Of a stretch of DNA of 64,000 nucleotides, positions 1 to 64,000 are shown in pieces (positions within the stretch are counted from its first letter, which is position 1; each line of letters opens with the position of its first letter). The notes beneath the pieces were generated by a model that was given only the letters and a program-made list of their open reading frames with translations, searched no databases and was not told where the DNA came from. The position numbers were made by a program, and so were the translations under genes. This stretch comes from Nonomuraea turkmeniaca. Lineage in GTDB: Bacteria > Actinomycetota > Actinomycetes > Streptosporangiales > Streptosporangiaceae. The stretch is taken from contig NZ_VCKY01000014.1 in the NCBI RefSeq assembly GCF_005889735.1, positions 1 through 64,000 on the forward strand, read 5' to 3'.

Positions 1-97
1 GGATGCCGCCGTACTCGCGGGCCACCCGCCGGATGGCGAAGATCGACTCGGCCCGGTCCTGGACGGTCTCCCTCCCACCCGCCACCCGCACCGACAT
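1..97 (-). CDS. Possible N-terminus of a gene leaving the window (partial)
   Basis: On the minus strand an ATG at 97-95 opens a frame that runs off the left edge. It begins MSVRVAGG and continues with a natural-looking helix, RAESIFAIRRVAREYGGI. Every codon in the last part ends in G or C. No clear ribosome binding site precedes the ATG, and the frame overlaps the plus-strand one, so only one of the two is likely real over this stretch. The product is not recognised. Confidence 0.22.
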   Translation of the reverse strand, partial: MSVRVAGGRETVQDRAESIFAIRRVAREYGGI

Positions 98-176
98 CGA
101 ACCCGAGGCCGCAGCGCTTCTGCGGTTCCTGGCCCCCGACGACGAACACCGCCTCGAATTCGCCGCCCCCTGGTGA
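1..176 (+). CDS. C-terminal end of an unidentified protein (partial, left edge)
   Basis: An open frame enters from the left edge and ends at the TGA at 174-176. About 57 codons are present, with third positions almost all G or C. The last residues read LLRFLAPDDEHRLEFAAPW. They resemble, by memory only, the C-terminal tail of actinobacterial winged-helix DNA-binding domain proteins. The first third also has a good open frame on the opposite strand, so part of this frame could be a shadow. No function is assigned. Confidence 0.3.
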   Translation, partial: MPPYSRATRRMAKIDSARSWTVSLPPATRTDIEPEAAALLRFLAPDDEHRLEFAAPW

Positions 177-425
177 ACGACTCTGCGGGCCTGCCGGAAT
201 CAGCCGGGTCCCCAGGCGTGTGGATCTGCCGGAAACTGCGTCCAGAGCAGGCTGGAGATCCTGCGCGGCAAACCCTGCGGCGGGCGCTCGGCTGACCGGG
301 AATAGACTTCCGGGTCAAGATGGTGCCGCTGTTGTGAGGGCGAATAGCACTCAGGCCGCCGTAACCGGCGTGATCCCGGCGCTTGCGATGGGGCCCAGGC
401 CGCGGACCAGTACGCAAGGCCGGAA

Positions 426-1515
426 CTAAGAATTTCGTGCCGGATACCTGATGATCCGGTCGTCCCCGTCTCGGACGTCGCCTCGGCCGTCTCGGTTTGA
501 TGTCGTGACCCAGAGTGCTCCGTCGGGTGCCACGGCCACCGTCCTGATGCGACCGTACTTGCCTTGGAGCTCTGGCTTGGGCGCTCCTCCGTTCAAGGGG
601 ACCGTCCAGAGGCGTTCGCCTCGCAGGGCCGCCACATAGAGGGTGTTGCCTGCTATCGCGGCGCCAGAGGGAGACGACTCGGCCGTCGACCACGTGACCA
701 TCGGGTTGGTGAACTTCCCGTTCTCGGTATCGCCATTGCCTTCTACCACTGGCCAGCCGTAGTTCTTCCCGGGTTCGATGAGGTTGACCTCGTCATAGGT
801 GTTCTGGCCGAACTCGGGGGCGAACAGGCGGCCCCTGGCGTCCCAGGCGAGGCCTTGGACGTTGCGGTGGCCCAGGCTGAACACGGGACTGCCCGCGGTC
901 GGGTTGCCCGGTGCGGGCTTGCCGTCTGCCGTCAAACGGAGGATCTTGCCGTTGGGGCTGGCCGGATCCTGCGAGGACCCGGCGGTGCCTGCGTCCCCTG
1001 TCGCTACGTAGAGGAAGCCGTCTGGACCGAAGGCGATGCGGCCGCCGTTGTGGTAAGCAGCCTTGATGATGCCGCTGAACATGACTTCCTGGTCGCCGCC
1101 GCCGAGCTTGAAGCGGACGATCCGGTTGTCGGACTCCGCCGTGAAGTAGGCGAACACGTACGAGTCCTGTTCGTAGTTCGGGGAGACGGCCAGGCCGAGG
1201 AGACCGCCTTCCCCGGCTGCCTGGACGCCATTCACCTGTGCCACTTCCTTGGCGTCTCCGCCCCTGGCCGGGACCTGGAGCACGTTGCCGGTCTCGCGCT
1301 CCGCCACGAGGGCATCGCCACCGGGAAGGAAGGCGAGACCCCAAGGGACCTCGATGTCCCTGGTGACCTCTTCTCCTGCACCCAGGTCCGGTTCTGCTCC
1401 GGCCTGACTCTGGCCCGTGGCCGTCGGGGGGGGCACCTGCGGTTTCAGGTTCCGGCTCGGCGCAACCTCCGAGCATGATCACAAAACTGAGGGCCAACAC
1501 CAGGCGACGCATCAT
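426..1515 (-). CDS. Lipoprotein PQQ-dependent glucose/sorbosone dehydrogenase, split by a frameshift in a C8 tract
   Basis: This is a soluble-type aldose/sorbosone dehydrogenase of the six-bladed beta-propeller family, expected to oxidise sugars outside the membrane with PQQ. Blade motifs include EGGLLGLAVSP, NGGRIAFGPDGFLYVATGD, GHRNVQGLAWD and EVNLIEPGKNYGWP. The open frame alone starts at 1436 and lacks an export signal. In the neighbouring frame an ATG at 1515, preceded by GGAGG at 1525-1521, encodes a lipoprotein signal peptide ending LGGC (Cys18). The two frames meet at a run of eight C (plus-strand G, 1426-1433); one base gained or lost there restores a protein of about 362 residues. 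The gene is therefore either broken, phase-variable or affected by a sequencing error. It stands alone; the family is confident, the intactness is not. Confidence 0.85.
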
Positions 1516-1590
1516 GACTACCTCCGTTCCAGGCAGGACGTACGGGCACGTGCCAACACATGCGGTCAGCGGGCGCGAGGCCGCTGGAGA

Positions 1591-1625
1591 GCGCAGGTCT
1601 GGTGAGGGGGCTCACAGACCTGCGC
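1591..1625. terminator. Strong hairpin between the sugar dehydrogenase and the SDR operon
   Basis: The 10-base arms GCGCAGGTCT (1591-1600) and AGACCTGCGC (1616-1625) pair perfectly. An inner GTGAG/CTCAC stem stacks on them around a GGGG loop. The hairpin lies downstream of the minus-strand SDR gene that ends at 1780, so it probably terminates that operon. There is no T-tract, as is usual in actinobacteria. The 264 bases from 1516 to 1779 hold nothing else convincing. Confidence 0.6.
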
Positions 1626-1779
1626 GCGGCTCTACGGGTTCTTGCCGTCAGGGCCGGTCGGGCCTGCGCCTGCACCGCTGGCAGTGATGGCTTCCGCGAC
1701 CCCGACCTGCCCGAGATCGACTTCACCACCCTGTCCGAGGAGGCGTAGCGGTGGGCCTGCTACGGCTGTTGTATGGCTG

Positions 1780-2532
1780 TCAAAGGCGCAGCCCGAGGGG
1801 CGCCGCTGCCACGAGGCCGCCGTCGATGATGAGGTCCTGACCCGTGATGTACGACGCGTCGTCCGAGGCCAGGAACGCGACGGCAGCGGCGACATCGTCC
1901 GGGTGGCCGAGCGAGCCGAGCGGCACCTCCGCCATGACACGGGTCTCCGCGTCGGGGTCGATGACGGACCGGTACATCTCGGTCTCGATGTAGCCGGGGC
2001 TGACGGAGTTGACGCGGATGCCGCGCGGCGCGAGCTCGGTGCCGAGCGTGCGGGCGAGATTGTGCACGGCAGCCTTGCTGGCGGCGTAGATCGAGGCCGC
2101 GGGGACGCCCCGGTGCAGGGTCCAGGAGGCGTTGATGACGACGGCGCTTCCGTCGCCCATCAGCGGCAGCGCCTTTTGGATCGTGAAGAATACTCCCTTG
2201 AAGTTGATTCCGACGGTGTGGTCGAAGTCCTTCGGGGTGAACTCTGACCTGAAGTCCGCAATTCCGGCATTGGCGAAGACCACGTCGAGGGCGCCGCGCC
2301 AGGTCTCGACGCGCCGCACGAGGAGATCGAGGTCGGCGTCGACGCTGACGTCCGCGCGGACGGGCAGGACCCGCTCGGAGCTCAGGCGTTCTGCTGCGGT
2401 GTCGAGGCGGGCCTGGTCGCGGCCGGTGATGACGACGTACGCGCCCTCGTCGAGGAGTCTGCGCGCGGTCGTGAAGCCAATGCCGCTGGTGCCGCCGGTG
2501 ATCAAAACTGTTTTGTTCGTGAATCGCTTCAT
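1780..2532 (-). CDS. Short-chain dehydrogenase/reductase (classical SDR)
   Basis: A 250-residue classical SDR, an NAD(P)-dependent oxidoreductase of unknown substrate. It shows the cofactor motif TGGTSGIG near residue 13, the NAG motif in FANAGI, and the catalytic set Ser (VINAS) and YAASK. The C-terminal SPGYIETEM and ITGQDLIIDGG stretches are typical of the family. The start is the ATG at 2532 (MKRFTNK), with GAGGA about 11 bases upstream; longer open sequence upstream belongs to the regulator. It lies 26 bases behind the MmyB-type regulator on the same strand, so the two are probably co-transcribed and the SDR is a likely target of that regulator. Confidence 0.88.
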   Translation of the reverse strand: MKRFTNKTVLITGGTSGIGFTTARRLLDEGAYVVITGRDQARLDTAAERLSSERVLPVRADVSVDADLDLLVRRVETWRGALDVVFANAGIADFRSEFTPKDFDHTVGINFKGVFFTIQKALPLMGDGSAVVINASWTLHRGVPAASIYAASKAAVHNLARTLGTELAPRGIRVNSVSPGYIETEMYRSVIDPDAETRVMAEVPLGSLGHPDDVAAAVAFLASDDASYITGQDLIIDGGLVAAAPLGLRL

Positions 2533-2558
2533 GCCGCCGATCCTCGAGCGGTGCGAGC

Positions 2559-3428
2559 TTACGCGGCAGTGCCGGCTGAACCTGGGTCTGACACCACCAC
2601 CAAGCGCTCCAGTAGGGCCTCCGTTCCCGTCCCTGGTGCGGGGGTGTGCAGCGACAGGCGGTGGCCGGGCAGTTCGGGCAGCGGCAGGGTGGTGGCCTCG
2701 AAGGTCAGCGTCCCCAGGCCGGGAATCTCCAGGGCCTTGGTGCCGTGGGTGGTGCCGCCCACGGGGAGTTCCGCCCAGATCTCGGCGAATGCAGGGCTCG
2801 CGGCGCACATGTCCGCGGCCAGGCGGTCGAATTCGGGATCGTCCGGGTAGCGGGCGGCGTCCGTCCGGAACAGGCCGATCATCGCCCGAGCCGTGTCGTG
2901 CCAGTCCACGACTGCCGCACGGTAGCGGGCGTTGGTGAAGAAGCTGACCAGGCAGTTGTGGTCGTACGCGGTGCACTGGAACACGATCTCCGCCGCGCGG
3001 TTGACCGCGAGGATGTTCCAGTGCCGGTCGATGACGTACGCGGGCCGCGGCAGCCAGCCCTCCAGCAGTCGCCGCACGGCATCGGGGACCCGGCCTTCGG
3101 ACGGCGCCGCCTGCGGCGGGTTGAGGCCGGCGAGGAGGTACAGGTGCTCGCGCTCGGCGGGCTCCAGACGCAGCACCCTGGCAATGGCGTCCAGGACGTC
3201 GGCGGAGACGTTGATGTCACGTCCCTGCTCGAGCCAGGTGTACCAGGACACTCCTACGCCGGCGAGCACCGCCACCTCCTCCCGCCGCAGTCCGGGCGTA
3301 CGGCGGCCCTCGCCTGCCGGCATACCCACGTCAGCGGGCGTCACCCGGGCTCGCCGCGACCGGAGGAATGCGCGCATCTCGGAACTGCGACGCTGCCGCG
3401 CATCTGTAGAGAGCCGGGAAATGACCAT
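2559..3428 (-). CDS. MmyB-type XRE transcriptional regulator
   Basis: A 289-residue regulator with an N-terminal XRE helix-turn-helix (TPGLRREEVAVLAGVGVSWYTWLEQG, roughly residues 46-75) and the C-terminal ligand-binding domain of the MmyB family (GWLPRPAYVIDRHWNILAVN). In actinobacteria these regulators usually control an adjacent oxidoreductase gene. Here the SDR follows directly on the same strand. The start at 3428 is uncertain: an internal Met at residue 18 (MRAFLRSRR) matches the usual N-terminus of the family better. A second member lies at 4701-5600, with a resolvase between them. Confidence 0.88.
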   Translation of the reverse strand: MVISRLSTDARQRRSSEMRAFLRSRRARVTPADVGMPAGEGRRTPGLRREEVAVLAGVGVSWYTWLEQGRDINVSADVLDAIARVLRLEPAEREHLYLLAGLNPPQAAPSEGRVPDAVRRLLEGWLPRPAYVIDRHWNILAVNRAAEIVFQCTAYDHNCLVSFFTNARYRAAVVDWHDTARAMIGLFRTDAARYPDDPEFDRLAADMCAASPAFAEIWAELPVGGTTHGTKALEIPGLGTLTFEATTLPLPELPGHRLSLHTPAPGTGTEALLERLVVVSDPGSAGTAA

Positions 3429-3591
3429 CAGGTCATGCTATGTCGTGATTAACGGACCTCGCCTGTACAGCGCCCACGCGTGTCGCTGCCCGGGGATGCT
3501 GCCGACCGAGCTGCCTCGTGTGCGAGCGCGCTGTGCCGCATCGTTTTCTGGATAGAGGTTTCTGGACGGTGTCGCGCCTGGTCGCTAAGGT

Positions 3592-3617
3592 GTCCGGAAA
3601 AGTAGACTTTTCTGGAC
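3592..3617. promoter_or_regulatory. Palindrome and TTTCTGGA repeats upstream of the resolvase
   Basis: GTCCGGAAAAG (3592-3602) and CTTTTCTGGAC (3607-3617) form an 11-base inverted repeat with one mismatch around TAGA. The half-site TTTCTGGA recurs at 3545-3552 and 3559-3566. The cluster lies 25-100 bases before the resolvase GTG. Serine resolvases bind repeated inverted sites (res) next to their own gene and repress it, so this is a candidate res site or operator. Confidence 0.5.
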
Positions 3618-3642
3618 GACCTCGAGTGGCGGGAGCCCCACT

Positions 3643-4239
3643 GTGGCGCGCACCATCGCCTACGCCCGCGTCTCAGCCCGCGACCAAAACCCTCAGCTCC
3701 AGCTTGACGCCCTCGATGCCCGCGGCTATAACGCGATCTTCCACGAGAAGATGTCCGGTGGCCGCGATGACCGACCCGAGTTCAAACGCGCCCTCGCCGA
3801 AGTCGCCGAGGGTGACACCTTCCTGTTTTGGAAGTCCGACCGATTCGGCCGCTCCGCGGCGCACGTGCTGACCGTGGTGAAGGACCTGCGAGCGCGCGGC
3901 GTAAAGATCGTCTCCCTCACCGAGAGCTTCGACCTGGAAACCAAAGAGGGCCGATTCATGTTCGCAGTTCTGGCTGCGGCAGCCGAGTACGAGCTCGAAT
4001 TGCGCGCCGAGCGTCAGGCCGAGGGCATCGCGGCCGCCAAGCGGCGTGAGACCGAGGGTCGGATGTTGCCAGGCAAGAAGCGGATGGGCCGCCCTCGCGT
4101 GCTTGGCCCCGCCGAACGAGCCGCCTTGCGCGACCTGGTTGCCGACGGCACGTCCGTCACCGAGGCAGCACGCACCCTGAAGATCGGACGTTCCACCGCC
4201 TACGCCGCCCTCTCCTTGGAAGGCAACGGACCTCGCTAG
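3643..4239 (+). CDS. Serine recombinase (resolvase/invertase family)
   Basis: A 198-residue small serine recombinase that cuts and rejoins DNA through a phosphoserine link. The catalytic motif YARVSARDQ places the nucleophile at Ser11. Arg-containing motifs KSDRFGRS and the long E-helix follow (ETKEGRFMFAVLAAAAEYE). The C-terminus carries a Hin-like helix-turn-helix (SVTEAARTLKIGRSTAYAAL). The start is the GTG at 3643, in the family's usual N-terminal context MARTIAYARVS. Codon use is less G/C-biased than in neighbouring genes, which fits a mobile origin. No transposase or integrase accompanies it, so it is probably the remainder of a transposon or plasmid. Confidence 0.92.
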   Translation: MARTIAYARVSARDQNPQLQLDALDARGYNAIFHEKMSGGRDDRPEFKRALAEVAEGDTFLFWKSDRFGRSAAHVLTVVKDLRARGVKIVSLTESFDLETKEGRFMFAVLAAAAEYELELRAERQAEGIAAAKRRETEGRMLPGKKRMGRPRVLGPAERAALRDLVADGTSVTEAARTLKIGRSTAYAALSLEGNGPR

Positions 4240-4700
4240 GTGAGGGTTGCGTACTAGGACGACACGCATCACAGACGCCGAAAGCTAGACAAAACGTCAC
4301 GCGAGATGACCTGACCCGCCAGAATCCGCCTTGCCTTATCGCAGGTCAGGGGCATATCCGTTGGATTTTTCGTCATAGCTACGGGGATCCCCACAACGCC
4401 AGATGTTCCAGTCAGGCGGTCGCCGAGTTCGGCCCGCGCCGCCGCGATGACGGGCCGGTTCGTAGGCACGCAGCGTAAGCAAAGATGGGGGCTGCAGGGT
4501 CGATGCGACGGGGAATTGAGGCGATCTCCTGCGCCCGCCACGGGATTCCGAGTCACGCCCGCTCGGCCGCGAAACGATCACGACCATCGTGGGAAGCGAT
4601 CTTCGACAGGGCGTCATCGTTACTGCTCAACCACGCTCGTGAACGCCCCAAGAGGAGCGAGACGTCTGCTCGCGGCACTTCTTTGGGCAGGTGCCTCCCG
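4240..4700. other. Stretch without a convincing gene
   Basis: These 461 bases lie between the resolvase and the second MmyB-type regulator. Several frames of 60-95 codons are open on both strands, but none has good codon bias, a ribosome binding site or a recognisable motif. The minus-strand frame ending at 4269 has lower G/C at third positions and could be decayed coding sequence of the same mobile remnant. Confidence 0.5.
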
Positions 4701-5600
4701 TCAGGGCCGCCGGTTTGACGGTTCGCTGGTGGAATCCGCGTCCTGCTCCGGTCCGGTCGTGGCGGACCAGTTGGCGAGCAGTTTCAGGCCGTCCTCGGCG
4801 GCGGTTCCGGGGGGCGCGCTGTAGACGACCACGCTCAGCCCGCTTTCGTCCGGCAGGCTCATGGTCTCCTGATCGAGTTCCAGGACGCCGACGAGCGGAT
4901 GGTCGAGGCGTTTCGTGCTCTGGCGGAAGACATGCACGTCGTGGGATCCCCACATCACACGGAAGGCGTCACTGCGGGTGGACAGTTCACCGATCAGGTT
5001 CGACAGCTCCCGGTCGTAGGGGCTTTTCCCCGCCTCGATGCGCAGCGCGCCCACGGCGAAGCGGGCCATGCGCTCCCAGTCGGCGTAGAACCGCCTGGCC
5101 GCGGGATTGAAGAACGCGAACCGGGCGACGTTCGCCCCGCAGCTCGGGTCGGCGTACATCTCCGAGTACAGGGCCCGGCCCAGCGGGTTGGCGGCCAGCG
5201 TGTCGAGGCGGTTGTTCATCACGTACGCCGGCAGTTCCGGCATGCCTTCGACGATCCGCGTCACGCTCGGCCGCACTGTCGGCCGAACCTCCCGCTGCCG
5301 GGCCCCCGCCCCGGGCGCCGGTCCCGCAGCGCGGGCGAGATCGTACAGGTACATGCGCTCGGTGTCGTCAAGCCGCAGGGCCTGGGCGAGGGCGTCCAGC
5401 ACGCTGTCGGAGACACCTCGCAGGTTGCCGCGCTCCAGGCGCGTGTAGTACTCCACGCTCACCCCGGCGAGCGTGGCAACCTCACCCCTGCGCAGTCCGG
5501 GCACCCGCCGCTGACCGTACGCCGGCAACCCCGCCTGCTCGGGGGCGATCTTGTCGCGTCGGGAGCGGAGGAATGCGCTGACTGCAGCCAGATTGTCCAT
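4701..5600 (-). CDS. MmyB-type XRE transcriptional regulator
   Basis: A 299-residue relative of the regulator at 2559-3428. The XRE domain (VPGLRRGEVATLAGVSVEYYTRLERGNLRG, about residues 33-62) is followed by the MmyB ligand-binding domain, including MPELPAYVMNNRLDTLAANPLGRALYSEM split over the middle region. The start ATG at 5600 gives the common family N-terminus MDNLAAVSAFLRSRR. The gene is transcribed away from the SnoaL-like gene at 5822, leaving a 221-base shared promoter region. The likely role is control of that neighbour, which is inferred from position only. Confidence 0.88.
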   Translation of the reverse strand: MDNLAAVSAFLRSRRDKIAPEQAGLPAYGQRRVPGLRRGEVATLAGVSVEYYTRLERGNLRGVSDSVLDALAQALRLDDTERMYLYDLARAAGPAPGAGARQREVRPTVRPSVTRIVEGMPELPAYVMNNRLDTLAANPLGRALYSEMYADPSCGANVARFAFFNPAARRFYADWERMARFAVGALRIEAGKSPYDRELSNLIGELSTRSDAFRVMWGSHDVHVFRQSTKRLDHPLVGVLELDQETMSLPDESGLSVVVYSAPPGTAAEDGLKLLANWSATTGPEQDADSTSEPSNRRP

Positions 5601-5821
5601 GAGGACAGGGTAGGCAGGCCACGCGATGGGTGGGGGACCCTGCCAGTACCCCTCACCGCAGAGACTCCCCCGTCACGGCCGTCTCCTGTTGCATGGTGCA
5701 CGTCCCGATCACCAGGGGCCCGACCGACGCGAGAACATACCCGCCCCGGCCGGCCGGCCATCCAGTACCGAGTTCCACATGAGTCCTTGCGTACCTGAAC
5801 AAGACTGAAAGGGCACACACA

Positions 5822-6256
5822 ATGAGCAACCAGATCGAGACGGTGACGCAGAGCCCTGCGGATGTCGTGCGAGGGCTGTATGACGCGTTGAGCAAGGGCG
5901 ATGTGCCGGGTGTCCTGGCCAAACTCGACCCCGAGGTGATCGTCGACGAGCCGGACCAGCTTCCCTACGGGGGTGTGCACCAGGGCCGCGAGGTGTTCGT
6001 GCAGTCGATCCTGGGCGCGATGATGGGCTACGCCAACGTCGCCATCACCGATGCCGAGGTGTTCGAGGGCCCGGCCGGCGTCATCGGAACGCTTACCGGA
6101 ACGCTCACGGCCCACACCACCGGTGAGAAGTACCCGCTGACCATGGTCGAGATCCACCAAGTCGAGGACGGCACGGTGCGCAAGATCGACGTCTACACCA
6201 AGAACCCCCACGAGCTCGCCGCGTTCTACGCGCGCGCCGAGAAAGGCATCCGCTGA
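5822..6256 (+). CDS. SnoaL-like / nuclear transport factor 2-like protein
   Basis: A 144-residue protein with the NTF2/SnoaL-like alpha+beta barrel pattern: an N-terminal helix (DVVRGLYDALSKGDVPGVLAKL), then DPEVIVDEPDQLPYGGVHQGRE, and a C-terminal strand pair (MVEIHQVEDGTVRKIDVYTKN). Such proteins are small-molecule binders, cyclases or isomerases; the substrate cannot be read here. A GAAAGGG sequence precedes the ATG by about ten bases. It is divergent from the MmyB-type regulator, its probable controller. Confidence 0.8.
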   Translation: MSNQIETVTQSPADVVRGLYDALSKGDVPGVLAKLDPEVIVDEPDQLPYGGVHQGREVFVQSILGAMMGYANVAITDAEVFEGPAGVIGTLTGTLTAHTTGEKYPLTMVEIHQVEDGTVRKIDVYTKNPHELAAFYARAEKGIR

Positions 6257-6525
6257 CGACGACACTCTTCAGAGCCCGGCCGCGTTGCCGCACAGCCGCG
6301 AGCCGCTCGGCCCACCCACCTAAGCGGGAAGGGGATCACGAAGTTCCGAATCCGCCGAGTAGGGAAGTTCTCGGCACTGAGCAGCCAAAGCGTATCCCTG
6401 GGAACTGGGCGGCTCCGCTTGGTAGCGATGCGGGCGAACCTCTGCACAGGACCACCAGGCCTCGGCGATTCACGGCGGCTGAGGAGAGTTCCGACCAAGT
6501 GATCGATTAGACAGCAAAGAGTGCC

Positions 6526-8188
6526 CCTGATCTGGAAGATTACGGATTGTCGAGATCAACAACCTTCCAGAGCGAGGAGCACTCTTCGCGTGCAGACTAT
6601 CCCGAAGTGGATGCAAGGGCTGACGGTCACGGTCGGCGGTCACGGCGTGGTCTCTCACGTCGGTACGGCGGGGCTGCGCATGCTGGCGTTCAAGAGCGGC
6701 CTGACCGGCGAGCTGACGGCCGCGTTGCGGGTGCGAGGGCATCAGGTGAGGCACGATCGGGGCCAGGTGCTGTCCGATCTCGGTGTGATGATCGCCGATG
6801 GCGGGACGGCGATCCGGCACATCCGTACCCTGCGGGATCAGGGCGAGTTATTCGGGTCGGTGGCCTCGGCATCGACGGCGTGGCGGGCGTTGGAGGAGGT
6901 GACCGCCCGGCAGCGGGACAAGATCGCCGCCGCGCGGGCCAGAGCCCGGCGGCGAGTGTGGGAGTTGATCGCCGCACGGCACGCCGGCATTCCGCCTTCG
7001 CGGACCTGCTACGGCGATCTCGGAGAATGGATCGTGATCCGCCTGGATGCCACGATCCAGCTCTGTCACAGCGATAAGGAAGCGGCGGCCGGGACGTTCA
7101 AGGGCAGCTTCGGATTGTTCCCGCTGACCGCATGGTGCGATAACACGGGCGAGTCCCTGGCCATCAAGCTGCGTCCGGGTAACGCGGGTGCCAACACCGT
7201 GGCCGACCACCTCGAGGTCCTGGCGGCCGCGATCGCGCAGATCCCGCCCAAGCACCGCAGGAGGATCCTCATCACCTGCGACGGGGCCGGCGCCACGATC
7301 GAGTTGCTGGCCTTCATCACCACGCTGAACACCCGCAGCCGCCGGGCCCACTACTCGGTCGGCTTCGACCTCGATGAGCGCGCTCGCAGCGCGATAACCG
7401 CACTGCCTGCCGATGTGTGGTCGTGCGTGTTGGATGACACGGGCCAGGCCCGCCCCTTGGAGGAGGCGGGTACCGCAGAGCTCACCGGCCTGCTGCGGCA
7501 ATCAGCCGGTGGTGACAAGCTGGCCAACTGGCCGGCGGGCATGCGCATCCTGGTCCGCCGGGAGAAACCCGCCTCCGGAGCCAAGCTGACCGACTTCGAG
7601 AAGGCACGTGGCTGGCGCTATCAGCTGATCGCGACCAACACGCCTGCCCTGGCTCTGCCGCTGCAGCAGGGCGAGGCACGCCACCGCGTCCATGCCCGGG
7701 TGGAGGATTTCATCCGGTGCGGCAAGAACACCGGGCTGGCCAGCCTGCCCTCCTGGTCGCTGGCCATCAACCAGGCGTGGTGCATCGCCGCCGCGATCGG
7801 CTGCGACCTGCTGTCCTGGTTTCGCCTGCTGTGCTGCGAGGCCGAACTGGCGATCGCCGAACCGTCCACCCTGCGCTACACGCTGCTGCACACCAGCGCC
7901 CGCCTGGTCCGCGGCCAGCGGCGACGCACCATCAAGATCCCTCACACCTGGCCCTGGGCTCACCAGCTCCAACGCGCCATCGCATCCGTTCTGATGCTGC
8001 CCGCCCCCACCTGAGCACCAGACCTGCCCCTGACTCCCGACGGAAAGACCCCACCGGCCCGTGGATCCGGCACCACCGGCGTGACCGCCGACTCGACACC
8101 CTACCCAGAGACCAAAACGAAGATCAACAAATCACGCAGCCGTCACGCTGGGCGAAGCCACCCAACCCCGTGAATCATCGAGGTTAGG
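6526..8188 (+). mobile_element. IS1380-family insertion sequence
   Basis: A complete-looking element of about 1660 bases with one transposase gene. The ends are imperfect inverted repeats: CCTGATCTGGAAGATT (6526-6541) against CCTAACCTCGATGATT read inward from 8188, which match at 12 of 16 positions and then share ACGG after a one-base gap. The flanking tetranucleotides are TGCC (left) and AGCC (right), an imperfect 4-base duplication as expected for this family. The right end abuts the hairpin at 8191-8231. The outer boundaries could shift by one or two bases. Confidence 0.75.
6590..8014 (+). CDS. IS1380-family transposase
   Basis: A 474-residue DDE transposase. The IS1380 signature region reads IRLDATIQLCHSDKE then GTFKGSFGLFPLTAWCDNTGE, with the first catalytic Asp in LDAT. 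The second Asp is in RRRILITCDGAG, and downstream IKLRPGNAGANT and the WRYQLIATN region fit the family. The start is the GTG at 6590, with GAGGAG at 6574-6579; the frame stays open upstream to 6521, but that stretch includes the terminal inverted repeat. No frameshift or stop interrupts it, so the element may still be active. Confidence 0.93.
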   Translation: MQTIPKWMQGLTVTVGGHGVVSHVGTAGLRMLAFKSGLTGELTAALRVRGHQVRHDRGQVLSDLGVMIADGGTAIRHIRTLRDQGELFGSVASASTAWRALEEVTARQRDKIAAARARARRRVWELIAARHAGIPPSRTCYGDLGEWIVIRLDATIQLCHSDKEAAAGTFKGSFGLFPLTAWCDNTGESLAIKLRPGNAGANTVADHLEVLAAAIAQIPPKHRRRILITCDGAGATIELLAFITTLNTRSRRAHYSVGFDLDERARSAITALPADVWSCVLDDTGQARPLEEAGTAELTGLLRQSAGGDKLANWPAGMRILVRREKPASGAKLTDFEKARGWRYQLIATNTPALALPLQQGEARHRVHARVEDFIRCGKNTGLASLPSWSLAINQAWCIAAAIGCDLLSWFRLLCCEAELAIAEPSTLRYTLLHTSARLVRGQRRRTIKIPHTWPWAHQLQRAIASVLMLPAPT

Positions 8189-8190
8189 AG

Positions 8191-8231
8191 CCCTGGCCGT
8201 ACAAACGTGGGCAACGGAAGGACGGCCAGGG
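8191..8231. terminator. Hairpin downstream of the WhiJ-like operon
   Basis: CCCTGGCCGT (8191-8200) and ACGGCCAGGG (8222-8231) form a perfect 10-base inverted repeat with a 21-base loop. It lies 80 bases beyond the last gene of the minus-strand operon and three bases from the IS right end, so it is a candidate terminator that the IS inserted beside. Confidence 0.45.
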
Positions 8232-8311
8232 ACCCCGACCCCGGTGGGAAAGATCCGGGGCGCCCACACCCCGGATGAGGGAGAACCAGCGGACACCTCA
8301 ACCGGGGCTGT

Positions 8312-8515
8312 CTATGGCTGGACTTCCGGGAACTCCACACGCAAGATGTCGGCTTCCATCGCGTCGCGGGCACGGTCGCCACGCGCCTGCCCTGGGTGCT
8401 TCATGTCCCAGAGTCGCCCTATGGTGTAATCGCCGAGGGTGGACAGCTCCGCTGCACGTTCCTCGCGTGTCAGTGGGATCAATGGGTCGCGCCACGCGGT
8501 TCGGGACTTGGTCAT
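8312..8515 (-). CDS. Small hypothetical protein, last gene of the WhiJ-like operon
   Basis: A 67-residue charged protein (MTKSRTAWRDPLIPLTREERAAELSTLG...) with no known motif. The ATG at 8515 is preceded by GAGGAGG at the right distance, which favours it over an in-frame Met 11 residues upstream that would overlap the preceding gene. It lies 20 bases after the 223-residue hypothetical gene. The predicted fold is mostly helical and probably cytoplasmic. Function unknown. Confidence 0.65.
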   Translation of the reverse strand: MTKSRTAWRDPLIPLTREERAAELSTLGDYTIGRLWDMKHPGQARGDRARDAMEADILRVEFPEVQP

Positions 8516-8535
8516 GGTCGGTTCCTCCTCAACGG

Positions 8536-9207
8536 TCACGAGCGCCACGGCTGGGCCGACCGTGGCAACGCTCGTCTTTCCGGGGCTGCGTTCAGGCGTT
8601 CGGCTAGCTCGGCTTCCAAGGCTTCCTCTGCGACCGCCTTCGCCGCCAGCTCGTCGAGGTCCCGCGCCATGAATCCGTAGGTCAAGCCCTGGTTGTACAT
8701 ATGTTGCGAGTACTTACTCCGCGTGGCGGCGCAGCCTCGAAGCCATGTGCTGATCTCCCACGTCTGCCCGTACTTCGCTTCTAGCTCCGCAACAGTGGTC
8801 ATCACGCGGCTCCCCCCCGCGCTCTGCGCCACTAGGAGGGCGACACGGACGGGCAAATCCGCCGGCACGACTTCCACCCTGTCGGCCTGCGGATCGTTGT
8901 CTGCTCCGACGCGCGCCAACTCGACCATGTAGCTACCGGAGCGGGGGCCGATGGTCACCGTGGCGACCTTCCAACCGGCGTCGGCGTAGATCACGAGCTG
9001 CGGCGGATACCAAAGCCGCTCGGCGGAAGGGCTGGGCTTGGTCGCACACTGGATCGCAAGCCGCTTGATCAGTTGAGCGTTTACGCTTGCGGCCGTCAGA
9101 CGCTCAAGAACTCGGTCCAGGGTCGCATTCTGCGCTGCCGCCTCCTCCTCCGGTATCGGCTGGCCGAGCAGGTCATCGGCTGATGCACTCGTGCGCGTAA
9201 GGGCCAT
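8536..9207 (-). CDS. Hypothetical protein with its own operator upstream
   Basis: A 223-residue protein starting MALTRTSASADDLLGQ. It has a helical N-terminal part, a central alpha/beta stretch (YPPQLVIYADAGWKVATVTIGPRSGSYMVELARV) and an acidic helical C-terminus (DELAAKAVAEEALEAELAERLN). No family is recognised. The ATG at 9207 is chosen because the motif GAGTGTGCTC at 9245-9254, shared with the promoter of the operon's first gene, lies just upstream. A TTG at 9276 would start inside the preceding gene. It probably belongs to the regulon of the neighbouring DUF5753 regulator. Confidence 0.72.
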   Translation of the reverse strand: MALTRTSASADDLLGQPIPEEEAAAQNATLDRVLERLTAASVNAQLIKRLAIQCATKPSPSAERLWYPPQLVIYADAGWKVATVTIGPRSGSYMVELARVGADNDPQADRVEVVPADLPVRVALLVAQSAGGSRVMTTVAELEAKYGQTWEISTWLRGCAATRSKYSQHMYNQGLTYGFMARDLDELAAKAVAEEALEAELAERLNAAPERRALPRSAQPWRS

Positions 9208-9244
9208 GCCCCGACCGTAGGAGCGAGCATTCCCCGGACTCAAC

Positions 9245-9262
9245 GAGTGTGCTCGAACTTGC
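9245..9262. promoter_or_regulatory. Second copy of the WhiJ-like operator motif
   Basis: GAGTGTGCTCGAACTTGC at 9245-9262 differs by one base from the motif at 10876-10893 upstream of the operon's first gene. The copy here has lost the right half of the inverted repeat (GCTCAG instead of GCACAC). It lies 38 bases upstream of the ATG at 9207, suggesting an internal promoter controlled by the same regulator. Confidence 0.5.
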
Positions 9263-9268
9263 TCAGAA

Positions 9269-10117
9269 TCAACCAAGCTCAGCGATGGCGGAAGCGATGA
9301 GCTGACGGGCTGCAGTGCCGTACACGGCCAACTCGGATAGGTGGTTGAACCCTCGGATGTACTGGGCGATCTCTGACGGCTGGCTCACATTGATCTCCGC
9401 AGTCAGAAGTTCTACCTGCACCAGCGTGTCATCAAAGATGTTGAACGCCTCGACTGGCCACATACGCCGTCCATCATCTTGGGGAATAATCCCCAGGGAC
9501 ACGGACGGCAGAGACATGATCGCCAGTAGGTGTCCCAGCTGACCGGCCATGACTTCCGCGTCGCCGATACGGCTCCGCAGCACCCATTCTTCGACCAGGA
9601 CCGCGAAGCGGTGATTTCCCTCGTGCAGGAAGCGTGCTCGCGCAACACGCGCGGCTACTGCTTCCGTCACGTCGTTGGGGGCGTCTCTGAAAGCGGCGAT
9701 GGATGACAGCAGCGCCTCAGCATAGGCGGGAGTTTGGAAGAGGCCCGGAACGACGTTGGAGCAGTAGACACGAAAGTGCCTCACCTGCTCATACATCTTG
9801 ATCTTGGAGAGCTGGAGCTGTCGCAGACCAGTCCTCTGGAGCCGCTTCCACTCCACGTACATCAGGTCGGCTGCTCGTGAGGCGGCGATCAGTTCTGGAG
9901 CTTGGTCCTCAGCTCTGCAGGCGGCACACCACGCGCGAATGTCCGACTCGGAGGGGACGGTTCGGCCGTGCTCGATCTTCGATGCTTTGGATTCATGCCA
10001 CCCCGCCATCCGGGCGACAGTTCGGGCTGTCAGCCCGGCGTCAAGGCGGATTTCGCGTAGGCGCTGGGCTATGCCCTGACGTGCCTGCTGGGCGCTTGAA
10101 GATGGCGAGGTGCGCAT
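9269..10117 (-). CDS. WhiJ-like XRE regulator with DUF5753 domain
   Basis: A 282-residue regulator of the large actinobacterial WhiJ-like group. Residues 15-60 form the helix-turn-helix (LREIRLDAGLTARTVARMAGWHESKASKIEHG). The C-terminal DUF5753 domain follows, with the typical YCSNVVPGLFQTPAYAEALL and LEEWVLRSRIG-like (VLVEEWVLRSRIGD) segments and a DDGR-containing strand pair. Members are usually encoded beside small DUF397 or DUF6879 partners and control development or secondary metabolism. Here a DUF6879 gene precedes it by ten bases. The paired GTGTGC...GCACAC motif upstream of the operon is its probable binding site. Confidence 0.9.
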   Translation of the reverse strand: MRTSPSSSAQQARQGIAQRLREIRLDAGLTARTVARMAGWHESKASKIEHGRTVPSESDIRAWCAACRAEDQAPELIAASRAADLMYVEWKRLQRTGLRQLQLSKIKMYEQVRHFRVYCSNVVPGLFQTPAYAEALLSSIAAFRDAPNDVTEAVAARVARARFLHEGNHRFAVLVEEWVLRSRIGDAEVMAGQLGHLLAIMSLPSVSLGIIPQDDGRRMWPVEAFNIFDDTLVQVELLTAEINVSQPSEIAQYIRGFNHLSELAVYGTAARQLIASAIAELG

Positions 10118-10127
10118 GTTTCAGTGA

Positions 10128-10628
10128 TCAGACGAGCCGGTACTCCGCGTGATCAATCGCGCGATGCCAGACTGCCTCAAAGGCGGTCAGGCATTGCTTG
10201 ATCACGCTGGGATCACGCACCAGTTCTTCGCCGAGATAGCGGCCATCTCCCGCGAAAAAACCGAAGCGGATCAGGTGGTCATCGAACACCCATAGGTCGT
10301 TTCCGGGCAGCAGGAGATCGGACGCCCGACGCCGGGGAAGCCACCTGACCAACTCCCCGGCCTTGATGTTCATCGAGTCGGTTACGGAGTGCTCGAACCG
10401 GATGTAGTCGGTAACGGGCTCGGAGACGATGCGCGCTCGGCGAACCACCACGCCTCTTGCTCGCGCCCCGCCTATGAGCTGGTGCCAGTCGCGTTCCCGT
10501 TGTGTGCGGTCGTAGGACGGTCCACCCTGCCACGCGATGAACGAAGGGTCATCGGGCACGTAGGCGTCGCGCATCTCCAAGTGGACCGCTGAATGCTGGG
10601 CGCTGGCCAGCATTTCCTCAAAGGTCAT
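10128..10628 (-). CDS. DUF6879 family protein, partner of the WhiJ-like regulator
   Basis: A 166-residue protein of the DUF6879 type: MRDAYVPDDPSFIAWQGG near the start, then RARIVSEPVTDYIRFEH, GELVRWLPRRRASDLLLPGNDLWVFDD and FFAGDG. The family often sits next to XRE-DUF5753 regulators, as here. Its biochemical role is not established. The ATG at 10628 is preceded by GGTGGAG and overlaps the end of the upstream small gene by 11 bases, suggesting translational coupling; two GTG codons 12-15 bases upstream are possible alternatives. Confidence 0.82.
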   Translation of the reverse strand: MTFEEMLASAQHSAVHLEMRDAYVPDDPSFIAWQGGPSYDRTQRERDWHQLIGGARARGVVVRRARIVSEPVTDYIRFEHSVTDSMNIKAGELVRWLPRRRASDLLLPGNDLWVFDDHLIRFGFFAGDGRYLGEELVRDPSVIKQCLTAFEAVWHRAIDHAEYRLV

Positions 10629-10857
10629 GAGCGGCTCCACCACACGCCTCCATTAGGAGCTTGGCCATGCGTCGTGGGACGCGGACGACCTTCTCATTGT
10701 CGGGGATTGGGCTACGGGCGGCGACTTGGGCTAGATCTTCCTGCCCGGTCACTTCCCACCCTTGTATGACGATGCTGCCGTCTGCTTCGTCCACTCATAC
10801 GGAAGGGCAGTTGTTCCCGTCCGTGTTCGGGTCGATGCCGATGAACCGTAGCGCCAT
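10618..10857 (-). pseudogene. Small operon-leader gene interrupted by an in-frame TGA
   Basis: From the ATG at 10857 the frame reads MALRFIGIDPNTDGNNCPSV, then a TGA at 10797-10795, then continues VDEADGSIVIQGWEVTG through VVRVPRRMAKLLMEACGG to a stop at 10620-10618. The whole 79-codon frame has good codon bias, and its pattern (GIDPxT...SPTV-W-VDE...IVIQGW) matches small proteins encoded beside WhiJ-like regulators, where Trp is expected at the stop position. One substitution of TGG to TGA explains it. The intact length and the overlap with the DUF6879 start indicate a recent loss, a sequencing error or readthrough. Confidence 0.65.
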
Positions 10858-10877
10858 GGTGCCCTCCGATGCTCCGA

Positions 10878-10897
10878 GTGTGCTCCAACTTGCACAC
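10878..10897. promoter_or_regulatory. Operator: inverted repeat GTGTGC-N8-GCACAC
   Basis: GTGTGC (10878-10883) and GCACAC (10892-10897) form a perfect inverted repeat around TCCAACTT. It starts 21 bases upstream of the ATG at 10857 of the minus-strand operon. A one-sided copy lies at 9245-9262. The probable ligand is the DUF5753 regulator encoded in the operon, which would be autoregulated. Confidence 0.55.
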
Positions 10898-11012
10898 GCG
10901 AGCCTGAACGGCGGGTGTCAGACAGTCAAGGGTAGCCGCTAGATCGAGTCAGAACAGGTCAGCACAACGTCAGCACCGATGCTGACGACAGTCGTGATCA
11001 ACCTGAACGACA

Positions 11013-11055
11013 GAAGCCCCAGAACCCAAGCCATATGGCTGTGATCTCGGGCTTC
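11013..11055. terminator. Hairpin downstream of the fumarase gene
   Basis: GAAGCCC (11013-11019) and GGGCTTC (11049-11055) pair, with the inner palindrome AGCCATATGGCT in the loop region. It lies 22 bases beyond the fumarase stop codon on the minus strand and probably ends that transcript. Confidence 0.45.
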
Positions 11056-11076
11056 AGGTTTGTGGCGAGACTGCTT

Positions 11077-12750
11077 CTACCTGGGCGAACGTGTCGGGAT
11101 GCCTACAAAGGTAGCTCCGCCATCAAGTTGCCGTTGATCAAAGAAGTCGTCACCCTTGTCATCGACGACGATGAACGCCGGGAAGTCCACCACCTCGATC
11201 TTCCAGACTGCTTCCATGCCCAGCTCGGGGTATTCGAGCACCTCCACCTTCTTGATGCAGTCCTGCGCCAGCCTGGCCGCGGGACCGCCGATGGAGCCCA
11301 GGTAGAAGCCGCCGTACTTCTGGCAGGCCTCCGTGACCTGCTTGGACCTGTTGCCCTTCGCCAGCATCACCATTGAGCCGCCCGCCGCCTGGAAGCGCTC
11401 GACGTATGAGTCCATCCGCCCGGCCGTGGTGGGCCCGAACGAGCCGGACGCGTAACCCTCCGGCGTCTTGGCGGGACCCGCGTAGTAGACGGCGTGGTCC
11501 TTCAGGTACTGCGGCATCTCGCCGTCGTTGTCGAGCAGCTCACCGATCTTCGCGTGGGCGATGTCGCGGGCGACCACGAGGGGGCCGGTCAGCGACAGCC
11601 GGGTCTTGACCGGATATTTCGTCAGCTCGGCGAGGATCTCCTGCATCGGCCGGTTGAGGTCCACCTGTACGACGTCGTCCGACAGGTGCTCATCGGTCGT
11701 CTCCGGCAGGAACCGCGCCGGATCCGTCTCCAGCTGTTCCAGGAACACACCTTCCGGCGTGATCTTCGCCAGCGCCTGGCGGTCCGCCGAGCACGAGACG
11801 GCGATGGCCACCGGGCAGGACGCCCCGTGCCTGGGCAGGCGGATCACGCGGACGTCGTGGCAGAAGTATTTCCCGCCGAACTGCGCCCCGATGCCCAGTT
11901 TCTGCGTCAGCTCGAAGACCTTCGCCTCCAACTCCAGGTCACGGAAGCCGTGCCCGGACGGCGATCCCTCGGTGGGGATCGTGTCGAGGTAGCGGGCGCT
12001 GGCGTACTTGGCGGTCTTGAGCGCGTACTCGGCGGAGGTGCCGCCCACGACGACGGCCAGATGGTACGGCGGGCAGGCCGCGGTGCCCAGCGAGCGGATC
12101 TTCTCCTCCAGGAAGGCCATCATGCGCTTCTCGTTGAGGACGGCCTTGGTCTCCTGGTACAGGAACGACTTGTTGGCCGAGCCGCCGCCCTTGGCCATGA
12201 ACAGCAGCTTGTACTCGTCCGGATGGCCGTGCGGGTCCTCGGCGTAGAGCTCGATCTGGGCCGGGAGGTTGTTGCCGGTGTTCTTCTCCTCCCACATGGT
12301 GAGCGGAGCCATCTGCGAGTAACGCAGGTTGAGCCGCGTGTAGGCGTCGTACACGCCGTGCGTGATGTGCTCGGCGTCGCGCCCGTCGGTCAACACGTGG
12401 CGGCCGCGCTTGCCCATGACGATCGCCGTGCCGGTGTCCTGGCACATCGGCAGCACGCCGCCGGCCGAGATGGAGGCGTTCTTCAGCAGGTCGAGCGCCA
12501 CGAAGCGGTCGTTGCCGCTGGACTCGGGGTCGTCGACGATCTTCCTGAGCTGGGCGAGGTGGGAGGCCCGCAGATAGTGGGAGATGTCGTGAATGGCCGT
12601 CTCGGTGAGCAGCCGCAACGCCTCTGGCTCGACCTCGAGGAACGTACGCCCGGCCGCCTCGACTTTCCGCACCCCCTCCGTCGTGATCAGCCGATACTCG
12701 GTCTCATCGGCTCCCAGCGGCAGCAGGTCGGTGTAGTCGAACTCGCCCAT
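11077..12750 (-). CDS. fumA: Fumarate hydratase, class I (iron-sulfur)
   Basis: A 557-residue class I fumarase that interconverts fumarate and malate in the TCA cycle, using an oxygen-sensitive [4Fe-4S] cluster. Candidate cluster cysteines lie in [19 protein letters not shown] and [12 protein letters not shown]. The [16 protein letters not shown] motif marks the C-terminal beta domain. Length matches single-chain FumA-type enzymes. The start at 12750 ([10 protein letters not shown]) has GAAAGG six bases upstream; an ATG at 12756 abuts that sequence and is less likely. It follows the EamA gene by 26 bases and may be partly co-transcribed with it. Two succinate dehydrogenase operons lie 33-44 kb downstream. 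Confidence 0.95.
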
Positions 12751-12776
12751 GTCCATCCTTTCGCGTTGCCTAGAGA

Positions 12777-13676
12777 TTACGCGCTCGTCCTCTCCCTTCG
12801 TGCTGCCACCCGGCCGATCAGCGGGCCCTTGGCCGGCGATCGCCCGGCCGTGAGGCCCACCAGGATGCCCGCGATCACCAGTCCCGCCCCCAGCAGGTCG
12901 TACGCGGACGGCATGGCGAGTCCCAGCACCACCCCCGTGGCGATCGCGCCCACCGGGATGAGCCCCGCGAACAACCCCGCCAGGCCCGGCCCCAGCTTGG
13001 GCAGCGAGTTGTACCACAGGAAGAACGCCACCACCGTGACCACGATCGCCAGATAGCCGAACCCGAGCACCTCGGCCGTCGTCGGCGGCCGGAACATGCT
13101 CGTGCCCTCGTCGGCCAGCCCGACCACCACGAGCATCGGCACGGCCAGCGCCGTCGAGTACGCCGACACCCTCATCGCGCCCAGCTTCGGCAGCAGCGGG
13201 ATGGCCAGTACGGAGAAGCTCACCTCGCCCACCAGCGCGCCGAGCGCCCACAGCAGTCCGGTCAGGTTGCCGGTGCCGAGCCCGGTGGCCAGCGTCGCCC
13301 CGGCCACCACCACGCTCGCCCCGATCAGCAGTCGGGGCGCGGGACGTCCGCCCACCAGCGCCAGCCATAGCGGCACCGTGCCCAGGATGGTTCCGACCAG
13401 GGCCGGGCCCGAGGCCCGCGCCGACTCGACCACGCACACGTTGAACAGCACCAGGCCCAGCAGGGTGAGCCCGCCGAGGCAGAGGATCTCGCGCGGCGTC
13501 AGCCGTACGAACCGCAGGCCGAGAACTCCCGTTATGAGGAGCAGGATGACCGCCGCGACGAGATACCGGACGGCCTGTCCGCCGTATATGGGGTACGCGT
13601 CGACGAGTCCTGACACCCCGGCCAGTGTCCCCACCAGGAACATGGCCGAGGCGGCGCCCAGTATGCCGTTTCTCAT
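12777..13676 (-). CDS. EamA/DMT-family transporter
   Basis: A 299-residue inner-membrane protein with about ten hydrophobic segments in two EamA repeats, the architecture of drug/metabolite exporters. It begins at the ATG at 13676. The Pro-rich [28 protein letters not shown] segment corresponds to the second EamA repeat. It is divergent from a MocR-type regulator across 68 bases, an arrangement in which MocR proteins commonly control a transporter, so amino acid or vitamin B6-related export is plausible but not shown. Confidence 0.85.
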
Positions 13677-13710
13677 GTGAAGGATGTTAAAGAGATAATG
13701 GTTCGCAGAA

Positions 13711-13744
13711 ACAGTCCAATGTCCGGCCGGAAGACAGGACCAAT
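13711..13744. promoter_or_regulatory. Direct repeats in the EamA-MocR divergent promoter
   Basis: ACAGTCCAAT (13711-13720) and ACAGGACCAAT (13734-13744) are near-identical direct repeats, 23 bases apart, in the 68-base region between the two divergent genes. MocR regulators bind paired direct repeats, so these are candidate binding sites; the second copy directly abuts the MocR start codon. Confidence 0.35.
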
Positions 13745-15163
13745 ATGGCTGACCTCCATATCCAGATAAATCGCGATAAGGGAGGCATAGCTGGGCAGAT
13801 CGCGTCCGAGCTGCGCGACTCCATCCGCGGCGGCCGCCTGGCCCCGGGCACCCGCCTGCCCGCCACCCGTGATCTCGCCACCGACCTCCAGGTCTCCAGG
13901 GGTGTGGTGGTGGAGGCGTACGAGCAGCTCGTCGCCGAGGGATTCCTGGTCTCCAGGGTCGGCGTCGGCACCCAGGTCACCCCCAAGAACTCCGCGACGA
14001 TCGCCCGCAGGCCGCCACCAGCCGTGCCACTGCGTGCCAAGCCGGTACGCCGCCCGACGCCCAACTCCTACTACGGCCACCGCCCCACCTCGCCCGACCT
14101 CGGCCACTTCCCCAGGGAACGCTGGCTGGCGGCGGTCCGGCACGTCCTGACCAACGTGCCGTCCGACGCCTTCGACTACGGAGATCCGGGCGGCGTGCCC
14201 GAGCTGCGCGAGGAGCTGGCCGGGTACCTCAGAAGGGTCAGGGCGGCCGACGTGCGGCCGGAGAACCTCGTCATCGTCGGTGGCGTGGCCCAGGGGCTCA
14301 GCCTGGTGCTGCACGTGTTGTCCCAGCACCGGGGGCTGCGCCTGGCCGTCGAGGATCCCACCAGCCACCGCCAGGTCCCGCTGCTCAGGCGGGCGGGCGC
14401 GCACCTGGTGCCGGTGCCCGTGGACGAGGAAGGACTGGACGTGCGGCGGCTGAGCGGGGACGCGGTCCTGGTCACGCCCGCGCACCAGTACCCGACCGGC
14501 GTGGTCCTGTCACCGTCGCGCCGCGCCGCCCTGATGGAGTGGGCGGTCGCGGGCAACCGCGTGATCTTGGAGGACGACTACGACGCCGAGTTCCGGTTCG
14601 ACCGCGACCCGGTCGGCTGCCTGCAGGGACTGGCCCCGGACCGGGTGATCCTCTCCGGCAGCGTCAGCAAGGCGCTCGCCCCGGGGCTGCGGATGGGCTG
14701 GGTGGCGGCGCCCGCCGAGCTGGCAGAGGCGATCAGGCGGGCGCGGGGCGAGCTGGACCTGGGTTCGCCGGTCATCGAGCAGTACGCGTTGGCCCATTTC
14801 CTGCGTACCGGCGGCTATGACAAGCACTTGAGGCGGATGCGCAGAGAGTACCGTCGCCGCAGGGACGCCCTGGTCGCGGCGCTGGCGGCGGAGCTGCCCG
14901 AAGTCCAGGTCAAGGGCATCGAGGCGGGCCTGCACGCGTACGTGGAGCTGCCCGGCGACTGGGACGAGCGCGAGGTGGCGCGGATCGCGCTGGGACTCGG
15001 CGTCTCCGCCGAGCCGGTGGGGCCCATGCGGGATATGCCGGGGCCGCCGGCCGTCGTCGTGGGGTTCGCGCGGTTGCCCGCGCACAAGGCCGTCGAGGCC
15101 GTTCGAGGGATAAAAGGCAGATTGTCAGGACGAAGCCTCATCGAGGAAGAACGCCTGGCTTAG
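13745..15163 (+). CDS. MocR-type GntR regulator with aminotransferase-like domain
   Basis: A 472-residue fusion of a GntR winged helix (LRDSIRGGRLAPGTRLPATRDLATDLQVSRGVVVEAYEQL) and a fold-type I aminotransferase domain. The PLP-binding Lys is in SGSVSKALAPGLRMGW, preceded by EDDYDAEFRFD. Such proteins sense PLP or amino-acid adducts rather than catalyse transamination. The start ATG at 13745 gives the family's usual N-terminus (MADLHIQINRDKGGIAGQIA). The adjacent divergent EamA transporter is the likely target. Confidence 0.92.
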   Translation: MADLHIQINRDKGGIAGQIASELRDSIRGGRLAPGTRLPATRDLATDLQVSRGVVVEAYEQLVAEGFLVSRVGVGTQVTPKNSATIARRPPPAVPLRAKPVRRPTPNSYYGHRPTSPDLGHFPRERWLAAVRHVLTNVPSDAFDYGDPGGVPELREELAGYLRRVRAADVRPENLVIVGGVAQGLSLVLHVLSQHRGLRLAVEDPTSHRQVPLLRRAGAHLVPVPVDEEGLDVRRLSGDAVLVTPAHQYPTGVVLSPSRRAALMEWAVAGNRVILEDDYDAEFRFDRDPVGCLQGLAPDRVILSGSVSKALAPGLRMGWVAAPAELAEAIRRARGELDLGSPVIEQYALAHFLRTGGYDKHLRRMRREYRRRRDALVAALAAELPEVQVKGIEAGLHAYVELPGDWDEREVARIALGLGVSAEPVGPMRDMPGPPAVVVGFARLPAHKAVEAVRGIKGRLSGRSLIEEERLA

Positions 15164-15222
15164 AACGAGGAATTGACTGACCACCGCGAGCTGCGGCCGC
15201 CGGCCATGGGCTGCCGGACGAT

Positions 15223-15253
15223 GACGCCGGACCGGTCGAGCCCGTCCGGCGTC
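15223..15253. terminator. Convergent terminator hairpin
   Basis: GACGCCGGAC (15223-15232) and GTCCGGCGTC (15244-15253) pair perfectly around an 11-base loop between the convergent MocR and DUF4245 genes. The right arm touches the DUF4245 stop codon. Confidence 0.5.
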
Positions 15254-15782
15254 ACCCCTTGGGGCGCTCCTGCAGGGCGGACGCCAGCTGCCCCAGCTCC
15301 GGCCAGTCGGCCGTGCCGGTGATCACGAGGGTCACGTCGGGCAGGAAACGGACCAGCGTGCGCTGGTTCTTGTCCTCGCGGTAGCGCTGCTCCCACGCGA
15401 CCCCGCCGACCTGCTGCGTGCCGACGGCCTTGTCGGAGTTGGCCATGCGGCTGGCGAACCCGGCGGCGGGCTGCTCGTTGCTCTGCACGAACATCGCGTG
15501 CTCCCGCTTGGCCGTCGCGTAGCCGAGGTAGAGGACCTGGGCGCCGTTCTCGCCCTTGGCGATCCTGTTGCTGTTGGGCACCCAGTCCTGCGGGTCCTGC
15601 CGCGGGGCCCACACCGCGTACGGCACCGAATGGCCGAAGTTGGCGACGGTGATCGAGTAGTCGCGCCGCGGGATGTGCTCCTCCCGCGGCTGCGGGGCGA
15701 TCAGCAGGAACAGCCCCGCCCCCGCGAGGCAGACGAAGAGCGCTACCACGTAGCCATAGAAACCTTCGGTGAACCGTCGCAC
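15252..15782 (-). CDS. DUF4245 domain membrane-anchored protein
   Basis: A 176-residue protein with a single N-terminal transmembrane helix (YVVALFVCLAGAGLFLLIAPQ) and an extracytoplasmic domain of the DUF4245 type, common in actinobacteria and of unknown function. Recognisable parts are FGHSVPYAVWAPRQDPQDWVPN in the middle and the C-terminal ADWPELGQLASAL. The start is taken as the GTG at 15782, eleven bases after the TetR stop codon, since no other start codon lies upstream in frame outside the TetR gene. The pair is probably one transcript. Confidence 0.82.
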   Translation of the reverse strand: MRRFTEGFYGYVVALFVCLAGAGLFLLIAPQPREEHIPRRDYSITVANFGHSVPYAVWAPRQDPQDWVPNSNRIAKGENGAQVLYLGYATAKREHAMFVQSNEQPAAGFASRMANSDKAVGTQQVGGVAWEQRYREDKNQRTLVRFLPDVTLVITGTADWPELGQLASALQERPKG

Positions 15783-15793
15783 AGTTGGCGAGG

Positions 15794-16402
15794 TTACCCG
15801 CTGGACGAGGCGGTCGCGGACGCGGCCGGGCGGATCTGGGCGACGATGGCGAGCACCTCCTCGGCCAGGCCGCGGTCGCCGGTGCGGACGACCTCGGAGA
15901 CGGCCGCGGCCAGCGCGCCGGTGATCACCACGACCAGCGCGGGCTGGTCCTCGAACAGCGCCGCGTTGCGCTGCGCCCACATGCGCAGCCGGTCGCGCAT
16001 GACCACGTCGAAGCCGGGAGGGCCGTCGCCGCGCAGGAACAGCGCGGCCAGCTCGCGCTCCTCCAGGCAGCCGTCGAGGTAGGCGCGGGCGGCGCCGAGG
16101 AACACGCGCATGGGGTCGCTCTCGGCGTCGGCGCGGGCCGCCCTGGCCGCCTGCTTGGTCCGCTGCGTCTGCCTGGCCTGCCACTCCTCGAACAGCGTGA
16201 GGTAGAGGTCCGCCTTGCCGGAGAAGTGGTGGTAAAGGCTGCCCACGCTGGCGTCGGCCCTGGCCACCACGTCGGTCACGCCCGCCTCGGCGAAGCCCTT
16301 GGAGACGAAGATCTCCCGGGCGGCGGCGAGCAGCGAGGTACGCGTCGCCGCGCCCCGCTCGGACGTACGCGGCTGAGCCACCGCGTCTTCCACATCGCTC
16401 AT
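15794..16402 (-). CDS. TetR-family regulator
   Basis: A 202-residue TetR-type repressor. The helix-turn-helix covers about residues 15-65 ([47 protein letters not shown], split here for description). The C-terminal ligand domain is unassigned. The ATG at 16402 follows GGAGGAGGG at ideal spacing; an upstream in-frame Met has no such site. It precedes the DUF4245 gene on the same strand and is divergent from glpX across about 220 bases. Confidence 0.9.
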
Positions 16403-16620
16403 TCGCCCTCCTCCACGGCGCGGCGCCATGCTCCATGGTGAAGGCAAGATCCCTGACGCGCACAGGGTATGGCGCAAAATCCGTTCGCTGGTCGAGCTTA
16501 CCGATGCCCCTGCGGCGAGCCGCAGGCACAGGACTAAGCCGGACCAGGCAGATTATCCCCCTCTGGCCGGGAAGTGAAGGGCAACTACGATCGAGAGAGT
16601 TGTCTGCGAGGAGGCCAATG

Positions 16621-17649
16621 ATGTCCGATTCCGTACCGCCCGCGCTCGCCACGAGCGAGCACGCGCCCGATCGAAACCTGGCGCTGGAGCTGGTCCGCGT
16701 CACCGAGGCGGCCGCGATGGCCGCGGCCCGGTGGGTCGGCCGCGGTGACAAGAACGGCGCCGACGGCGCGGCGGTGAACGCCATGCGCCAGCTGATCAGC
16801 ACGGTTTCCATGAACGGCGTGGTGGTCATCGGCGAGGGCGAGAAGGACCACGCCCCGATGTTGTACAACGGCGAGCACGTGGGCGACGGCAGCGGCCCCG
16901 ACTGCGACGTGGCCGTGGACCCCATCGACGGCACCCGGCTGACCGCGCTGGGCATGCCCGACGCGGTGTCGGTGATCGCGGTGAGCGAGCGCGGCTCGAT
17001 GTACGACCCTTCGGCCGTGTTCTACATGGAGAAGCTGGTCACCGGCCCCGAGGCGGCCGACTCGGTCGACATCGAGGCCCCCGTGTCCGCCAACATCAAC
17101 GCGGTCGCCAGGGCCAAGCACTGCTCCCCGTCGGACGTGACCGTGGTCGTGCTCGATCGGCCCCGGCACGAACGGCTGGTCAAGGAGATCAGGGAGACGG
17201 GTGCGCGCATCAAGTTCATCACCGACGGCGACGTGGCCGGCGCGATCATGGCGGCCCGCACGGGCACCGGCATCGACCTGATGCTGGGCATCGGCGGCAC
17301 GCCCGAGGGCATCGTGGCCGCGTGCGCGCTCAAGTGCTTGGGCGGGGTGATCCAGGGCAAGCTCTGGCCGCGGGACGAGGCCGAGCGCGGCAAGGCCATC
17401 GACGCGGGACACGACCTGGGTCAGGTGCTCACCACCAATGACCTGGTCAGCTCTGACGACGTGTTCTTCGCGGCGACCGGGATCACCCACGGCGAGCTCA
17501 TGCAGGGTGTACGGTTCCGCGCCGGCTCCGCGGTGACGGAGTCGCTGGTGATGCGCGGCCGGTCCGGCACCATCCGCAAGATCGAGAGCGAGCACCAGCT
17601 CTGGAAGCTGCGCGCGTACAGCGCGATCAACTTCGACACGGCGGGCTGA
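16621..17649 (+). CDS. glpX: Class II fructose-1,6-bisphosphatase
   Basis: A 342-residue GlpX enzyme that hydrolyses fructose-1,6-bisphosphate, the committed step of gluconeogenesis. It shows [11 protein letters not shown], the metal-binding VDPIDGTRL, and [30 protein letters not shown] at 16609-16614 precedes two adjacent ATG codons (16618 and 16621); the second has the better spacing. In actinobacteria this is commonly the only FBPase. It is a stand-alone gene here. Confidence 0.96.
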
Positions 17650-17768
17650 CCAGCCGCGAGGGAGTGCCGTCGCCGGGAGGAGTGGCGGGAGCGGAGCGAC
17701 CAGAGCGGGGGAAGGCGGCGGCATTGGGCGACCGAGCCCGCCTCACGGAGTGAGGCCAATGAACACAA

Positions 17769-18419
17769 TCAGCGGCGGCGTCTGCGGCGGGGTGGCTCCT
17801 TGACCTTGACGTCGCCGGCGAAGTTCGTGGTGCGGACCTCGACCACGGGCGCGCCCGGCTCGGTCGGCTGCTTGGTCAGGCGGACCGTCTTGCCCTTGGC
17901 CACCCTGATCACCTCGAGGTCCTCGGGCACGTGGATCTCCAGCCCGCCGAAGACGAGCGTGGCGTTGATGATGATCCGCCGGTTCTGCAGGATCGCGTCG
18001 CGCAGGTCCAGCTTGGTGGTGCCGAACATGGCCGTCACCGCGAGCTCGGCGGGCACCACCCAGCGCCCGCCGCGCTGTTCCTGCTTGAAGATGGCCGACA
18101 CGGGCCGGCCGTCCAGGTTGAGCGGCTGCTGGTCGGCGGGCAGGAGGTCGCCGGTGAGCTCTGCGAGCTCACCGAGCGTGCGCGCGGAGTAGAGCACGCC
18201 GAGCCGCTCCTCCAGCTCCTCCAGGGTGAGCCGGCCGTCGGCGTGCGCGTCCTGGAGCACCTGGGCGATACGCTCGCGGTCGGCGTCGGAGGCGCGGAGC
18301 TCGTGCGGCGGCGGCACGTCACCCGTGGCCGGCAGGCGGCGAGCGGAGACGAACTCCTCGGCCAGTCGCTCTCCGACTTCCTGCAGCTTCGGCAACCAGG
18401 ATCCCGCGCGTTCGTTCAC
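17769..18419 (-). CDS. DUF1707 and LiaF-like C-terminal domain protein
   Basis: A 216-residue protein with an N-terminal DUF1707 domain (ELRASDADRERIAQVLQDAHADGRLTLEELEERL, near residues 40-75) and a C-terminal beta-rich domain of the cell-wall-active antibiotic response type (AVTAMFGTTKLDLRDAIL, INATLVFGGLEIHVPEDLEV). No membrane helix is present. It ends in a run of arginines. The start is the GTG at 18419 (VNERAGSW). A hairpin GCCTCAC/GTGAGGC just beyond the stop, near 17736-17753, may be its terminator. The function in envelope stress response is inferred from domain type only. Confidence 0.82.
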   Translation of the reverse strand: MNERAGSWLPKLQEVGERLAEEFVSARRLPATGDVPPPHELRASDADRERIAQVLQDAHADGRLTLEELEERLGVLYSARTLGELAELTGDLLPADQQPLNLDGRPVSAIFKQEQRGGRWVVPAELAVTAMFGTTKLDLRDAILQNRRIIINATLVFGGLEIHVPEDLEVIRVAKGKTVRLTKQPTEPGAPVVEVRTTNFAGDVKVKEPPRRRRRR

Positions 18420-18473
18420 ACATATGACGATATCTGGCGCCCGGACGATTCGCTCGTCCCAGAACGGCCACTC

Positions 18474-18630
18474 CTAGCAGATTCGCGCCAGCAGCCCGGC
18501 GATCTCCTCCGCCAGGTCGTCGTTCACCTCGGCGTGGCGGTTGAGGAGGCGGTACCACATGGCGTCGAAGACGAGATCGTACGATCTCGAGGCCAGGAAG
18601 CGGCTGCGTGAGCTGAGCGACGAGCTCATC
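18474..18630 (-). pseudogene. Short frame resembling a TetR C-terminus
   Basis: A 51-codon frame from the ATG at 18630 ends at a TAG at 18476-18474. Its end reads SYDLVFDAMWYRLLNRHAEV then NDDLAEEIAGLLARIC, with high third-position G/C. The pattern resembles the last helices of TetR-type ligand domains (a YRLL motif followed by an LAEEI helix). No helix-turn-helix precedes it and there is no good ribosome binding site, so it is probably a truncated remnant. A 29-codon plus-strand frame (ATG 18559) overlaps it and cannot be excluded. Confidence 0.35.
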
Positions 18631-18704
18631 CGGCGCGCACTCTCATAGAATTTTTGGAATCTTCGCCCACACTCTTCCTGTTAACCCGACAAAGGGAGGT
18701 GTGC

Positions 18705-19397
18705 GTGCATCAACCGGCACGATGGGGACTAGGCGCGGCAGGCGCGGGCGTCACGGTGATCCTGGGCCTGGAGCTGACGAGCCTCGACGAGATGAACCCG
18801 ATCAGGCGGACCATCAGCGAGCACGGCCTCGGCCCCGACGGATGGATCTTCGGGCTCGCGGTGGGCCTGCTGGCGGCCGGTTCGGTGGCCATTGGAGTGT
18901 CGCTGGCACGCAAGAGGCTCGCCGGGGTCTTCGGCATGGTCGCGCTCATGGGGTGGAGCGTGGGGTTGTTCCTGACGGCCTGGTTCGAGAAGCACGACTG
19001 GTCGGTCGGACCGAGCACGAGCGGCAGCATCCACCGTGTGGGCAGCATCATCGCCTTCGTGTGCCTGCCGCTGGCAGTCGTGATCATCGCCCGGCCGTGG
19101 CGGCATCGGGAGCGGTCGAAGGCCACGCTCGTGGCGTTCGGGCTCGGGATCTGCTCCGTGTTGTGGGTCGTGTTCATCGGCACGATGATCTTGATCGCCG
19201 CGGAGACCGGGATGCAGTGGTGGCGGGTCATGCCGCTCGGGCTGGTGGAGCGGGGTCTCGCGGTCACGGAGGTCGCCGCGCTGCTCGCCCTGGGGGTGTG
19301 GGCCGCGGCCCGGCAACTGGGCGGTGAGGGGACGGTCGTCGAGAAAGCCGACGAGATCATCACACCGGTGGGCAAGCCAGGCGTATCAGGCCGATGA
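18705..19397 (+). CDS. DUF998 family membrane protein
   Basis: A 230-residue protein with six hydrophobic segments, typical of DUF998. After the first helix it has the characteristic LDEMNPIRRTISEHGLGPDGWIFGLA motif (MNPI...SEY/H-like), and the last helices hold the WWRVMPLGLVERGLAV stretch. The start is the GTG at 18705, five bases after AAAGGGAGG; the frame is open to 18654 but without a site. Function unknown. It lies alone on the plus strand. Confidence 0.8.
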   Translation: MHQPARWGLGAAGAGVTVILGLELTSLDEMNPIRRTISEHGLGPDGWIFGLAVGLLAAGSVAIGVSLARKRLAGVFGMVALMGWSVGLFLTAWFEKHDWSVGPSTSGSIHRVGSIIAFVCLPLAVVIIARPWRHRERSKATLVAFGLGICSVLWVVFIGTMILIAAETGMQWWRVMPLGLVERGLAVTEVAALLALGVWAAARQLGGEGTVVEKADEIITPVGKPGVSGR

Positions 19398-19409
19398 GGC
19401 AGGCGGGCT

Positions 19410-19511
19410 GTGAGGTCGTCACACCGCCGGGCGTAGCAGCACGGTCAGGTCGTCATACCGCCGGGCGTAGCAGGGCGGTGAGGTCGTCATACCGCCGGGC
19501 GTAGCAGGGCG
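19410..19511. repeat. Three 34-base tandem repeats over the 3' end of a TetR gene
   Basis: Units at 19410-19443, 19444-19477 and 19478-19511 each read GTGAGGTCGTCATACCGCCG followed by a further 14 bases, with up to four differences; a fourth partial copy starts at 19512. The stop codon of the minus-strand TetR gene (19487) lies in the third unit. The array thus duplicates the last codons and stop of that gene into its 3' flank. Confidence 0.85.
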
Positions 19512-20071
19512 ATGAGGTCGTCCACGTAGTCTCGGAAGACGGCCGCCATGTCCACCCGGTCGGGGTCGATCAGCCACTGCGTCTGCAGGCCGTCCATCAT
19601 CGCGATCAGCCGGTCGGCGTGGGCTTCGGCGTCGAGGTCCGCGCGGAACTCACCCCGCTCGACGCCCCGCCGCAGCGCCGCCGCCATGTCCGCGCGCAGC
19701 CGCCGGTAACGCCGCCTGGCCCACTCGTGCCCGGGATGGTCCGGCGTCACGGCCTCGCCGCTGATCACGGAGAACAGCTGCACCAGCCCGGGCACCCGCG
19801 CGTTGTGCTCCACCACGCCCACCAGGGCGCGCAACGCGTCGATCCCGCCGGCCGAGGCCATGTCGAACTTGCGCGCGTCCAGCTCGTCCCGGTAGTCCAG
19901 CACCGCGACGAACAGCCGCTCCTTGCTGTTGAAGTGGTGCAGCAGCCCGGCCTGGGAGAGCTCGACCCGCTCGGCGATGCGGGCCAGCGATGCCCCCCGG
20001 TAGCCGTTCTCGGCGAACTCCAGGAGTGCCGCGGCCAGGATGCGGTCCCTGCGCGCCTCTCCCCGTTTCAC
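19487..20071 (-). CDS. TetR-family regulator of the adjacent MFS transporter
   Basis: A 194-residue TetR regulator. The helix-turn-helix spans about residues 8-55 (ILAAALLEFAENGYRGASLARIAERVELSQAG and LLHHFNSKERLF). The ligand domain contains a conserved C-terminal helix pair (ADRLIAMMDGLQTQWLIDPD). It is divergent from the MFS gene at 20165 across 93 bases and is its probable repressor. The last codons and stop lie in a 34-base tandem array. Confidence 0.9.
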   Translation of the reverse strand: MKRGEARRDRILAAALLEFAENGYRGASLARIAERVELSQAGLLHHFNSKERLFVAVLDYRDELDARKFDMASAGGIDALRALVGVVEHNARVPGLVQLFSVISGEAVTPDHPGHEWARRRYRRLRADMAAALRRGVERGEFRADLDAEAHADRLIAMMDGLQTQWLIDPDRVDMAAVFRDYVDDLIALLRPAV

Positions 20072-20164
20072 CCCGGAACCCTATCTCGTGCTGGCGCAGC
20101 GGCCGGGCGTGCCGCTAACCTGACCCCGCCTCACGTCTGATCTCCCCCCAATCAGGAGGCCGCC

Positions 20165-21349
20165 GTGCCGTCCCCGCGTGATCGCCAGGCCCGCCTCGCC
20201 ACGTATGTCGTCTACGCCGTGCAAGGCCTCTCCTTCGCGTCCCTGCTCATCCAGGTCGCCAACCTGCAGGCCAAACACGGGCTCGACGAGGGCACGCTGA
20301 CGATCCTGCTGCTGATCGTGCCCGTGTTCGCGGGCGTCGGCAGCATGGCGGCCGGCGCGTTCGCCGCCCGGCTGGGCAGCAAGCTGCTGCTACGTATCGC
20401 CCAGCCGGTGGTCGCGGCGGCCGTGGTGCTGGCCGGGCTCGCGCCGAGCGTGCCGCTGCTGGTGCCGGTCCTGCTGGTGTTCGGGGTGGCGGTCGGCGCG
20501 GTGGACGCGGGCATGAACATGCAGGGTGTCGCGGTCGAGCGCAGGTACGGCATGCAGGTGCTGAACGGCTTCCACTGCGTGTGGAGCGTGTTCAGCCTGG
20601 CGGGGGCGCTGTGGGCGTCGGTCGCCGCCGATCTGCCGCTGCCGGTCGTCATGGCGGTCCCCATGGTCTTCGCGGTGGCGGGCTCGCTCTACGCCGGGCG
20701 GGACCTGTGCACGATTCAGGAGGAGAAGGTCGAGAGCACGACCTCCCGGGCCGAGGGCAGATTCCCATGGCGGCCGATCCTCCCGCTCTGCCTGGCCATG
20801 GCCTTCCTGTACATCGGCGACGCAGCCGTCTCCAACTTCAACACCCTGTTCATGAAGGACGTCCTGGCGGCGGGACCGCAGGTCATCCCGCTGGCCTACG
20901 CGGCGTACCAGGCCACCACGCTGGCCGTCCGGCTCGGCGGCGACGTCGCGGCCAGGCGATACGGCCCCGCCGCCATCGTCAGGATCGGCGGGGTGATCGC
21001 CACGCTCGGCTTCCTGGGCGTCGTGCTGGCCCCGAACCAGCCACTCGGCATCATCGCGTTCGGCCTCACGGGGATGGGGCTCGCGGTGGTGGCGCCGCAG
21101 TCGTTCTCGGCGGCCGGCAAGCTCGACCCGGCCGGGACCGGAGTGGCCATCGCCAGGGTGAACCTCTTCAACTACGTCGGCTTCATCGTGGGCGCGGCGC
21201 TGGTGGGCGGCATCGCGGACGCCACGGACATGCGGATGGCGTTCATCGCCCCGCTGGTGTTGTCCGCCGCCATCATCGTGCTGGCGCCGGGATTCCAGCC
21301 AAAGAGCTTGCAGCCGAAGCAGGCCGCGGAGCCGTACCACAAGCCCTGA
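20165..21349 (+). CDS. MFS transporter
   Basis: A 394-residue major facilitator protein with twelve predicted membrane helices. Features include GMNMQGVAVERRYGMQVLNGFHCVWSV in the middle of the N-terminal half and a hydrophilic central loop (QEEKVESTTSRAEGRFPW). It resembles the sugar/FucP-like or YbjJ-like subgroup by the GAxxMN pattern. The substrate is unknown. The start is the GTG at 20165 with AGGAGG nine bases upstream. It is divergent from its probable TetR repressor. Confidence 0.88.
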   Translation: MPSPRDRQARLATYVVYAVQGLSFASLLIQVANLQAKHGLDEGTLTILLLIVPVFAGVGSMAAGAFAARLGSKLLLRIAQPVVAAAVVLAGLAPSVPLLVPVLLVFGVAVGAVDAGMNMQGVAVERRYGMQVLNGFHCVWSVFSLAGALWASVAADLPLPVVMAVPMVFAVAGSLYAGRDLCTIQEEKVESTTSRAEGRFPWRPILPLCLAMAFLYIGDAAVSNFNTLFMKDVLAAGPQVIPLAYAAYQATTLAVRLGGDVAARRYGPAAIVRIGGVIATLGFLGVVLAPNQPLGIIAFGLTGMGLAVVAPQSFSAAGKLDPAGTGVAIARVNLFNYVGFIVGAALVGGIADATDMRMAFIAPLVLSAAIIVLAPGFQPKSLQPKQAAEPYHKP

Positions 21350-21374
21350 TCGGGCGCCCGGCCGCCGGCCGCGG

Positions 21375-22451
21375 TCAGACGTTGAAGCGGAACTCCACCA
21401 CGTCGCCGTCGCGCATCACATAGTCCTTGCCCTCGATGCGCGCCTTGCCCGCGGCGCGGGCGTTGGCGATCGAGCCGACCTCGACAAGGTCGTCGAAGGA
21501 GACGACCTCGGCCTTGATGAAGCCGCGCTGGAAGTCGGTGTGGATCACGCCGGCCGCCTCTGGCGCGGTGGCGCCCTTGGGGATCGTCCAGGCCCTGGTC
21601 TCCTTCGGCCCGGCCGTCAGGTACGTCTGCAGGCCGAGCGTCTCGAAGCCGACCCTGGCCAGCTGGCGCAGCCCCGACTCCTCCTGGCCGACCGACTGCA
21701 GCAGCTCCAGCGCCTCCTCCTCGTCGAGCTCGACCAGCTCGGACTCGATCTTGGCGTCGAGGAAGACCGCCTCGGCCGGGGCGACGAGCGACGACAGCTG
21801 CTCCCTGAGCGCGGTGTCGGCCAGCTCGTCGGCGTCGAGGTTGAACACGTAGAGGAACGGCTTGGCCGTCAGCAGGTGGAGCTCGCGCAGCTCCGCGCTG
21901 TCCAGGCCGGTCTCGAAGATGGTCTTGCCGGTCTCCAGGACCGCCTTCGCGGCCTCCGCGGCCTCCAGCGCGGACTTCTTGTCCTTGTTGTTGCGCGCCT
22001 CCTTCTGCAGGCGCGGGATGGCCTTCTCGACCGTCTGCAGGTCGGCCATGACGAGCTCGACGTTGATGGTCTCGATGTCGCGCTTGGGGGAGATCTCGCC
22101 GTCCACGTGGGTCACGTCGGGATCGGTGAAGACCCGGATGACCTGGCAGATCGCGTCCGTGTTGCGGATGTTGGAGAGGAACTGGTTGCCCCTGCCCTGC
22201 CCCTCCGACGCCCCCTTGACCAGGCCCGCGATGTCGACGAACTCGACCTTGGCGGGCAGGATGCGTGCCGAGCTGAAGATCCCGGCCAGCACGGGCAGGC
22301 GGTCGTCGGGCACGCCCACGATGCCCACGTTGGGCTCGATGGTGGCGAACGGGTAGTTCGCCGCCAGAGCGTTGCCGGTCTTGGTCAGCGCGTTGAACAG
22401 CGTGGACTTACCGACGTTGGGCAATCCGACGATGCCGATGGAGAGGCTCAC
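21375..22451 (-). CDS. ychF: Ribosome-associated ATPase YchF/OLA1-type
   Basis: A 358-residue YchF, an Obg-related P-loop protein that prefers ATP and binds ribosomes. G1 is GLPNVGKST at residue 8, the switch region ANYPFATIEPNVG follows, and G3 is DIAGLVKGASEGQGRGNQFL. The C-terminal TGS domain ends DGDVVEFRFNV. Length matches the family. The start is the GTG at 22451 (VSLSIGIVG); upstream sequence in frame lacks homology. It is a single conserved housekeeping gene. Confidence 0.96.
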   Translation of the reverse strand: MSLSIGIVGLPNVGKSTLFNALTKTGNALAANYPFATIEPNVGIVGVPDDRLPVLAGIFSSARILPAKVEFVDIAGLVKGASEGQGRGNQFLSNIRNTDAICQVIRVFTDPDVTHVDGEISPKRDIETINVELVMADLQTVEKAIPRLQKEARNNKDKKSALEAAEAAKAVLETGKTIFETGLDSAELRELHLLTAKPFLYVFNLDADELADTALREQLSSLVAPAEAVFLDAKIESELVELDEEEALELLQSVGQEESGLRQLARVGFETLGLQTYLTAGPKETRAWTIPKGATAPEAAGVIHTDFQRGFIKAEVVSFDDLVEVGSIANARAAGKARIEGKDYVMRDGDVVEFRFNV

Positions 22452-22530
22452 GGAGCTCAAGTTTACGTGCTCGGCGTAACGAGCGTGTCGGGCGGGAACG
22501 GCGTGCCGAAGTCCTGCAATCATCGATGGA

Positions 22531-23787
22531 GTGGACGTGGTCGCGCTTCTCATCGGTCTCGCCGTCGGTCTCCTCATCGGGTTCCTGGTGGCCAGGACGC
22601 GGGCTGCGGTGCGGGTGGCCGAGGCCGACGCGCGGGCCAAGAGCGCCGCGGAAAAGCTCGTCTACGTCGAAGAGCAGCTGGCCGAGCGCTTCCAGGCGCT
22701 GTCCACGCGCGCGCTCGACGTCAACAACGTACGTTTCCTCGAGCTGGCCGAGACCAGGCTGGCCGCCAGCCGCGCGGAGGCCACGGGTGACCTCGAGCAG
22801 CGCAAGCAGGCCGTCGAGCACCTGGTCGAGCCGCTGAAGGACGCGCTCGCGCGGGTCGAGGCGCAGCTGCGTGACACCGAGTCGGGGCAGCGCGCGGCGC
22901 GGGCGGAGCTGGCCAAGCAGATGGAGTTCGTCCGCCAGAGCCACGAGCAGTTGCGGTCCCAGACCACCGCCCTGGTCAGGGCCCTGCAGCGGCCGGAGGC
23001 CCGCGGCCGGTGGGGCGAGCTGCAGCTGCGCAGGGTCGCCGAGATCGCCGGCATGCAGCGCTTCTGCGACTTCGACGAGCAGGTCACGGAGGGCTCCATG
23101 CGGCCCGACATGGTCGTGCGGCTCGCGGGCGGCAAGAACATCGTGATCGACTCCAAGGTCTCGCTGGCGGCCTACCTGGAGGCCGCGGAGGCGTCGGACG
23201 AGTCGCTGGCCACGGTCCGGCTCGACGCGCACGCCAGGCACGTGCGCGAGCACATCGACAGGCTGGCCGCCAAGGCCTACTGGCAGGCGTTCAACCCGTC
23301 GCCGGAGTTCGTGGTGCTGTTCATCCCCGGCGAGGCGTTCCTGGCGCCGGCGCTCGAACGCGATCCCGGGCTGCTGGAGTACGCCATGGCGCGGCGCGTG
23401 CACATCGCCACGCCGACGACGCTGATCACGATGTTGCGCACCGCCCACTACGCCTGGCAGCAGGCCGCGCTGAGCGAGAACGCGCGGGCGGTGTTCGAGC
23501 TGGGCAAGGAGCTCTACGAGCGGCTGTCGTCGCTGGGCAGGAACGTCGACGCGCTGGGCAAGGCGTTGACCCGTGCCGTGGAGGCGTACAACAAGTCGGT
23601 CGGATCGCTCGAAAGCCGCGTCCTGGTCACGGCGCGCAAGCTACACGATCTGGGCGTGGTGGACGGCGATCTCGACGCCCCCGAGATGCTCGACGGGCTC
23701 CCGAGACCCCTGTCATCCCCCGAACTACTCGAAACGTCGCCTCTGCTTTCGGGCTCGAACGGTAAGTTGGCTCACGGGTCGCAGTAA
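22531..23787 (+). CDS. rmuC: DNA recombination protein RmuC
   Basis: A 418-residue RmuC homologue. An N-terminal membrane anchor (VVALLIGLAVGLLIGFLVA) is followed by a coiled coil of about 130 residues and the RmuC nuclease-like domain (ARGRWGELQLRRVAEIAGM, GGKNIVIDSKVSLAAYLEAAE, FVVLFIPGEAFLAPAL, IATPTTLITMLRT). RmuC limits inversions at short inverted repeats in E. coli. The start is the GTG at 22531. A DUF6542 membrane protein follows after 25 bases and may share the transcript. Confidence 0.94.
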   Translation: MDVVALLIGLAVGLLIGFLVARTRAAVRVAEADARAKSAAEKLVYVEEQLAERFQALSTRALDVNNVRFLELAETRLAASRAEATGDLEQRKQAVEHLVEPLKDALARVEAQLRDTESGQRAARAELAKQMEFVRQSHEQLRSQTTALVRALQRPEARGRWGELQLRRVAEIAGMQRFCDFDEQVTEGSMRPDMVVRLAGGKNIVIDSKVSLAAYLEAAEASDESLATVRLDAHARHVREHIDRLAAKAYWQAFNPSPEFVVLFIPGEAFLAPALERDPGLLEYAMARRVHIATPTTLITMLRTAHYAWQQAALSENARAVFELGKELYERLSSLGRNVDALGKALTRAVEAYNKSVGSLESRVLVTARKLHDLGVVDGDLDAPEMLDGLPRPLSSPELLETSPLLSGSNGKLAHGSQ

Positions 23788-23812
23788 ACGGGGCCAGAAT
23801 GGGGGCGGTCCA

Positions 23813-24322
23813 GTGGGGGAGAAAGGCAGGCGTTCGGCTGTCAGGCTGACGGCACGCGGTGCCATCGCGCTCGCCCTGGTCGCCACGCTGGCGGGCTACG
23901 TGCTGGGGGCGCTGATCGACGTCCAGGAGGTGGTGGGCGCGGCCTTCGTCCTGGCCAGCCTGCTGGGGGTGCTCCTGGTCAACCGGCGTGAGCTGCTGTC
24001 GCTGGTGGTGACGCCGCCGCTGGTGTTCTTCTGCGCCACGTTGTTCGTCGAGCTCGGGCGGGCGTTCGGCTCGGTCTCGATCGTGCAGTCTCTGGCGCTC
24101 GGTCTCTACACGTCGCTGACGCGGGGCGCGCCGTGGTTGTTCGCCGGCTCGGCCATCGTGCTGGGCGTGGCGTGGCGGCGTGGGCTCCGGGACAACGTAC
24201 GTGACCTGCGGGAGGAGCTGAAGGCGGGCGCGGAGGTGCCGCGCCCGCGCCAGCCGTTCGTGCCCGAGCCCGAGGGCTACTTCGAGCCCAAGGTGTACGG
24301 GACGCCGCGCGGTGAGGACTAG
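23813..24322 (+). CDS. DUF6542 membrane protein
   Basis: A 169-residue protein with four hydrophobic segments (GAIALALVATLAGYVLGALI, GAAFVLASLLGVLLVN, LLSLVVTPPLVFFCATLFVE, GAPWLFAGSAIVLGVAW) and a hydrophilic Pro-rich C-terminus. The pattern, especially RRELLSLVVTPPLVF, fits DUF6542 of actinobacteria. The start is the GTG at 23813 with a G-rich sequence upstream. It is next to rmuC and convergent with ispH, a common local order in this group. Confidence 0.78.
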   Translation: MGEKGRRSAVRLTARGAIALALVATLAGYVLGALIDVQEVVGAAFVLASLLGVLLVNRRELLSLVVTPPLVFFCATLFVELGRAFGSVSIVQSLALGLYTSLTRGAPWLFAGSAIVLGVAWRRGLRDNVRDLREELKAGAEVPRPRQPFVPEPEGYFEPKVYGTPRGED

Positions 24323-24351
24323 CCGCGCGGCGAGGACCAGTCGCTCAGTCG

Positions 24352-25320
24352 CTAAGAGACGATCCTGAGGTCCTTGCGCAGCTCGTGCGGCAGGGCGAAA
24401 CGCATGCTCTCCTGCACCGGCTCGACCTCGGTCACGTCGCCGAACCCGTGCTCGGCCAGGTGTGCGAGCACCTCCTCGACCAGCTCTTCGGGGACCGAGG
24501 CGCCGCTGGTCACGCCGACCGTGGTGACACCCTCCAGCCACTCGTCGCGGATGAAGCCCGCGTTGTCGACCAGGTAGGAGGCGTCGGCGCCGTAGTCCTT
24601 GGCCACCTCGACCAGGCGCTTGGAGTTGGAGGAGTTCTCCGAGCCCACCACGATCACCAGCTGCGCCTCGGCGGCGATCTCCTTGACCGCGATCTGCCGG
24701 TTCTGGGTGGCGTAGCAGATGTCGTCGCTCGGCGGGTCGATCAGGTTGGGGAAGCGCTCCTTGAGCTTGGCCACGGTCTCGGTGGTCTCGTCGACCGACA
24801 GCGTGGTCTGCGACAACCAGATCAGCTTGCTCGGGTCCTTCACCTGGACCTGGCCGACCGAGTCGAGCCCGTCGACGAGCTGGATGTGCTCGGGGGCCTC
24901 ACCGGAGGTGCCCTCGACCTCCTCGTGGCCTTCGTGCCCGATCAGCAGGATCTCGTAGTCCTGGCCCGCGAACCGCTTGGCCTCGTTGTGCACCTTCGTG
25001 ACCAGCGGGCAGGTGGCGTCGATGGTGCGTAGATTGCGCTGCTTCGCCTCGATATGCACGGCCGGTGAGACGCCATGGGCGGAGAAGACCACGATCGCGC
25101 CCTCGGGGACCTCCTCGGTCTCCTCGACGAAGATGGCGCCCCTGGCCTCGAGTGTCTTGACGACGTGGGTGTTGTGGACGATCTGCTTGCGTACGTAGAT
25201 CGGGGCGCCGTACTGCTCCAGAGCCTTCTCGACCGCTACCACGGCTCGATCGACTCCGGCACAGTAGCCCCGTGGCTTGGCTACGAGGACTCGGCGGGAA
25301 GTGGGGGTCTGGGGCTCCAT
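24352..25320 (-). CDS. ispH: 4-hydroxy-3-methylbut-2-enyl diphosphate reductase
   Basis: A 322-residue IspH (LytB), the last enzyme of the MEP isoprenoid pathway, with a [4Fe-4S] cluster. The three cluster cysteines are in [25 protein letters not shown] and [12 protein letters not shown]. Catalytic contacts are in [22 protein letters not shown] and [11 protein letters not shown]. The ATG at 25320 ([13 protein letters not shown]) is chosen; an in-frame Met 27 bases upstream is possible. It is divergent from the repeat-rich gene at 25420. Confidence 0.96.
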
Positions 25321-25419
25321 ACTTTCTATGCTACGTGGAGCGGCCATCAGGCCCGCGCGTGCGTGGTCGTCCGCGGTTTGCCAGACTGGCCGTCCCATAC
25401 AACCTCCCAGGGAGACGTC

Positions 25420-26397
25420 ATGTCCCTCAGCGACGTGATACGCAACATCGCCAAAACCGTCACCAACAAGGACGAGCTGAAGGAGAAGGCCAAGGACCTT
25501 CCGCTCATGCTCGTCCAGTCCACGCTCAGCGCCGCAGGTCAGGCGCTGCTGCTGGTGGACCGGGTGAAGAACTCGATCAAGGGCCTCGGCAACAAGGAGG
25601 AGCGCGAGGAGGAGCAGATTTCCCGTACCTCCGCCGCCGACCAGGTGGCCGCGCCCGCGGACGAGGACAAGCCCGCCCGCAAGGAGCCGGTCATCTTCTC
25701 GCCGCGGCCCGGTGCCGCCGAGCCGAACGGCGTCGCCAAGACCAAGCCCGACCCGGTCATCTTCGCGCCGGCGGGCAAGGAGGAGCCGGTCGCCACCGCG
25801 GAGCCCGAGGCTCCTGCCGCCGAGCCCGAGGTCCCTGCCCAGCCGGCCGCCAAGACCGAGACGGCGCCCAAGCCGGTCGCCAAGACGGAAGCCGCCCCCG
25901 AGCCGGTCGCCGAGACGGAGGCGGCCTCCAAGCCCGCTACCAAGACGGAGGCGGCCTCCAAGCCCGCTACCAAGACGGAGACGGCCTCCAAGCCCGCTAC
26001 CAAGACGGAGACGGCCTCCAAGCCCGCTACCAAGACGAAGGCGGCCTCCAAGCCCGCCGCCAAGACGAAGGTCGTGGACGAGCCCGCCCCTGCAGCTGAG
26101 CCGAAGGCCGCTCCCGCCGCGCCCAAGGCCGTCGCCGAGCCCGCCGTCGAGGCGCCCGCCGCTCCGGAGGCCGTGGCGGAGCCGGTGGTCGCGGAAGCGC
26201 CTGAGCAGGCCGCCAAGCCGACCGAGCCGCTGCCCGGGTACGACGAGATGACCGTCGCCTCGCTGCGCGCCAGGATGCGCGGCAAGACCGCCGAGCAGAT
26301 CGGCGACTTCCTGGCCTACGAGCGAGCCACGCAGGGGCGTCCCGAGGTGGTGCGGATGTTCGAGAACCGCCTCGCCAAGCTGCAGGCCGGAGAGTAG
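25420..26397 (+). CDS. Lipid droplet-associated-like protein with Ala/Lys/Pro repeats
   Basis: A 325-residue protein annotated in related genomes as lipid droplet-associated. The N-terminus is helical ([36 protein letters not shown]). A long disordered Ala/Pro/Lys/Glu stretch follows, with five copies of a ten-residue repeat ([10 protein letters not shown] type). The conserved C-terminal domain reads [20 protein letters not shown] and [22 protein letters not shown]. The C-terminal domain supports the family; the lipid droplet role is known only for relatives and is inferred here. The ATG at 25420 follows GGGAGA. Confidence 0.72.
25921..26070 (+). repeat. Five 30-base in-frame tandem repeats
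   Basis: Five exact-length units begin at 25921, 25951, 25981, 26011 and 26041, each starting GCGGCCTCCAAGCCCGCTAC or a one-base variant. They encode ten-residue units of the [10 protein letters not shown] type in the disordered part of the gene at 25420-26397. The first four are nearly identical, so the array is probably recent and length-variable. Confidence 0.9.
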
Positions 26398-26423
26398 TCG
26401 GAGCGAGCCCGTAGTCTTCCGCC

Positions 26424-27635
26424 ATGACCGAGAAGACCTCGCCCGAGTCCCCCCTTCCGATCCGCACGGTCCTGCAGATGGTGGGCGGCTGGATCGGCAG
26501 ACTCGGCATGGTCTGGGTCGAGGGCCAGATCACCGATCTGAGCGCCCGCGGCGGCACGGTGTTCCTGACCCTGCGCGACCCGGTCGCCAACGTGTCCGCC
26601 AGGGTCACCGCTCCGCGCGGCGTCTACGAGGCGGCGGTGCCGCGACCGGTCGACGGCGCCAAAGTCGTCATGCAGGTGAAGCCGGACTTCTGGGTCAACA
26701 AGGGCTCGTTCGCCTTCACCGCGCTGGAGATCCGCCCGGTCGGCGTGGGCGAGCTGCTGGCCAGGCTGGAGCGGCTCAGGCAGCTGCTGGCCGCCGAAGG
26801 GCTCTTCAGCGCCGACAGGAAACGGCGGCTGCCGTTCCTGCCGGGCACGATCGGGCTCATCTGCGGCCGCGACTCCGCGGCCGAGCGCGACGTGCTGGAA
26901 AACTCCCGCCGGCGCTGGCCCGCCGTGCGGTTCAAGGTCGAGGAAGTTGCCGTCCAGGGACCCTACGCGGTGGGCGAGGTGACCGAGGCGCTCCGCAAGC
27001 TGGACGCGGACACCGAGGTCGACGTGATCGTCGTCGCCCGCGGCGGCGGCTCTCTGGAGGACCTCCTGCCGTTCTCCGACGAGACGCTCGTCCGCACGGT
27101 GGCCGCCTGCCGCACGCCCGTCGTGAGCGCGATCGGCCACGAGCAGGACAGCCCGCTGCTCGACATGGTGGCGGACGTACGCGCGTCCACCCCCACCGAC
27201 GCCGCCAAGAAGGTCGTGCCCGACGTGGGTGAGCAGCTGACGCTGGTGCGCCAGCTGCGCGACCGGGGGCGCAGGGTGGTGAGTGGCTGGCTCGACCGCG
27301 AGATGTCCTGGCTGACGTCCGTACGCTCGCGGCCCTCGCTGGCCGATCCCGTACGCGAGCTCGAGCGCAGGGCCGAGCAGGTCGAGTCGCTGCGCGACCG
27401 GGGCAGGCGCTCGTTGTCCGGCTCGCTCGACCGGGCCGCGGACGACCTGGTCCACCTGCGGGCCCGCCTGATCGCGCTGTCCCCGGCGGCCACTCTGGAG
27501 CGCGGGTACGCCATCGTCCAGCACCCGTCGGGTGAGGTGGTGCGCCTGGCCAAGGACGTGGCGCCCGGCTCGCCGCTGACGATCCGCCTGTCCGACGACA
27601 GACTGAACGTTCGGGTGGAAAACGAGGGCACATAG
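26424..27635 (+). CDS. xseA: Exodeoxyribonuclease VII large subunit
   Basis: A 403-residue XseA, the catalytic subunit of the single-strand-specific exonuclease VII. The N-terminal OB fold ([22 protein letters not shown]) is followed by the catalytic domain: [37 protein letters not shown] and [27 protein letters not shown]. The C-terminal coiled coil and LERGYAIV motif are present. The partner xseB, usually directly downstream, is here at 29328 on the opposite strand. Confidence 0.96.
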
Positions 27636-27660
27636 CAGGTTCGAGGTCTACGTTCGGGAC

Positions 27661-28017
27661 ATGAGAGGACTCGTGCAGGTCGCCCAGCACGCCGACGACC
27701 TCGACAGGGCCACGGCTTTCTACCGCGAAGTGCTCGGCCTGCGGCACATCGCCACCTACCGGCCGCCTGGGCTGGCCTTCTTCGACCTTGACGGCGTACG
27801 CCTGCTGATCGAGAAGAGCGCGCACTCGGCGGTGCTCTACCTGGCCTCCGACGACCTCGAGGCGGATGTGGCCCGGCTGCGTGCCCACGACGTCGCGATC
27901 GTCGAGGAGCCGCATCTGATCTTCACCGACGACGGCACGTTCGACACGCCGGGCAGGGAGATCCGCATGGCCGCGTTCAAGGACTCCGAGGGCAACCTGC
28001 TCTGCCTCATGACCTGA
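27661..28017 (+). CDS. VOC-family (glyoxalase-like) protein
   Basis: A 118-residue single-module vicinal oxygen chelate protein. Its four-strand motif pattern runs QVAQHADDLDRATAFYREVLGLRHI, FFDLDGVRLLIE, and AAFKDSEGNLLCLM at the end. Metal-binding His near residue 9 and Glu in DSEGN fit the family. The substrate is unknown. It starts 25 bases after xseA, without a clear ribosome binding site, and may be read from the xseA transcript. Confidence 0.83.
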   Translation: MRGLVQVAQHADDLDRATAFYREVLGLRHIATYRPPGLAFFDLDGVRLLIEKSAHSAVLYLASDDLEADVARLRAHDVAIVEEPHLIFTDDGTFDTPGREIRMAAFKDSEGNLLCLMT

Positions 28018-28064
28018 GCCCCGCATGCGGCAGACGGCCGCGGCGGCGCTGTCGGGCGGGAGCC

Positions 28065-28667
28065 CTACACGCGGGTGACGGCCGCGGCGAGTGCCGTCAG
28101 TCCGGACTTGATCGCCTCGATCGTCATGCCGCGTTCCTCGGTCTGCAGGGCGATCAGGCGGGCGTTGATCGGCGCGAGCAGCGCGTCGGCCAGGAACGGC
28201 GCGTCGGCGTCCGGGCGGGCCTCGGCGAGCAGCGTGGCCAGGTGGATGTGGTGCACCCGGTAAGGCCCGCTGAACCCGCCCTTCTTGCCGCCCTGCTCCA
28301 GCAGCAGGAACAGCTCCTGCTGCGCCGCGATGCGATCGACCAGCGCGTGCAGGAACGCCGTGACCCGCTCGCCGGCCGGGGCCCCGGGCCCGAGCGGTGG
28401 CGGGCCGGCGAAGAACGCCGACTGGAAGCGCCGTTCCCGCTCGTCGAGGAGCGCGAAGACCAGCCCGTTCCGGTCGCCGAAGCGCCGGTAGACGGTGCCC
28501 ACGCCGACGCCCGCCACGCGGGCCACCTCGTCGAGCGACAGGTCGCCGGCGCCGCGCTCGGCGATCATCCGGGACGCCACATCGATGATCTTTTGGCGGT
28601 TGCGCGCGGCGTCGGCCCGTTCCGGCTGGGGCTGCCCGATCAGGGGCAACTGTCGACGTTCGGGCAC
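28065..28667 (-). CDS. TetR-family regulator facing a deazaflavin-dependent reductase
   Basis: A 200-residue TetR regulator. The helix-turn-helix is at about residues 20-65 (RQKIIDVASRMIAERGAGDLSLDEVARVAGVGVGTVYRRFGDRNGLV in sequence parts). The C-terminal domain contains QQELFLLLEQGG, as in the AcrR-like group. The start is taken as the GTG at 28667 (VPERRQLPL), without a clear ribosome binding site, so leaderless translation is possible. Two inverted-repeat operators lie between it and the divergent reductase gene at 28750. Confidence 0.87.
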   Translation of the reverse strand: MPERRQLPLIGQPQPERADAARNRQKIIDVASRMIAERGAGDLSLDEVARVAGVGVGTVYRRFGDRNGLVFALLDERERRFQSAFFAGPPPLGPGAPAGERVTAFLHALVDRIAAQQELFLLLEQGGKKGGFSGPYRVHHIHLATLLAEARPDADAPFLADALLAPINARLIALQTEERGMTIEAIKSGLTALAAAVTRV

Positions 28668-28687
28668 GGGTGGAGCATACAGGTTGT

Positions 28688-28735
28688 AACCGGAGGCTTC
28701 TCCGGTTAATCTCCAAACCGGAGAACTCTCCGAGT
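28688..28735. promoter_or_regulatory. Two tandem TetR-type operators
   Basis: AACCGGAG (28688-28695) and CTCCGGTT (28700-28707) form a perfect inverted repeat with a 4-base spacer. A second copy, AACCGGAG (28716-28723) and CTCCGAGT (28728-28735), repeats it 28 bases further on with two mismatches. The pair fills the 82-base region between the TetR gene and the reductase at 28750 and should bind two dimers. Confidence 0.65.
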
Positions 28736-28749
28736 CTGAGGAGCCGAGA

Positions 28750-29163
28750 ATGCCCAACGAGTTCAACCAGCAGATCATTGATGAGTTCCGGGCCAATGAA
28801 GGCCGGGTCGGCGGCATGTTCGAAGGCTCGCCACTGGTGCTGCTCACCACGACTGGAGCCAAGAGCGGCCGGGCGGTCACCACGCCGGTGATGTATCTCA
28901 TGGACGGCGAGCGCTACGTCGTCATCGCCTCCAACGCCGGGGCGGACAACCATCCCGCCTGGTACCACAATCTGCTGGCCACGCCCGAGGCCACCGTGGA
29001 GGTCGGCACCGAGACGTTCGAGGCCAAGGCGGCCTTCATCGAGGGTGAGGAGCGCGACCGGCTCTACGCCAGGATGGTGGCGCAGGCGCCGGGCTTCGCC
29101 GAGTACGAGGCCAAGACCAGCCGCCGCATCCCCGTGGTGGCCCTGCTGCCCCAGGCCGCCTGA
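28750..29163 (+). CDS. Deazaflavin (F420)-dependent nitroreductase-family protein
   Basis: A 137-residue split-barrel protein of the Ddn/nitroreductase family that uses F420. Typical parts are FNQQIIDEFRANEGRVGGMFEG, LVLLTTTGAKSGRAVTTPVMY, NAGADNHPAWYHNLLATPEATVEV (PAWYHNL is the signature) and the C-terminal FAEYEAKTSRRIPVVALLP. GAGGAGCC precedes the ATG. The substrate is unknown. Divergent from its probable TetR repressor. Confidence 0.9.
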   Translation: MPNEFNQQIIDEFRANEGRVGGMFEGSPLVLLTTTGAKSGRAVTTPVMYLMDGERYVVIASNAGADNHPAWYHNLLATPEATVEVGTETFEAKAAFIEGEERDRLYARMVAQAPGFAEYEAKTSRRIPVVALLPQAA

Positions 29164-29327
29164 ACGTCCCTCGCGTCAGGGCGCCCCAGGGGGTCGCGTC
29201 GTCGAGCGTGGCGTTCGCGGAGGGGCGCGTCGTCGAGCGTCGCGCGCTCGCGAGGCCGGGCCGTCGAGAGCGGCGCGCGCAAAGGGCGGGTCGTGCGCGG
29301 CGCGTGCCAGGGTGGGCCGGCGGCCGG

Positions 29328-29570
29328 TCAGAAAGGCGCGTCGTCGGCGCCTGAGGTGGGCTCGGAGCGGCGGGCCATCGCGGCGGCGAGCTTGACCCTG
29401 GCGCCCTGGAGCCACTCTTCGCAGACCGCCGCCAGCTTCTCCCCGCGCTCCCAGAGCTCGATCGACTGCTCCAGGGTGAGCCCGCCGGTCTCCAGGCGGC
29501 GCACCACCTCGGTCAACTCCTCGCGGGCCTGCTCGTATGAGGGCGCCTTCTCGTCTGCTGCCACGGTCAC
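29328..29570 (-). CDS. xseB: Exodeoxyribonuclease VII small subunit
   Basis: An 80-residue XseB. The core motif SYEQAREELTEVVRRLETGGLTLEQSIELWERGEKLA is diagnostic when read in its two helices. The tail carries RVKLAAAMA. The start is taken as GTG at 29570 (VTVAADEK); another GTG at 29564 is equally possible, with AGGGTGG upstream. Although its function depends on XseA, it is convergent with xseA and separated from it by three genes. Confidence 0.92.
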   Translation of the reverse strand: MTVAADEKAPSYEQAREELTEVVRRLETGGLTLEQSIELWERGEKLAAVCEEWLQGARVKLAAAMARRSEPTSGADDAPF

Positions 29571-29799
29571 CACCCTAGACGGGCCGGCCGACATCCGCCG
29601 CGCGGTGTTCAATCCACTCACTCCGAGTGTTCATTCGCTACGCTAAGTCGCCGTCGGTGGATGGCCGCGATCGCCTGCTACGGCGTCTGACTTCCAGGAG
29701 CGCTGTGATGTCTGATCCCGGGACAAATGATGCGTCAACCACTTTGGGCCCCTACGCGTCGAATCGTCACGGCGTTCACGCTGACTCGGGAGGCCCCTC

Positions 29800-30126
29800 A
29801 TGATCCGTCGCATCATCCGGAAACGACGCCCTGCGCCCACGCTGGCGGGCATCAGCCTGGAGGAGGAGCTCGCCCTGATCAGGGTCGAGCTCATGTACGG
29901 CCTGCGCGTCAACCGCGAGGCCTACCTCCGCAGGAAGGTGGACGAGCGCAACGAGATGACCAGCCGCATGCGGGAGAGCGACACCGCCGACATGCTGGCC
30001 GACCTGCGCGGCTCGCTCGAGCGGGCGGTACGCCCCACGGTGGTGGACCTCCAGAGCCGGACGACGGTCGTGGACCTGCAGAGCCGGCGGCAGACGCGGC
30101 CGACACAGGACCCGGAGCCCGCCTGA
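29800..30126 (+). CDS. Hypothetical small basic protein
   Basis: A 108-residue protein, rich in Arg and Glu and predicted helical (SLEEELALIRVELMYGLRVN, REAYLRRKVDERNEMTSRM). Near the C-terminus TVVDLQSR occurs twice in tandem with three residues between. GGGAGG stands six bases before the ATG at 29800. No family is recognised and no export signal or membrane helix is present. Confidence 0.68.
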   Translation: MIRRIIRKRRPAPTLAGISLEEELALIRVELMYGLRVNREAYLRRKVDERNEMTSRMRESDTADMLADLRGSLERAVRPTVVDLQSRTTVVDLQSRRQTRPTQDPEPA

Positions 30127-30454
30127 CGCACCCCTCCGCTCGCGCCCCATGCCGAATGCGCAAGGCGTGAGAGTCCATGCCTATTTTGGTCAGGAATCCA
30201 TGGCGGCCGCGCTAGGCGATATTAGGCGTTTTGCCTGGTCAAAAGCCGATTCAACCGGGAAGTGACAGGAATCGGCATCGGGGCCTGTCATCCTGCCCCG
30301 GTTTGCCGTGAGGGCGGTCATGCCTGCAGCATGGGCGTGGCTTTCCTGGAACAATGGCGGAGACCGGATAGGGTGACTACTTCACCGCGGATGATGGGGA
30401 TCGGCAACGGACGACACCGCGCCAGCCGGGGGGATCGGCGCGAGCGGAGGCGTG
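30127..30454. other. Leader region of the secretion-like operon, no gene seen
   Basis: These 328 bases have no convincing frame. They contain an inverted repeat TGACAGG (30263-30269) / CCTGTCA (30284-30290) with a 14-base spacer, and a relatively AT-rich part near 30180-30250. This is the likely promoter and 5' leader for the genes from 30455 on. No known riboswitch core was recognised by eye. Confidence 0.45.
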
Positions 30455-31471
30455 ATGGCTCGTAGGTCTACCGTCCAGCACGATCCTCGGATCGCTGACG
30501 GGCCTGGGCTTTCCGCAACCCTGGACACGGCTGACTTCGACGCGCCGCCACCACGCAGGCCGCGCCGTGGCGGCTGGTCCGGTAGCGGTGGGCGGTGGCT
30601 GGTGTGGACGGGCCGCATCATTCTCTGGGCGCTTATCGTGGTTATCGTGGTGAATGGGATCCGTGCCCCATTTGAGCGGTTTACCCAGCAAGAAGCGGTA
30701 ACGCCCAATGGTGTCGCGGTGGCGAACAATGGATTCCCGGTGGACCGGGGCATGGCTTTCGCTGCTCAGTTCGCCGGGGTCTATCTCAATTTCAGCCCCG
30801 AGGACGATGCCAGCAGGTCACGCAAGCTGGCGGCGTTCCTGCCCGACGCCTCGGACCCGCGCATGGGCTGGGACGGCGTGGGCAAGCTGGCGGCCGTCGC
30901 CATCCAGCCGTACGACATCGAGACGACCGACGCCCACAACGCGGTGGTCAGCGTGGCCTTCCAGTCCGGTCCGCGGAGGCTGATGTTGTCGGTGCCGATC
31001 TACTACTCCGGCGAGGACGAGGCCAAGAGGTTCGTCGTCTCCGGCCGCCCGGCCATCCTGCCCGCGCCCGCCCCGGCCGAGCTGCCCCAGGTGGCGCCGC
31101 CGGAGACCGACGACGCGGCCGCCGCCGAGCTCAAACCGCAATTGGAGGGCTTCTTCAAGGACTACGCGTCCGGCGACGCCGCCGGGCTGCAGCGCTACGT
31201 GGCCGCCGGCAAGACCCTGCCGAGCTTCGGCGGCGCCTTCACCTTCGCAGAGCTCAAGAAAGTCGTGGTGCCTGTGGGGGGTGCCACTCGAGAGATCCAG
31301 GCGGTCGTCGTGTGGGTCGTGCCGAACGGCGAGGCCCAGGCCACTCCCAACGCCACCGACCCGGCCGCGGTCGGCGCGCGTTTGGAGCAGGCCTACCGGC
31401 TTACCGTCGAGAAGCAGGGCGACAAGTGGTTCGTCGCCGACATCCGTGGCGCCGGCCGGGTCGTTGACTAA
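30455..31471 (+). CDS. TcpC-like conjugal transfer protein
   Basis: A 338-residue bitopic membrane protein. After a disordered, Pro/Arg-rich cytoplasmic start comes one helix (WTGRIILWALIVVIVVNGIRAP), then two NTF2-like domains as in TcpC of clostridial conjugative plasmids, the VirB8 analogue. The first domain begins FAAQFAGVYLNFSPED, and the second ELKPQLEGFFKDYASGD. The C-terminus reads QAYRLTVEKQGDKWFVADI. The ATG at 30455 has GGAGG four bases upstream; a GTG at 30452 is too close. It is the first gene of the secretion-like locus. Confidence 0.85.
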   Translation: MARRSTVQHDPRIADGPGLSATLDTADFDAPPPRRPRRGGWSGSGGRWLVWTGRIILWALIVVIVVNGIRAPFERFTQQEAVTPNGVAVANNGFPVDRGMAFAAQFAGVYLNFSPEDDASRSRKLAAFLPDASDPRMGWDGVGKLAAVAIQPYDIETTDAHNAVVSVAFQSGPRRLMLSVPIYYSGEDEAKRFVVSGRPAILPAPAPAELPQVAPPETDDAAAAELKPQLEGFFKDYASGDAAGLQRYVAAGKTLPSFGGAFTFAELKKVVVPVGGATREIQAVVVWVVPNGEAQATPNATDPAAVGARLEQAYRLTVEKQGDKWFVADIRGAGRVVD

Positions 31472-31516
31472 AGGCCCGGCCGCGCTGCCGATCGGTACCC
31501 CCCGGGAGGACGAGAA

Positions 31517-31798
31517 GTGACCTTGAAGACCGTAATGCTCACCTTGATCGAAATGTCGCCGACGCCCACGTCGACCGGCATCGACACCGGAGGGCTCGCC
31601 GACTTCCTGCGCGCGTTCTTCGCCCCGCTGTTCCTCGTCGTCGTCTCCGTGGTGGCGCTCTTCTTCCTCTTCACCCGCGAGATCACGCGATTCGTGCAAT
31701 TCCTGATCCTGGCCGTGGCCATCGGGGTGATCTTCTACGTTCCCAACATCATCGAGGTGACGGCGAAGGCAATCGCGGGCGCACTGGGCATCAGATAA
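31517..31798 (+). CDS. Small two-helix membrane protein (TcpD/VirB2-like position)
   Basis: A 93-residue protein with two hydrophobic helices (FFAPLFLVVVSVVALFFLF and FVQFLILAVAIGVIFYVP) separated by a short basic loop (TREITRF). Size, topology and position between TcpC- and TcpE-like genes match small conjugation membrane proteins such as TcpD or VirB2/B3 pilin-like subunits. No sequence motif proves it. GGAGGA stands before the GTG at 31517. Probably part of the transmembrane channel. Confidence 0.7.
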   Translation: MTLKTVMLTLIEMSPTPTSTGIDTGGLADFLRAFFAPLFLVVVSVVALFFLFTREITRFVQFLILAVAIGVIFYVPNIIEVTAKAIAGALGIR

Positions 31799-31856
31799 AG
31801 GGTTGGGATCGTCCAGCGGCGGTCATACACGAGCGGGTGGAGAGGAGGAGGACCGG

Positions 31857-34800
31857 GTGGACCTGCCCACGTATACGAACATCTGGCGGATCGAGAAGCG
31901 GCTCTACAAGCTGTACGACCTACGCCTGCCGATGCCGCTGCCGATCGTCTGGATCGGCGTCTTCGTCGGGGTGTTCATTCCGTGGTCCCTCCTGCTGATC
32001 CTGGTGGGCGTGCCGGTGGCGATGCCGTGGCACGTGCTGTTCCTGGTGCCGCCGGGGATCGTGACGTGGCTGTCGACCCGCCCCGTCATCGAGGGCAAGC
32101 GGCTCACCGAGCTGCTGGAGTCCCACCTGCGCTACCTGGGCGAGCCGAAGGCCTGGTACCGCCTCACGCCCATGGCCGAATCCGAGACGATCACCTTCTC
32201 CGCGCGCGTGTGGCGTACCGCCCCCGCGCGGGCCAAGTCCAAGCGGCCGAGCAAGAGCCGTCATCCGCAACGCAGGCGTCAGGACCAGCGGATCGCCGGG
32301 CCGCGCCAGGTGCGCCCCGCCGTCGCCGCCGCGGCCGCGGCGGCCGGCCACGCTCCGGTCGCCGAACCGGCTGCCACGCGCACCGGCTGGGGCGCCCGAC
32401 GCGGCGCCGCCGCACCCGCTCTCAAGGCTCAGGCCCCCGCCCCGGCACGGCACGATGAGGGGCTCTCCGGGGGGCGCGGACACCATGAGGACCTGCCGCT
32501 GGTCGTCGTGCCCGGGGAGGAAGCGCCCGGTATGACGTCGCCGCCGGTCGAGCGCGAGCCCGCGGACCGGAGAGAGAGTTCCAGGACGGCGGACCGGAGA
32601 GAGATTTCCAGGACGGACGACGCCAGGACGGGCGGCGCCTCGACGCGCGGTGGGACGGACGGCGCCTCGACGGATGGCGGTCGGAGGGCCGGCGGCAAGC
32701 GGGCTGGTGGCCGGCGACTGTCCGCCCGGGAGGCCGCAAGCCAACAGGCCGCGCTCCGCGAGGCCGCGCGCCGTGAGGCGGCCACTCGCGAAGCGGCGCT
32801 TCACGGCGCCTCGGGCCAAGAGGCCCCCGGCCGTGAGAACGCCGGCCGGGCGACTGGAGCTCCCGAGACCGGGGGGCATGTGGGCACGGGTCCGGAGGCG
32901 GCGGGCCGTCCGGGCATGGGTCCCCAGAGCGTGGCACATGCAGGCACGGCCCATGCGGACGCGGATCCCGAGACGGCAGGCCGCGCGGCCACAGGTCAGG
33001 AGTCCGCGGCTCGTGCGGCCACAGGTCAGGAGTCCGCGGCTCGTGCGGCCGCAGGTCAGGAGTCCGCGGCTCCTGCGGCCACAGGCCAGGAGCCAGCGGC
33101 CCGTGAGACCGGTGGCCGGGAGAGCGGGGCTCCGGAGGGTGGCGAGCGCACTGGCGATCACGCGGCGCCTGGCGAGGAGGAGGCCGCGCCTGGGGCGGTC
33201 GTGCCGATCAAGGCGGCGCAGAGCCGCAAGTCTGCCGCGGGCAAGCCGATCGACACCGAGGCTCTGCGGCGGCTGAGGAAGCTCGCGGCCAGCGCGGACG
33301 CGCCGGGCGATACGGCGACCGGTCGTAGGGAGACGGCGGGCCGGGTCGAGGGCGAGCGGCGCGAGGACGAGGTCGCGCGAGACCAGCACAGGAAGGGGCA
33401 GCCGCCCAGGCTGGGACCCGCGCTGGTGCTGTCGGGCACTCAACGGGTCTGGCCGCCGCTCGACCCGGACGCCAAGCCTTTGCCTCGGCCGGGCGTCTCC
33501 CGCCCCGACCATCAAGACTCCGACCACGTCGCCGGCGAGGAAGTCAGGGCCGCAGATGCGCCCAGCGGGTCGGCCGCGGTGGTCGACACGCCGTCCGAGG
33601 GTGCCGGTACGCACGGGCCGGACGCGATCGCCGATGCACCGGACGGCGCGACGACCGCGGAGGACGTGACGGCTCAGGAGTCCCACGACATCAGTGCCGT
33701 CGGAGAGCGGCCGACCGCGACGCAGGGCCCGGGCACGGGTGGTCGGGGTTCGTCGGAGACGACGCGGAGCCCGGGCACGGGTGGTCAGGGTTCGTCGGAC
33801 ACGACGCAGAGCCCGGACGCCGGCGGTCGGGGTTCGTCGGACGTGGAGCAGAGCCGGGGCGCGGCCGGTCGCCGTCGGACGGCTCCGGCGGAGGCGGGTG
33901 ACCGGCCCAGGCTGACGCCGGTCCCGCCGGACCGCATCATGACGGGCGAGGACACGACAAGCGACCGCGTGGCGTCGGCGCGCGGTGCGGCGGGCGGTCG
34001 CGAGTCGGTGGAGGCCGGTGAGCGGCCGAGGCCGGAGCCGGATTCCACCGGTCGGCCCGCACCGCCCACACACGACCGACCTGCGGCGGTGCGGCACGAC
34101 CGGCCCGCAGCGCCCACACACGACCGGCCTGCAGCGGTGCGGCACGACCGGCCCGCAGCGCCCACACACGACCGACCCGCAGCACCCACGCACGACCGAC
34201 CAGCAGCGCCCACGCACGATCGGCCGCCGGCGGCGGACCCGGTCGGTGACCGGGGCGGGACGGTTGGTGGGCTGGTGGGGCCGGTGCCGGTGCCCAGGCC
34301 TGGTGAGGCGCGGGTGCGCAGGGTCGAGTCCGTGATCGGGCGGGACTCCGGCGGCTGGCGGCGGATCGCTCAGGTGGTCGTCGGTGGCACCAACGTACGG
34401 TCCGACGGGTCCGAGATCGACGAGGCCAGGGCCAGGGCCGTGTTCAGCGGCAGCCGCAGGATCGTGGTCCTGGGCTGCACCGGCGGCGCCGGGCAGAGCA
34501 CCACGGCTCTCATGCTCGGCCACACCTTCGCCACCTACCGCGACGACAGGGTCGTGGCCGTCGACGCCAACACCGGCGGCACCACCCTGACCAGCAAGAT
34601 CCAACCAGAAACCCCGGAAACTCTCACTTCGCTGCTGTCCGGGCTCGACCGGGTCAGCGGCTATCTCACCATGCGCGGATACACCACACGGACGGCCTCC
34701 GGGCTGGAGGTGATCAGCGCGGACACCGACGCGGGCGCCGAGCAGCGTCTGGCGGACCGGTCCTTCTTCTCCGACCACCGGCTGGGCGAGTCCATGCGCC

Positions 34801-35267
34801 TGCTGGACCGTCACTACAAGCTGGCCGTGATCGATCCGGCCGCCGCGCTGGCGGCCCGGCTCCTGCCGTACGCGGACCAGCTCGTCCTGGTGGTTCCGGC
34901 GAGCGAGGAGGCGTCGGAGGCGGTGGCGATGACGTACGAGTGGCTCGACGGGCACGGCTGCGCGGAGCTGCGCAGACGGGCGGTGATGGTGGTCAACGGC
35001 GTGAGCAGGCGTTCGATGACCGACGTCGAGCAGGCGGAGTCGGTGGCCAGGGGCAGATGCCGGGCCATCGTCAGGGTCCCCTGGGAAGACGATCTGGCGC
35101 CAGGTGGGGCCGAGATCGTCGATCCCGGGCAGTTGCGCGCGGCCGGGCGGCGGGCCTATCTCGCCCTCGCCGGTGTTGTGGTCGCGGGCTTCGCGGCACA
35201 GACCGTACGACCGAGCGAAGAGGAGTTGGCGAGTGACCCCCCGGGCACGAGAATCGGTGAGCGTTAA
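31857..35267 (+). CDS. TcpE-like domain fused through a disordered linker to a MinD/ParA-like ATPase domain
   Basis: A 1136-residue fusion. Residues 1-125 resemble TcpE: LPTYTNIWRIEKRLYKLYDL then two helices (LPIVWIGVFVGVFIPWSLLL and HVLFLVPPGIVTWL). About 680 residues of Ala/Gly/Arg/Glu-rich disorder with three tandem-repeat arrays follow. From about residue 830 a MinD/ParA-like domain starts. Its P-loop reads GCTGGAGQSTTA, so the expected Walker A lysine is Gln880; other core parts (VVAVDANTGG, YKLAVIDPAAALAARLL, ADQLVLVVPASEEASEAV) are kept. The start is the GTG at 31857 after GGAGGAGG. It lies between the small membrane protein and the VirB4-like gene. Nucleotide binding is doubtful; a structural or regulatory role is possible. 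Confidence 0.8.
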   Translation: MDLPTYTNIWRIEKRLYKLYDLRLPMPLPIVWIGVFVGVFIPWSLLLILVGVPVAMPWHVLFLVPPGIVTWLSTRPVIEGKRLTELLESHLRYLGEPKAWYRLTPMAESETITFSARVWRTAPARAKSKRPSKSRHPQRRRQDQRIAGPRQVRPAVAAAAAAAGHAPVAEPAATRTGWGARRGAAAPALKAQAPAPARHDEGLSGGRGHHEDLPLVVVPGEEAPGMTSPPVEREPADRRESSRTADRREISRTDDARTGGASTRGGTDGASTDGGRRAGGKRAGGRRLSAREAASQQAALREAARREAATREAALHGASGQEAPGRENAGRATGAPETGGHVGTGPEAAGRPGMGPQSVAHAGTAHADADPETAGRAATGQESAARAATGQESAARAAAGQESAAPAATGQEPAARETGGRESGAPEGGERTGDHAAPGEEEAAPGAVVPIKAAQSRKSAAGKPIDTEALRRLRKLAASADAPGDTATGRRETAGRVEGERREDEVARDQHRKGQPPRLGPALVLSGTQRVWPPLDPDAKPLPRPGVSRPDHQDSDHVAGEEVRAADAPSGSAAVVDTPSEGAGTHGPDAIADAPDGATTAEDVTAQESHDISAVGERPTATQGPGTGGRGSSETTRSPGTGGQGSSDTTQSPDAGGRGSSDVEQSRGAAGRRRTAPAEAGDRPRLTPVPPDRIMTGEDTTSDRVASARGAAGGRESVEAGERPRPEPDSTGRPAPPTHDRPAAVRHDRPAAPTHDRPAAVRHDRPAAPTHDRPAAPTHDRPAAPTHDRPPAADPVGDRGGTVGGLVGPVPVPRPGEARVRRVESVIGRDSGGWRRIAQVVVGGTNVRSDGSEIDEARARAVFSGSRRIVVLGCTGGAGQSTTALMLGHTFATYRDDRVVAVDANTGGTTLTSKIQPETPETLTSLLSGLDRVSGYLTMRGYTTRTASGLEVISADTDAGAEQRLADRSFFSDHRLGESMRLLDRHYKLAVIDPAAALAARLLPYADQLVLVVPASEEASEAVAMTYEWLDGHGCAELRRRAVMVVNGVSRRSMTDVEQAESVARGRCRAIVRVPWEDDLAPGGAEIVDPGQLRAAGRRAYLALAGVVVAGFAAQTVRPSEEELASDPPGTRIGER
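32985..33104 (+). repeat. Four 30-base in-frame tandem repeats
   Basis: Units at 32985, 33015, 33045 and 33075 begin GCGGCCACAGGTCAGGAGTC or close variants. They encode a ten-residue unit of the type RAATGQESAA inside the disordered linker of the TcpE-MinD fusion. The first two copies are identical. Confidence 0.9.
33729..33854 (+). repeat. Three 42-base in-frame repeats
   Basis: Three diverged units encode PGTGGRGSSETTRS, PGTGGQGSSDTTQS and PDAGGRGSSDVEQS in the disordered linker of the TcpE-MinD fusion. Confidence 0.8.
34074..34217 (+). repeat. Six 24-base in-frame tandem repeats
   Basis: Six octapeptide units of the type DRPAAPTH or DRPAAVRH follow each other directly before the ATPase-like domain of the fusion protein. 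The first four alternate the two forms, suggesting duplication of a 48-base unit. Confidence 0.9.
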
Positions 35268-35314
35268 GTGAAAAGGCGAGCAGGCATGGCCCGTTCATGC
35301 GCCGAGGGGGCGGC

Positions 35315-37792
35315 ATGACCAGGGCGTCCCGAGCGCACCAGCGCCTCGCGGTCCGCTACTTCGACGACCGCATCCTGCTCACAGACACCTGTGCATGGGC
35401 GTACTTCCGCCTCCCGACGGTCAGCTACGAGTTCGTCACGCCCGAGGAGCGTGAGGCGCTGGCCACCAACATCACGATCGCGCTGGCCGCGATCAGGATG
35501 CCCGACGCAGAGGTCCACCTGAGGGTCGTGCACCGCACGTACCCTGCCGCGGAGTGGGCCATGGCGCTCAATGCCACGTCCGATGAGGGGCCTGGCTGGC
35601 GCGACTACCTGGAGGAGATGTACCGGCACGTCTGGGCCAAGGACTTCTGGACGAAGGAGGTCTATCTCGGCGTGCGGTTGGGCCCGCGGGGCAAACAACT
35701 CGGCAGCGGTGTGCTGGCCCAGCTCTTCGGCTTCTACCAGAAGACCGAGAAGGCGCTCGGCATGGAGGACGGCCACGTACCCGACAGCGAGATAGGGCGG
35801 TGGACCGAACAGGCCGAACGCCTGGGCCGAGCGCTCGCATCGAGCGCTCTGTACGCTCGGCACGCCACCTCCGTCGAGGTGGCGTGGTTGTTCCAGCACG
35901 CGGCCGCGGGCGCGCTCGGCGACCCGCCGCCGTCGGCCAGCCCGCGGCGGCGCTGGGGCAGGGGCGAGATCGAGTCGCTGGTCGAGGGCGAGATCCACAA
36001 CGGCAGGTCGCTGCTGCGGATCGTGCAACCGCAGGGCGACTCGTACGTGGCCTACCTGTCGTTCGCCCGCTTCCCCGATCTGATGCCGTTCCCTGACGGC
36101 GAGCCGTGGCTGCACTTCGCCGACCAGCTGCCGTTCCCGGTGGAGGTCTCGTCGCGGATGCGGCTGATCCCGCCGGTCAAGGCGTCGAAGGACGTGGCGC
36201 GCAAGCTGGCGCACGCCCGCGACATGGACCACCACATCCGCGAGGCCGGCGCGGAGGCGCCGCTGGCGCTGGCCGAGCAGATCGACGCGGCCCGCATGCT
36301 GGAGCACGGCATCACGAAGGAGCGGCTGCCCTTCGTGTACGGCTGGCACCGCCTCATCGTGGCGGCCCCGACCGAGGAGATCTGTGTGCAGCGGGTCGAG
36401 GCGGTCGTCGAGCACTACCGCGACATGGGCATCGACGTGGTCAACTCGACCGGCGACCAGTTCTCGCTGTTCTGCGAGGGGCTGCCGGGCGAGAAGGTGC
36501 GCGTCAACGCCTACGCCCAGCGCCAGCCGCTGCGCACGATCGCGGGCGGCATGGCCACGGCGACCGTGGATCTCGGCGACCGGCTGGACGAGGGCAGCGA
36601 GGGCTGGCTGGGCCCGTACATCGGCGAGACCGTCGGCCGCGCCCGCAGCATCGTGCATTTCGACCCGCTGGTGGCGGCCACCCGCAACCGGCCGACCGCC
36701 ATCGCGATCACCGGCGAGCCGGGCGGCGGCAAGACCACGCTCGCCCTGCTGATGATCTATCAGATGGCGTTGCGCGGCGTGACGGTCGCGGTGATCGACC
36801 CGAAGGGCGACGCCGAGTCCCTGGTGAAGCTGCTGGAAAAGCGGGGCCGCAAGGCCAGGATCATCCCGCTCGGCTCGGCGGCGCCCGGCCTGCTCGACCC
36901 GTTCTCGTTCGGCGACGACATCGCGGCGAAGAAGACCATGGCCACGGAGACGCTGCGCCTGCTGCTGCCGCGGATGTCGGAGGAGCGCGAGTCGGCGATG
37001 ATCCAGGCGGTGGCCGCGGTCTCCAACCAGCCCGACCCGTCGCTCGGCAAGGTCGTGGACCACCTGGAGCAGGCCGACGACCCGGCCTCGAAGAACCTTG
37101 GCGCGGTGTTGCGCTCGATGTCGGAGATGCACCTGGCCAGGCTCTGCTTCGACCCCTCCGGCGGCGACCAGATCGACACCGAGGGGTGGACGACCGTGTT
37201 CACGCTGGGCGGGCTGACGCTGCCCGACGTGGCGACGGGCAGGGAGGACTACTCCTACGAGCAGCGACTGTCGGTCGCCCTGCTCTACCTGGTGTCCCAG
37301 TTCGCCCGCCGGCTCATGAACGGCCTCGACCGGCGTGCCCCGAAGGCGATCTTCCTGGACGAGGCGTGGGCGATCACCTCCACGCCCGAGGGGGCCAAGC
37401 TGGTGCCCGAGGTCAGCAGGATGGGCCGCTCCCGCAACACCGCGCTCGTGCTGGTCTCGCAGAACGCGGGAGACCTGCTGAACGAGCAGGTGACCAACTG
37501 CCTGTCGTCCGTCTTCGCGTTCCGGTCCACCGAACGGGTGGAGGTGGACCACGTCATGTCCCTGCTCGGGGTGGAGTCTTCGGAAGAGCACAAGGCCGCG
37601 CTGCGCTCGCTCGGAAACGGCGAATGCGTATTCCGTGATCTGGATGGCAGGGCGGGCCGGATCGGAGTAGACCTGATCTCCGAGGAACTTCACCGTTGGC
37701 TCGACACGAACCCGACGCACGACAAACCCGACGGCAGCGGGCATGATGATCTTCAAGGGGGCGTGGGCAGGGCGCAGGAGGTACGGTCATGA
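35315..37792 (+). CDS. VirB4-like type IV secretion ATPase
   Basis: An 825-residue ATPase of the VirB4/TraC/TcpF group, expected at the inner face of the channel. Walker A is TGEPGGGKTT (Lys473) and Walker B is KAIFLDEAW (Asp682-Glu683). VSRMGRSRNTALVLVSQNAGDLL corresponds to the conserved motif C region of the family. The N-terminal 300 residues have the SCO6880-like/VirB4 N-domain pattern with RYFDDRILLTDTCAWAYFRLP. The ATG at 35315 has GAGGGGG five bases upstream and is preferred over that at 35297. It overlaps the next gene by ATGA, so translation is coupled. Confidence 0.9.
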   Translation: MTRASRAHQRLAVRYFDDRILLTDTCAWAYFRLPTVSYEFVTPEEREALATNITIALAAIRMPDAEVHLRVVHRTYPAAEWAMALNATSDEGPGWRDYLEEMYRHVWAKDFWTKEVYLGVRLGPRGKQLGSGVLAQLFGFYQKTEKALGMEDGHVPDSEIGRWTEQAERLGRALASSALYARHATSVEVAWLFQHAAAGALGDPPPSASPRRRWGRGEIESLVEGEIHNGRSLLRIVQPQGDSYVAYLSFARFPDLMPFPDGEPWLHFADQLPFPVEVSSRMRLIPPVKASKDVARKLAHARDMDHHIREAGAEAPLALAEQIDAARMLEHGITKERLPFVYGWHRLIVAAPTEEICVQRVEAVVEHYRDMGIDVVNSTGDQFSLFCEGLPGEKVRVNAYAQRQPLRTIAGGMATATVDLGDRLDEGSEGWLGPYIGETVGRARSIVHFDPLVAATRNRPTAIAITGEPGGGKTTLALLMIYQMALRGVTVAVIDPKGDAESLVKLLEKRGRKARIIPLGSAAPGLLDPFSFGDDIAAKKTMATETLRLLLPRMSEERESAMIQAVAAVSNQPDPSLGKVVDHLEQADDPASKNLGAVLRSMSEMHLARLCFDPSGGDQIDTEGWTTVFTLGGLTLPDVATGREDYSYEQRLSVALLYLVSQFARRLMNGLDRRAPKAIFLDEAWAITSTPEGAKLVPEVSRMGRSRNTALVLVSQNAGDLLNEQVTNCLSSVFAFRSTERVEVDHVMSLLGVESSEEHKAALRSLGNGECVFRDLDGRAGRIGVDLISEELHRWLDTNPTHDKPDGSGHDDLQGGVGRAQEVRS

Positions 37793-40059
37793 AGATCCGG
37801 CTATCCCGACGAGTCGCGTTGGTTCTTGCGCTGATCACCGGCATCCTCGTGGTGCCGCTGGTCATCGGAGGCGTTTCGGTTCCGGCCGCCGCGGCGCCGT
37901 GTGACCTCTCGGGTCCGCTCACCCCCGAGGTGGTGGGCGGCGGCACCGACGGCCTGATCCAGGCGCCGATCCCGCCGACCGGGGCCCCGACCACCAACTA
38001 CGCGCAGTTCGGCATGAGCGGCCAGTTCTGGCACACGCACGAGCTGGGCTGCTCCGAATACGTCGCCGTGCTCGGCAACATGTGGGCCAACGGCATCTTC
38101 ACCGCGGCCAAGGCCATCGACCGGCTGACGATCACGACGTACCAGGCGGCGGCGACCGAAGGACCGCTCCAGGCCATCAAGGACGTCGTCGACGACATCG
38201 TCACGAGGCTCGCCGACGCCATGTACTGGGACTTCCTCCAGCCGGTCGTGATCCTCGGCGCGATCTGGCTGGCCTGGTACGGCCTGATCCGCAAGCGTGC
38301 CACCACCACCGCCGAAGGCGTGATCTGGATGGTGCTGGCGGTCACCGTGGCGGTCTGGTTCTTCAGCCGTCCCGGCGACTTCACCGGCATGGGCAAGATC
38401 GTCACCGACAAGACCGGCGAGGTCGTCAACTCGGCCTTCTCCGGCCTGCCCGGCGCGGGCGGCGCCTCCTGCCTGCCTCCGCCCGGCGCCACCACTCCGG
38501 AGGTCAGGGCGGGCGGGTACGGCCAGACCGGCACGCCGGGCATCGACCAGAACGCCGACGCGCTGTGGTCGACGCTCGTCTGCAAGCCGTGGCTGGTGGG
38601 CCTGTTCGGCACCGCCGACCCGCAGCAGCCCATCGTGCGTGACTGGGGCCGCAAGGTGCTGGAGATGCAGTCGATCCCGCCTGCCGTGGCCGGCCAGCCG
38701 GCCCCCGACGTGGGGGCCCGCCAGCAGGAGTACTCCGCGCTGGCCGACAAGCTCAGGAACGACCCCCGCTACACGGTCTTCTCCGGCCGCGACTGGTCCA
38801 ACAGGCTCGGCGTGGCGGTCGGCGCGTTCATCGCCGCCATCGTGGCCGGGCTGCTCATCTTCCTGGTGGCGGTCTCGCTGCTGGTGCTGAAGGTCGGCTT
38901 CCTGCTGCTGCTGATCCTGGGACCGATATTCCTGCTGATCGGCGTGCATCCGGGCAGCGGCCGCATCGTCGCCATGCGCTGGGTGGAGATGCTCATCGGC
39001 ACACTGCTCAGACAGGCCGTGCTGACGATCGTGCTCAGTGTGCTCGTGTACGGGTACGCCCTGATCATCTCCACGGCCATGCCATGGGGCATGCAGGTGT
39101 TGTTCATGGCCCTGCTGACGATCGCGGTGTTCTTCTACCGGCGCCCGTTCCAGCACCTGTTCGCCTCGATCAACGGCCACACGGTCGCCACCCGCATGCT
39201 CGGCGAAGCCGCGAGCTCGCCCGTGCTGGAGCGGTCGGCGGGCGTGCTGCCGCCGGTCGCGTCGGCCAGGATCGGCCGCTGGGGGCTGCGTAAGGCCGAG
39301 CCCCTCATCAGGGCGGCGACCGCGGCCAACCCGGGCGGGGCGGCGGCCACGACGGCCGCGGCGGCAGGACAGGCCCGGATGCGCGCCGAGGAAGGCGAAG
39401 GCGCCACCTCCGGCACCAGGATCCCGGCCACGGCGGCCCCGCTCGACACCGACCACCAGGGCGGCAAGGCGGGCGGCCGGGCGGCGACGGAGCCGCGCAG
39501 GGGCACTGCGCCGCCGCTCAACCTGGGAGGTGCGGCCCGTACCCGCGGTCCCGCCGCCGGTGGGCCCCGCCTGGGCGGCACGGGCGGCCCACGGGTGGGC
39601 GGCACCTCGTCGAACGGCAGCTCGGCGAACGGCGTCTCCTCGAACGGTGGCGCGTCGGGCGGCGGCTCGTCGTCGGGCGGCGGCTGGTTCGGCGGCCGGT
39701 CGGGCGGCGGCTGGGCGTCACGAGGCGGCTCGACCGGCGGCTCGCGTACCGGCTCCACGCGTGGGTCGAGGTTCAGCGGCTCGGGTGGCTCGCGTTCGGG
39801 CGGCACGCCCTCCCGGGGCTCGGGCGGCGGCGGCCTGTTCGGCGGTGGCTCGAGCGGCGGCGGATCCCGTTCCGGCGGGGCCAGGCCGAGCGGCGGCGCC
39901 CCCAGGTCGGGCGGACCCCGCATCTTCGGCGGCTCCGACGAGCCGGCCCCGCGCGCGTCCGAGGCGCCGCCGCTGTGGCTGCGCAGCAGCCGTAACGGCG
40001 GCTCCAGCGACCCGTCCGTGCCCTTCTGGCTCAAACCGAACAACCCGGACAAGGACTGA
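37789..40059 (+). CDS. VirB6/TrbL-like polytopic channel protein with Gly/Ser-rich tail
   Basis: A 756-residue protein with an N-terminal signal-like helix (VALVLALITGILVVPLVIGG), a Cys-containing extracytoplasmic part, and at least six membrane helices in residues 140-460, including AVGAFIAAIVAGLLIFLVAV and LVLKVGFLLLLILGPIFLLIG. These match VirB6/TrbL/TcpH-type channel proteins. The last 280 residues are disordered and Gly/Ser/Arg-rich. The ATG overlaps the VirB4-like stop by four bases. Confidence 0.82.
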   Translation: MKIRLSRRVALVLALITGILVVPLVIGGVSVPAAAAPCDLSGPLTPEVVGGGTDGLIQAPIPPTGAPTTNYAQFGMSGQFWHTHELGCSEYVAVLGNMWANGIFTAAKAIDRLTITTYQAAATEGPLQAIKDVVDDIVTRLADAMYWDFLQPVVILGAIWLAWYGLIRKRATTTAEGVIWMVLAVTVAVWFFSRPGDFTGMGKIVTDKTGEVVNSAFSGLPGAGGASCLPPPGATTPEVRAGGYGQTGTPGIDQNADALWSTLVCKPWLVGLFGTADPQQPIVRDWGRKVLEMQSIPPAVAGQPAPDVGARQQEYSALADKLRNDPRYTVFSGRDWSNRLGVAVGAFIAAIVAGLLIFLVAVSLLVLKVGFLLLLILGPIFLLIGVHPGSGRIVAMRWVEMLIGTLLRQAVLTIVLSVLVYGYALIISTAMPWGMQVLFMALLTIAVFFYRRPFQHLFASINGHTVATRMLGEAASSPVLERSAGVLPPVASARIGRWGLRKAEPLIRAATAANPGGAAATTAAAAGQARMRAEEGEGATSGTRIPATAAPLDTDHQGGKAGGRAATEPRRGTAPPLNLGGAARTRGPAAGGPRLGGTGGPRVGGTSSNGSSANGVSSNGGASGGGSSSGGGWFGGRSGGGWASRGGSTGGSRTGSTRGSRFSGSGGSRSGGTPSRGSGGGGLFGGGSSGGGSRSGGARPSGGAPRSGGPRIFGGSDEPAPRASEAPPLWLRSSRNGGSSDPSVPFWLKPNNPDKD

Positions 40060-40061
40060 AC

Positions 40062-40682
40062 ATGGCGCAGCCAGGTGACAGGCGAGGGCTGGCCTTCGCC
40101 GCCATCGTCGTGGTCATCGCCGCGGTCGGCGTCTACCTCACGTGGGCGGACAACGCGGACCCGGCCCGGCCCGCGCCCCAGGCCACCCGCGCCACCAGCG
40201 TGGCCGTGGCGTCCAGCACGCCGCTCGCGACCGCGAGCACCGCGCCGTTCGACGTCTACACCTACCTGCCGATGAAGAAGGAGCAACTCGCCGCGGCGGC
40301 GGACGTGGCCGAGCGGTTCACCTCCACGTACGGCACGTTCAGGTACGACGAGAATCCGGCCGCGTACGCCGACCGGATCAAGGCGTACACCACCCCTGAG
40401 CTCGCCACCGCCCTGACCCGCACGATCACCTCGGCGGGCACCATCGAGCAGAACCGCAACGACGAGATCGTCTCCACGGCCACGGCCAGGCTCAAGGAGA
40501 TCAGGCAGATCGAGAAGAACTCCATCGTCTTCGTCGTCGTCGGGACCAGACAGGTCGCCGCGAAGAGCGGCGGCAAGCAGCTCACCGAGGAGTACGCGGT
40601 CACGGTCAGCCAGTCGGGCACCGACTGGCTGATCTTCGACATCATGCCGGCCGCCGAGGGCCAGTTCGGGGACGAAGGGTGA
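40062..40682 (+). CDS. Bitopic TcpC/VirB8-like small secretion protein
   Basis: A 206-residue protein with one N-terminal helix (LAFAAIVVVIAAVGVYLTWA), a Thr/Ser/Pro linker and an NTF2-like soluble domain (AAAADVAERFTSTYGTFRYDEN at its start, EYAVTVSQSGTDWLIFDIMPA at its end). The layout is that of a shortened TcpC/VirB8 protein. Two bases separate it from the previous stop, and its own stop overlaps the next start (GTGA). It is a likely stator or assembly part. Confidence 0.75.
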   Translation: MAQPGDRRGLAFAAIVVVIAAVGVYLTWADNADPARPAPQATRATSVAVASSTPLATASTAPFDVYTYLPMKKEQLAAAADVAERFTSTYGTFRYDENPAAYADRIKAYTTPELATALTRTITSAGTIEQNRNDEIVSTATARLKEIRQIEKNSIVFVVVGTRQVAAKSGGKQLTEEYAVTVSQSGTDWLIFDIMPAAEGQFGDEG

Positions 40683-41773
40683 ACGTCTCGCGAACGCGCC
40701 TCGCCCTGCTGATCGGCCTGGCAGGGGTGCTGCTGCTGGTGCTGGTCGTGGTGTCGCCGATGGTGCTGATCTCGATGCCGTCGTTCCTCAGCGAGGGCCG
40801 CACCTCCATCGACTGTGCGGACACCGCGCAGGTTCAAGAGGCCTCCGACTCGGCCACCGCCGACATTCCCGCCGAGTACCTGGAGCTGTACAAGGAGCAC
40901 GGCGAGAAGATCGGCGTCCAGTGGAACATCCTGGCCGCCGTGGGCAAACGCGAGACCGACCACGGCCGCTCCAAGCTGCCCGGAGTCAGGAGCGGCACCA
41001 ACTACGCGGGCGCGGCCGGGCCGATGCAGTTCCTGATCTCCACCTGGGGCGGCAAGGCCAGGGTCCCGGTGTCGTCGACGTTCAACGGGTACGCCTCCGA
41101 CGGTGATGGTGACGGCATCGGTGACGTGTACAACCCGGCCGATGCGATCCTCGGCGCCGCGAAGATGCTCAAGCGCAACGGGGCGCCCGAGAACGTGCGG
41201 CAGGCGCTGTTCGTCTACAACCGCGCCTGGTGGTACGTGGACCAGGTCGAGGAGATCGCCAGGAAGTACGCCAGGTCCGGGGACGTGAAGGTGCCGCCGC
41301 AGGCCGAGGAGGAGTGCGACGACTCGCTGGTCGAGGCCGCGCCGAGCGACGTCGTGGCCAAGATCATGGAGTTCGCGCTGGCGCAGCGCGGCAAGCCGTA
41401 CCTGTGGGGTGGCACCGGACCCGACGCGTTCGACTGCTCGGGCGTCATCTTCGCGGCCTACCGGTCGGCGGGGTTGACGATCCCGCGGACGACGTTCCTG
41501 CAGTGGCCGTTCGGGGTGAAGGTGTTAGCGGGTCAGGAGCAGCCGGGCGACCTGGTGTTCTTCAACGCCGGGCCGGGCACGTCGGCCGACAGCCCCGGAC
41601 ACGTCGGGCTGGTGGTGTCGAAGGGCAAGATGCTCGAGGCCCGGTGCCGGCTGTGCGGGCCGATCAAGGTCACCAGCTACGAGGCCCGCGGCAACCGCGT
41701 CGGCTTCACTCGTCCCCTGCAGAACCCTGACGTGCTCGAGCAGCTGAAGAAGCTGCAGAATCCTGCCCGATGA
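40679..41773 (+). CDS. Bifunctional lytic transglycosylase and NlpC/P60 peptidase
   Basis: A 364-residue cell-wall hydrolase. A signal anchor (LALLIGLAGVLLLVLVVVSP) is followed by a lytic transglycosylase domain (WNILAAVGKRETDHGRSKL with catalytic Glu92, GAAGPMQFLISTWG) and a C-terminal NlpC/P60 domain (YLWGGTGPDAFDCSG with Cys253, SPGHVGLVVSKG with His308). Together they cut both glycan strands and peptide links. VirB1-type hydrolases open the wall for type IV secretion channels, which fits its place at the end of the locus. The GTG start at 40679 overlaps the upstream stop. Confidence 0.92.
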   Translation: MNVSRTRLALLIGLAGVLLLVLVVVSPMVLISMPSFLSEGRTSIDCADTAQVQEASDSATADIPAEYLELYKEHGEKIGVQWNILAAVGKRETDHGRSKLPGVRSGTNYAGAAGPMQFLISTWGGKARVPVSSTFNGYASDGDGDGIGDVYNPADAILGAAKMLKRNGAPENVRQALFVYNRAWWYVDQVEEIARKYARSGDVKVPPQAEEECDDSLVEAAPSDVVAKIMEFALAQRGKPYLWGGTGPDAFDCSGVIFAAYRSAGLTIPRTTFLQWPFGVKVLAGQEQPGDLVFFNAGPGTSADSPGHVGLVVSKGKMLEARCRLCGPIKVTSYEARGNRVGFTRPLQNPDVLEQLKKLQNPAR

Positions 41774-41786
41774 GGAATCACAACGT

Positions 41787-42185
41787 ATGAGCAAAGTCGT
41801 GGTGGTCGTGGCGGCGGTGATCGTCGCCGAGGGCGGCCGGGTGCTGGCCGCCCAGCGTGCGGCGCCGGTGGCGGTCGCGGGTGGCTGGGAGTTCCCCGGC
41901 GGCAAGGTGGACCCGGGGGAGAGCGAGGTCGAGGCGCTGATCCGGGAGTGCCGCGAGGAGCTCGGGGTCGAGATCGCGGTGGGCGAGCGGGTGGGCGGTG
42001 ACTGGCCGCTGTCCGAGGGGTACGTGCTGCGGGTCTGGCTGGCCTCGATCGCCGAGGGGACGCCGGAGCCCAGGGAGCATCTGGCGCTGCGGTGGCTGGG
42101 GCCCGGGGAGTATTTCGACGTGGACTGGCTCGGGGCGGATTTGCCGATCATGAAGACCGTCGAGAGCCTGATCCCGCCCGACTGA
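41787..42185 (+). CDS. Nudix hydrolase, MutT-like
   Basis: A 132-residue Nudix protein, probably 8-oxo-dGTP diphosphatase or a related nucleotide-sanitising pyrophosphatase. The Nudix box is GGKVDPGESEVEALIRECREE followed by LGVE, matching GX5EX7REUXEEXGU. WEFPGGK and the C-terminal REHLALRWLGPGEYFDVDW fit the MutT group. It starts 13 bases after the hydrolase gene, so it may be read from the same transcript, although nothing ties it to secretion. Confidence 0.92.
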   Translation: MSKVVVVVAAVIVAEGGRVLAAQRAAPVAVAGGWEFPGGKVDPGESEVEALIRECREELGVEIAVGERVGGDWPLSEGYVLRVWLASIAEGTPEPREHLALRWLGPGEYFDVDWLGADLPIMKTVESLIPPD

Positions 42186-42189
42186 GTCC

Positions 42190-42227
42190 GTCACCTTCTG
42201 TGACATGATGATTACTAGACGTAGTAA
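42190..42227. promoter_or_regulatory. Two palindromes before the first repeat-rich membrane protein
   Basis: GTCAC (42190-42194) and GTGAC (42200-42204) flank CTTCT, directly after the Nudix stop. Eight bases on, TTACTA (42212-42217) and TAGTAA (42222-42227) form a perfect inverted repeat around GACG. The second resembles the TACTA...TAGTA operators of BlaI/MecI-type repressors. Both lie 34-71 bases upstream of the ATG at 42261, so this gene probably has its own regulated promoter. Confidence 0.45.
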
Positions 42228-42260
42228 CGGGTGATCTGTCGCAGCGGGGGAGTGGGAGTG

Positions 42261-43430
42261 ATGCGTCGTGGCTGGATCCTTGCCGGTGTGGTGATCCTGG
42301 CGGCGGTGCCTTCCGTGCCTTTGGCCGCGACCGGCGTGTCGCTGGTGGTGGAGCGGGTGAGCCGGGACGCCGGCGATGCGGGGAAGTGGGTCAGGACCGG
42401 GGACGTGCAGCGGTTCAGGGTGCGGTTGAACGGGATGGCCAGGGGGGCCAGCGTGGCGGTGGCCGCCAGCCCGGTGGAACTCGCCGACCCCAGCCTGCCG
42501 GCTGGCGGGCGGGCATCCGACGGGGCCGGCACGCAGACGGACCGGACCCCCGCGCTCGACGTGCAGGTGAGCCGGACCCCCGGGTCCGACGTGCAGGTGG
42601 GCGGGACGGCCGAGAGCGACGTGCAGGTGAGCCGGACCCCCGGATTCGACGTGCAGGTGAGCCGGACGGCCGGAAGCGACGTGCGGGTGAGCCCGACGGC
42701 CGGGGACGTGGCCGGCCGGGGCGAGACGGATGCGGCTGGCGGGAGCAGGTGGGAGTTCTCCGGACCGGCGACGAAGCGCCGCTCCGCGAAGGGGAGGGCA
42801 CACGATCCGAAGCTGACTTTGCCCCAAGCCACACCGCGGCAGACCGTCCACAGCGCGTCCGCGCAACCGTCTCCCCGCACGTCGGTTCGGGCCGTTCCCG
42901 GCACGTCGGTTCGGGCCGTTCCCCGGGCGTCGGCTCGGGTCGTTCCTCGGACGTCGGCTCGGGTCGTTCCTCGTGCGTCGGTTCGGGCCGTTCCCGGCAC
43001 GTCGGCTCAGGCCGTTCCCGGCACGTCCGAGCTGGCGTTCCCCACCGCGTCCGTGCAGACGCTCCCCACCGCGTCCGCTCGAGTCGTCGTCAGCCCGCCC
43101 GAGCAGACCCTTCCCGATGTCTCTCTCCAGGACCTCGAGGGCGTGCCCACGATCGCCGCCTCGCCCGCGCCCGGCATCATCCCGTCCCCCCAGATCGCCG
43201 CACCCCCGGGAGCCGAGACCGCGCCGGGCGTCGAGACCGCGCCGGGAGTCGCGCCCCTGCCGTGGGAAATCGCCGCCGCCACGAAGCGGACCCAGCCGAC
43301 CGGACCAGTCAATCCGTTGAAGGGTCCCATGGGCCATGCGATGGCGATCGGCGGCATCGGGGCGCTGCTAGGGGCCTTGTGGCTCATTGTCACGGTACAA
43401 AGGCATCGGAAGCGTAGAATGGTGTTGTAA
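42261..43430 (+). CDS. Repeat-rich exported membrane-anchored protein
   Basis: A 389-residue protein with a signal sequence (RRGWILAGVVILAAVPSVPLAATG), a long low-complexity outside region and a C-terminal anchor (AMAIGGIGALLGALWLIVTV) followed by HRKRRMVL. The outside region holds five ten-residue units (DVQVSRTPGS type) and eight octapeptide units (TSVRAVPG type). No family is recognised. The topology suggests a surface-exposed stalk. The ATG at 42261 follows GGGAGTG. It lies between the secretion-like locus and a second protein with similar topology. Confidence 0.75.
   Translation: MRRGWILAGVVILAAVPSVPLAATGVSLVVERVSRDAGDAGKWVRTGDVQRFRVRLNGMARGASVAVAASPVELADPSLPAGGRASDGAGTQTDRTPALDVQVSRTPGSDVQVGGTAESDVQVSRTPGFDVQVSRTAGSDVRVSPTAGDVAGRGETDAAGGSRWEFSGPATKRRSAKGRAHDPKLTLPQATPRQTVHSASAQPSPRTSVRAVPGTSVRAVPRASARVVPRTSARVVPRASVRAVPGTSAQAVPGTSELAFPTASVQTLPTASARVVVSPPEQTLPDVSLQDLEGVPTIAASPAPGIIPSPQIAAPPGAETAPGVETAPGVAPLPWEIAAATKRTQPTGPVNPLKGPMGHAMAIGGIGALLGALWLIVTVQRHRKRRMVL
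42558..42707 (+). repeat. Five 30-base in-frame tandem repeats
   Basis: The units begin at 42558, 42588, 42618, 42648 and 42678 with GACGTGCAGGTGAGCCGGAC or variants, encoding DVQVSRTPGS-type decapeptides. Confidence 0.9.
42879..43070 (+). repeat. Eight 24-base in-frame tandem repeats
   Basis: Octapeptide units TSVRAVPG, TSVRAVPR, ASARVVPR and variants follow each other without gaps in the same gene. The first six are close copies; the last two are more diverged. Confidence 0.9.
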
Positions 43431-43475
43431 TCCGGTCTTTACTGTTACTTTGACCCGACTAGTATTCCCTTGACC

Positions 43476-44750
43476 ATGGTTCCGGGACGACGGCGGAGGG
43501 CTCCGGTGGCACGCAGGCGAGCGACGGCCATGTCCGCGATCGTCCTGGCGCTGGGACTGACCGGCGCCGGTGCGACACCGTTCATCGTGCAGAGCGCGAG
43601 CGCGTCCGTGACGGCGTACGACCCCCCTGTCGAGCCCTGCGACGTCGCCGACCCGGCGTGTGAGTCCGACCCCCAGACCACGGTCACGGTGACCACGACG
43701 TTAGGCACGCCGACGCCCGAGGAGGACCCGGAGACGACGGTCACCAAGACCGTCACCGCGTCGCCGACGAAGCCCACCAAGTCCGCGACGCCGACGAAGT
43801 CCACCGCTCCTCCGCCCTCCACCACCCCGGAGACCACCCCCACGCAGAACCCGCAGCCGGTGCCCACGCAGAGCGTCGAGCTTCCGACCACCGCGTCGAC
43901 CACGCCCGAGGCGAGCGTCGAGATGCCGGTCGTCACGCCGACGACGACCGCCCCCGTGGTGCCGACGGAGACGCAGCCGGCCACCTCCGAGGAGGTGCCG
44001 CTGGAGTTGCGTGGCGCGGCTCCGGAGTTCGACCAGCGGACGCTCACGCAGAAGCTCAGCATCCCTGCGCTGGTCCTGGTCCTGCTCGCGCTCTTCGCCG
44101 TGCTGATCTTCGAGGGCCGGCTGCGCCGGATGGCCCACGCGGCCGCCGTACGGAAGGCGGGACCGCCGATGGGCGGGCCGCGTCCGGACCTGCCACCCGG
44201 CGGCTACCCGGCCGGTCCGGGGTACGCCGCGCCGGGTTACCCGGGCGCCACCGCGTACGCGCCGATCATCAGTTTCGTGCCGGTGCAGACGTACCCGAGC
44301 GGCCAGGTCTACCAGGACGTCGCACATCCGTACCCGCCGCAGGGCTACGCGCAGGAGCCGCCGCCCGCGGCGCCGCCCGAGCCGCCTCCCGTGGTGCTGC
44401 ACCCGGACGAGTTCGACTCCTACAACTACGAGCCGCCCAAGCCCAAGGAGTACCGGGACCCGTTCGAGCCGCTGGTCTCCCCGGCCGACATGCCGGCGGG
44501 CGGTGGCAGCCCGATCGAGGACGGCCACGAGCACCCGCTCGGCCCGGCCTCCGCGGCGGAGTCCGGTGACTCCGAGCCGTGGCAGGGCCCGTCATTGTTC
44601 GAGCCGGCGCAGCGGCCCGCGCAGGAGTACGAGCCACCGCCGTACCTGCCTGCCGACGAGGACGTGACGGCCGTGCAGCCGCTGCCGCAGCAGGAGCGGA
44701 CCAAGGAGATGCCGGACTCCGAGCGCGACCGTTTCCGCCGCTCGGAGTAG
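43476..44750 (+). CDS. Exported Thr/Pro-rich protein with one membrane anchor and Pro-rich cytoplasmic tail
   Basis: A 424-residue protein. A signal peptide (AMSAIVLALGLTGAGATPFIVQ) precedes a Thr/Pro-rich outside part of about 140 residues, one helix (LSIPALVLVLLALFAVLIFEG) and a Pro/Tyr-rich cytoplasmic tail (GGYPAGPGYAAPGYPG, PPEPPPVVLHPDEFDSYNYEPP). No domain is recognised. The start may be the ATG at 43476 or the TTG at 43470; no strong ribosome binding site is present. It is separated from sdhB by a perfect bidirectional terminator. Confidence 0.75.
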   Translation: MVPGRRRRAPVARRRATAMSAIVLALGLTGAGATPFIVQSASASVTAYDPPVEPCDVADPACESDPQTTVTVTTTLGTPTPEEDPETTVTKTVTASPTKPTKSATPTKSTAPPPSTTPETTPTQNPQPVPTQSVELPTTASTTPEASVEMPVVTPTTTAPVVPTETQPATSEEVPLELRGAAPEFDQRTLTQKLSIPALVLVLLALFAVLIFEGRLRRMAHAAAVRKAGPPMGGPRPDLPPGGYPAGPGYAAPGYPGATAYAPIISFVPVQTYPSGQVYQDVAHPYPPQGYAQEPPPAAPPEPPPVVLHPDEFDSYNYEPPKPKEYRDPFEPLVSPADMPAGGGSPIEDGHEHPLGPASAAESGDSEPWQGPSLFEPAQRPAQEYEPPPYLPADEDVTAVQPLPQQERTKEMPDSERDRFRRSE

Positions 44751-44766
44751 CCGCCCAGAACACGCT

Positions 44767-44796
44767 GAGGGGGCTGGACACCCGTCCAGCCCCCTC
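44767..44796. terminator. Perfect bidirectional terminator
   Basis: GAGGGGGCTGGAC (44767-44779) and GTCCAGCCCCCTC (44784-44796) form a perfect 13-base stem with a 4-base loop. It separates the convergent gene ending at 44750 and sdhB ending at 44811. Confidence 0.85.
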
Positions 44797-44810
44797 GATC
44801 GTGTGCCGGC

Positions 44811-45563
44811 CTACTTGGCGCGCTTGAAGATCTTGTTGCCCAGCCACACCAGCGGGTCGTACTTGCGGTCCACCACGCGCTCCTTCATCGGGATCAGCGC
44901 GTTGTCGGTGATCTTGATGTGCTCGGGGCAGACTTCGGTGCAGCACTTGGTGATGTTGCAGTAGCCCAGCCCGTGGTCCTGCTGGGCCGACTCCTGCCGG
45001 TCCGCCACGTCATACGGGTGCATGTCCAGCTCGGCGATCCGCATGAGGAAACGGGGACCGGAGAAGTTGGTCTTGTTCTCCTCGTGGTCGCGGATCACGT
45101 GGCAGACGTTGTTGCACATGAAGCACTCGATGCACTTGCGGAACTCCTGGGACCGCTCGACGTCGACCTGCTTCATCCGGTAATCGCCGGGCTGTACGTC
45201 GGCCGGCGGCGTGAAGGAGGGGACCTCCCTGGCCTTCTGGTAGTTGTACGAGACGTCGCTGACCAGGTCCTTGATGACGGGGAACGTCCGCATCGGCGTG
45301 ACCGTGATGGTCTCGTCCTCCTCGAAGGTGGACATGCGGGTCATGCAGCCCAGCCGGGGCTTGCCGTTGATCTCCATGCTGCACGAGCCGCACTTGCCCG
45401 CCTTGCAGTTCCACCGCACCGCCAGGTCGGGCGCCTGCGTGGCCTGCAGCCGGTGGATGATGTCGAGGACGACCTCGCCCTCGTTGACCTCCACGGTGAA
45501 GTCCTCGAGCTTGCCCTCGCCGCCCTCACCACGCCAGACCTTGAACTTTGCCTTGTAGCTCAT
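44811..45563 (-). CDS. sdhB: Succinate dehydrogenase Sdh1-type iron-sulfur subunit
   Basis: A 250-residue electron-transfer subunit. [2Fe-2S] ligands are in WNCKAGKCGSCSMEINGKPR plus the Cys of LGCM. The [4Fe-4S] and [3Fe-4S] ligands are in CIECFMCNNVCHV and CNITKCCTEVCPEHI. It matches the Sdh1 type known from mycobacteria (Rv0247c-like) rather than the SdhB of the second operon at 55029. Its ATG overlaps the sdhA stop (ATGA), giving coupled translation. Last gene of the minus-strand operon. Confidence 0.94.
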   Translation of the reverse strand: MSYKAKFKVWRGEGGEGKLEDFTVEVNEGEVVLDIIHRLQATQAPDLAVRWNCKAGKCGSCSMEINGKPRLGCMTRMSTFEEDETITVTPMRTFPVIKDLVSDVSYNYQKAREVPSFTPPADVQPGDYRMKQVDVERSQEFRKCIECFMCNNVCHVIRDHEENKTNFSGPRFLMRIAELDMHPYDVADRQESAQQDHGLGYCNITKCCTEVCPEHIKITDNALIPMKERVVDRKYDPLVWLGNKIFKRAK

Positions 45564-47461
45564 GACTTCGCTATCCCGTCGAACTCGGTCATCTCTTCGT
45601 CGGTGAGGTATTTGCTCAGCTCACCCCGATCGAACAGGCTGATCAGGTCGTCACGCATGGGCGGCTGGACCTTCTCCTCGACGGTGACCGTCGAGCCGTC
45701 CTCGGTGGAGCAGACGAGTAGCTTGCGGCGCCAGTCGGGATTCATCCCGGGGAAGTCGTCACGGGTGTGGCCGCCGCGGCTCTCCTGGCGCAACAACGCG
45801 GCCTTGGCCACGCACTCCGAGACCAGCACCATGTTGCGCAGGTCGATCGCGAGGTGCCAGCCGGGGTTGTAGATGCGCGAGCCGGCCGCCCCGACCAGGC
45901 GGACGCGTTCCTTGAGCTTCTCCACGACCTGGAGGGCCTCGGAGATCTCCTCGGCCTTGCGGATGATGCCGACCAGATCGTTCATCGTGCGCTGGAGCTC
46001 GTGGTGGACCTCGTAGGGGTTCTCGCCGTCGCGGCCCAGCGGCGCCACCGCCTCAGCGTGCGCCTCGTCCACCAGCTCGGGCGCGACCTTGGGCCGGGCC
46101 TTGAGCCCGTCCACGTACGCCGCCGCGCCCGCGCCCGCCCGGCGACCGAACACCAGCAGGTCGGACAGGGAGTTGCCGCCGAGCCGGTTGGAGCCGTGCA
46201 TGCCGCCGGACACCTCGCCGGCCGCGAACAGGCCGGGTACGGCCGCCGCGCCGGTGTCGGCGTCCACCTCGACACCGCCCATGATGTAGTGGCAGGTCGG
46301 GCCCACCTGCATGGGCTCGGCGGTGATGTCGACGTCGGCCAGCTCCTTGAACTGGTGGTGCATCGACGGCAGCCGCTTCTTGATCTCCTCGGCCGGGAGC
46401 CGGGTGGAGACGTCCAGGAACACGCCGCCCTGCGGTGATCCGCGCCCGGCCTTCACCTCGGCGTTGATCGCGCGGGCCACCTCGTCACGCGGCAGCAGCT
46501 CCGGCGGGCGCCGGTTGTTGGCCTGGTCGGTGTACCAGCGGTCGCCCTCCTCCTCGGTGGTCGCGTACTTGTCCTTGAACACGTCGGGGATGTAGTCGAA
46601 CATGAAGCGCTTGCCCTCGGAGTTGCGCAGCACGCCGCCGTCACCGCGGACGGACTCGGTGACGAGGATGCCGCGCACGGACGGAGGCCAGACCATCCCG
46701 GTGGGGTGGAACTGGATGAACTCCATGTTGATCAGGTTCGCGCCGGCCAGCAGGGCCAGGGCGTGGCCGTCGCCGGTGTACTCCCAGGAGTTGGAGGTGA
46801 CGACGTACGACTTGCCGATGCCGCCGGTGGCCAGCACCACGGCCGGCGTGTCGAAGAGGATGAAGTTTCCGGACTCGCGCCAGTAGCCGTACGCGCCCGA
46901 GATCCGGTCGCCGTCCTTGAGCAGCCGCGTGACCGTGCACTCGGCGAAGACCTTGATGTAGGCCTCGTAGTCGCCGTGGTTCTCGTAGTCCTCCTGTTGG
47001 AGCGCGACGACGCGCTGCTGCAGCGTGCGGATCAGCTCCAGCCCGGTACGGTCGCCCACGTGTGCGAGCCGTGGGTACTCGTGCCCGCCGAAGTTCCGCT
47101 GGCTGATCTTGCCGTCCTTGGTGCGGTCGAACAGAGCGCCCCAGGCCTCCAGCTCCCACACCCGGTCGGGCGCCTCTTTGGCGTGCAGCTCGGCCATCCG
47201 CCAGTTGTTGAGGAACTTGCCGCCCCGCATGGTGTCGCGGAAGTGCACCATCCAGTTGTCGGCCGAGTTGACGTTGCCCATCGCGGCGGCCGCGCCACCT
47301 TCGGCCATGACCGTGTGCGCCTTGCCGAACAGCGACTTGCAGACGATCGCCGTCCGCTTGCCCTGCTGGCGGGCCTCGATCGCGGCGCGTAGTCCCGCGC
47401 CGCCCGCGCCGATGACGACGACGTCGTATTCGTGACGCTCTGTGTTAAGCGAGTTGTCCAC
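45560..47461 (-). CDS. sdhA: Succinate dehydrogenase Sdh1-type flavoprotein subunit
   Basis: A 633-residue flavoprotein that oxidises succinate to fumarate. FAD-binding VVVIGAGGAGLRAAIEARQQ is near residue 15, and the covalent-FAD His is in GKAHTVMAEGGAAAA. Substrate-site parts include FIQFHPTGMVWPP, SNRLGGNSLSDLLVFGRRAG and MGGVEVDADTGAAAVPGLFAAGE in pieces. The sequence matches mycobacterial Sdh1 (Rv0248c-like). It starts 12 bases after the membrane subunit gene and overlaps sdhB. Confidence 0.96.
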   Translation of the reverse strand: MDNSLNTERHEYDVVVIGAGGAGLRAAIEARQQGKRTAIVCKSLFGKAHTVMAEGGAAAAMGNVNSADNWMVHFRDTMRGGKFLNNWRMAELHAKEAPDRVWELEAWGALFDRTKDGKISQRNFGGHEYPRLAHVGDRTGLELIRTLQQRVVALQQEDYENHGDYEAYIKVFAECTVTRLLKDGDRISGAYGYWRESGNFILFDTPAVVLATGGIGKSYVVTSNSWEYTGDGHALALLAGANLINMEFIQFHPTGMVWPPSVRGILVTESVRGDGGVLRNSEGKRFMFDYIPDVFKDKYATTEEEGDRWYTDQANNRRPPELLPRDEVARAINAEVKAGRGSPQGGVFLDVSTRLPAEEIKKRLPSMHHQFKELADVDITAEPMQVGPTCHYIMGGVEVDADTGAAAVPGLFAAGEVSGGMHGSNRLGGNSLSDLLVFGRRAGAGAAAYVDGLKARPKVAPELVDEAHAEAVAPLGRDGENPYEVHHELQRTMNDLVGIIRKAEEISEALQVVEKLKERVRLVGAAGSRIYNPGWHLAIDLRNMVLVSECVAKAALLRQESRGGHTRDDFPGMNPDWRRKLLVCSTEDGSTVTVEEKVQPPMRDDLISLFDRGELSKYLTDEEMTEFDGIAKS

Positions 47462-47473
47462 TGAAAGCTGTCC

Positions 47474-48259
47474 TTACGCGTACGGGAAGGCGACGATGCC
47501 CTTGGCCACCAGGCGGACATAGAGGTCGGCGCCCATGACGGAGAACATCGAGGCCCACGCGAGGGGTTGGTGCTTGGCGTTGAGCTTGGAGACGAACGTC
47601 CAGGCCCGGTAACGCAGCGGGTGACGGGAGAAGTGGTTGAGCCGGCCCGCCGTGATGTGCCGGCAGGAGTGGCACGACAACGTGTAGGCGTTGATCAGGA
47701 CCGCGTTGAGCAACAGGATCCAGGTGCCCAGGCCCAGCGGCTTGTGAACGAGCGCCAGGACGGCGTCGTAGGCCAGGATGAGGCCGATCAAGATGGCCGC
47801 GTAGAAGAAGTACCTGTGGACGTTCTGGAGGATCAGCGGGAACCGCCGCTCGCCGGTGTACTTGCCGTGCGGCTCCTGCACGGCGCACGCGGGCGGCGAC
47901 AGCCAGAACGAGCGATAGTACGACTTGCGGTAGTAGTAGCACGTCAACCGGAACCCGCCGGGCAGCCCCAGGATCAGCAGCCCGGGCGGCAGCGCGTACC
48001 AGTCGCCGAAGGGCGCCAGACCGAGGAACCGCGCGCCCTCAGGGCACGAGGTCGCCAGGCACGGCGAGCTGAACGGGGCTATGTACGGCTCGACGAAGTA
48101 GCTCTGGTCGATGATCGCCCATACACCGTAGACGAGGAACGAGCTGAGCCCGAGGAATGTCAGCAGCGGGGTCAGCCACCATCTGTCGGTGCGCAGAGTG
48201 CGCACCTTGATTTGCGCACGCTGCCTTCTGACCGGAGCTTCGGGCGTCGTCTGGGTCAT
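47474..48259 (-). CDS. Sdh1-type membrane anchor subunit
   Basis: A 261-residue polytopic protein with five predicted helices, including LLTFLGLSSFLVYGVWAIID, LILQNVHRYFFYAAILIGLI and GTWILLLNAVLINAYTLSCH. It carries His residues and a Cys pair (SCHSCRHITAG) that could bind cofactors. Gene order and size match the single membrane subunit of mycobacterial Sdh1 (Rv0249c-like). The ATG at 48259 has GAGAGG upstream. First gene of the operon, behind two CRP-like sites. Confidence 0.85.
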   Translation of the reverse strand: MTQTTPEAPVRRQRAQIKVRTLRTDRWWLTPLLTFLGLSSFLVYGVWAIIDQSYFVEPYIAPFSSPCLATSCPEGARFLGLAPFGDWYALPPGLLILGLPGGFRLTCYYYRKSYYRSFWLSPPACAVQEPHGKYTGERRFPLILQNVHRYFFYAAILIGLILAYDAVLALVHKPLGLGTWILLLNAVLINAYTLSCHSCRHITAGRLNHFSRHPLRYRAWTFVSKLNAKHQPLAWASMFSVMGADLYVRLVAKGIVAFPYA

Positions 48260-48395
48260 CGCGGACCTCTCCACCTCCCGCGGACCCTGTTCGCGCGGCG
48301 GGTCCGTGGTTTCGTTTCGCTGGGCGCGCGTACGTGCGGAATCCCGCTCAAGCGCGCGTTGGTGGGGGATACGTTACGACGACCGCATCTAGATT

Positions 48396-48446
48396 TGTGA
48401 GCGGGGTCACTCACTTTTTCGATGACTGGCTGTGATTCCTGTCACG
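48396..48446. promoter_or_regulatory. Two CRP/FNR-like sites upstream of the Sdh1 operon
   Basis: TGTGA-N6-TCACT (48396-48411) and TGTGA-N6-TCACG (48431-48446) match the CRP consensus TGTGA-N6-TCACA in 9 of 10 positions each. Their centres are 35 bases apart, 144-180 bases upstream of the membrane subunit ATG at 48259 and close to the end of the response regulator gene. Control by cAMP-CRP or a redox/FNR-like protein is inferred. Confidence 0.6.
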
Positions 48447-48453
48447 TAGGCCG

Positions 48454-48903
48454 TCAGGGGCGCTGCCCCTGGGCCGGCAACTTAACCACAGTCACGAAAA
48501 AATCATCGATCTGCCGGACAACCCGGATAAATTGCTCAAAGTCCACCGGTTTCGACACATAGGCGTTGGCGTGCAGCCGGTAGCTGTGGAGGATGTCCTC
48601 CTCCGCCTCAGACGTCGTCAGGATCACCACGGGTATGGTCGCCAACGTATTGTCCGCCTTGACCTCCCGCAGCACCTCCATGCCGCTCATCCGCGGCAGG
48701 TTGAGGTCGAGCAGGATGAGGTCAGGCCGTGGCGCGTCGGCGTAACCGTCCTCCCGGCGCAGGTACGCCATCGCCTGCTCGCCGTCGTTCACCACGTTGA
48801 GGCGGTTGCGTACCTTGTTGTAGTCGAAGGCCTCCTTGGTGAGCAGGATGTCGCCCTGGTCGTCTTCCACCAAAAGCACCTCGATCGGGCGCCATTCAGT
48901 CAT
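48454..48903 (-). CDS. Single-domain response regulator
   Basis: A 149-residue receiver of the Rcp1 type, without output domain. The acidic pair is in [11 protein letters not shown], the phosphoacceptor in [19 protein letters not shown], Thr in [13 protein letters not shown] and Lys in [12 protein letters not shown]. Its ATG at 48903 overlaps the kinase stop by eight bases. It is the last gene of a coupled three-gene signalling operon. Confidence 0.93.
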
Positions 48904-50041
48904 CGTCGTCTCCAGCCGCAGGGAGCGTCCAGCGGAACGTCGCCCCCTGGCCCTCCACACTATTGTCGAGCCACATCTGTCCGCCGTGATACTCGACGAT
49001 CTTGCGGCACAGCGCCAGGCCGATGCCAGTCCCTGGATACACGTCCCGGGGGTGGAGCCGCTGGAAGATGAGGAAGATACGGTCGGCGTACTTCAGCTCG
49101 ACCCCGATGCCGTTGTCCGAGCAGCTGAACTCCCACATGTCGCCGGAGCGCTCGGCCCCGATGTGGACGCGCGGGGGCGCCTCGGAGCGGAACTTGATCG
49201 CGTTCTCGACGAGGTTCTGGAACAGCTGGGTCAGCTGCAGCCGGTTGCCCTTGACCTTGGGCATGTCGTCCCTGGTGACCGTGGTCTCGGTGTCCTCGAT
49301 CGTGGCCGACAGGTTGTCCAGCGCCTGGTTCAGCGCTTCGCCGGAGTCGGTCACGGTGCGCTCGCCGGTGACCCGGCCGACCCTGGAGAAGTCCAGCAGG
49401 TCGTTGATCAGCAGCTGCATGCGTTTCGCGCCGTCCACGGCGTAGTGGATGTACTGCCTGGCCCGCTCGTCGAGCTGCGTGCTGTAGCGCTGCTCCAGCA
49501 TCTGGGTGAAGCTGGCGACCTTGCGCAGCGGCTCTTGCAGGTCGTGGCTGGCCACGTACGCGAACTGCTCCAGCTCGCCGTTCGACCTGCGCAGCTCCTC
49601 GGTCTGGTCGGCGGCCACGCGCCAGGCCGACACGATGCGGTCGCGCATGGCGTCGATGTGGCTGGACAGCTCGGCCAGCTCCGCCGGGCGGTCCACGTGC
49701 AGCGGGTGGTCGAAGTCACCGGCGGCGACCTGGCGGACCTGGTCGGTGAGCTGGTCGATGGGCTTCAGCACGGCGTAACGCACGATGACCGCCAGCCCGA
49801 CGCCGCAGCCCAGCAACACCGCGAAGAGCACGATCAACGCCACGTTGAGTCGCCCGATCTGCGCGGCCACGTCCGCCCGGGGGCCCAGCGCCTGGGCCTG
49901 GGAGAGCATCACCATGGTGACCACGACCCCGGCCGCGAACGCCACGCCGGCCACCGCGCCGGTGAACATGAACCACTGGGCGACCGGCAGCCTGCCCAGC
50001 CCGACAGGCTCCTTGGGCGGCGGCAGCGGGTGAATGCTCAT
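48896..50041 (-). CDS. Membrane histidine kinase with HAMP domain
   Basis: A 381-residue kinase. Two membrane helices ([20 protein letters not shown] and [21 protein letters not shown]) flank a short outside loop of about 15 residues, too small for a usual sensor domain. A HAMP domain ([21 protein letters not shown]), the phosphoacceptor motif [14 protein letters not shown] and the ATPase motifs [17 protein letters not shown] and [15 protein letters not shown] follow. The architecture resembles Cph1-like kinases paired with Rcp1-type regulators. Its start overlaps the phosphatase stop by ATGA. Confidence 0.94.
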
Positions 50042-51174
50042 TCTCGTCTCCTGCTCACCAGGACCACGGCCAGATCATCGCTCAGTGTGCCCACATGTCT
50101 GATCAACCGGTCAAGGTCGATCGCGCGGTGCCGGCGCACCAGGTCGACCAGGCCTTCCACGCCCAGAAGCTCGTTGCGCTCGCCCACGGCGGCCTCGATC
50201 AGGCCGTCGGTGTAGAGCATCATTGACCACTCGTCGCCCAGCGGCACGTCGATCACCGACCATTCCGCGTCCGGGAAGATCCCGAGCGGCGGTCCTGACG
50301 GGGTGTCGGCGACCACATCGACGGCGCCGTCGCGGACCAGCACCGGCGGTGGATGCCCGACCACCCGCATCCTGGCGTACTTCAGGTCAGGGGTGATCGT
50401 CGCCATGCACAGGGTCGTGAAGATCTCCGGCGCCTTGCGCTCGGCCCGCAGCAGGGCGTCGAGCGTTCGCAGCAACGTGTCACCGGTCTGCCCGGCCAGC
50501 ACGAGCGTGCGCCAGGCGATGCGCATCGCCACGCCGAGCGCGGCCTCGTCGGGACCGTGCCCGCACACGTCGCCCACCACGACGTGCACCGACCCGTCAG
50601 GGGTCTGCACCGCGTCCAGGAAGTCCCCGGCCAGCGTGCCGCCGCTGCCCGGCAGGTAACGCGTCGTGTGCTCGATCGCGTCGGTGTGCAGGAGTGCGAC
50701 GGGGAGCAGGCCCCGCTGCATCCTGGCGTTCTCCTTGGCGATCAGCTCCGCCTGCACGAGCCTGAGCTGGGTCTGGTCGGCCCGCTTGCGCTCCATGGCG
50801 TACCGGATGGCCCGGGCCAGCAGGCGTGCGTCGACGTCCTGCTTGATCAGGTAGTCCTGCGCCCCCGCCTGCACGGCTGCGACGCCCACGTGGACGTCCC
50901 GCAGCCCGGTGAGCACCAGCACCGCCGCGTGCGGCGCCAGTGCGAGCACCTCCTCCAGCGCCTCCAGCCGGCTCGCGTCGGGCAGCGACAGGTCGACGAG
51001 CACACACTGGATCTTGGAGGTCAGCTTGGTCTTGGCCTCCTGGAGGCTCCGCGCCCGGAAGATCTTCGGCGGCGCGACAGCCTGCTGGAGCAGCTCCTCG
51101 ACGAGGAACGCGTCGCCGTCGTCGTCCTCGACGAGGAGCAGCGTCAGCGTTTCAGAGAGATTTGCTGTCACCAC
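50038..51174 (-). CDS. Receiver-SpoIIE (PP2C-type) serine phosphatase
   Basis: A 378-residue protein. An N-terminal receiver (TLLLVEDDDGDAFLVEELLQ, phosphoacceptor in CVLVDLSLPD, Lys in DYLIKQD) is joined by a helix to a SpoIIE phosphatase domain: GTLAGDFLDAV, VHVVVGDVCGHGPDEAAL, LYTDGLIEA and LSDDLAVVLV hold the metal-binding Asp residues. Such proteins dephosphorylate anti-anti-sigma factors in partner switching. The start ATG at 51174 makes it the first gene of the operon. No anti-sigma partner is in the window. Confidence 0.92.
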   Translation of the reverse strand: MVTANLSETLTLLLVEDDDGDAFLVEELLQQAVAPPKIFRARSLQEAKTKLTSKIQCVLVDLSLPDASRLEALEEVLALAPHAAVLVLTGLRDVHVGVAAVQAGAQDYLIKQDVDARLLARAIRYAMERKRADQTQLRLVQAELIAKENARMQRGLLPVALLHTDAIEHTTRYLPGSGGTLAGDFLDAVQTPDGSVHVVVGDVCGHGPDEAALGVAMRIAWRTLVLAGQTGDTLLRTLDALLRAERKAPEIFTTLCMATITPDLKYARMRVVGHPPPVLVRDGAVDVVADTPSGPPLGIFPDAEWSVIDVPLGDEWSMMLYTDGLIEAAVGERNELLGVEGLVDLVRRHRAIDLDRLIRHVGTLSDDLAVVLVSRRRE

Positions 51175-51207
51175 TTCGCCTCACCGGGACATTGGAGATG
51201 TTGCTGC

Positions 51208-52137
51208 TCATTCTGCGATGAGGTCTACCCCTTGCGGAAGCGTGCCCTCATGCCCAGCTTCCACCACAAAGGTGAGCAAGGTCTCCCTGAAGGCTTGAGC
51301 AGCCGTGGTCGGCTCGACGTCCTTGCGGTGTGCCAGTGCGATCGTACGGCTCAGCCCTGGCGGTGCGAGCGGCGTACCGGAGAGACCGGGCCGCCCGTCG
51401 AGCACCATGGAGGGCACCACGGCCACCCCCAGCCCCGCCTCCACGAACCGCAGCACCGCGTCCATCTCGCCGCCCTGCACCGCGAACCTGGGCTCGAAGC
51501 CGGCCTGCCGGCACGCCGCCAGCGTCGCCTCCCGCAGGTCGTAGCCGTGCCGGAACATCACCATCGGCCGCCCGCGCAGATCCTCGATCTCCCAGTACGG
51601 GCGCTGCGACGGCTCGTGCGAATGGGTGACGACCACGAGGTTCTCCCGCAGGATCTCCTGCGTCACCAGCGCGGGGTCGTCGCTCTGCAACGGCATGATG
51701 ATCAGCGACAGGTCGAGCTGCCCCCGCGCCAGCGCCCTGACCAGGTCCCGCGAGCCGCCCTCCTCGACCAGCAATTCGATCCCCGGGTACGCACGATGGA
51801 AGCGGGCCAGCGCGTCCGCCAGCAGCCCCGCGCAGAGCGACGGCGTGGCACCGAGCCGCACCCTGCCCCTTCTGAGCCCCGCCAACTGGGCCACCTCCTG
51901 CCGGGCGGTGTCGGCGTCGGCGAGGATGCGGCGCGCGAGCGGCAGCAGCGCCTCCCCGGCCGGGGTCAGCGTGACGTTGCCGCGCGCCCGGGAGAACAGG
52001 GGAGCTCCGAGGTCGGTCTCCAGTGCCTTGATCTGCTTGCTCAGCGACGGCTGCGCGACCCGCATGCGCTCGGCGGCCTGAGTGAAATGCCTGGTCTCCG
52101 CGACGGCGACGAAGGAGGCGAGTTGTTGCAGCTGCAT
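51208..52137 (-). CDS. LysR-family regulator divergent from sdhCAB
   Basis: A 309-residue LysR-type regulator with the N-terminal helix-turn-helix (MQLQQLASFVAVAETRHFTQ, AAERMRVAQPSLSKQIKALE) and a substrate-binding domain (RVRLGATPSLCAGLLADALARFH). The ATG at 52137 has GAGG eight bases upstream and gives the canonical start. It is divergent from sdhC across 133 bases that contain a LysR-box palindrome, so it is the probable regulator of the second succinate dehydrogenase. Confidence 0.93.
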   Translation of the reverse strand: MQLQQLASFVAVAETRHFTQAAERMRVAQPSLSKQIKALETDLGAPLFSRARGNVTLTPAGEALLPLARRILADADTARQEVAQLAGLRRGRVRLGATPSLCAGLLADALARFHRAYPGIELLVEEGGSRDLVRALARGQLDLSLIIMPLQSDDPALVTQEILRENLVVVTHSHEPSQRPYWEIEDLRGRPMVMFRHGYDLREATLAACRQAGFEPRFAVQGGEMDAVLRFVEAGLGVAVVPSMVLDGRPGLSGTPLAPPGLSRTIALAHRKDVEPTTAAQAFRETLLTFVVEAGHEGTLPQGVDLIAE

Positions 52138-52196
52138 GTGATTTTCCTCGCATCGGCCCACCTGATCGTCTGGAAAAGGCCGCACATACCAGCATC

Positions 52197-52211
52197 ATAG
52201 CCTCTGGCTAT
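52197..52211. promoter_or_regulatory. LysR-box palindrome between lysR and sdhC
   Basis: ATAGCC-TCT-GGCTAT is a perfect 6-base inverted repeat and contains the T-N11-A core of LysR binding sites. It lies 60 bases from each of the two divergent start codons. Confidence 0.65.
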
Positions 52212-52270
52212 GGAAACCAGGCGTGTGATGACTTGGACGGATCATCGCTGCGTATCTAGCTTGAGGAAAC

Positions 52271-53020
52271 GTGACTGCGACGATTGAGCGTGGCGCCGCC
52301 ACCGCGCCGGTTCCCGCTCCCAAGAGCACTCCAACGCGTAAGAAGCCCGGCGGGTTCCTCGGCTCGTCGAACGGCAAGAAGGCCGTGATGGCCGTCACGG
52401 GCGCCGTGATGGTGCTCTTCCTCCTCGCCCATATGCTCGGCAACCTCAAGATCTTCCTGGGCAAGGACTCCTTCAACGACTACGCGCACGCGTTGCGCAC
52501 GTTGCTCGAGCCGCTGCTGCCGTACCGGACGCTGCTGACGATCCTGGAGGTCGGCCTCGTCGCGTCAGTCGTCCTGCACATGTGGGCCGCGATCTCCCTG
52601 GCCCGGCGGGCCGGCAAGGCCAGGCCGGTCAAGTACGTCGCCAAGAAGCCGCAGGCGAACGGCTACGCCACGCACATCATGCGGTTCGGCGGCCTGACGA
52701 TCGCGCTCTTCGTGGTCTGGCACCTGCTCGACCTGACCTTCGGCGTCGTCAACCCCAAGGGCTTCGACTCCGCTCCGGCCGACCGGATGATCGCCGGCTT
52801 CGAGCCGTCCCGGTGGTGGGTGACGCTCATCTACTTCGTGGCCGTCGTCATGGTCGGCCTGCACCTGCGACACGGCATCTGGAGCGCCGTGCAGACGCTC
52901 GGCTGGGCCAACCGCAACCGCTACCGCGTTCTGAAGGCTTCCGCCGCGCTGGTCTCGGCCGTGCTGGTGGTCGGCTTCCTGGCGCCGCCCCTCGCGATCA
53001 CGTTCGGAGTTGTCAAGTGA
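52271..53020 (+). CDS. sdhC: Succinate dehydrogenase cytochrome b subunit
   Basis: A 249-residue membrane subunit of the type with two haems and five helices found in B. subtilis and many actinobacteria. Helices include [58 protein letters not shown] and [20 protein letters not shown]. The His residues in AHMLGN, LHMW, WHLLD and LHLRHG are haem ligand candidates. The start is the GTG at 52271 with GAGGAAAC upstream. First gene of sdhCAB. Confidence 0.93.
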
Positions 53021-53103
53021 AGAGCGAACCCGACGCGGTGAGCGGAGTGGACACGCGACGAAGGAGTGGGTCCGCGGAGCGAATGAGGAGCGGTGAGCGA
53101 CCA

Positions 53104-55032
53104 ATGAGCAGGTACACGGAAGGTCCGGAGATCCGGGACGCCAAGGCTCCTGCCGGTCCTATCGAGGAGCGGTGGGAGAAGCGGAAGTTCTCCGCGAAGC
53201 TGGTCAACCCGGCCAACAAGCGCAAGCTCACCGTGATCGTCGTCGGCACCGGCCTCGCGGGCGGCTCGGCCGCGGCGACGCTGGGCGAGCTGGGCTACAA
53301 CGTCAAGTCGTTCTGCTACCAGGACACGCCGCGCCGCGCCCACTCCATCGCCGCGCAGGGCGGCATCAACGCCGCCAAGAACTACCGCGGCGACGGCGAC
53401 AGCATCTACCGGCTGTTCTACGACACGGTGAAGGGCGGCGACTTCCGCGCCCGCGAGTCGAACGTCTACCGCCTCGCCCAGGTCTCGGTGAACATCATCG
53501 ACCAGGCGGTGGCCCAGGGCGTGCCGTTCGCCCGCGAGTACGGCGGCCTGCTCGACACCCGCTCGTTCGGCGGCGCCCAGGTGTCCCGCACGTTCTACGC
53601 CCGCGGCCAGACGGGCCAGCAGCTGCTGCTGGGCGCGTACCAGGCGCTGGAGCGGCAGATCGCCGCTGGGACCGTGACCATGCACACGCGGCATGAGATG
53701 CTCGACGTGATCGTCGCCGACGGGCGGGCGCGCGGCATCATCGTGCGCGACATGGTGACCGGTGAGATCGAGCGCCACCTGGCCGACGCCGTGGTGCTGG
53801 CCACCGGCGGCTACGGCAACGTGTTCTTCCTGTCCACCAACGCCAAGGGCTGCAACACGACGGCGATCTGGCGGGCGCACGAGCGTGGGGCGTACTTCGC
53901 CAATCCGTGCTACACGCAGATCCACCCGACCTGCATCCCGGTGTCGGGCGAGTACCAGTCGAAGCTGACGCTGATGTCGGAGTCGCTGCGTAACGACGGC
54001 CGCGTGTGGGTGCCGCTGCGCAAGAACGACACCCGCGCCCCCGGTGACATTCCGGACGACGAGCGCGACTACTACCTGGAGCGGATCTATCCCGCCTTCG
54101 GCAACCTCGTCCCCCGCGACATCGCCTCCCGCGCCGCCAAGAACGTCTGCGACGAGGGCCGCGGCGTCGGCCCCGGCGGGCTCGGCGTGTACCTGGACTT
54201 CCGGGACGCCATCAACCGCCTCGGCCGCGACGCCGTGGAGAAGAAGTACGGCAACCTCTTCGAGATGTACGAGCGCATCACCGGCGAGAACCCGTACGAC
54301 GTGCCGATGCGCATCTACCCGGCCGTGCACTACACCATGGGCGGCCTGTGGGTGGACTACGACCTGCAGTCGACGATCCCCGGCCTGTTCGTCATCGGTG
54401 AGGCGAACTTCTCCGACCACGGCGCGAACCGCCTCGGCGCCTCCGCGCTGATGCAGGGCCTGGCCGACGGCTATTTCGTCCTTCCGACCACCATCGGCGA
54501 CTACCTGGCCGCCGGCCCGTTCGGCGACGTCGACGACGAGGCCATCGCCGAAGCCGAGATCAAGGTCAGGAACAAGATCGACCGCCTCCTGTCCGTGAAC
54601 GGCACCCGCACCCCCGACTCCTTCCACCGCGAGCTGGGCAAGCTCATGTGGGACTACTGCGGCATGGAGCGCACCGAGGAGTCGCTGCGCAAGGCCCTGG
54701 AGCGCATCCCCGAGCTGCGCGAGGAGTTCTGGCAGAACGTCAAGGTGACCGGCACCTCCGAGGAGCTCAACCAGGTCCTGGAGCGGGCCGGACGCGTCGC
54801 CGACTTCTTCGACCTGGCCGAGCTCATGTGCCTGGACGCCCTGGTCCGCACCGAGTCCTGCGGCGGCCACTTCCGCGCCGAGTCCCAGGACGCCGACGGC
54901 GAGGCCCTGCGTGACGACGAGAACTTCGCGCACGTCTCGGCCTGGGAGTTCTCTCCTTCCGGCGAGCCGGTGCTGCACAAGGAAACGCTCGAGTACGAGT
55001 ACGTCAAGATGACCCAGCGGAGTTACAAGTGA
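53104..55032 (+). CDS. sdhA: Succinate dehydrogenase/fumarate reductase flavoprotein subunit
   Basis: A 642-residue flavoprotein. FAD-binding [20 protein letters not shown] and the covalent-FAD His in [17 protein letters not shown] are present, with [37 protein letters not shown] and [20 protein letters not shown]. It belongs to the second SDH class with SdhC at 52271. The ATG at 53104 is chosen; an in-frame ATG at 53083 preceded by GGAG is possible. It overlaps sdhB by four bases (GTGA). Confidence 0.96.
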
Positions 55033-55769
55033 ACCTGACCCTGCGCGTTTGGCGTCAGAGCGGCCCTTCCGACGATGGCCGGATGGTGACGTACAAGGTG
55101 GAGGACGTGTCCCCGGACATGTCCTTCCTCGAGATGCTCGACGTCCTCAACGAGCGCCTCATCCTCGAGGGCGACGACCCGATCGCCTTCGACCACGACT
55201 GCCGTGAAGGCATCTGCGGCATGTGCGGCATGGTCATCAACGGCGTCGCCCATGGCGAGCAGCGCGCCACGACGACCTGCCAGCTCCACATGCGCCACTT
55301 CGAGGACGGCGCCACGATCACCATCGAGCCGTGGCGGGCGGCCCCGTTCCCCGTCGTCAAGGACCTGGTCGTGGACCGCAGCGCCTTCGACCGCATCATC
55401 CAGGCCGGCGGCTTCGTCTCGGTCCCGGCCGGCTCTGCCCCGGACGCCCACAGCGTCCCCGTACGCAAGGAAGACGCGGACGCCGCCTTCGACGCGGCCA
55501 CCTGCATCGGCTGCGGCGCCTGCGTGGCCGCCTGCCCGAACGGTTCGGCCTCGTTGTTCACCGCCGCCAAGATCACCCACCTGAGCCTGCTCCCGCAGGG
55601 CCAGCCGGAACGCCTGTCGCGCGCCAAGGCCATGGTGGACCAGATGGACGTGGAGGGCTTCGGCGGCTGCACGAACACGGGCGAATGCACAGCGGTGTGC
55701 CCCAAGGGGATTCCGCTGGAGACGATCGCGCGGATGAACAGCGACTACCTGAAGGCGAACGCCAAGTAG
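55029..55769 (+). CDS. sdhB: Succinate dehydrogenase/fumarate reductase iron-sulfur subunit
   Basis: A 246-residue subunit. [2Fe-2S] cysteines are in [18 protein letters not shown] and TTTCQLH, and the other clusters' ligands are in [14 protein letters not shown] and [20 protein letters not shown]. The sequence is clearly different from the Sdh1-type subunit at 44811. It starts with GTG overlapping the sdhA stop and is followed by a strong terminator. Confidence 0.95.
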
Positions 55770-55773
55770 GCCC

Positions 55774-55809
55774 ATCCCGTCGGCCCGTTGTCACATGGGC
55801 TGACGGGAT
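55774..55809. terminator. Terminator of the sdhCAB operon
   Basis: ATCCCGTCGGCCC (55774-55786) and GGGCTGACGGGAT (55797-55809) pair at 12 of 13 positions around a 10-base loop, five bases after the sdhB stop codon. Confidence 0.75.
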
Positions 55810-55883
55810 CCCATCACGCGCTCTGCCTCCCACACGTCCGGCGGCGGTGGCCGCTCCCAGCGTGGACGCCTGAATCGGGCACC

Positions 55884-56525
55884 CTAGGGCGAACACTCCC
55901 GCATGATGCGTACGAGCTCCTCCGGCCGCACAGGCGGCTCAGGCAGCGGATGAGCCGCCGCCGCCCGGAACCCGTCCAGCAGCAGGGCCAAATGCCGCCG
56001 CCAAGCCTGCGGCCGCACCGCCCCCGTGGCCTCGACCGTACGGGCGATGCCCCAGGTGACGAACGCCATGTCCTCGAGCGTGCAGTCCTCGCGCAACGCC
56101 CCGGCCTCCCGGGCCCGCGCCAGGATCCGCTGCATCAGCTCATACCCCCGCGCGTGGTCCTCCGAAGGCGGCGCGACCTGCGGGACCCGGCGCGAGACGA
56201 GGTCGTTGTAGCCCCGGTCGGCGGCCTGCAGCTCACAGACCCGCTCCAGGAAGTGCACCAGCCCGTCCCATGGATCCGCCATCTCCAGGGCATGCTCCGC
56301 GATCCGCGCCACCGTGGCCGTCCGATCGGCGAAGACGGCGTCGATGAGGTCGTTGCGGCTCGGGAAGCGGTTGTAGAGGGTGCCGCTGCTCACCCCGGCC
56401 GTACGCGCGACCTCGTCGAGGGCGACGTCCAGGCCTCGGGTGGCGAACAGGTCGCGGGCGGCGGCCACCAGCAGGTCCCGGTTTCGCTGCGCGTCTCTGC
56501 GTAGGGGCTTGGCGTGCGTCGGCAT
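55884..56525 (-). CDS. TetR-family regulator facing an atypical SDR
   Basis: A 213-residue TetR regulator. The helix-turn-helix covers about residues 14-58 (NRDLLVAAARDLFATRGLDVALDEVARTAGVSSGTLYNRFPSRNDLI in parts). The C-terminal domain has no assigned ligand. The ATG at 56525 gives the start MPTHAKPLRRDAQRN. It is divergent from the SDR-like gene at 56630 across 104 bases, which hold a clear inverted repeat. Confidence 0.9.
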   Translation of the reverse strand: MPTHAKPLRRDAQRNRDLLVAAARDLFATRGLDVALDEVARTAGVSSGTLYNRFPSRNDLIDAVFADRTATVARIAEHALEMADPWDGLVHFLERVCELQAADRGYNDLVSRRVPQVAPPSEDHARGYELMQRILARAREAGALREDCTLEDMAFVTWGIARTVEATGAVRPQAWRRHLALLLDGFRAAAAHPLPEPPVRPEELVRIMRECSP

Positions 56526-56583
56526 GCGCCCATCGTACCGAAGTTGAGAACGGTCCCAAGTTGTGGCACTCTGCAGGAGCTGA

Positions 56584-56605
56584 AAGTTGATGGAATAGTC
56601 AACTT
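56584..56605. promoter_or_regulatory. Operator between TetR and the SDR-like gene
   Basis: AAGTTGA (56584-56590) and TCAACTT (56599-56605) form a perfect inverted repeat with an 8-base spacer. Two further AAGTTG half-sites are at 56541-56546 and 56558-56563. The full site ends 24 bases before the ATG at 56630. Confidence 0.6.
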
Positions 56606-56629
56606 AGCTGGATCGATTAAGGAGTCGTC

Positions 56630-57352
56630 ATGCCCACAACGCTCGCCATCTTCGGTGCCGGCCCAGTCCTGGGCCTGTCCGTCGCCCGACGCTTCGGCCG
56701 CGAGGGCTTCCGCGTCGCACTCGTCGCACGTACCAGGAAGAACCTCGATCACCTCGTCGCCGAACTCGCCCGCGACGGCATCGAGGCGACCGGCTTCACC
56801 GCCGACGTCTACGACCGCGACCAGATCGCGAACGCCGTGACGGCGATCAAGGACGCGTACGGGCGGATCGACGTCGCGGAGTTCAGCCCTGGTGGTGGCG
56901 ACATGGGGGAGGGGATCGTGCCGACGCTCGACGTCGACATCGAGAACACCCAGCTGATCCTGGATCGTTTCCTGCTGTCGGCGATCGCCCTGGTGCGGCA
57001 GGTGCTCCCCGACATGATCGAACGGGGCGACGGCGGCATCCTCTTCACGGCGGGGCAATCCGGCATCCATCCGGTCCCGTTCCTCGGGAACGTGGGCATG
57101 GCGCAGGCCGCGCTACGCAACTACTTCCACACGCTCAACACCGTGCTCGCCGACAAGGGCGTCTACGTCGGGGCGGTCAACGTCGGCGCGCTGATCGAGG
57201 GCAGCGTGCCGCACCAGGCCATCGCCTCGTCCCGTGAGCCGCTCGGCTTCGAATCGGAGGTCATCCACCCGGACGTTTACGCGGAGAGGTTCTGGGAGCT
57301 GTACTCCAAGCGCGACCGCGTGGAGGCTCTGGTGGGCAGCTTCGGCCGTTAG
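56630..57352 (+). CDS. Atypical SDR-family protein lacking the YxxxK pair
   Basis: A 240-residue Rossmann-fold protein of the SDR superfamily: IFGAGPVLGLSVARRFGREGF at the cofactor site, FTADVYDRDQIANAV and GRIDVAEFSPGG. At the usual catalytic YxASKAA position it reads FLGNVGMAQAALRN, so both Tyr and Lys are missing. It is therefore either non-catalytic, a sensor, or uses another mechanism. The ATG at 56630 follows AAGGAG. Divergent from its probable TetR regulator. Confidence 0.82.
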   Translation: MPTTLAIFGAGPVLGLSVARRFGREGFRVALVARTRKNLDHLVAELARDGIEATGFTADVYDRDQIANAVTAIKDAYGRIDVAEFSPGGGDMGEGIVPTLDVDIENTQLILDRFLLSAIALVRQVLPDMIERGDGGILFTAGQSGIHPVPFLGNVGMAQAALRNYFHTLNTVLADKGVYVGAVNVGALIEGSVPHQAIASSREPLGFESEVIHPDVYAERFWELYSKRDRVEALVGSFGR

Positions 57353-57583
57353 ATTGGCGCGGGCGCCGGCCTAGGTCTCCTGTACGGGCGTCGCGTCAGG
57401 GCAAGACCCTCATGCTCGCACTCGTGGCACAGGAAACCGGCGGGCCACGCGAAAGAGACGATCTCCGATCCGTCGCCGTGCGCCGCCCCCGTTTCGAGGA
57501 TCTCGCCCGGCAGTGGTGCTTCCTGCATGCGTCCAGCGACACGCTCAACGCGATGCAACGAGGGCGCCGGGAGAGCATGTTGG

Positions 57584-57615
57584 CTAATTTGTATGTCGCC
57601 AAGCATACTAATTAG
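57584..57615. promoter_or_regulatory. Long AT-rich palindrome abutting the ATPase start codon
   Basis: CTAATTTGTATG (57584-57595) and CATACTAATTAG (57604-57615) match at 11 of 12 positions around an 8-base spacer. The right arm ends at the base before the GTG at 57616. It is a strong candidate operator at a leaderless promoter. Confidence 0.6.
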
Positions 57616-59112
57616 GTGATGAAGCCATCGAGAGTGTTGTCCCGCGACACTGAGTGGGCAGCCCTTGCCCAGTTCGTTCAGCGTCGGGATCCTCGCCTCC
57701 GGCTCGGCATCGTGTCGGGGCGGCGTCGCGTCGGGAAGAGCTTTCTGATTCGAGCGCTCGCCGAGGTCTCTGACGGCCTCTATGTCTCCGCTGTCGCGGA
57801 GGAGGGCGTTGTAGCGGCGCGTCGCCGGTTGGCCTCCGAGATCGCGCGCTACGCGGGCATCGGCCCAGAGCTGGTAGCGGATGCGAGCTGGGAGTCGCTC
57901 CTCTCCACCGCAATCGAGCTCACGGCCCGTCGTCGAGGGGTGTTCGTCATCGATGAATTGCCGTACTGGATGGCGCACTCTCCGGAACTACCCGGCCTGC
58001 TCCAGCTGCTCTACGACCAGGCTCAGGCGGGCCAGGGCGCGACGGGTGGGCGAGTGATCGTCTGCGGATCGGCCATGTCGGTGATGAACGATCTGCTCTC
58101 CGGTACGAAGGCGCTGCGCGGGCGGGCGGCGATCGATCTTCGTCTGCGTCCCTTCGACCTGGCCACAACCGCGCGCTACTGGGGAATCGGCGACCCGGCC
58201 GCCGCCCTGCGGGTGCATGCGCTCCTTGGTGGAGCTCCGGGCTATCGCAATCTGGCCAATGTGGATGCTCCGCAGACCACTGACGAGGTGGGCGACTGGG
58301 TATCCTCCACCGTGCTGGATCCAAGGCAGGCGCTCTTCTCCGGCAGTGAGGCGGAGTATCTGCTGCGTGAGGATCCCAAGTTCACAGGGAGCGCCCTGCA
58401 CTACGCGATCATCAACGCGGTCGCGAACGGCGCCACCAGCCCGGCGAAGATCGGTGGGTTGCTGGAGCAGCCGCGCTCGTCGCTGACCCGCCCCATCGAC
58501 GCGCTGGTGAGCGCTGGCTACCTGAGGCACGACACCGATCCACTCTGGGAGAGGCGGCCGGTGATCACGATCGTCGATCCCATCGTGCGTTTTCACAACC
58601 TGGTTACGGTGCCGCAGCGCGATCTCGTGGAGACCGGGCAGTCAGCGGAGGCCTGGCGGCGTTCGCGACCTACCTTTGTGGCGCGCATCCTGGGGCCTCA
58701 CTTCGAGAGTTGTGCCCGAGCGTGGCTCCGGGGCCAGGCCGACCCAGCACTGCGAGGACACGCCGGCGTGGTGACGGGAACCGTCGTCAACGATCGGAAA
58801 GGACAGAAGCACGAGATCGACATCGTGGCACTGGACAAGCGGGCGGGAAGAGCGGAGATCCGTCTCATCGGGGAGGCCAAAGCGACGGTGACCCGCCGGA
58901 GCACGGCCGATCTCGATCGTCTCGACCGGCTCAAAGAGCTGCTGGCAGAGCAGGGGCATGACGCCGGGTCGGCGGTCCTTGCCCTGTTCTCGATGGAGGG
59001 TTTCCAGCCGGACCTGGTCAGCACAGCGCGGCGCAGGAGGGATGTCCTGCTGGTCGACCTGCCTGTTCTCGTCGATGCCGACGATCCGGTCGTCATGCCT
59101 GCGGGTCGGTGA
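57616..59112 (+). CDS. AAA ATPase with C-terminal PD-(D/E)XK-like (DUF234-type) domain
   Basis: A 498-residue protein. The N-terminal P-loop ATPase has Walker A SGRRRVGKSFLIRA and Walker B GVFVIDELPYW (residues 33-46 and about 108-118). A winged helix (NGATSPAKIGGLLEQPRSSLTRPIDALVSAGYL) follows in the middle, and the C-terminus carries a nuclease-like core with KHEIDIVALDKRAGRAEIRLIGEAKA (Glu/Asp-x-Asp and ExK). The family is widespread in archaea and bacteria and poorly characterised. The GTG at 57616 or ATG at 57619 starts it directly at a palindrome, so it is probably leaderless and autoregulated. Confidence 0.85.
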   Translation: MMKPSRVLSRDTEWAALAQFVQRRDPRLRLGIVSGRRRVGKSFLIRALAEVSDGLYVSAVAEEGVVAARRRLASEIARYAGIGPELVADASWESLLSTAIELTARRRGVFVIDELPYWMAHSPELPGLLQLLYDQAQAGQGATGGRVIVCGSAMSVMNDLLSGTKALRGRAAIDLRLRPFDLATTARYWGIGDPAAALRVHALLGGAPGYRNLANVDAPQTTDEVGDWVSSTVLDPRQALFSGSEAEYLLREDPKFTGSALHYAIINAVANGATSPAKIGGLLEQPRSSLTRPIDALVSAGYLRHDTDPLWERRPVITIVDPIVRFHNLVTVPQRDLVETGQSAEAWRRSRPTFVARILGPHFESCARAWLRGQADPALRGHAGVVTGTVVNDRKGQKHEIDIVALDKRAGRAEIRLIGEAKATVTRRSTADLDRLDRLKELLAEQGHDAGSAVLALFSMEGFQPDLVSTARRRRDVLLVDLPVLVDADDPVVMPAGR

Positions 59113-59200
59113 AGCCCCTTTTCCGGTGTGCGTAACAAAGAGGGGGTTCGGACCACTTCCTGGTGTCAGAAGAACGTATCCGGAGCGAAGGGGCTGGGCG

Positions 59201-59767
59201 GTGGCGGATGATGCGGACCGGTTCACCGGCATGTACGACGAATGCCGGCAACGCGTCTGGGCCTACGTGGTCAGTCGCGCGGGACGGCAGGTCGCGGACG
59301 AGGTGGTGAGCGAGACGTTCGCGATCGCCTGGCGGCGGCTCGACGACGTGCCCGAGCCGGCTCTGCCGTGGCTGCTCGGCGTGGCCAGGAACATCCTGCG
59401 CGACAACGTACGGGCCGAGGCGCGCAGGGAGGCGCTGGCCGCGGAGCTGCGGGCCTGGACCGAGGGCGATGTGGCCGATCAGGTGACCGAGCGGATCGGG
59501 GTGTTGCGGGCACTGGCGGCGTTGCCTGAGGACGATCGGGAGATTCTCGTGCTGGTCGCGTGGCACGGGTTGTCGCCGAAGGAGGTGGCCCAGGTGATCG
59601 GCTGCTCGTCCGCGGCGTACCGGGTCCGCCTGCATCGAGCTCGTAAGCGGCTCAAGCAGGCGATGGACGACATCGAGGGCCAGGCGCCGGTTTACGTGCG
59701 GGACCGCGGCCAGGCGGCGCGGCCGCCCCTGCCTCACGTCCGGAACTACACCGAGGAGTTGTCATGA
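59201..59767 (+). CDS. ECF-type RNA polymerase sigma factor
   Basis: A 188-residue ECF sigma factor. Region 2 reads FTGMYDECRQRVWAYVVSRAG then QVADEVVSETFAIAWRRLDDV, and region 4 reads LAALPEDDREILVLVAWHGLSPKEVAQVIGCS then YRVRLHRARKRL. The start is the GTG at 59201 after AAGGGG. Its stop overlaps the ATG of the next gene (ATGA), indicating a sigma/regulator pair. Its targets are not visible. Confidence 0.92.
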   Translation: MADDADRFTGMYDECRQRVWAYVVSRAGRQVADEVVSETFAIAWRRLDDVPEPALPWLLGVARNILRDNVRAEARREALAAELRAWTEGDVADQVTERIGVLRALAALPEDDREILVLVAWHGLSPKEVAQVIGCSSAAYRVRLHRARKRLKQAMDDIEGQAPVYVRDRGQAARPPLPHVRNYTEELS

Positions 59768-60945
59768 ACCCGATCGACGAGCTTCGGGCCGCTCGGCCCG
59801 CTCACCTCGGCGACCGTCCGGTGGACGAGCGCACCAGAGCCGCCGAGCTGTCCTATGCCATGTCCCGGCCGAGGCAGGCGCAGCGGCGGCGGCGCAAGGT
59901 CGTGCGGCCGGTGTGGAGGCTCGGGCTGGCGGGGGCCGCGGCGGCCGTGACCGCGGTGGTCCTGGTGATGGCGGGGAACGGGGCCGCGCCGACCCCGCGG
60001 GCGCCGGACGGTGGCGGCCTGGTCGCCACCACCCCGGGCGGCACCCGTTCGACGGCGAACCCGGAGGGCACTGCCGCGCCGCGGGTCACGTTGTCGGCGC
60101 GGGACGTGCTGCTGGCCGCCGCCGCGAAGGCCGACCGGCAGACGGAGCGCACCGGCGACTACTGGCACACGGCGTCGGTGAGCCGGTCGCTGTTCACCGT
60201 GGCGAAGGGCGGCTACGACATGGTGCAGGAGAGCCGGCACGAGATGTGGACGCCCAGCGCCACCGGCGGCGAGCAGTGGAGCCGCAGCCAGTCGCTGGGA
60301 GCTCGCCCGGCCTCCGAGGAGGACAGGAAGGCGTGGGAGGCGGCAGGGTCGCCGGAGAAGGTCGAGGTCGCAGAGCCGGGCAAGCGTGGTTCGCTGGCTC
60401 TGGAGACCGAGACGGCACCGGGCAAGATGCGGACCAGCCGCAGCCCTCTGGTGGACGGGGACAAGGTGTTCTGGCTGGGCCGGAACGTGACGATGAAGGA
60501 TCTGCGCGGGTTGCCGAGCGACCCGGACGACCTCAAGAAGTGGCTGCTGCGGTCGTACGAGGGGCATGACACGGAGTCCTCGAGCCCGATGGCCTCCGAC
60601 GTCTGGTTGTTCAAGGTCAGCGCGGGCCTGATCACGGACATGCCGGTGACGCCGCGGGTGCGGGGTGCGGCGTTCCGCATGCTGGCCGAGCTCGACACCG
60701 TCAAGGTCGTCGAGAACCTCACCGACGCCGAAGGCCGCCAGGGCACGGCCGTCTCGATCGAGGAGCGCGTCAAGGGCGGCGCTGTCCTCGAGAACCGGCT
60801 GATCTTCGACGAGTCGACCGGCCGGGCCCTCGCCAACGAGTACGTCGTGGTGAAGCCCGGCGGGTTGCAGGCGGGCTTCGAGCCGGGCGAGGTGTTCATC
60901 TCCACCGCGGTGCTGGAGGCCGGCTGGACCGACGACAAGCCGTGA
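59764..60945 (+). CDS. CU044_5270-type membrane protein coupled to the sigma factor
   Basis: A 393-residue protein of the type found directly behind ECF sigma genes in Streptosporangiales. A cytoplasmic N-terminus of about 55 residues (NPIDELRAARPAHLGDRPVDE) is followed by one helix (LGLAGAAAAVTAVVLVMAGNG) and an exported domain (DYWHTASVSRSLFTV, SDVWLFKVSAGLITDMPVTP, AFRMLAELDTVKVVENLTD). An anti-sigma role is inferred from position and topology; no classical zinc anti-sigma motif is present. Confidence 0.82.
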   Translation: MNPIDELRAARPAHLGDRPVDERTRAAELSYAMSRPRQAQRRRRKVVRPVWRLGLAGAAAAVTAVVLVMAGNGAAPTPRAPDGGGLVATTPGGTRSTANPEGTAAPRVTLSARDVLLAAAAKADRQTERTGDYWHTASVSRSLFTVAKGGYDMVQESRHEMWTPSATGGEQWSRSQSLGARPASEEDRKAWEAAGSPEKVEVAEPGKRGSLALETETAPGKMRTSRSPLVDGDKVFWLGRNVTMKDLRGLPSDPDDLKKWLLRSYEGHDTESSSPMASDVWLFKVSAGLITDMPVTPRVRGAAFRMLAELDTVKVVENLTDAEGRQGTAVSIEERVKGGAVLENRLIFDESTGRALANEYVVVKPGGLQAGFEPGEVFISTAVLEAGWTDDKP

Positions 60946-61000
60946 CCGACCGGCTGTAAGCCGGTCGTCAGCGAACAAGCGGTGACCGCCCGCCGGGAAG

Positions 61001-61031
61001 AGCCCGCCAGACCTATCCGGTCTGGCGGGCT
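61001..61031. terminator. Perfect bidirectional terminator
   Basis: AGCCCGCCAGACC (61001-61013) and GGTCTGGCGGGCT (61019-61031) form a 13-base perfect stem around TATCC. It ends the sigma-operon and overlaps the stop of the convergent gene at 61013. Confidence 0.8.
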
Positions 61032-61423
61032 TCGTCGTTGGCGTTGGTGCGGATCTGCTGGATGCGTTGTTTGGTGAGCCCGAGCAGCTCCCCGATGTCC
61101 CCGTCCGACAGGCCCAGCTCGTGCATGTGCTTGACCCGTTTCTTGAGCGTGCGCGTGTAGTCCTCGGCGATGGCGGCGGCCTGGCGCTGGAGTGCGGCGA
61201 AGTCGTCGAGGTCCTGCTCGGACAGGCCGGGCAGCGTGTAGTGGTAGACGGGGGTCGGCGGCTGGGCGCGATCGGCGAACAGGAACGGCAGCCCCGCGGC
61301 GACATCCCCCTGGAGTTCCTTCAGCGTACGTGCCGACATGCCGCCGGCCACGCCGTCCACCTGGGCGAGCCACAAGTTGCCAGCCATGGTGACGTGGACG
61401 TCGACGCGGTCTGCGGGGGTCAT
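61013..61423 (-). CDS. HicB-like/HTH protein of a two-gene toxin-antitoxin-like module
   Basis: A 136-residue protein. The N-terminal half resembles HicB-type antitoxins (VDVHVTMAGNLWLAQVDGVAGGMSARTLKELQGDVAAGLPFL in parts). A central helix (LDDFAALQRQAAAIAEDYTR) leads to a C-terminal helix-turn-helix (LSDGDIGELLGLTKQRIQQI). No HicA-type double-stranded RNA binding partner is recognised; the partner gene upstream is of unknown type. The ATG at 61423 is preferred over 61435. Gap to the upstream gene: 21 bases. Confidence 0.7.
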   Translation of the reverse strand: MTPADRVDVHVTMAGNLWLAQVDGVAGGMSARTLKELQGDVAAGLPFLFADRAQPPTPVYHYTLPGLSEQDLDDFAALQRQAAAIAEDYTRTLKKRVKHMHELGLSDGDIGELLGLTKQRIQQIRTNANDEARQTG

Positions 61424-61444
61424 CGGTTTCTCCAACCCAGGTCG

Positions 61445-61720
61445 TCAGTCCTCTAGCCAGTCGTCGCCGAACAGGTGCGCGAGCCCTTGTTCGAGGGAGT
61501 CCACCAGCCGCGGGGTCTCCCGAGGGTACAGCGGGACGATCGCACGGGCCGCCACGCGGCCCTCGGCATCCCATAGCAAGAGGAATCGCTGCCGCTGCGT
61601 CGTTTCCGCCCAGTCGCAGCGCAAGCCATGGAGGTGGGAGAGCCCGATGATCCGATCGCGGATGGCCGCGTACTCGTCTCGTTCCACCACACGCGGCAGA
61701 CTATATCTCTTGTCTACCAT
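61445..61720 (-). CDS. Unknown small protein, first gene of the toxin-antitoxin-like module
   Basis: A 91-residue protein (MVDKRYSLPRVVERDEYAAI, RDRIIGLSHLHGLRCDWAET, QRFLLLWDAEGRVAARAIVP). It has an alpha/beta pattern and an acidic C-terminus (LAHLFGDDWLED) but no recognised motif. The ATG at 61720 lies inside the operator cluster, arguing for autoregulation. Size and linkage to an HTH/HicB-like gene suggest a toxin or effector role, which is inference only. Confidence 0.6.
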   Translation of the reverse strand: MVDKRYSLPRVVERDEYAAIRDRIIGLSHLHGLRCDWAETTQRQRFLLLWDAEGRVAARAIVPLYPRETPRLVDSLEQGLAHLFGDDWLED

Positions 61721-61737
61721 CGACAAGTGGTCTTGTC
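61709..61737. promoter_or_regulatory. Three-half-site operator of the toxin-antitoxin-like module
   Basis: CTTGTC (61709-61714), GACAAG (61722-61727) and CTTGTC (61732-61737) form two overlapping perfect inverted repeats with spacers of 7 and 4 bases. They span the start codon of the 91-residue gene and end two bases before the TetR stop codon at 61739. Confidence 0.6.
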
Positions 61738-61738
61738 G

Positions 61739-62386
61739 TCATGATCGCTCACGCGTGTCGGGTCCCCAAGCGTGGAGGAACGTCCGCACCGCGGCCTCTG
61801 CCACCTCGCGGAGTTCCGTGTCCTCGAGCGTCCGGGTGCCCAGTTGGGAGCGGGCCTCCAGGGGGCCGAGGAGCAGGGCCATGAGCTGCTCGGCCGCCAG
61901 ATCGGGGTCGGTGGCCCGCAGGCGGCCTGCGAGTGTGAGCCTGGCCAGCCGGTCGGCCAGGGCCTGGTTGAGCCGGTCGGGCCCGCTCTCCACGACGATG
62001 TCGAGAATGTCGGGGAACCTCGTGACCTCCGAGTAGAGGAGGCGGCGCAACGCGCACGAGCGCTCGTTGGTGTGCAGGCGCAACAGCGCGTGGGCGACGT
62101 CCTCCAGAGAGGCGCGCAGGTCCTCGGCCGGGTTCGCCAGCGGCTCCAGGGCGGCGAGGCGGTCGTCGAGCGCGGTCCGCGCGCCGGCCTCCATCGCGTG
62201 CTTGAACAGTGTGGCCTTGTCGGTCAGGTGGTTGTAGACCGTCGGCTTGGCCACGCCGGCCTCGTTGGCGATCTCTTGCACGCAGGCCTGGGCGTAACCC
62301 TGGCGGGCGAACACGGTGAACGCGCCCTCCAGGATCGCCTGCCGCTTGTCGATTCGGCCACGCGAGGTCGTGCCACTGCTGCTCAT
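61739..62386 (-). CDS. TetR-family regulator of the adjacent drug exporter
   Basis: A 215-residue TetR regulator. The helix-turn-helix (RQAILEGAFTVFARQGYAQACVQEIANEAGVAKPTVYNHLTDKATLF in parts) is followed by a C-terminal domain of the AefR-like type (LLYSEVTRFPDILDIVVESG). The ATG at 62386 gives MSSSGTTSRGRIDKR. It is divergent from the MFS gene across 79 bases containing TTCAAAT half-sites. It probably represses the exporter. Confidence 0.9.
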   Translation of the reverse strand: MSSSGTTSRGRIDKRQAILEGAFTVFARQGYAQACVQEIANEAGVAKPTVYNHLTDKATLFKHAMEAGARTALDDRLAALEPLANPAEDLRASLEDVAHALLRLHTNERSCALRRLLYSEVTRFPDILDIVVESGPDRLNQALADRLARLTLAGRLRATDPDLAAEQLMALLLGPLEARSQLGTRTLEDTELREVAEAAVRTFLHAWGPDTRERS

Positions 62387-62457
62387 GCCTCTGATTGTAC
62401 TTATGGGTTCAAATACATGGACCTCAAGGTTGTATAAGAACGGATGTGGCAATTAAG

Positions 62458-62475
62458 TTGAACCAATGAGTTCAA
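62458..62475. promoter_or_regulatory. Operator covering the MFS start codon
   Basis: TTGAAC (62458-62463) and GTTCAA (62470-62475) form a perfect inverted repeat with a 6-base spacer that includes the ATG at 62466. The related half-site GGTTCAAAT occurs at 62406-62414. Bound TetR here would block translation initiation or transcription of a leaderless message. Confidence 0.5.
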
Positions 62476-63887
62476 ATGACCGCATGGACGGACGTCTCCT
62501 CGGAGTGATCTTCGTCGTGCTGCTCGGCGGGCTGCTGGGCATCCTCAACAGCACGATGGCCGCCGTCGCCGCCGACACGCTGGCCGGGGCCTTCGGCACG
62601 TCGCTGAGCACGATCGGCTGGACGTCCACCGGGTTCCTGCTGGCCGTCACGGCCACCATCCCGTTCACCACCTGGGCCGTCGACCGATTCGGCGGCAAAC
62701 GGCTGTGGCTGGCCGGGCTGCTGGTGTTCCTGGCCGGCTCGCTCGGCGCCGGACTGGCCTGGAACGTCGGCAGCCTCATCGCCTTCCGCGTCCTGCAGGG
62801 GTTCGGGGCCGGGCTGCTCGATCCGCTGGTGCTGATCCTCCTGGCCCGCGCCGCTGGACCGCACCGCGCCGGGCGGGTGATGGGACTGATGGGCGTGGTG
62901 TTGTCCCTCGGTCCCGTGCTCGGCCCGATCGCGGGCGGAGCCGTGCTCGACAGCCTGCCGTGGCGGTGGATGTTCCTGCTCAGTGTGCCCGTCGGCGCGG
63001 TCGCGTACGTGCTGGCCCAACGTGTGATCCCGGCCGACGGGCACGCGGAGGCGCAGCGGGCGGGGCTCGACGTGGTGGGGCTGGCGCTGCTCGGGCCCGG
63101 CTTCGCGGCCGTCGTGCTGGCCCTGTCGCAGGCGGCCGAGCAGGGGGCGTTCGCCGCCTGGCAGGTGCTGCTCCCTCTGGGCGCGGGCGTCGCGGTGTTG
63201 CTCGGGTACGCGGTCCACGCGCAGCGGCGTGGCCGGAGAAGCGTGTCACCTCTGATCGACCTGCGGTTGTTCGCCAACCGGGGATTCAGCGCGAGCGTCA
63301 CGATCATGGGGCTGGGCGGGCTGTCGCTCTTCGCCGTCCTTTTCGCGCTGCCCCTGTACTACCAGCAGGTGCACGGCCACGGCGTGCTCGCCGCCGGGCT
63401 GCTGATGGCCCCGCTTGGGCTCGGCGGCGCAGTCGCGATGCCGCTGGCCGGGCGGATGTCCGACCGGGTCGGCGCCCGCGGGCTGGCCGCCGGCGGCGCG
63501 GCCGCGGCGGTGGCGAGCGGGCTGACCTTCACCTGGATCGGCCCGGATACCGCCGAGGTGTGGCCGGCGCTGGCGGCCTTCGCGCTCGGCCTGGGCAGCG
63601 GCTGCTTCAGTGCGCCCACCATGGGATCGCTCTATCGCACACTGCCGGGGCCCATGGTGGCGCAGGGCAGCTCAGTGCTCTACATGCTCAACCAGCTCGG
63701 CGCCGCACTCGGCGTGGCCGTGGTCACACTCATCCTGCAGAACGCGGGCGACCCCATCTCCGGCTTCCACGGCGTCGCCTGGCTCGCCGTGGCCGCGGTC
63801 GCGATCGTCCTGGTCGCCATCCCCCTCCTGCCCGGCAGGCCACAGGCGCCGGTCAAGCAAGAGGTCCTGGCGAAGACGTCATCTTGA
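62466..63887 (+). CDS. DHA2-family multidrug MFS exporter
   Basis: A 473-residue transporter with about fourteen membrane helices, of the EmrB/QacA type. It has GGLLGILNSTMAAVAADTLA at the first helix, WTSTGFLLAVTATIPFTTWAVDRFGGKRLWL (motif A region), the motif C-like LGPVLGPIAGGAVLD and PWRWMFLLSVPVG. Export of a drug or metabolite is inferred. It is divergent from its probable TetR repressor. Confidence 0.92.
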   Translation: MSSNDRMDGRLLGVIFVVLLGGLLGILNSTMAAVAADTLAGAFGTSLSTIGWTSTGFLLAVTATIPFTTWAVDRFGGKRLWLAGLLVFLAGSLGAGLAWNVGSLIAFRVLQGFGAGLLDPLVLILLARAAGPHRAGRVMGLMGVVLSLGPVLGPIAGGAVLDSLPWRWMFLLSVPVGAVAYVLAQRVIPADGHAEAQRAGLDVVGLALLGPGFAAVVLALSQAAEQGAFAAWQVLLPLGAGVAVLLGYAVHAQRRGRRSVSPLIDLRLFANRGFSASVTIMGLGGLSLFAVLFALPLYYQQVHGHGVLAAGLLMAPLGLGGAVAMPLAGRMSDRVGARGLAAGGAAAAVASGLTFTWIGPDTAEVWPALAAFALGLGSGCFSAPTMGSLYRTLPGPMVAQGSSVLYMLNQLGAALGVAVVTLILQNAGDPISGFHGVAWLAVAAVAIVLVAIPLLPGRPQAPVKQEVLAKTSS

Positions 63888-63984
63888 TTGGTTCGATAGT
63901 GAGTCCAATTTTGAAAGATTGGCTCTGGGAAGGGGGCGCCAACGCCGATTGCATGGGTCCTGGATATTCGAGAAGGAGAACGTC

Positions 63985-64000
63985 ATGAAGCTCGAAACGC
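63985..64000 (+). CDS. Start of a gene leaving the window (partial)
   Basis: An ATG at 63985 with GAGAAGGAGA seven bases upstream opens the frame MKLET. The strong ribosome binding site and the 98-base gap after the MFS gene support a real gene, but only five codons are visible. Confidence 0.45.

Follow-up and report, generated by a model that had tools for sequence, protein, structure and literature searches.

A chromosomally fixed type IV secretion-like channel locus in the family of Nonomuraea turkmeniaca, with TcpE fused to a degenerate MinD-like domain and no linked DNA-transfer genes of the families searched

Among described type IV secretion systems (T4SSs), the locus analysed here most resembles the Tcp operon of pCW3 and the Tn916-type (MPF_FA) systems, in which VirB3-like TcpD/TcpE genes lie upstream of virB4 (PMC12857230). 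It shares with these TcpC, TcpE, TcpF (VirB4) and VirB6- and VirB1-type proteins, but is chromosomal and fixed, has no linked TcpA or relaxase that we could find, carries a TcpE fused to a MinD-like pseudo-ATPase and encodes a second, short VirB8. The chromosomal T4SSs of Patescibacteria are likewise monoderm, lineage-wide, mostly without relaxase and thought to be co-opted (PMC12102498). However, by VirB4 they are nested in MPF_FATA, they have VirB2-like pilins and go with an epibiotic lifestyle, and most genomes hold genes for VirD4-type coupling proteins (T4CPs), mostly far from virB4; it is common for T4CP genes to lie apart from virB4 (PMC12102498). The 89K island T4SS of Streptococcus suis 2 is Gram-positive and reported to secrete a protein (PMC12857230), but has VirD4 and is island-borne; this system and Patescibacteria are the exceptions named so far (PMC12857230). 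VirB4-driven channels without VirD4 are represented by Bordetella Ptl, Brucella VirB and H. pylori ComB (PMC12857230), which differ in being Gram-negative and in having a known cargo, protein or DNA. On the locus itself, a search of the open-access literature, with subscription journals mostly outside its scope, found no paper.

The locus lies in the window, the 64,000-nucleotide stretch of N. turkmeniaca DNA that was analysed. An earlier note, made from sequence alone, had described seven close-packed plus-strand genes at 30455-41773, and this held: seven ORFs on that strand span 30452 or 30455 to 41773, with intergenic gaps of -4 to 45 bp (Table 1). They provide TcpC, a TcpD-like protein, a TcpE/MinD-like fusion, VirB4/TcpF, TcpH/VirB6, a second VirB8 and an SLT+NlpC/P60 hydrolase. 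The channel subunits VirB3 (TcpE), VirB6, VirB8, VirB4 with an intact P-loop and the VirB1-type hydrolase are thus all present, and judged by gene content, without a VirB4 phylogeny against the MPF classes, this is very probably a Gram-positive Tcp/Tn916-like (MPF_FA-like) channel. The protein identities given in the earlier note also held, with the short VirB8-like protein recognised by fold and the small protein TcpD-like on weak similarity, as did the TcpE-MinD fusion, whose MinD-like half has the ParA/MinD fold and a degenerate Walker A.

Table 1. Positions in the window of the operon genes, the promoter-like pair before them and the gene that follows.
Feature	Position	Strand	Remarks
Promoter-like pair CTGGAA-17-TAGGGT	30346..30374	+	~80 bp before tcpC ATG; within conserved upstream block
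TcpC (VirB8-like)	30452..31471	+	PF12642 E 7.6e-17 over 103-328; start GTG 30452 or ATG 30455
TcpD-like small protein	31517..31798	+	between tcpC and tcpE; hydrophobic by eye
TcpE + MinD/ParA-fold fusion	31803..35267	+	TcpE (VirB3-like) residues 23-120, PF12648 E 1.9e-20
MinD-like pseudo-ATPase domain	34413..35264	+	Gln at Walker-A Lys position, codon 34494-34496
VirB4/TcpF ATPase	35297..37792	+	AAA_10 PF12846 1.4e-67; NCBIfam TcpF 2.2e-74
TcpH/VirB6-like, long Gly/Ser-rich tail	37789..40059	+	TrbL/VirB6 PF04610 3.9e-8; CD3337/EF1877 NF046089 5.3e-23
Second VirB8-like protein, single-domain	40062..40682	+	predicted fold
TcpG/VirB1-like wall hydrolase, lytic transglycosylase + NlpC/P60	40679..41773	+	SLT_2 PF13406 5.4e-6; NLPC_P60 PF00877 5.7e-19
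NUDIX gene	41787..42185	+	PF00293 5.3e-18; 13-bp gap after tcpG

The Pfam matches to TcpC, TcpE, AAA_10, TrbL, SLT_2 and NLPC_P60 exceed their cut-offs, and all three NCBIfam matches fall under theirs: TcpF at 250.8 bits (cut-off 1100), NF046089 at 81.5 bits (cut-off 120) and TcpD, far below, at 15.3 bits and E 0.017 (cut-off 100). A profile built from the TcpD-like proteins of the family matches the gene at the TcpD position of a Bacillus plasmid (2e-11); with weak similarity and gene position as its sole basis, the TcpD identity is only a possibility. The short VirB8-like protein shows weak TcpC likeness by sequence (0.0093). Its AF2 model (pLDDT 79.8) retrieves VirB8-type structures in the first 16 Foldseek rows, best CagV, PrgL and IcmL/DotI at TM ~0.4-0.5 by query length, and gives a Z of 12.8 against DotI and also against 3ub1. 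A phmmer search of solved structures with TcpC returned chance-looking matches only, and no pilin family was found among the seven locus proteins using Pfam and NCBIfam. The Walker A (GEPGGGKT) and FLDEAW motifs of VirB4 are intact, both occurring in 104/104 loci, and the NlpC/P60 cysteine and histidine and the SLT glutamate of the hydrolase are kept in 92/92 aligned rows.

In the fusion protein, a low-complexity linker of ~750 residues joins TcpE to the MinD/ParA-fold domain (residues 871-1154), and where both ends were found they form a single ORF in 86 of 88 loci. The domain scores under cut-off against AAA_31 (0.0011), but its fold is that of ParA/MinD, with 3ea0, FlhG, McdA and Soj among the structure rows. 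Its Walker A reads CxGGAGQ[ST] in all 104 chromosomal copies, both lysines being gone, and Q28 is invariant in 36/36 aligned; the stand-alone MinD relatives looked at keep KGGVGKTT (4/4). The criterion for a MinD/ParA ATPase, a deviant Walker A with both the signature and the P-loop lysine, is thus not met. Without these lysines the domain probably does not cycle ATP and would rather provide a static site for docking or localisation. Loss of the Walker-A lysines in a fused MinD domain is a new observation: plasmid-borne or patchily distributed relatives have an intact stand-alone ATPase, whereas the fixed version has a fused, catalytically stripped domain, which we regard as a concrete trace of domestication.

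The channel is a permanent chromosomal fixture across the whole family. VirB4 is present in 247 of 250 family genomes, in all 219 high-quality ones and in all 36 of the same genus, the window's own included; the three genomes without it are 67-74% complete. Eight modules occur in the same order and on the same strand in 81/81 operon-spanning loci, out of 104 loci read, the profiles used having been built from these very loci. The patchy distribution expected of an integrative and conjugative element (ICE) is hence not seen in the family. Mean identity over 54 rows is 0.902 for VirB4 against 0.919 for SdhB, and six genes of the locus, together with the adjoining NUDIX gene, have distances that track those of SdhB (Mantel r 0.62-0.70, 0/999 permutations as high). 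VirB4 is at least 78% identical across those family rows that were aligned or listed and 82% in one same-order genome. In other genomes of the class, at E 1e-30, identity is 27-33%, which leaves a gap below the family and the same-order genome.

DNA-transfer genes were sought on the contig of the locus and across the genome. On the contig, neither FtsK_SpoIIIE (FtsK/TcpA-type ATPase) nor Phage_integrase (tyrosine integrase) gave a match, serine recombinases and att repeats being outside the search; the window holds no tRNA. In the whole 592-contig draft genome, TraG-D_C (the VirD4 C-terminal domain) and the relaxase families TrwC, Relaxase and Rep_trans were without match, with Replic_Relax and other MOB classes outside the search. 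However, FtsK-domain ORFs occur on other contigs of this genome, so an unlinked coupling protein cannot be excluded. Across 24 genomes, a TraG-D_C protein occurs somewhere in 14 and Relaxase in 9; TraG-D_C, TrwC and Relaxase are jointly absent from nine, the window's genome among them, and Rep_trans is found in none. The single-contig 4.2-Mb genome G290 has five FtsK-domain matches, which from reading the translations we name as an FtsK-sized ORF, a 1615-residue FHA/EccC-like ORF (two matches), a TraB-like ORF with an integrase ~4 kb away and a HerA-like ORF below cut-off. A phmmer search of the family loci with the DUF87 ATPase and relaxase of a Bacillus plasmid also found nothing, but is insensitive and uninformative because VirB4, too, went unmatched.

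Those among 30 flanking ORFs that had matches are ordinary chromosomal genes, including ispH, xseA, an F420 reductase, NUDIX, glpX, fumarase, YchF and a fumarate reductase/SDH flavoprotein; xseB and sdhBA, read from translations, adjoin the locus. The xse side is not conserved (1/80 named loci), and sdhB lies on the NUDIX side in 56 of 80. Thus the housekeeping neighbours (xseB, sdh) of the earlier note held here, the xse side not being conserved elsewhere, and its absence of a nearby relaxase, coupling protein or integrase held for the families searched on the contig and in the genome. The genome search for TraD/VirD4 and relaxase genes that it proposed leaves TraG-D_C, TrwC, Relaxase and Rep_trans absent and FtsK-domain ORFs on other contigs, and the synteny comparison that it proposed finds the locus near-universal and syntenic in the family, not patchy. 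Its reading as a fixed machine rather than a conjugative element is supported by this distribution and by the lack of tested transfer genes on the contig; nothing in the analysis shows the secretion or envelope role it suggested.

Related channels are found on plasmids. On the B. subtilis plasmid NZ_CP154917.1, genes for a DUF87 ATPase, likely its coupling protein, and a replication-relaxation protein (relaxase) precede channel genes in the order C-D-E-B4-x-H-C2-G. Its channel order is that of the family locus, with profile E-values from 1e-104 (VirB4) to 1e-3 (TcpH), but the two transfer genes stand upstream, separated from tcpC by one small gene, an extra small gene follows virB4, and the stretch read gave no MinD profile match. 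This gene order shared with a plasmid carrying transfer genes is a new observation, and the layout is conceivably ancestral to the family locus. Three Nocardiopsis plasmids (NZ_CP099838.1, NZ_CP080600.1 and NZ_CP074136.1) encode VirB4 71-76% identical to the window's, and their C-D-E-B4 genes are closely related to the family locus; every module was found in the first two, the third being outside the count. These clusters differ in being plasmid-borne and rearranged, with TcpE unfused, a separate MinD with intact KGGVGKTT, and hydrolase and MinD outside the chromosomal identity range. The channel lineage is therefore not purely chromosomal, with parts on possibly mobile replicons. In a VirB4 tree of 46 rows the Nocardiopsis plasmids fall inside the family, near L188 and L189, with modest support (89/81, 83/99); the tree holds 36 of 105 available chromosomal rows and very long outgroup branches, and its bootstrap is unsettled. 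MOB-suite types the Bacillus and Nocardiopsis plasmids as non-mobilizable, so conjugative use of their channels is likewise not shown.

Outside the family, the class of G100 has a clear relative in 5/149 genomes, G100 included, a patchy distribution. Three of the five (G877, G165, G938) have an integrase at ~10-11 kb from virB4, and none was found on the virB4 contig of G100 or G849. No relaxase or coupling family appeared among selected neighbours in four of these loci (L162, L200, L202 and L165), hence mobility of these relatives is merely suggested. L175, a distant relative from the window's class, has an FtsK/SpoIIIE-EccC-like gene nearby. These scans covered selected ORFs of five loci, out of 26 outside the family.

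The gene content, order, fixation, conservation and lysine loss, and the absence of tested transfer genes from the locus, are shown. To explain them, we propose, as the reading we favour by a narrow margin, a conjugation channel that lost its DNA-transfer module, was domesticated and became linked to a pseudo-ATPase of MinD fold; its assembly, origin, localisation and cargo are inferred. A complete monoderm T4SS channel would have shed its relaxase and coupling ATPase and become resident in the chromosome ahead of the family's diversification. VirB4 would power a TcpD/TcpE-TcpH membrane translocon, which the two VirB8s would extend into the wall, where the SLT+NlpC/P60 enzyme would open the peptidoglycan. 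The MinD domain, on its long flexible TcpE linker, would be a static docking or localisation element, probably without ATP cycling. Since no DNA-handling parts lie beside the channel, its role is probably to transport something other than DNA or to act on the cell wall; the likeliest job would be to export cargo other than DNA (proteins) through the envelope, or to remodel the envelope locally, at defined hyphal sites, an inference made without cargo, phenotype, expression or localisation data. A bolder reading, of a coupling-protein-less non-DNA translocator native to monoderms with a pseudo-MinD in its VirB3 for positioning or docking, is one we do not quite favour. If true, this would be a family-wide fixed T4SS that stopped moving DNA. 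Genetic tools have been reported for Nonomuraea gerenzanensis (PMC6985074), whose record holds all eight modules, and such a near-universal, conserved channel without linked transfer genes in a tractable species makes the question directly testable.

A possible alternative is that the channel still exports DNA, as a resident helper in the mobilisation of plasmids, AICEs or chromosomal DNA, the coupling proteins and relaxases being provided in trans. In its favour are the FtsK-domain proteins, and in some genomes VirD4- or relaxase-type ones, encoded elsewhere, the related C-D-E-B4 module on Nocardiopsis plasmids and a gene order equal to that of a plasmid operon. Against it stand the 9/24 genomes jointly missing TraG-D_C, TrwC and Relaxase, the lack of Rep_trans in all 24, and the nature of the G290 matches (FtsK-sized, FHA/EccC-like, TraB-like and sub-cut-off HerA-like); SdhB-like conservation and constant retention would also be unusual for a mere helper.

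Less probable is an envelope or wall machine, active for instance at hyphal septa or in spore formation, building a trans-wall structure with nothing specific secreted. The hydrolase, kept in 81/81 spanning loci with its catalytic residues conserved, the MinD-fold domain and the lack of a linked coupling ATPase agree with this. However, the retained translocon and the universal VirB4 motifs exceed wall-cutting needs, and the WhiG-type sporulation promoter pattern is present in 0/82 upstream regions. DNA import as in H. pylori ComB is very doubtful: a VirB4 without VirD4 follows the same composition logic (PMC12857230), but no competence family was found among the 30 flanking ORFs (ComEC was not searched genome-wide), nor a pilin family among the seven proteins. 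A decaying, inactive ICE remnant, as the lack of linked transfer-initiation genes and a likely origin in a conjugation-type operon might suggest, is practically ruled out by the family-wide retention, constant order, SdhB-like VirB4 conservation and intact motifs.

Upstream of tcpC, the pattern CTGGAA-N16-18-TANNNT occurs in 72 of 83 orthologous regions (window included) against 0.0 per 83 in base-shuffled ones, the regions being related and hence not independent; the window's pair is a candidate promoter, its function inferred. A WhiG-type promoter, suggested by GCCGATTC near the window's tcpC, was rejected on the count given above. At the other end, the NUDIX gene is perhaps co-transcribed with the operon while standing outside the channel proper; it accompanies tcpG in 70/70 named loci holding tcpG and overlaps it by 4 bp in 21/85. 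We note that L188 and L189, of one genus, have operon insertions of ~1-5 kb. Their ORFs were discarded as cargo clues, the contents of the two loci disagreeing; a scan of ten ORFs, including one with virB4, gave one GmrSD_C, one DUF6891 and one weak LtrA match.

Based on family-wide presence, synteny and the absence of detected linked transfer genes, our data support the proposal of the earlier note, made from sequence alone, that the seven-gene tcp-like type IV secretion channel operon is a fixed chromosomal machine. VirB4 is present in 36/36 genomes of the genus, the window's own counted, and in 247/250 genomes of the Streptosporangiaceae, including 219/219 with completeness >=90% and contamination <=5%; the three without a match are 67-74% complete. 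Identity to the window's copy is >=78% in the 41 family genomes from a class search and, across 104 aligned loci, has a minimum of 0.784 and a median of 0.898. VirB4 is roughly as conserved as SdhB (0.902 vs 0.919 on 54 rows), and distances for six locus genes and the adjoining NUDIX gene track those of SdhB (Mantel r 0.62-0.70, 0/999 permutations). Among the 104 family loci examined (an 80-locus set and 24 others), 81 cover the operon from end to end, and each of these has the eight modules in an identical order and on a single strand, with module profiles made from those very loci. Near-universal presence, synteny and SdhB-like conservation and distances thus likely reflect vertical inheritance under strong constraint. 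Beyond the family, VirB4 of G233, from another family of the same order, is 82% identical to the window's, and the class search of 394 genomes gave 12 additional genomes at E 1e-30, with 27-33% identity. In the phylum search, 30/198 genomes match at E 1e-3, the window's genome counted, some of them through short, weakly matching segments no more than 40% identical.

We note that two loci of one genus (L188 and L189) carry extra genes flanking virB4, in the interval to the TcpE-MinD gene on one side and to tcpH on the other, including one with GmrSD_C and one with DUF6891. The plasmid collection lists the Nonomuraea gerenzanensis record NZ_LT559118.1 as 'plasmid I', yet its size of 11.85 Mb suggests a chromosome.

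Coordinates of the locus, its neighbours and a broken virB4 relative
Feature	Location	Strand	Remark
ispH close to xseA/xseB	window 24352-29621	- (ispH)	
108-aa ORF	window 29800-30126		immediately 5' of tcpC
Seven-gene operon	window 30452 (or ATG 30455) to 41773	+	intergenic gaps -4 to 45 bp
Low-complexity gene 1	window 42231-43430		between NUDIX gene and sdhB
Low-complexity gene 2	window 43470-44750		between NUDIX gene and sdhB
virB4 relative	G938:C31:140643-143106		two pieces, different reading frames

The seven plus-strand channel genes described earlier were confirmed by ORF calls and family searches, which identify TcpC, a TcpD-like protein, a TcpE-MinD-like fusion, VirB4/TcpF, a TcpH/VirB6-type protein, a short protein and an SLT+NlpC/P60 hydrolase; NCBIfam matches for TcpD, TcpF and CD3337/EF1877 all fall under their cut-offs. 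The short protein, modelled with AlphaFold2 on 36 orthologues (pLDDT 79.8, soluble domain mostly >90), returned VirB8-type proteins in its top 16 Foldseek rows against solved structures (CagV, PrgL, DotI/IcmL, TraM and 3ub1), with VIA-align Z up to 12.8. The 108-aa ORF is conserved in 26/80 loci, mostly Nonomuraea, and an NCBIfam search gave no match for it.

The catalytic motifs of motor and wall cutter are retained: VirB4 GEPGGGKT and FLDEAW are intact in 104/104 loci, and the NlpC/P60 Cys and His and the SLT Glu of the hydrolase are kept in 92/92 rows. TcpE and MinD are fused as one ORF in 86/88 loci, and the MinD Walker-A reads CxGGAGQ[ST] in 104/104 chromosomal copies, with both the signature and the P-loop lysine lost, whereas stand-alone relatives read KGGVGKTT in 4/4 (two on Nocardiopsis plasmids, the other two in genomes of a different class, leaving out a fifth possible one in locus L170). 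The MinD module is hence a tethered part that probably no longer cycles, as inferred from sequence without activity data. Its model (pLDDT 88.5) matches ParA/MinD-fold proteins including 3ea0, FlhG, McdA, Soj and BcsQ. Many of these are spatial regulators, which suggests a possible localisation role, for which there are no localisation data.

Linked transfer genes were not found. Contig NZ_VCKY01000014.1 has no FtsK/SpoIIIE-domain and no tyrosine-integrase match; the other contigs of the genome (11.35 Mb in 592 contigs) have 17 and 36, respectively. The proposed genome-wide search for TraD/VirD4 and relaxase genes gave zero matches for TraG-D_C, TrwC, Relaxase and Rep_trans (Replic_Relax lay outside the search), and the only AAA_10 match besides VirB4 was weak and within an FtsK. 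In a chosen, non-random survey of 24 genomes (the window's own and 23 single-contig ones), TraG-D_C occurred in 14, TrwC in one, Relaxase in nine and Rep_trans in none, the first three being jointly absent from nine (the window's G000, G207, G230, G350, G282, G290, G335, G389 and G456). FtsK-domain proteins were found in 10/10 genomes checked, so an unlinked coupling protein elsewhere remains possible. In G290 (one contig, 4.2 Mb) they resemble FtsK, EccC, a TraB-like protein with an integrase ~4 kb away, and a HerA-like protein scoring below cut-off, names that rest on our reading of the translations.

Relatives occur on plasmids. The 27-kb B. subtilis plasmid NZ_CP154917.1 has the order tcpC-tcpD-tcpE-virB4-(small gene)-tcpH-second virB8-tcpG; upstream, separated from tcpC by one small gene, lie a DUF87 ATPase and a replication-relaxation protein. 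The relaxase of this plasmid is of the Replic_Relax type; MOB-suite types the plasmid as non-mobilizable. The chromosomal locus resembles such an operon minus the upstream DNA-transfer module, an origin that is inferred and that we consider likely.

Three Nocardiopsis plasmid records encode VirB4 71-76% identical to the window's, and the two opened (NZ_CP099838.1 and NZ_CP080600.1) are typed non-mobilizable. A comparison with 19 copies from chromosomes puts their TcpD, TcpE and VirB4 nearest one chromosomal-family branch (identity up to 0.85, 0.67 and 0.80), while hydrolase (<=0.29) and MinD (<=0.38) fall under the chromosomal minima of 0.40 and 0.49. These clusters are therefore probably mosaics. 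TcpH (<=0.36) and the second VirB8 (<=0.30) are low, yet overlap the chromosomal range, and tree placement has moderate support only. Four of ten proteins scanned from the two plasmids are tcp or MinD parts; the other six had no relaxase or coupling family match, in a scan that left out most remaining plasmid genes.

In another class of the phylum, two loci (L162 in G100 and L200 in G877) have a tcpC-tcpD-virB4-tcpH-tcpG cluster with a separate MinD at the end, followed by an unidentified 860-870-aa protein; clear relatives in the class of G100 are patchy (5/149 genomes). The virB4 relative in genome G938 is apparently a broken copy, with integrases ~10-11 kb away on both sides.

A conjugation-type T4SS channel is of an already known kind, and channels that do without a coupling protein have precedents in Ptl, Brucella VirB and ComB (PMC12857230). 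The nearest case is the T4SS of Patescibacteria, likewise widespread in its lineage, relaxase-poor and monoderm, which differs in its VirB4 clade, its pilins and the VirD4-type genes of most genomes (PMC12102498). Within the literature searched, what appears to be new is a channel that is fixed across the family, has a pseudo-MinD fused to it, and for which neither a coupling protein nor a relaxase was found in linkage.

We propose that membrane VirB4 would drive a TcpD/TcpE-TcpH translocon, which TcpC and the second VirB8 would carry on into the wall, where the bifunctional hydrolase would clear peptidoglycan. The MinD module may keep the complex at a site or dock a partner. Protein export or envelope work is the inferred job, without cargo or phenotype data.

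Downstream, the NUDIX gene follows tcpG in 70/70 tcpG-holding loci of the 80-locus set and the locus in 15/18 deeper loci; sdhB was found in 56/80 (some of these loci being truncated) and 3/18, and xse genes in just 1/80. The two low-complexity genes gave no NCBIfam match; relatives of the first occur in 28/80 loci and of the second in 65/80. The ispH arrangement recurs in locus L062; in the other loci of the 80-locus set where ispH was seen, it is on the plus strand with no xse found nearby, which points to a region inverted or rearranged locally in this lineage.
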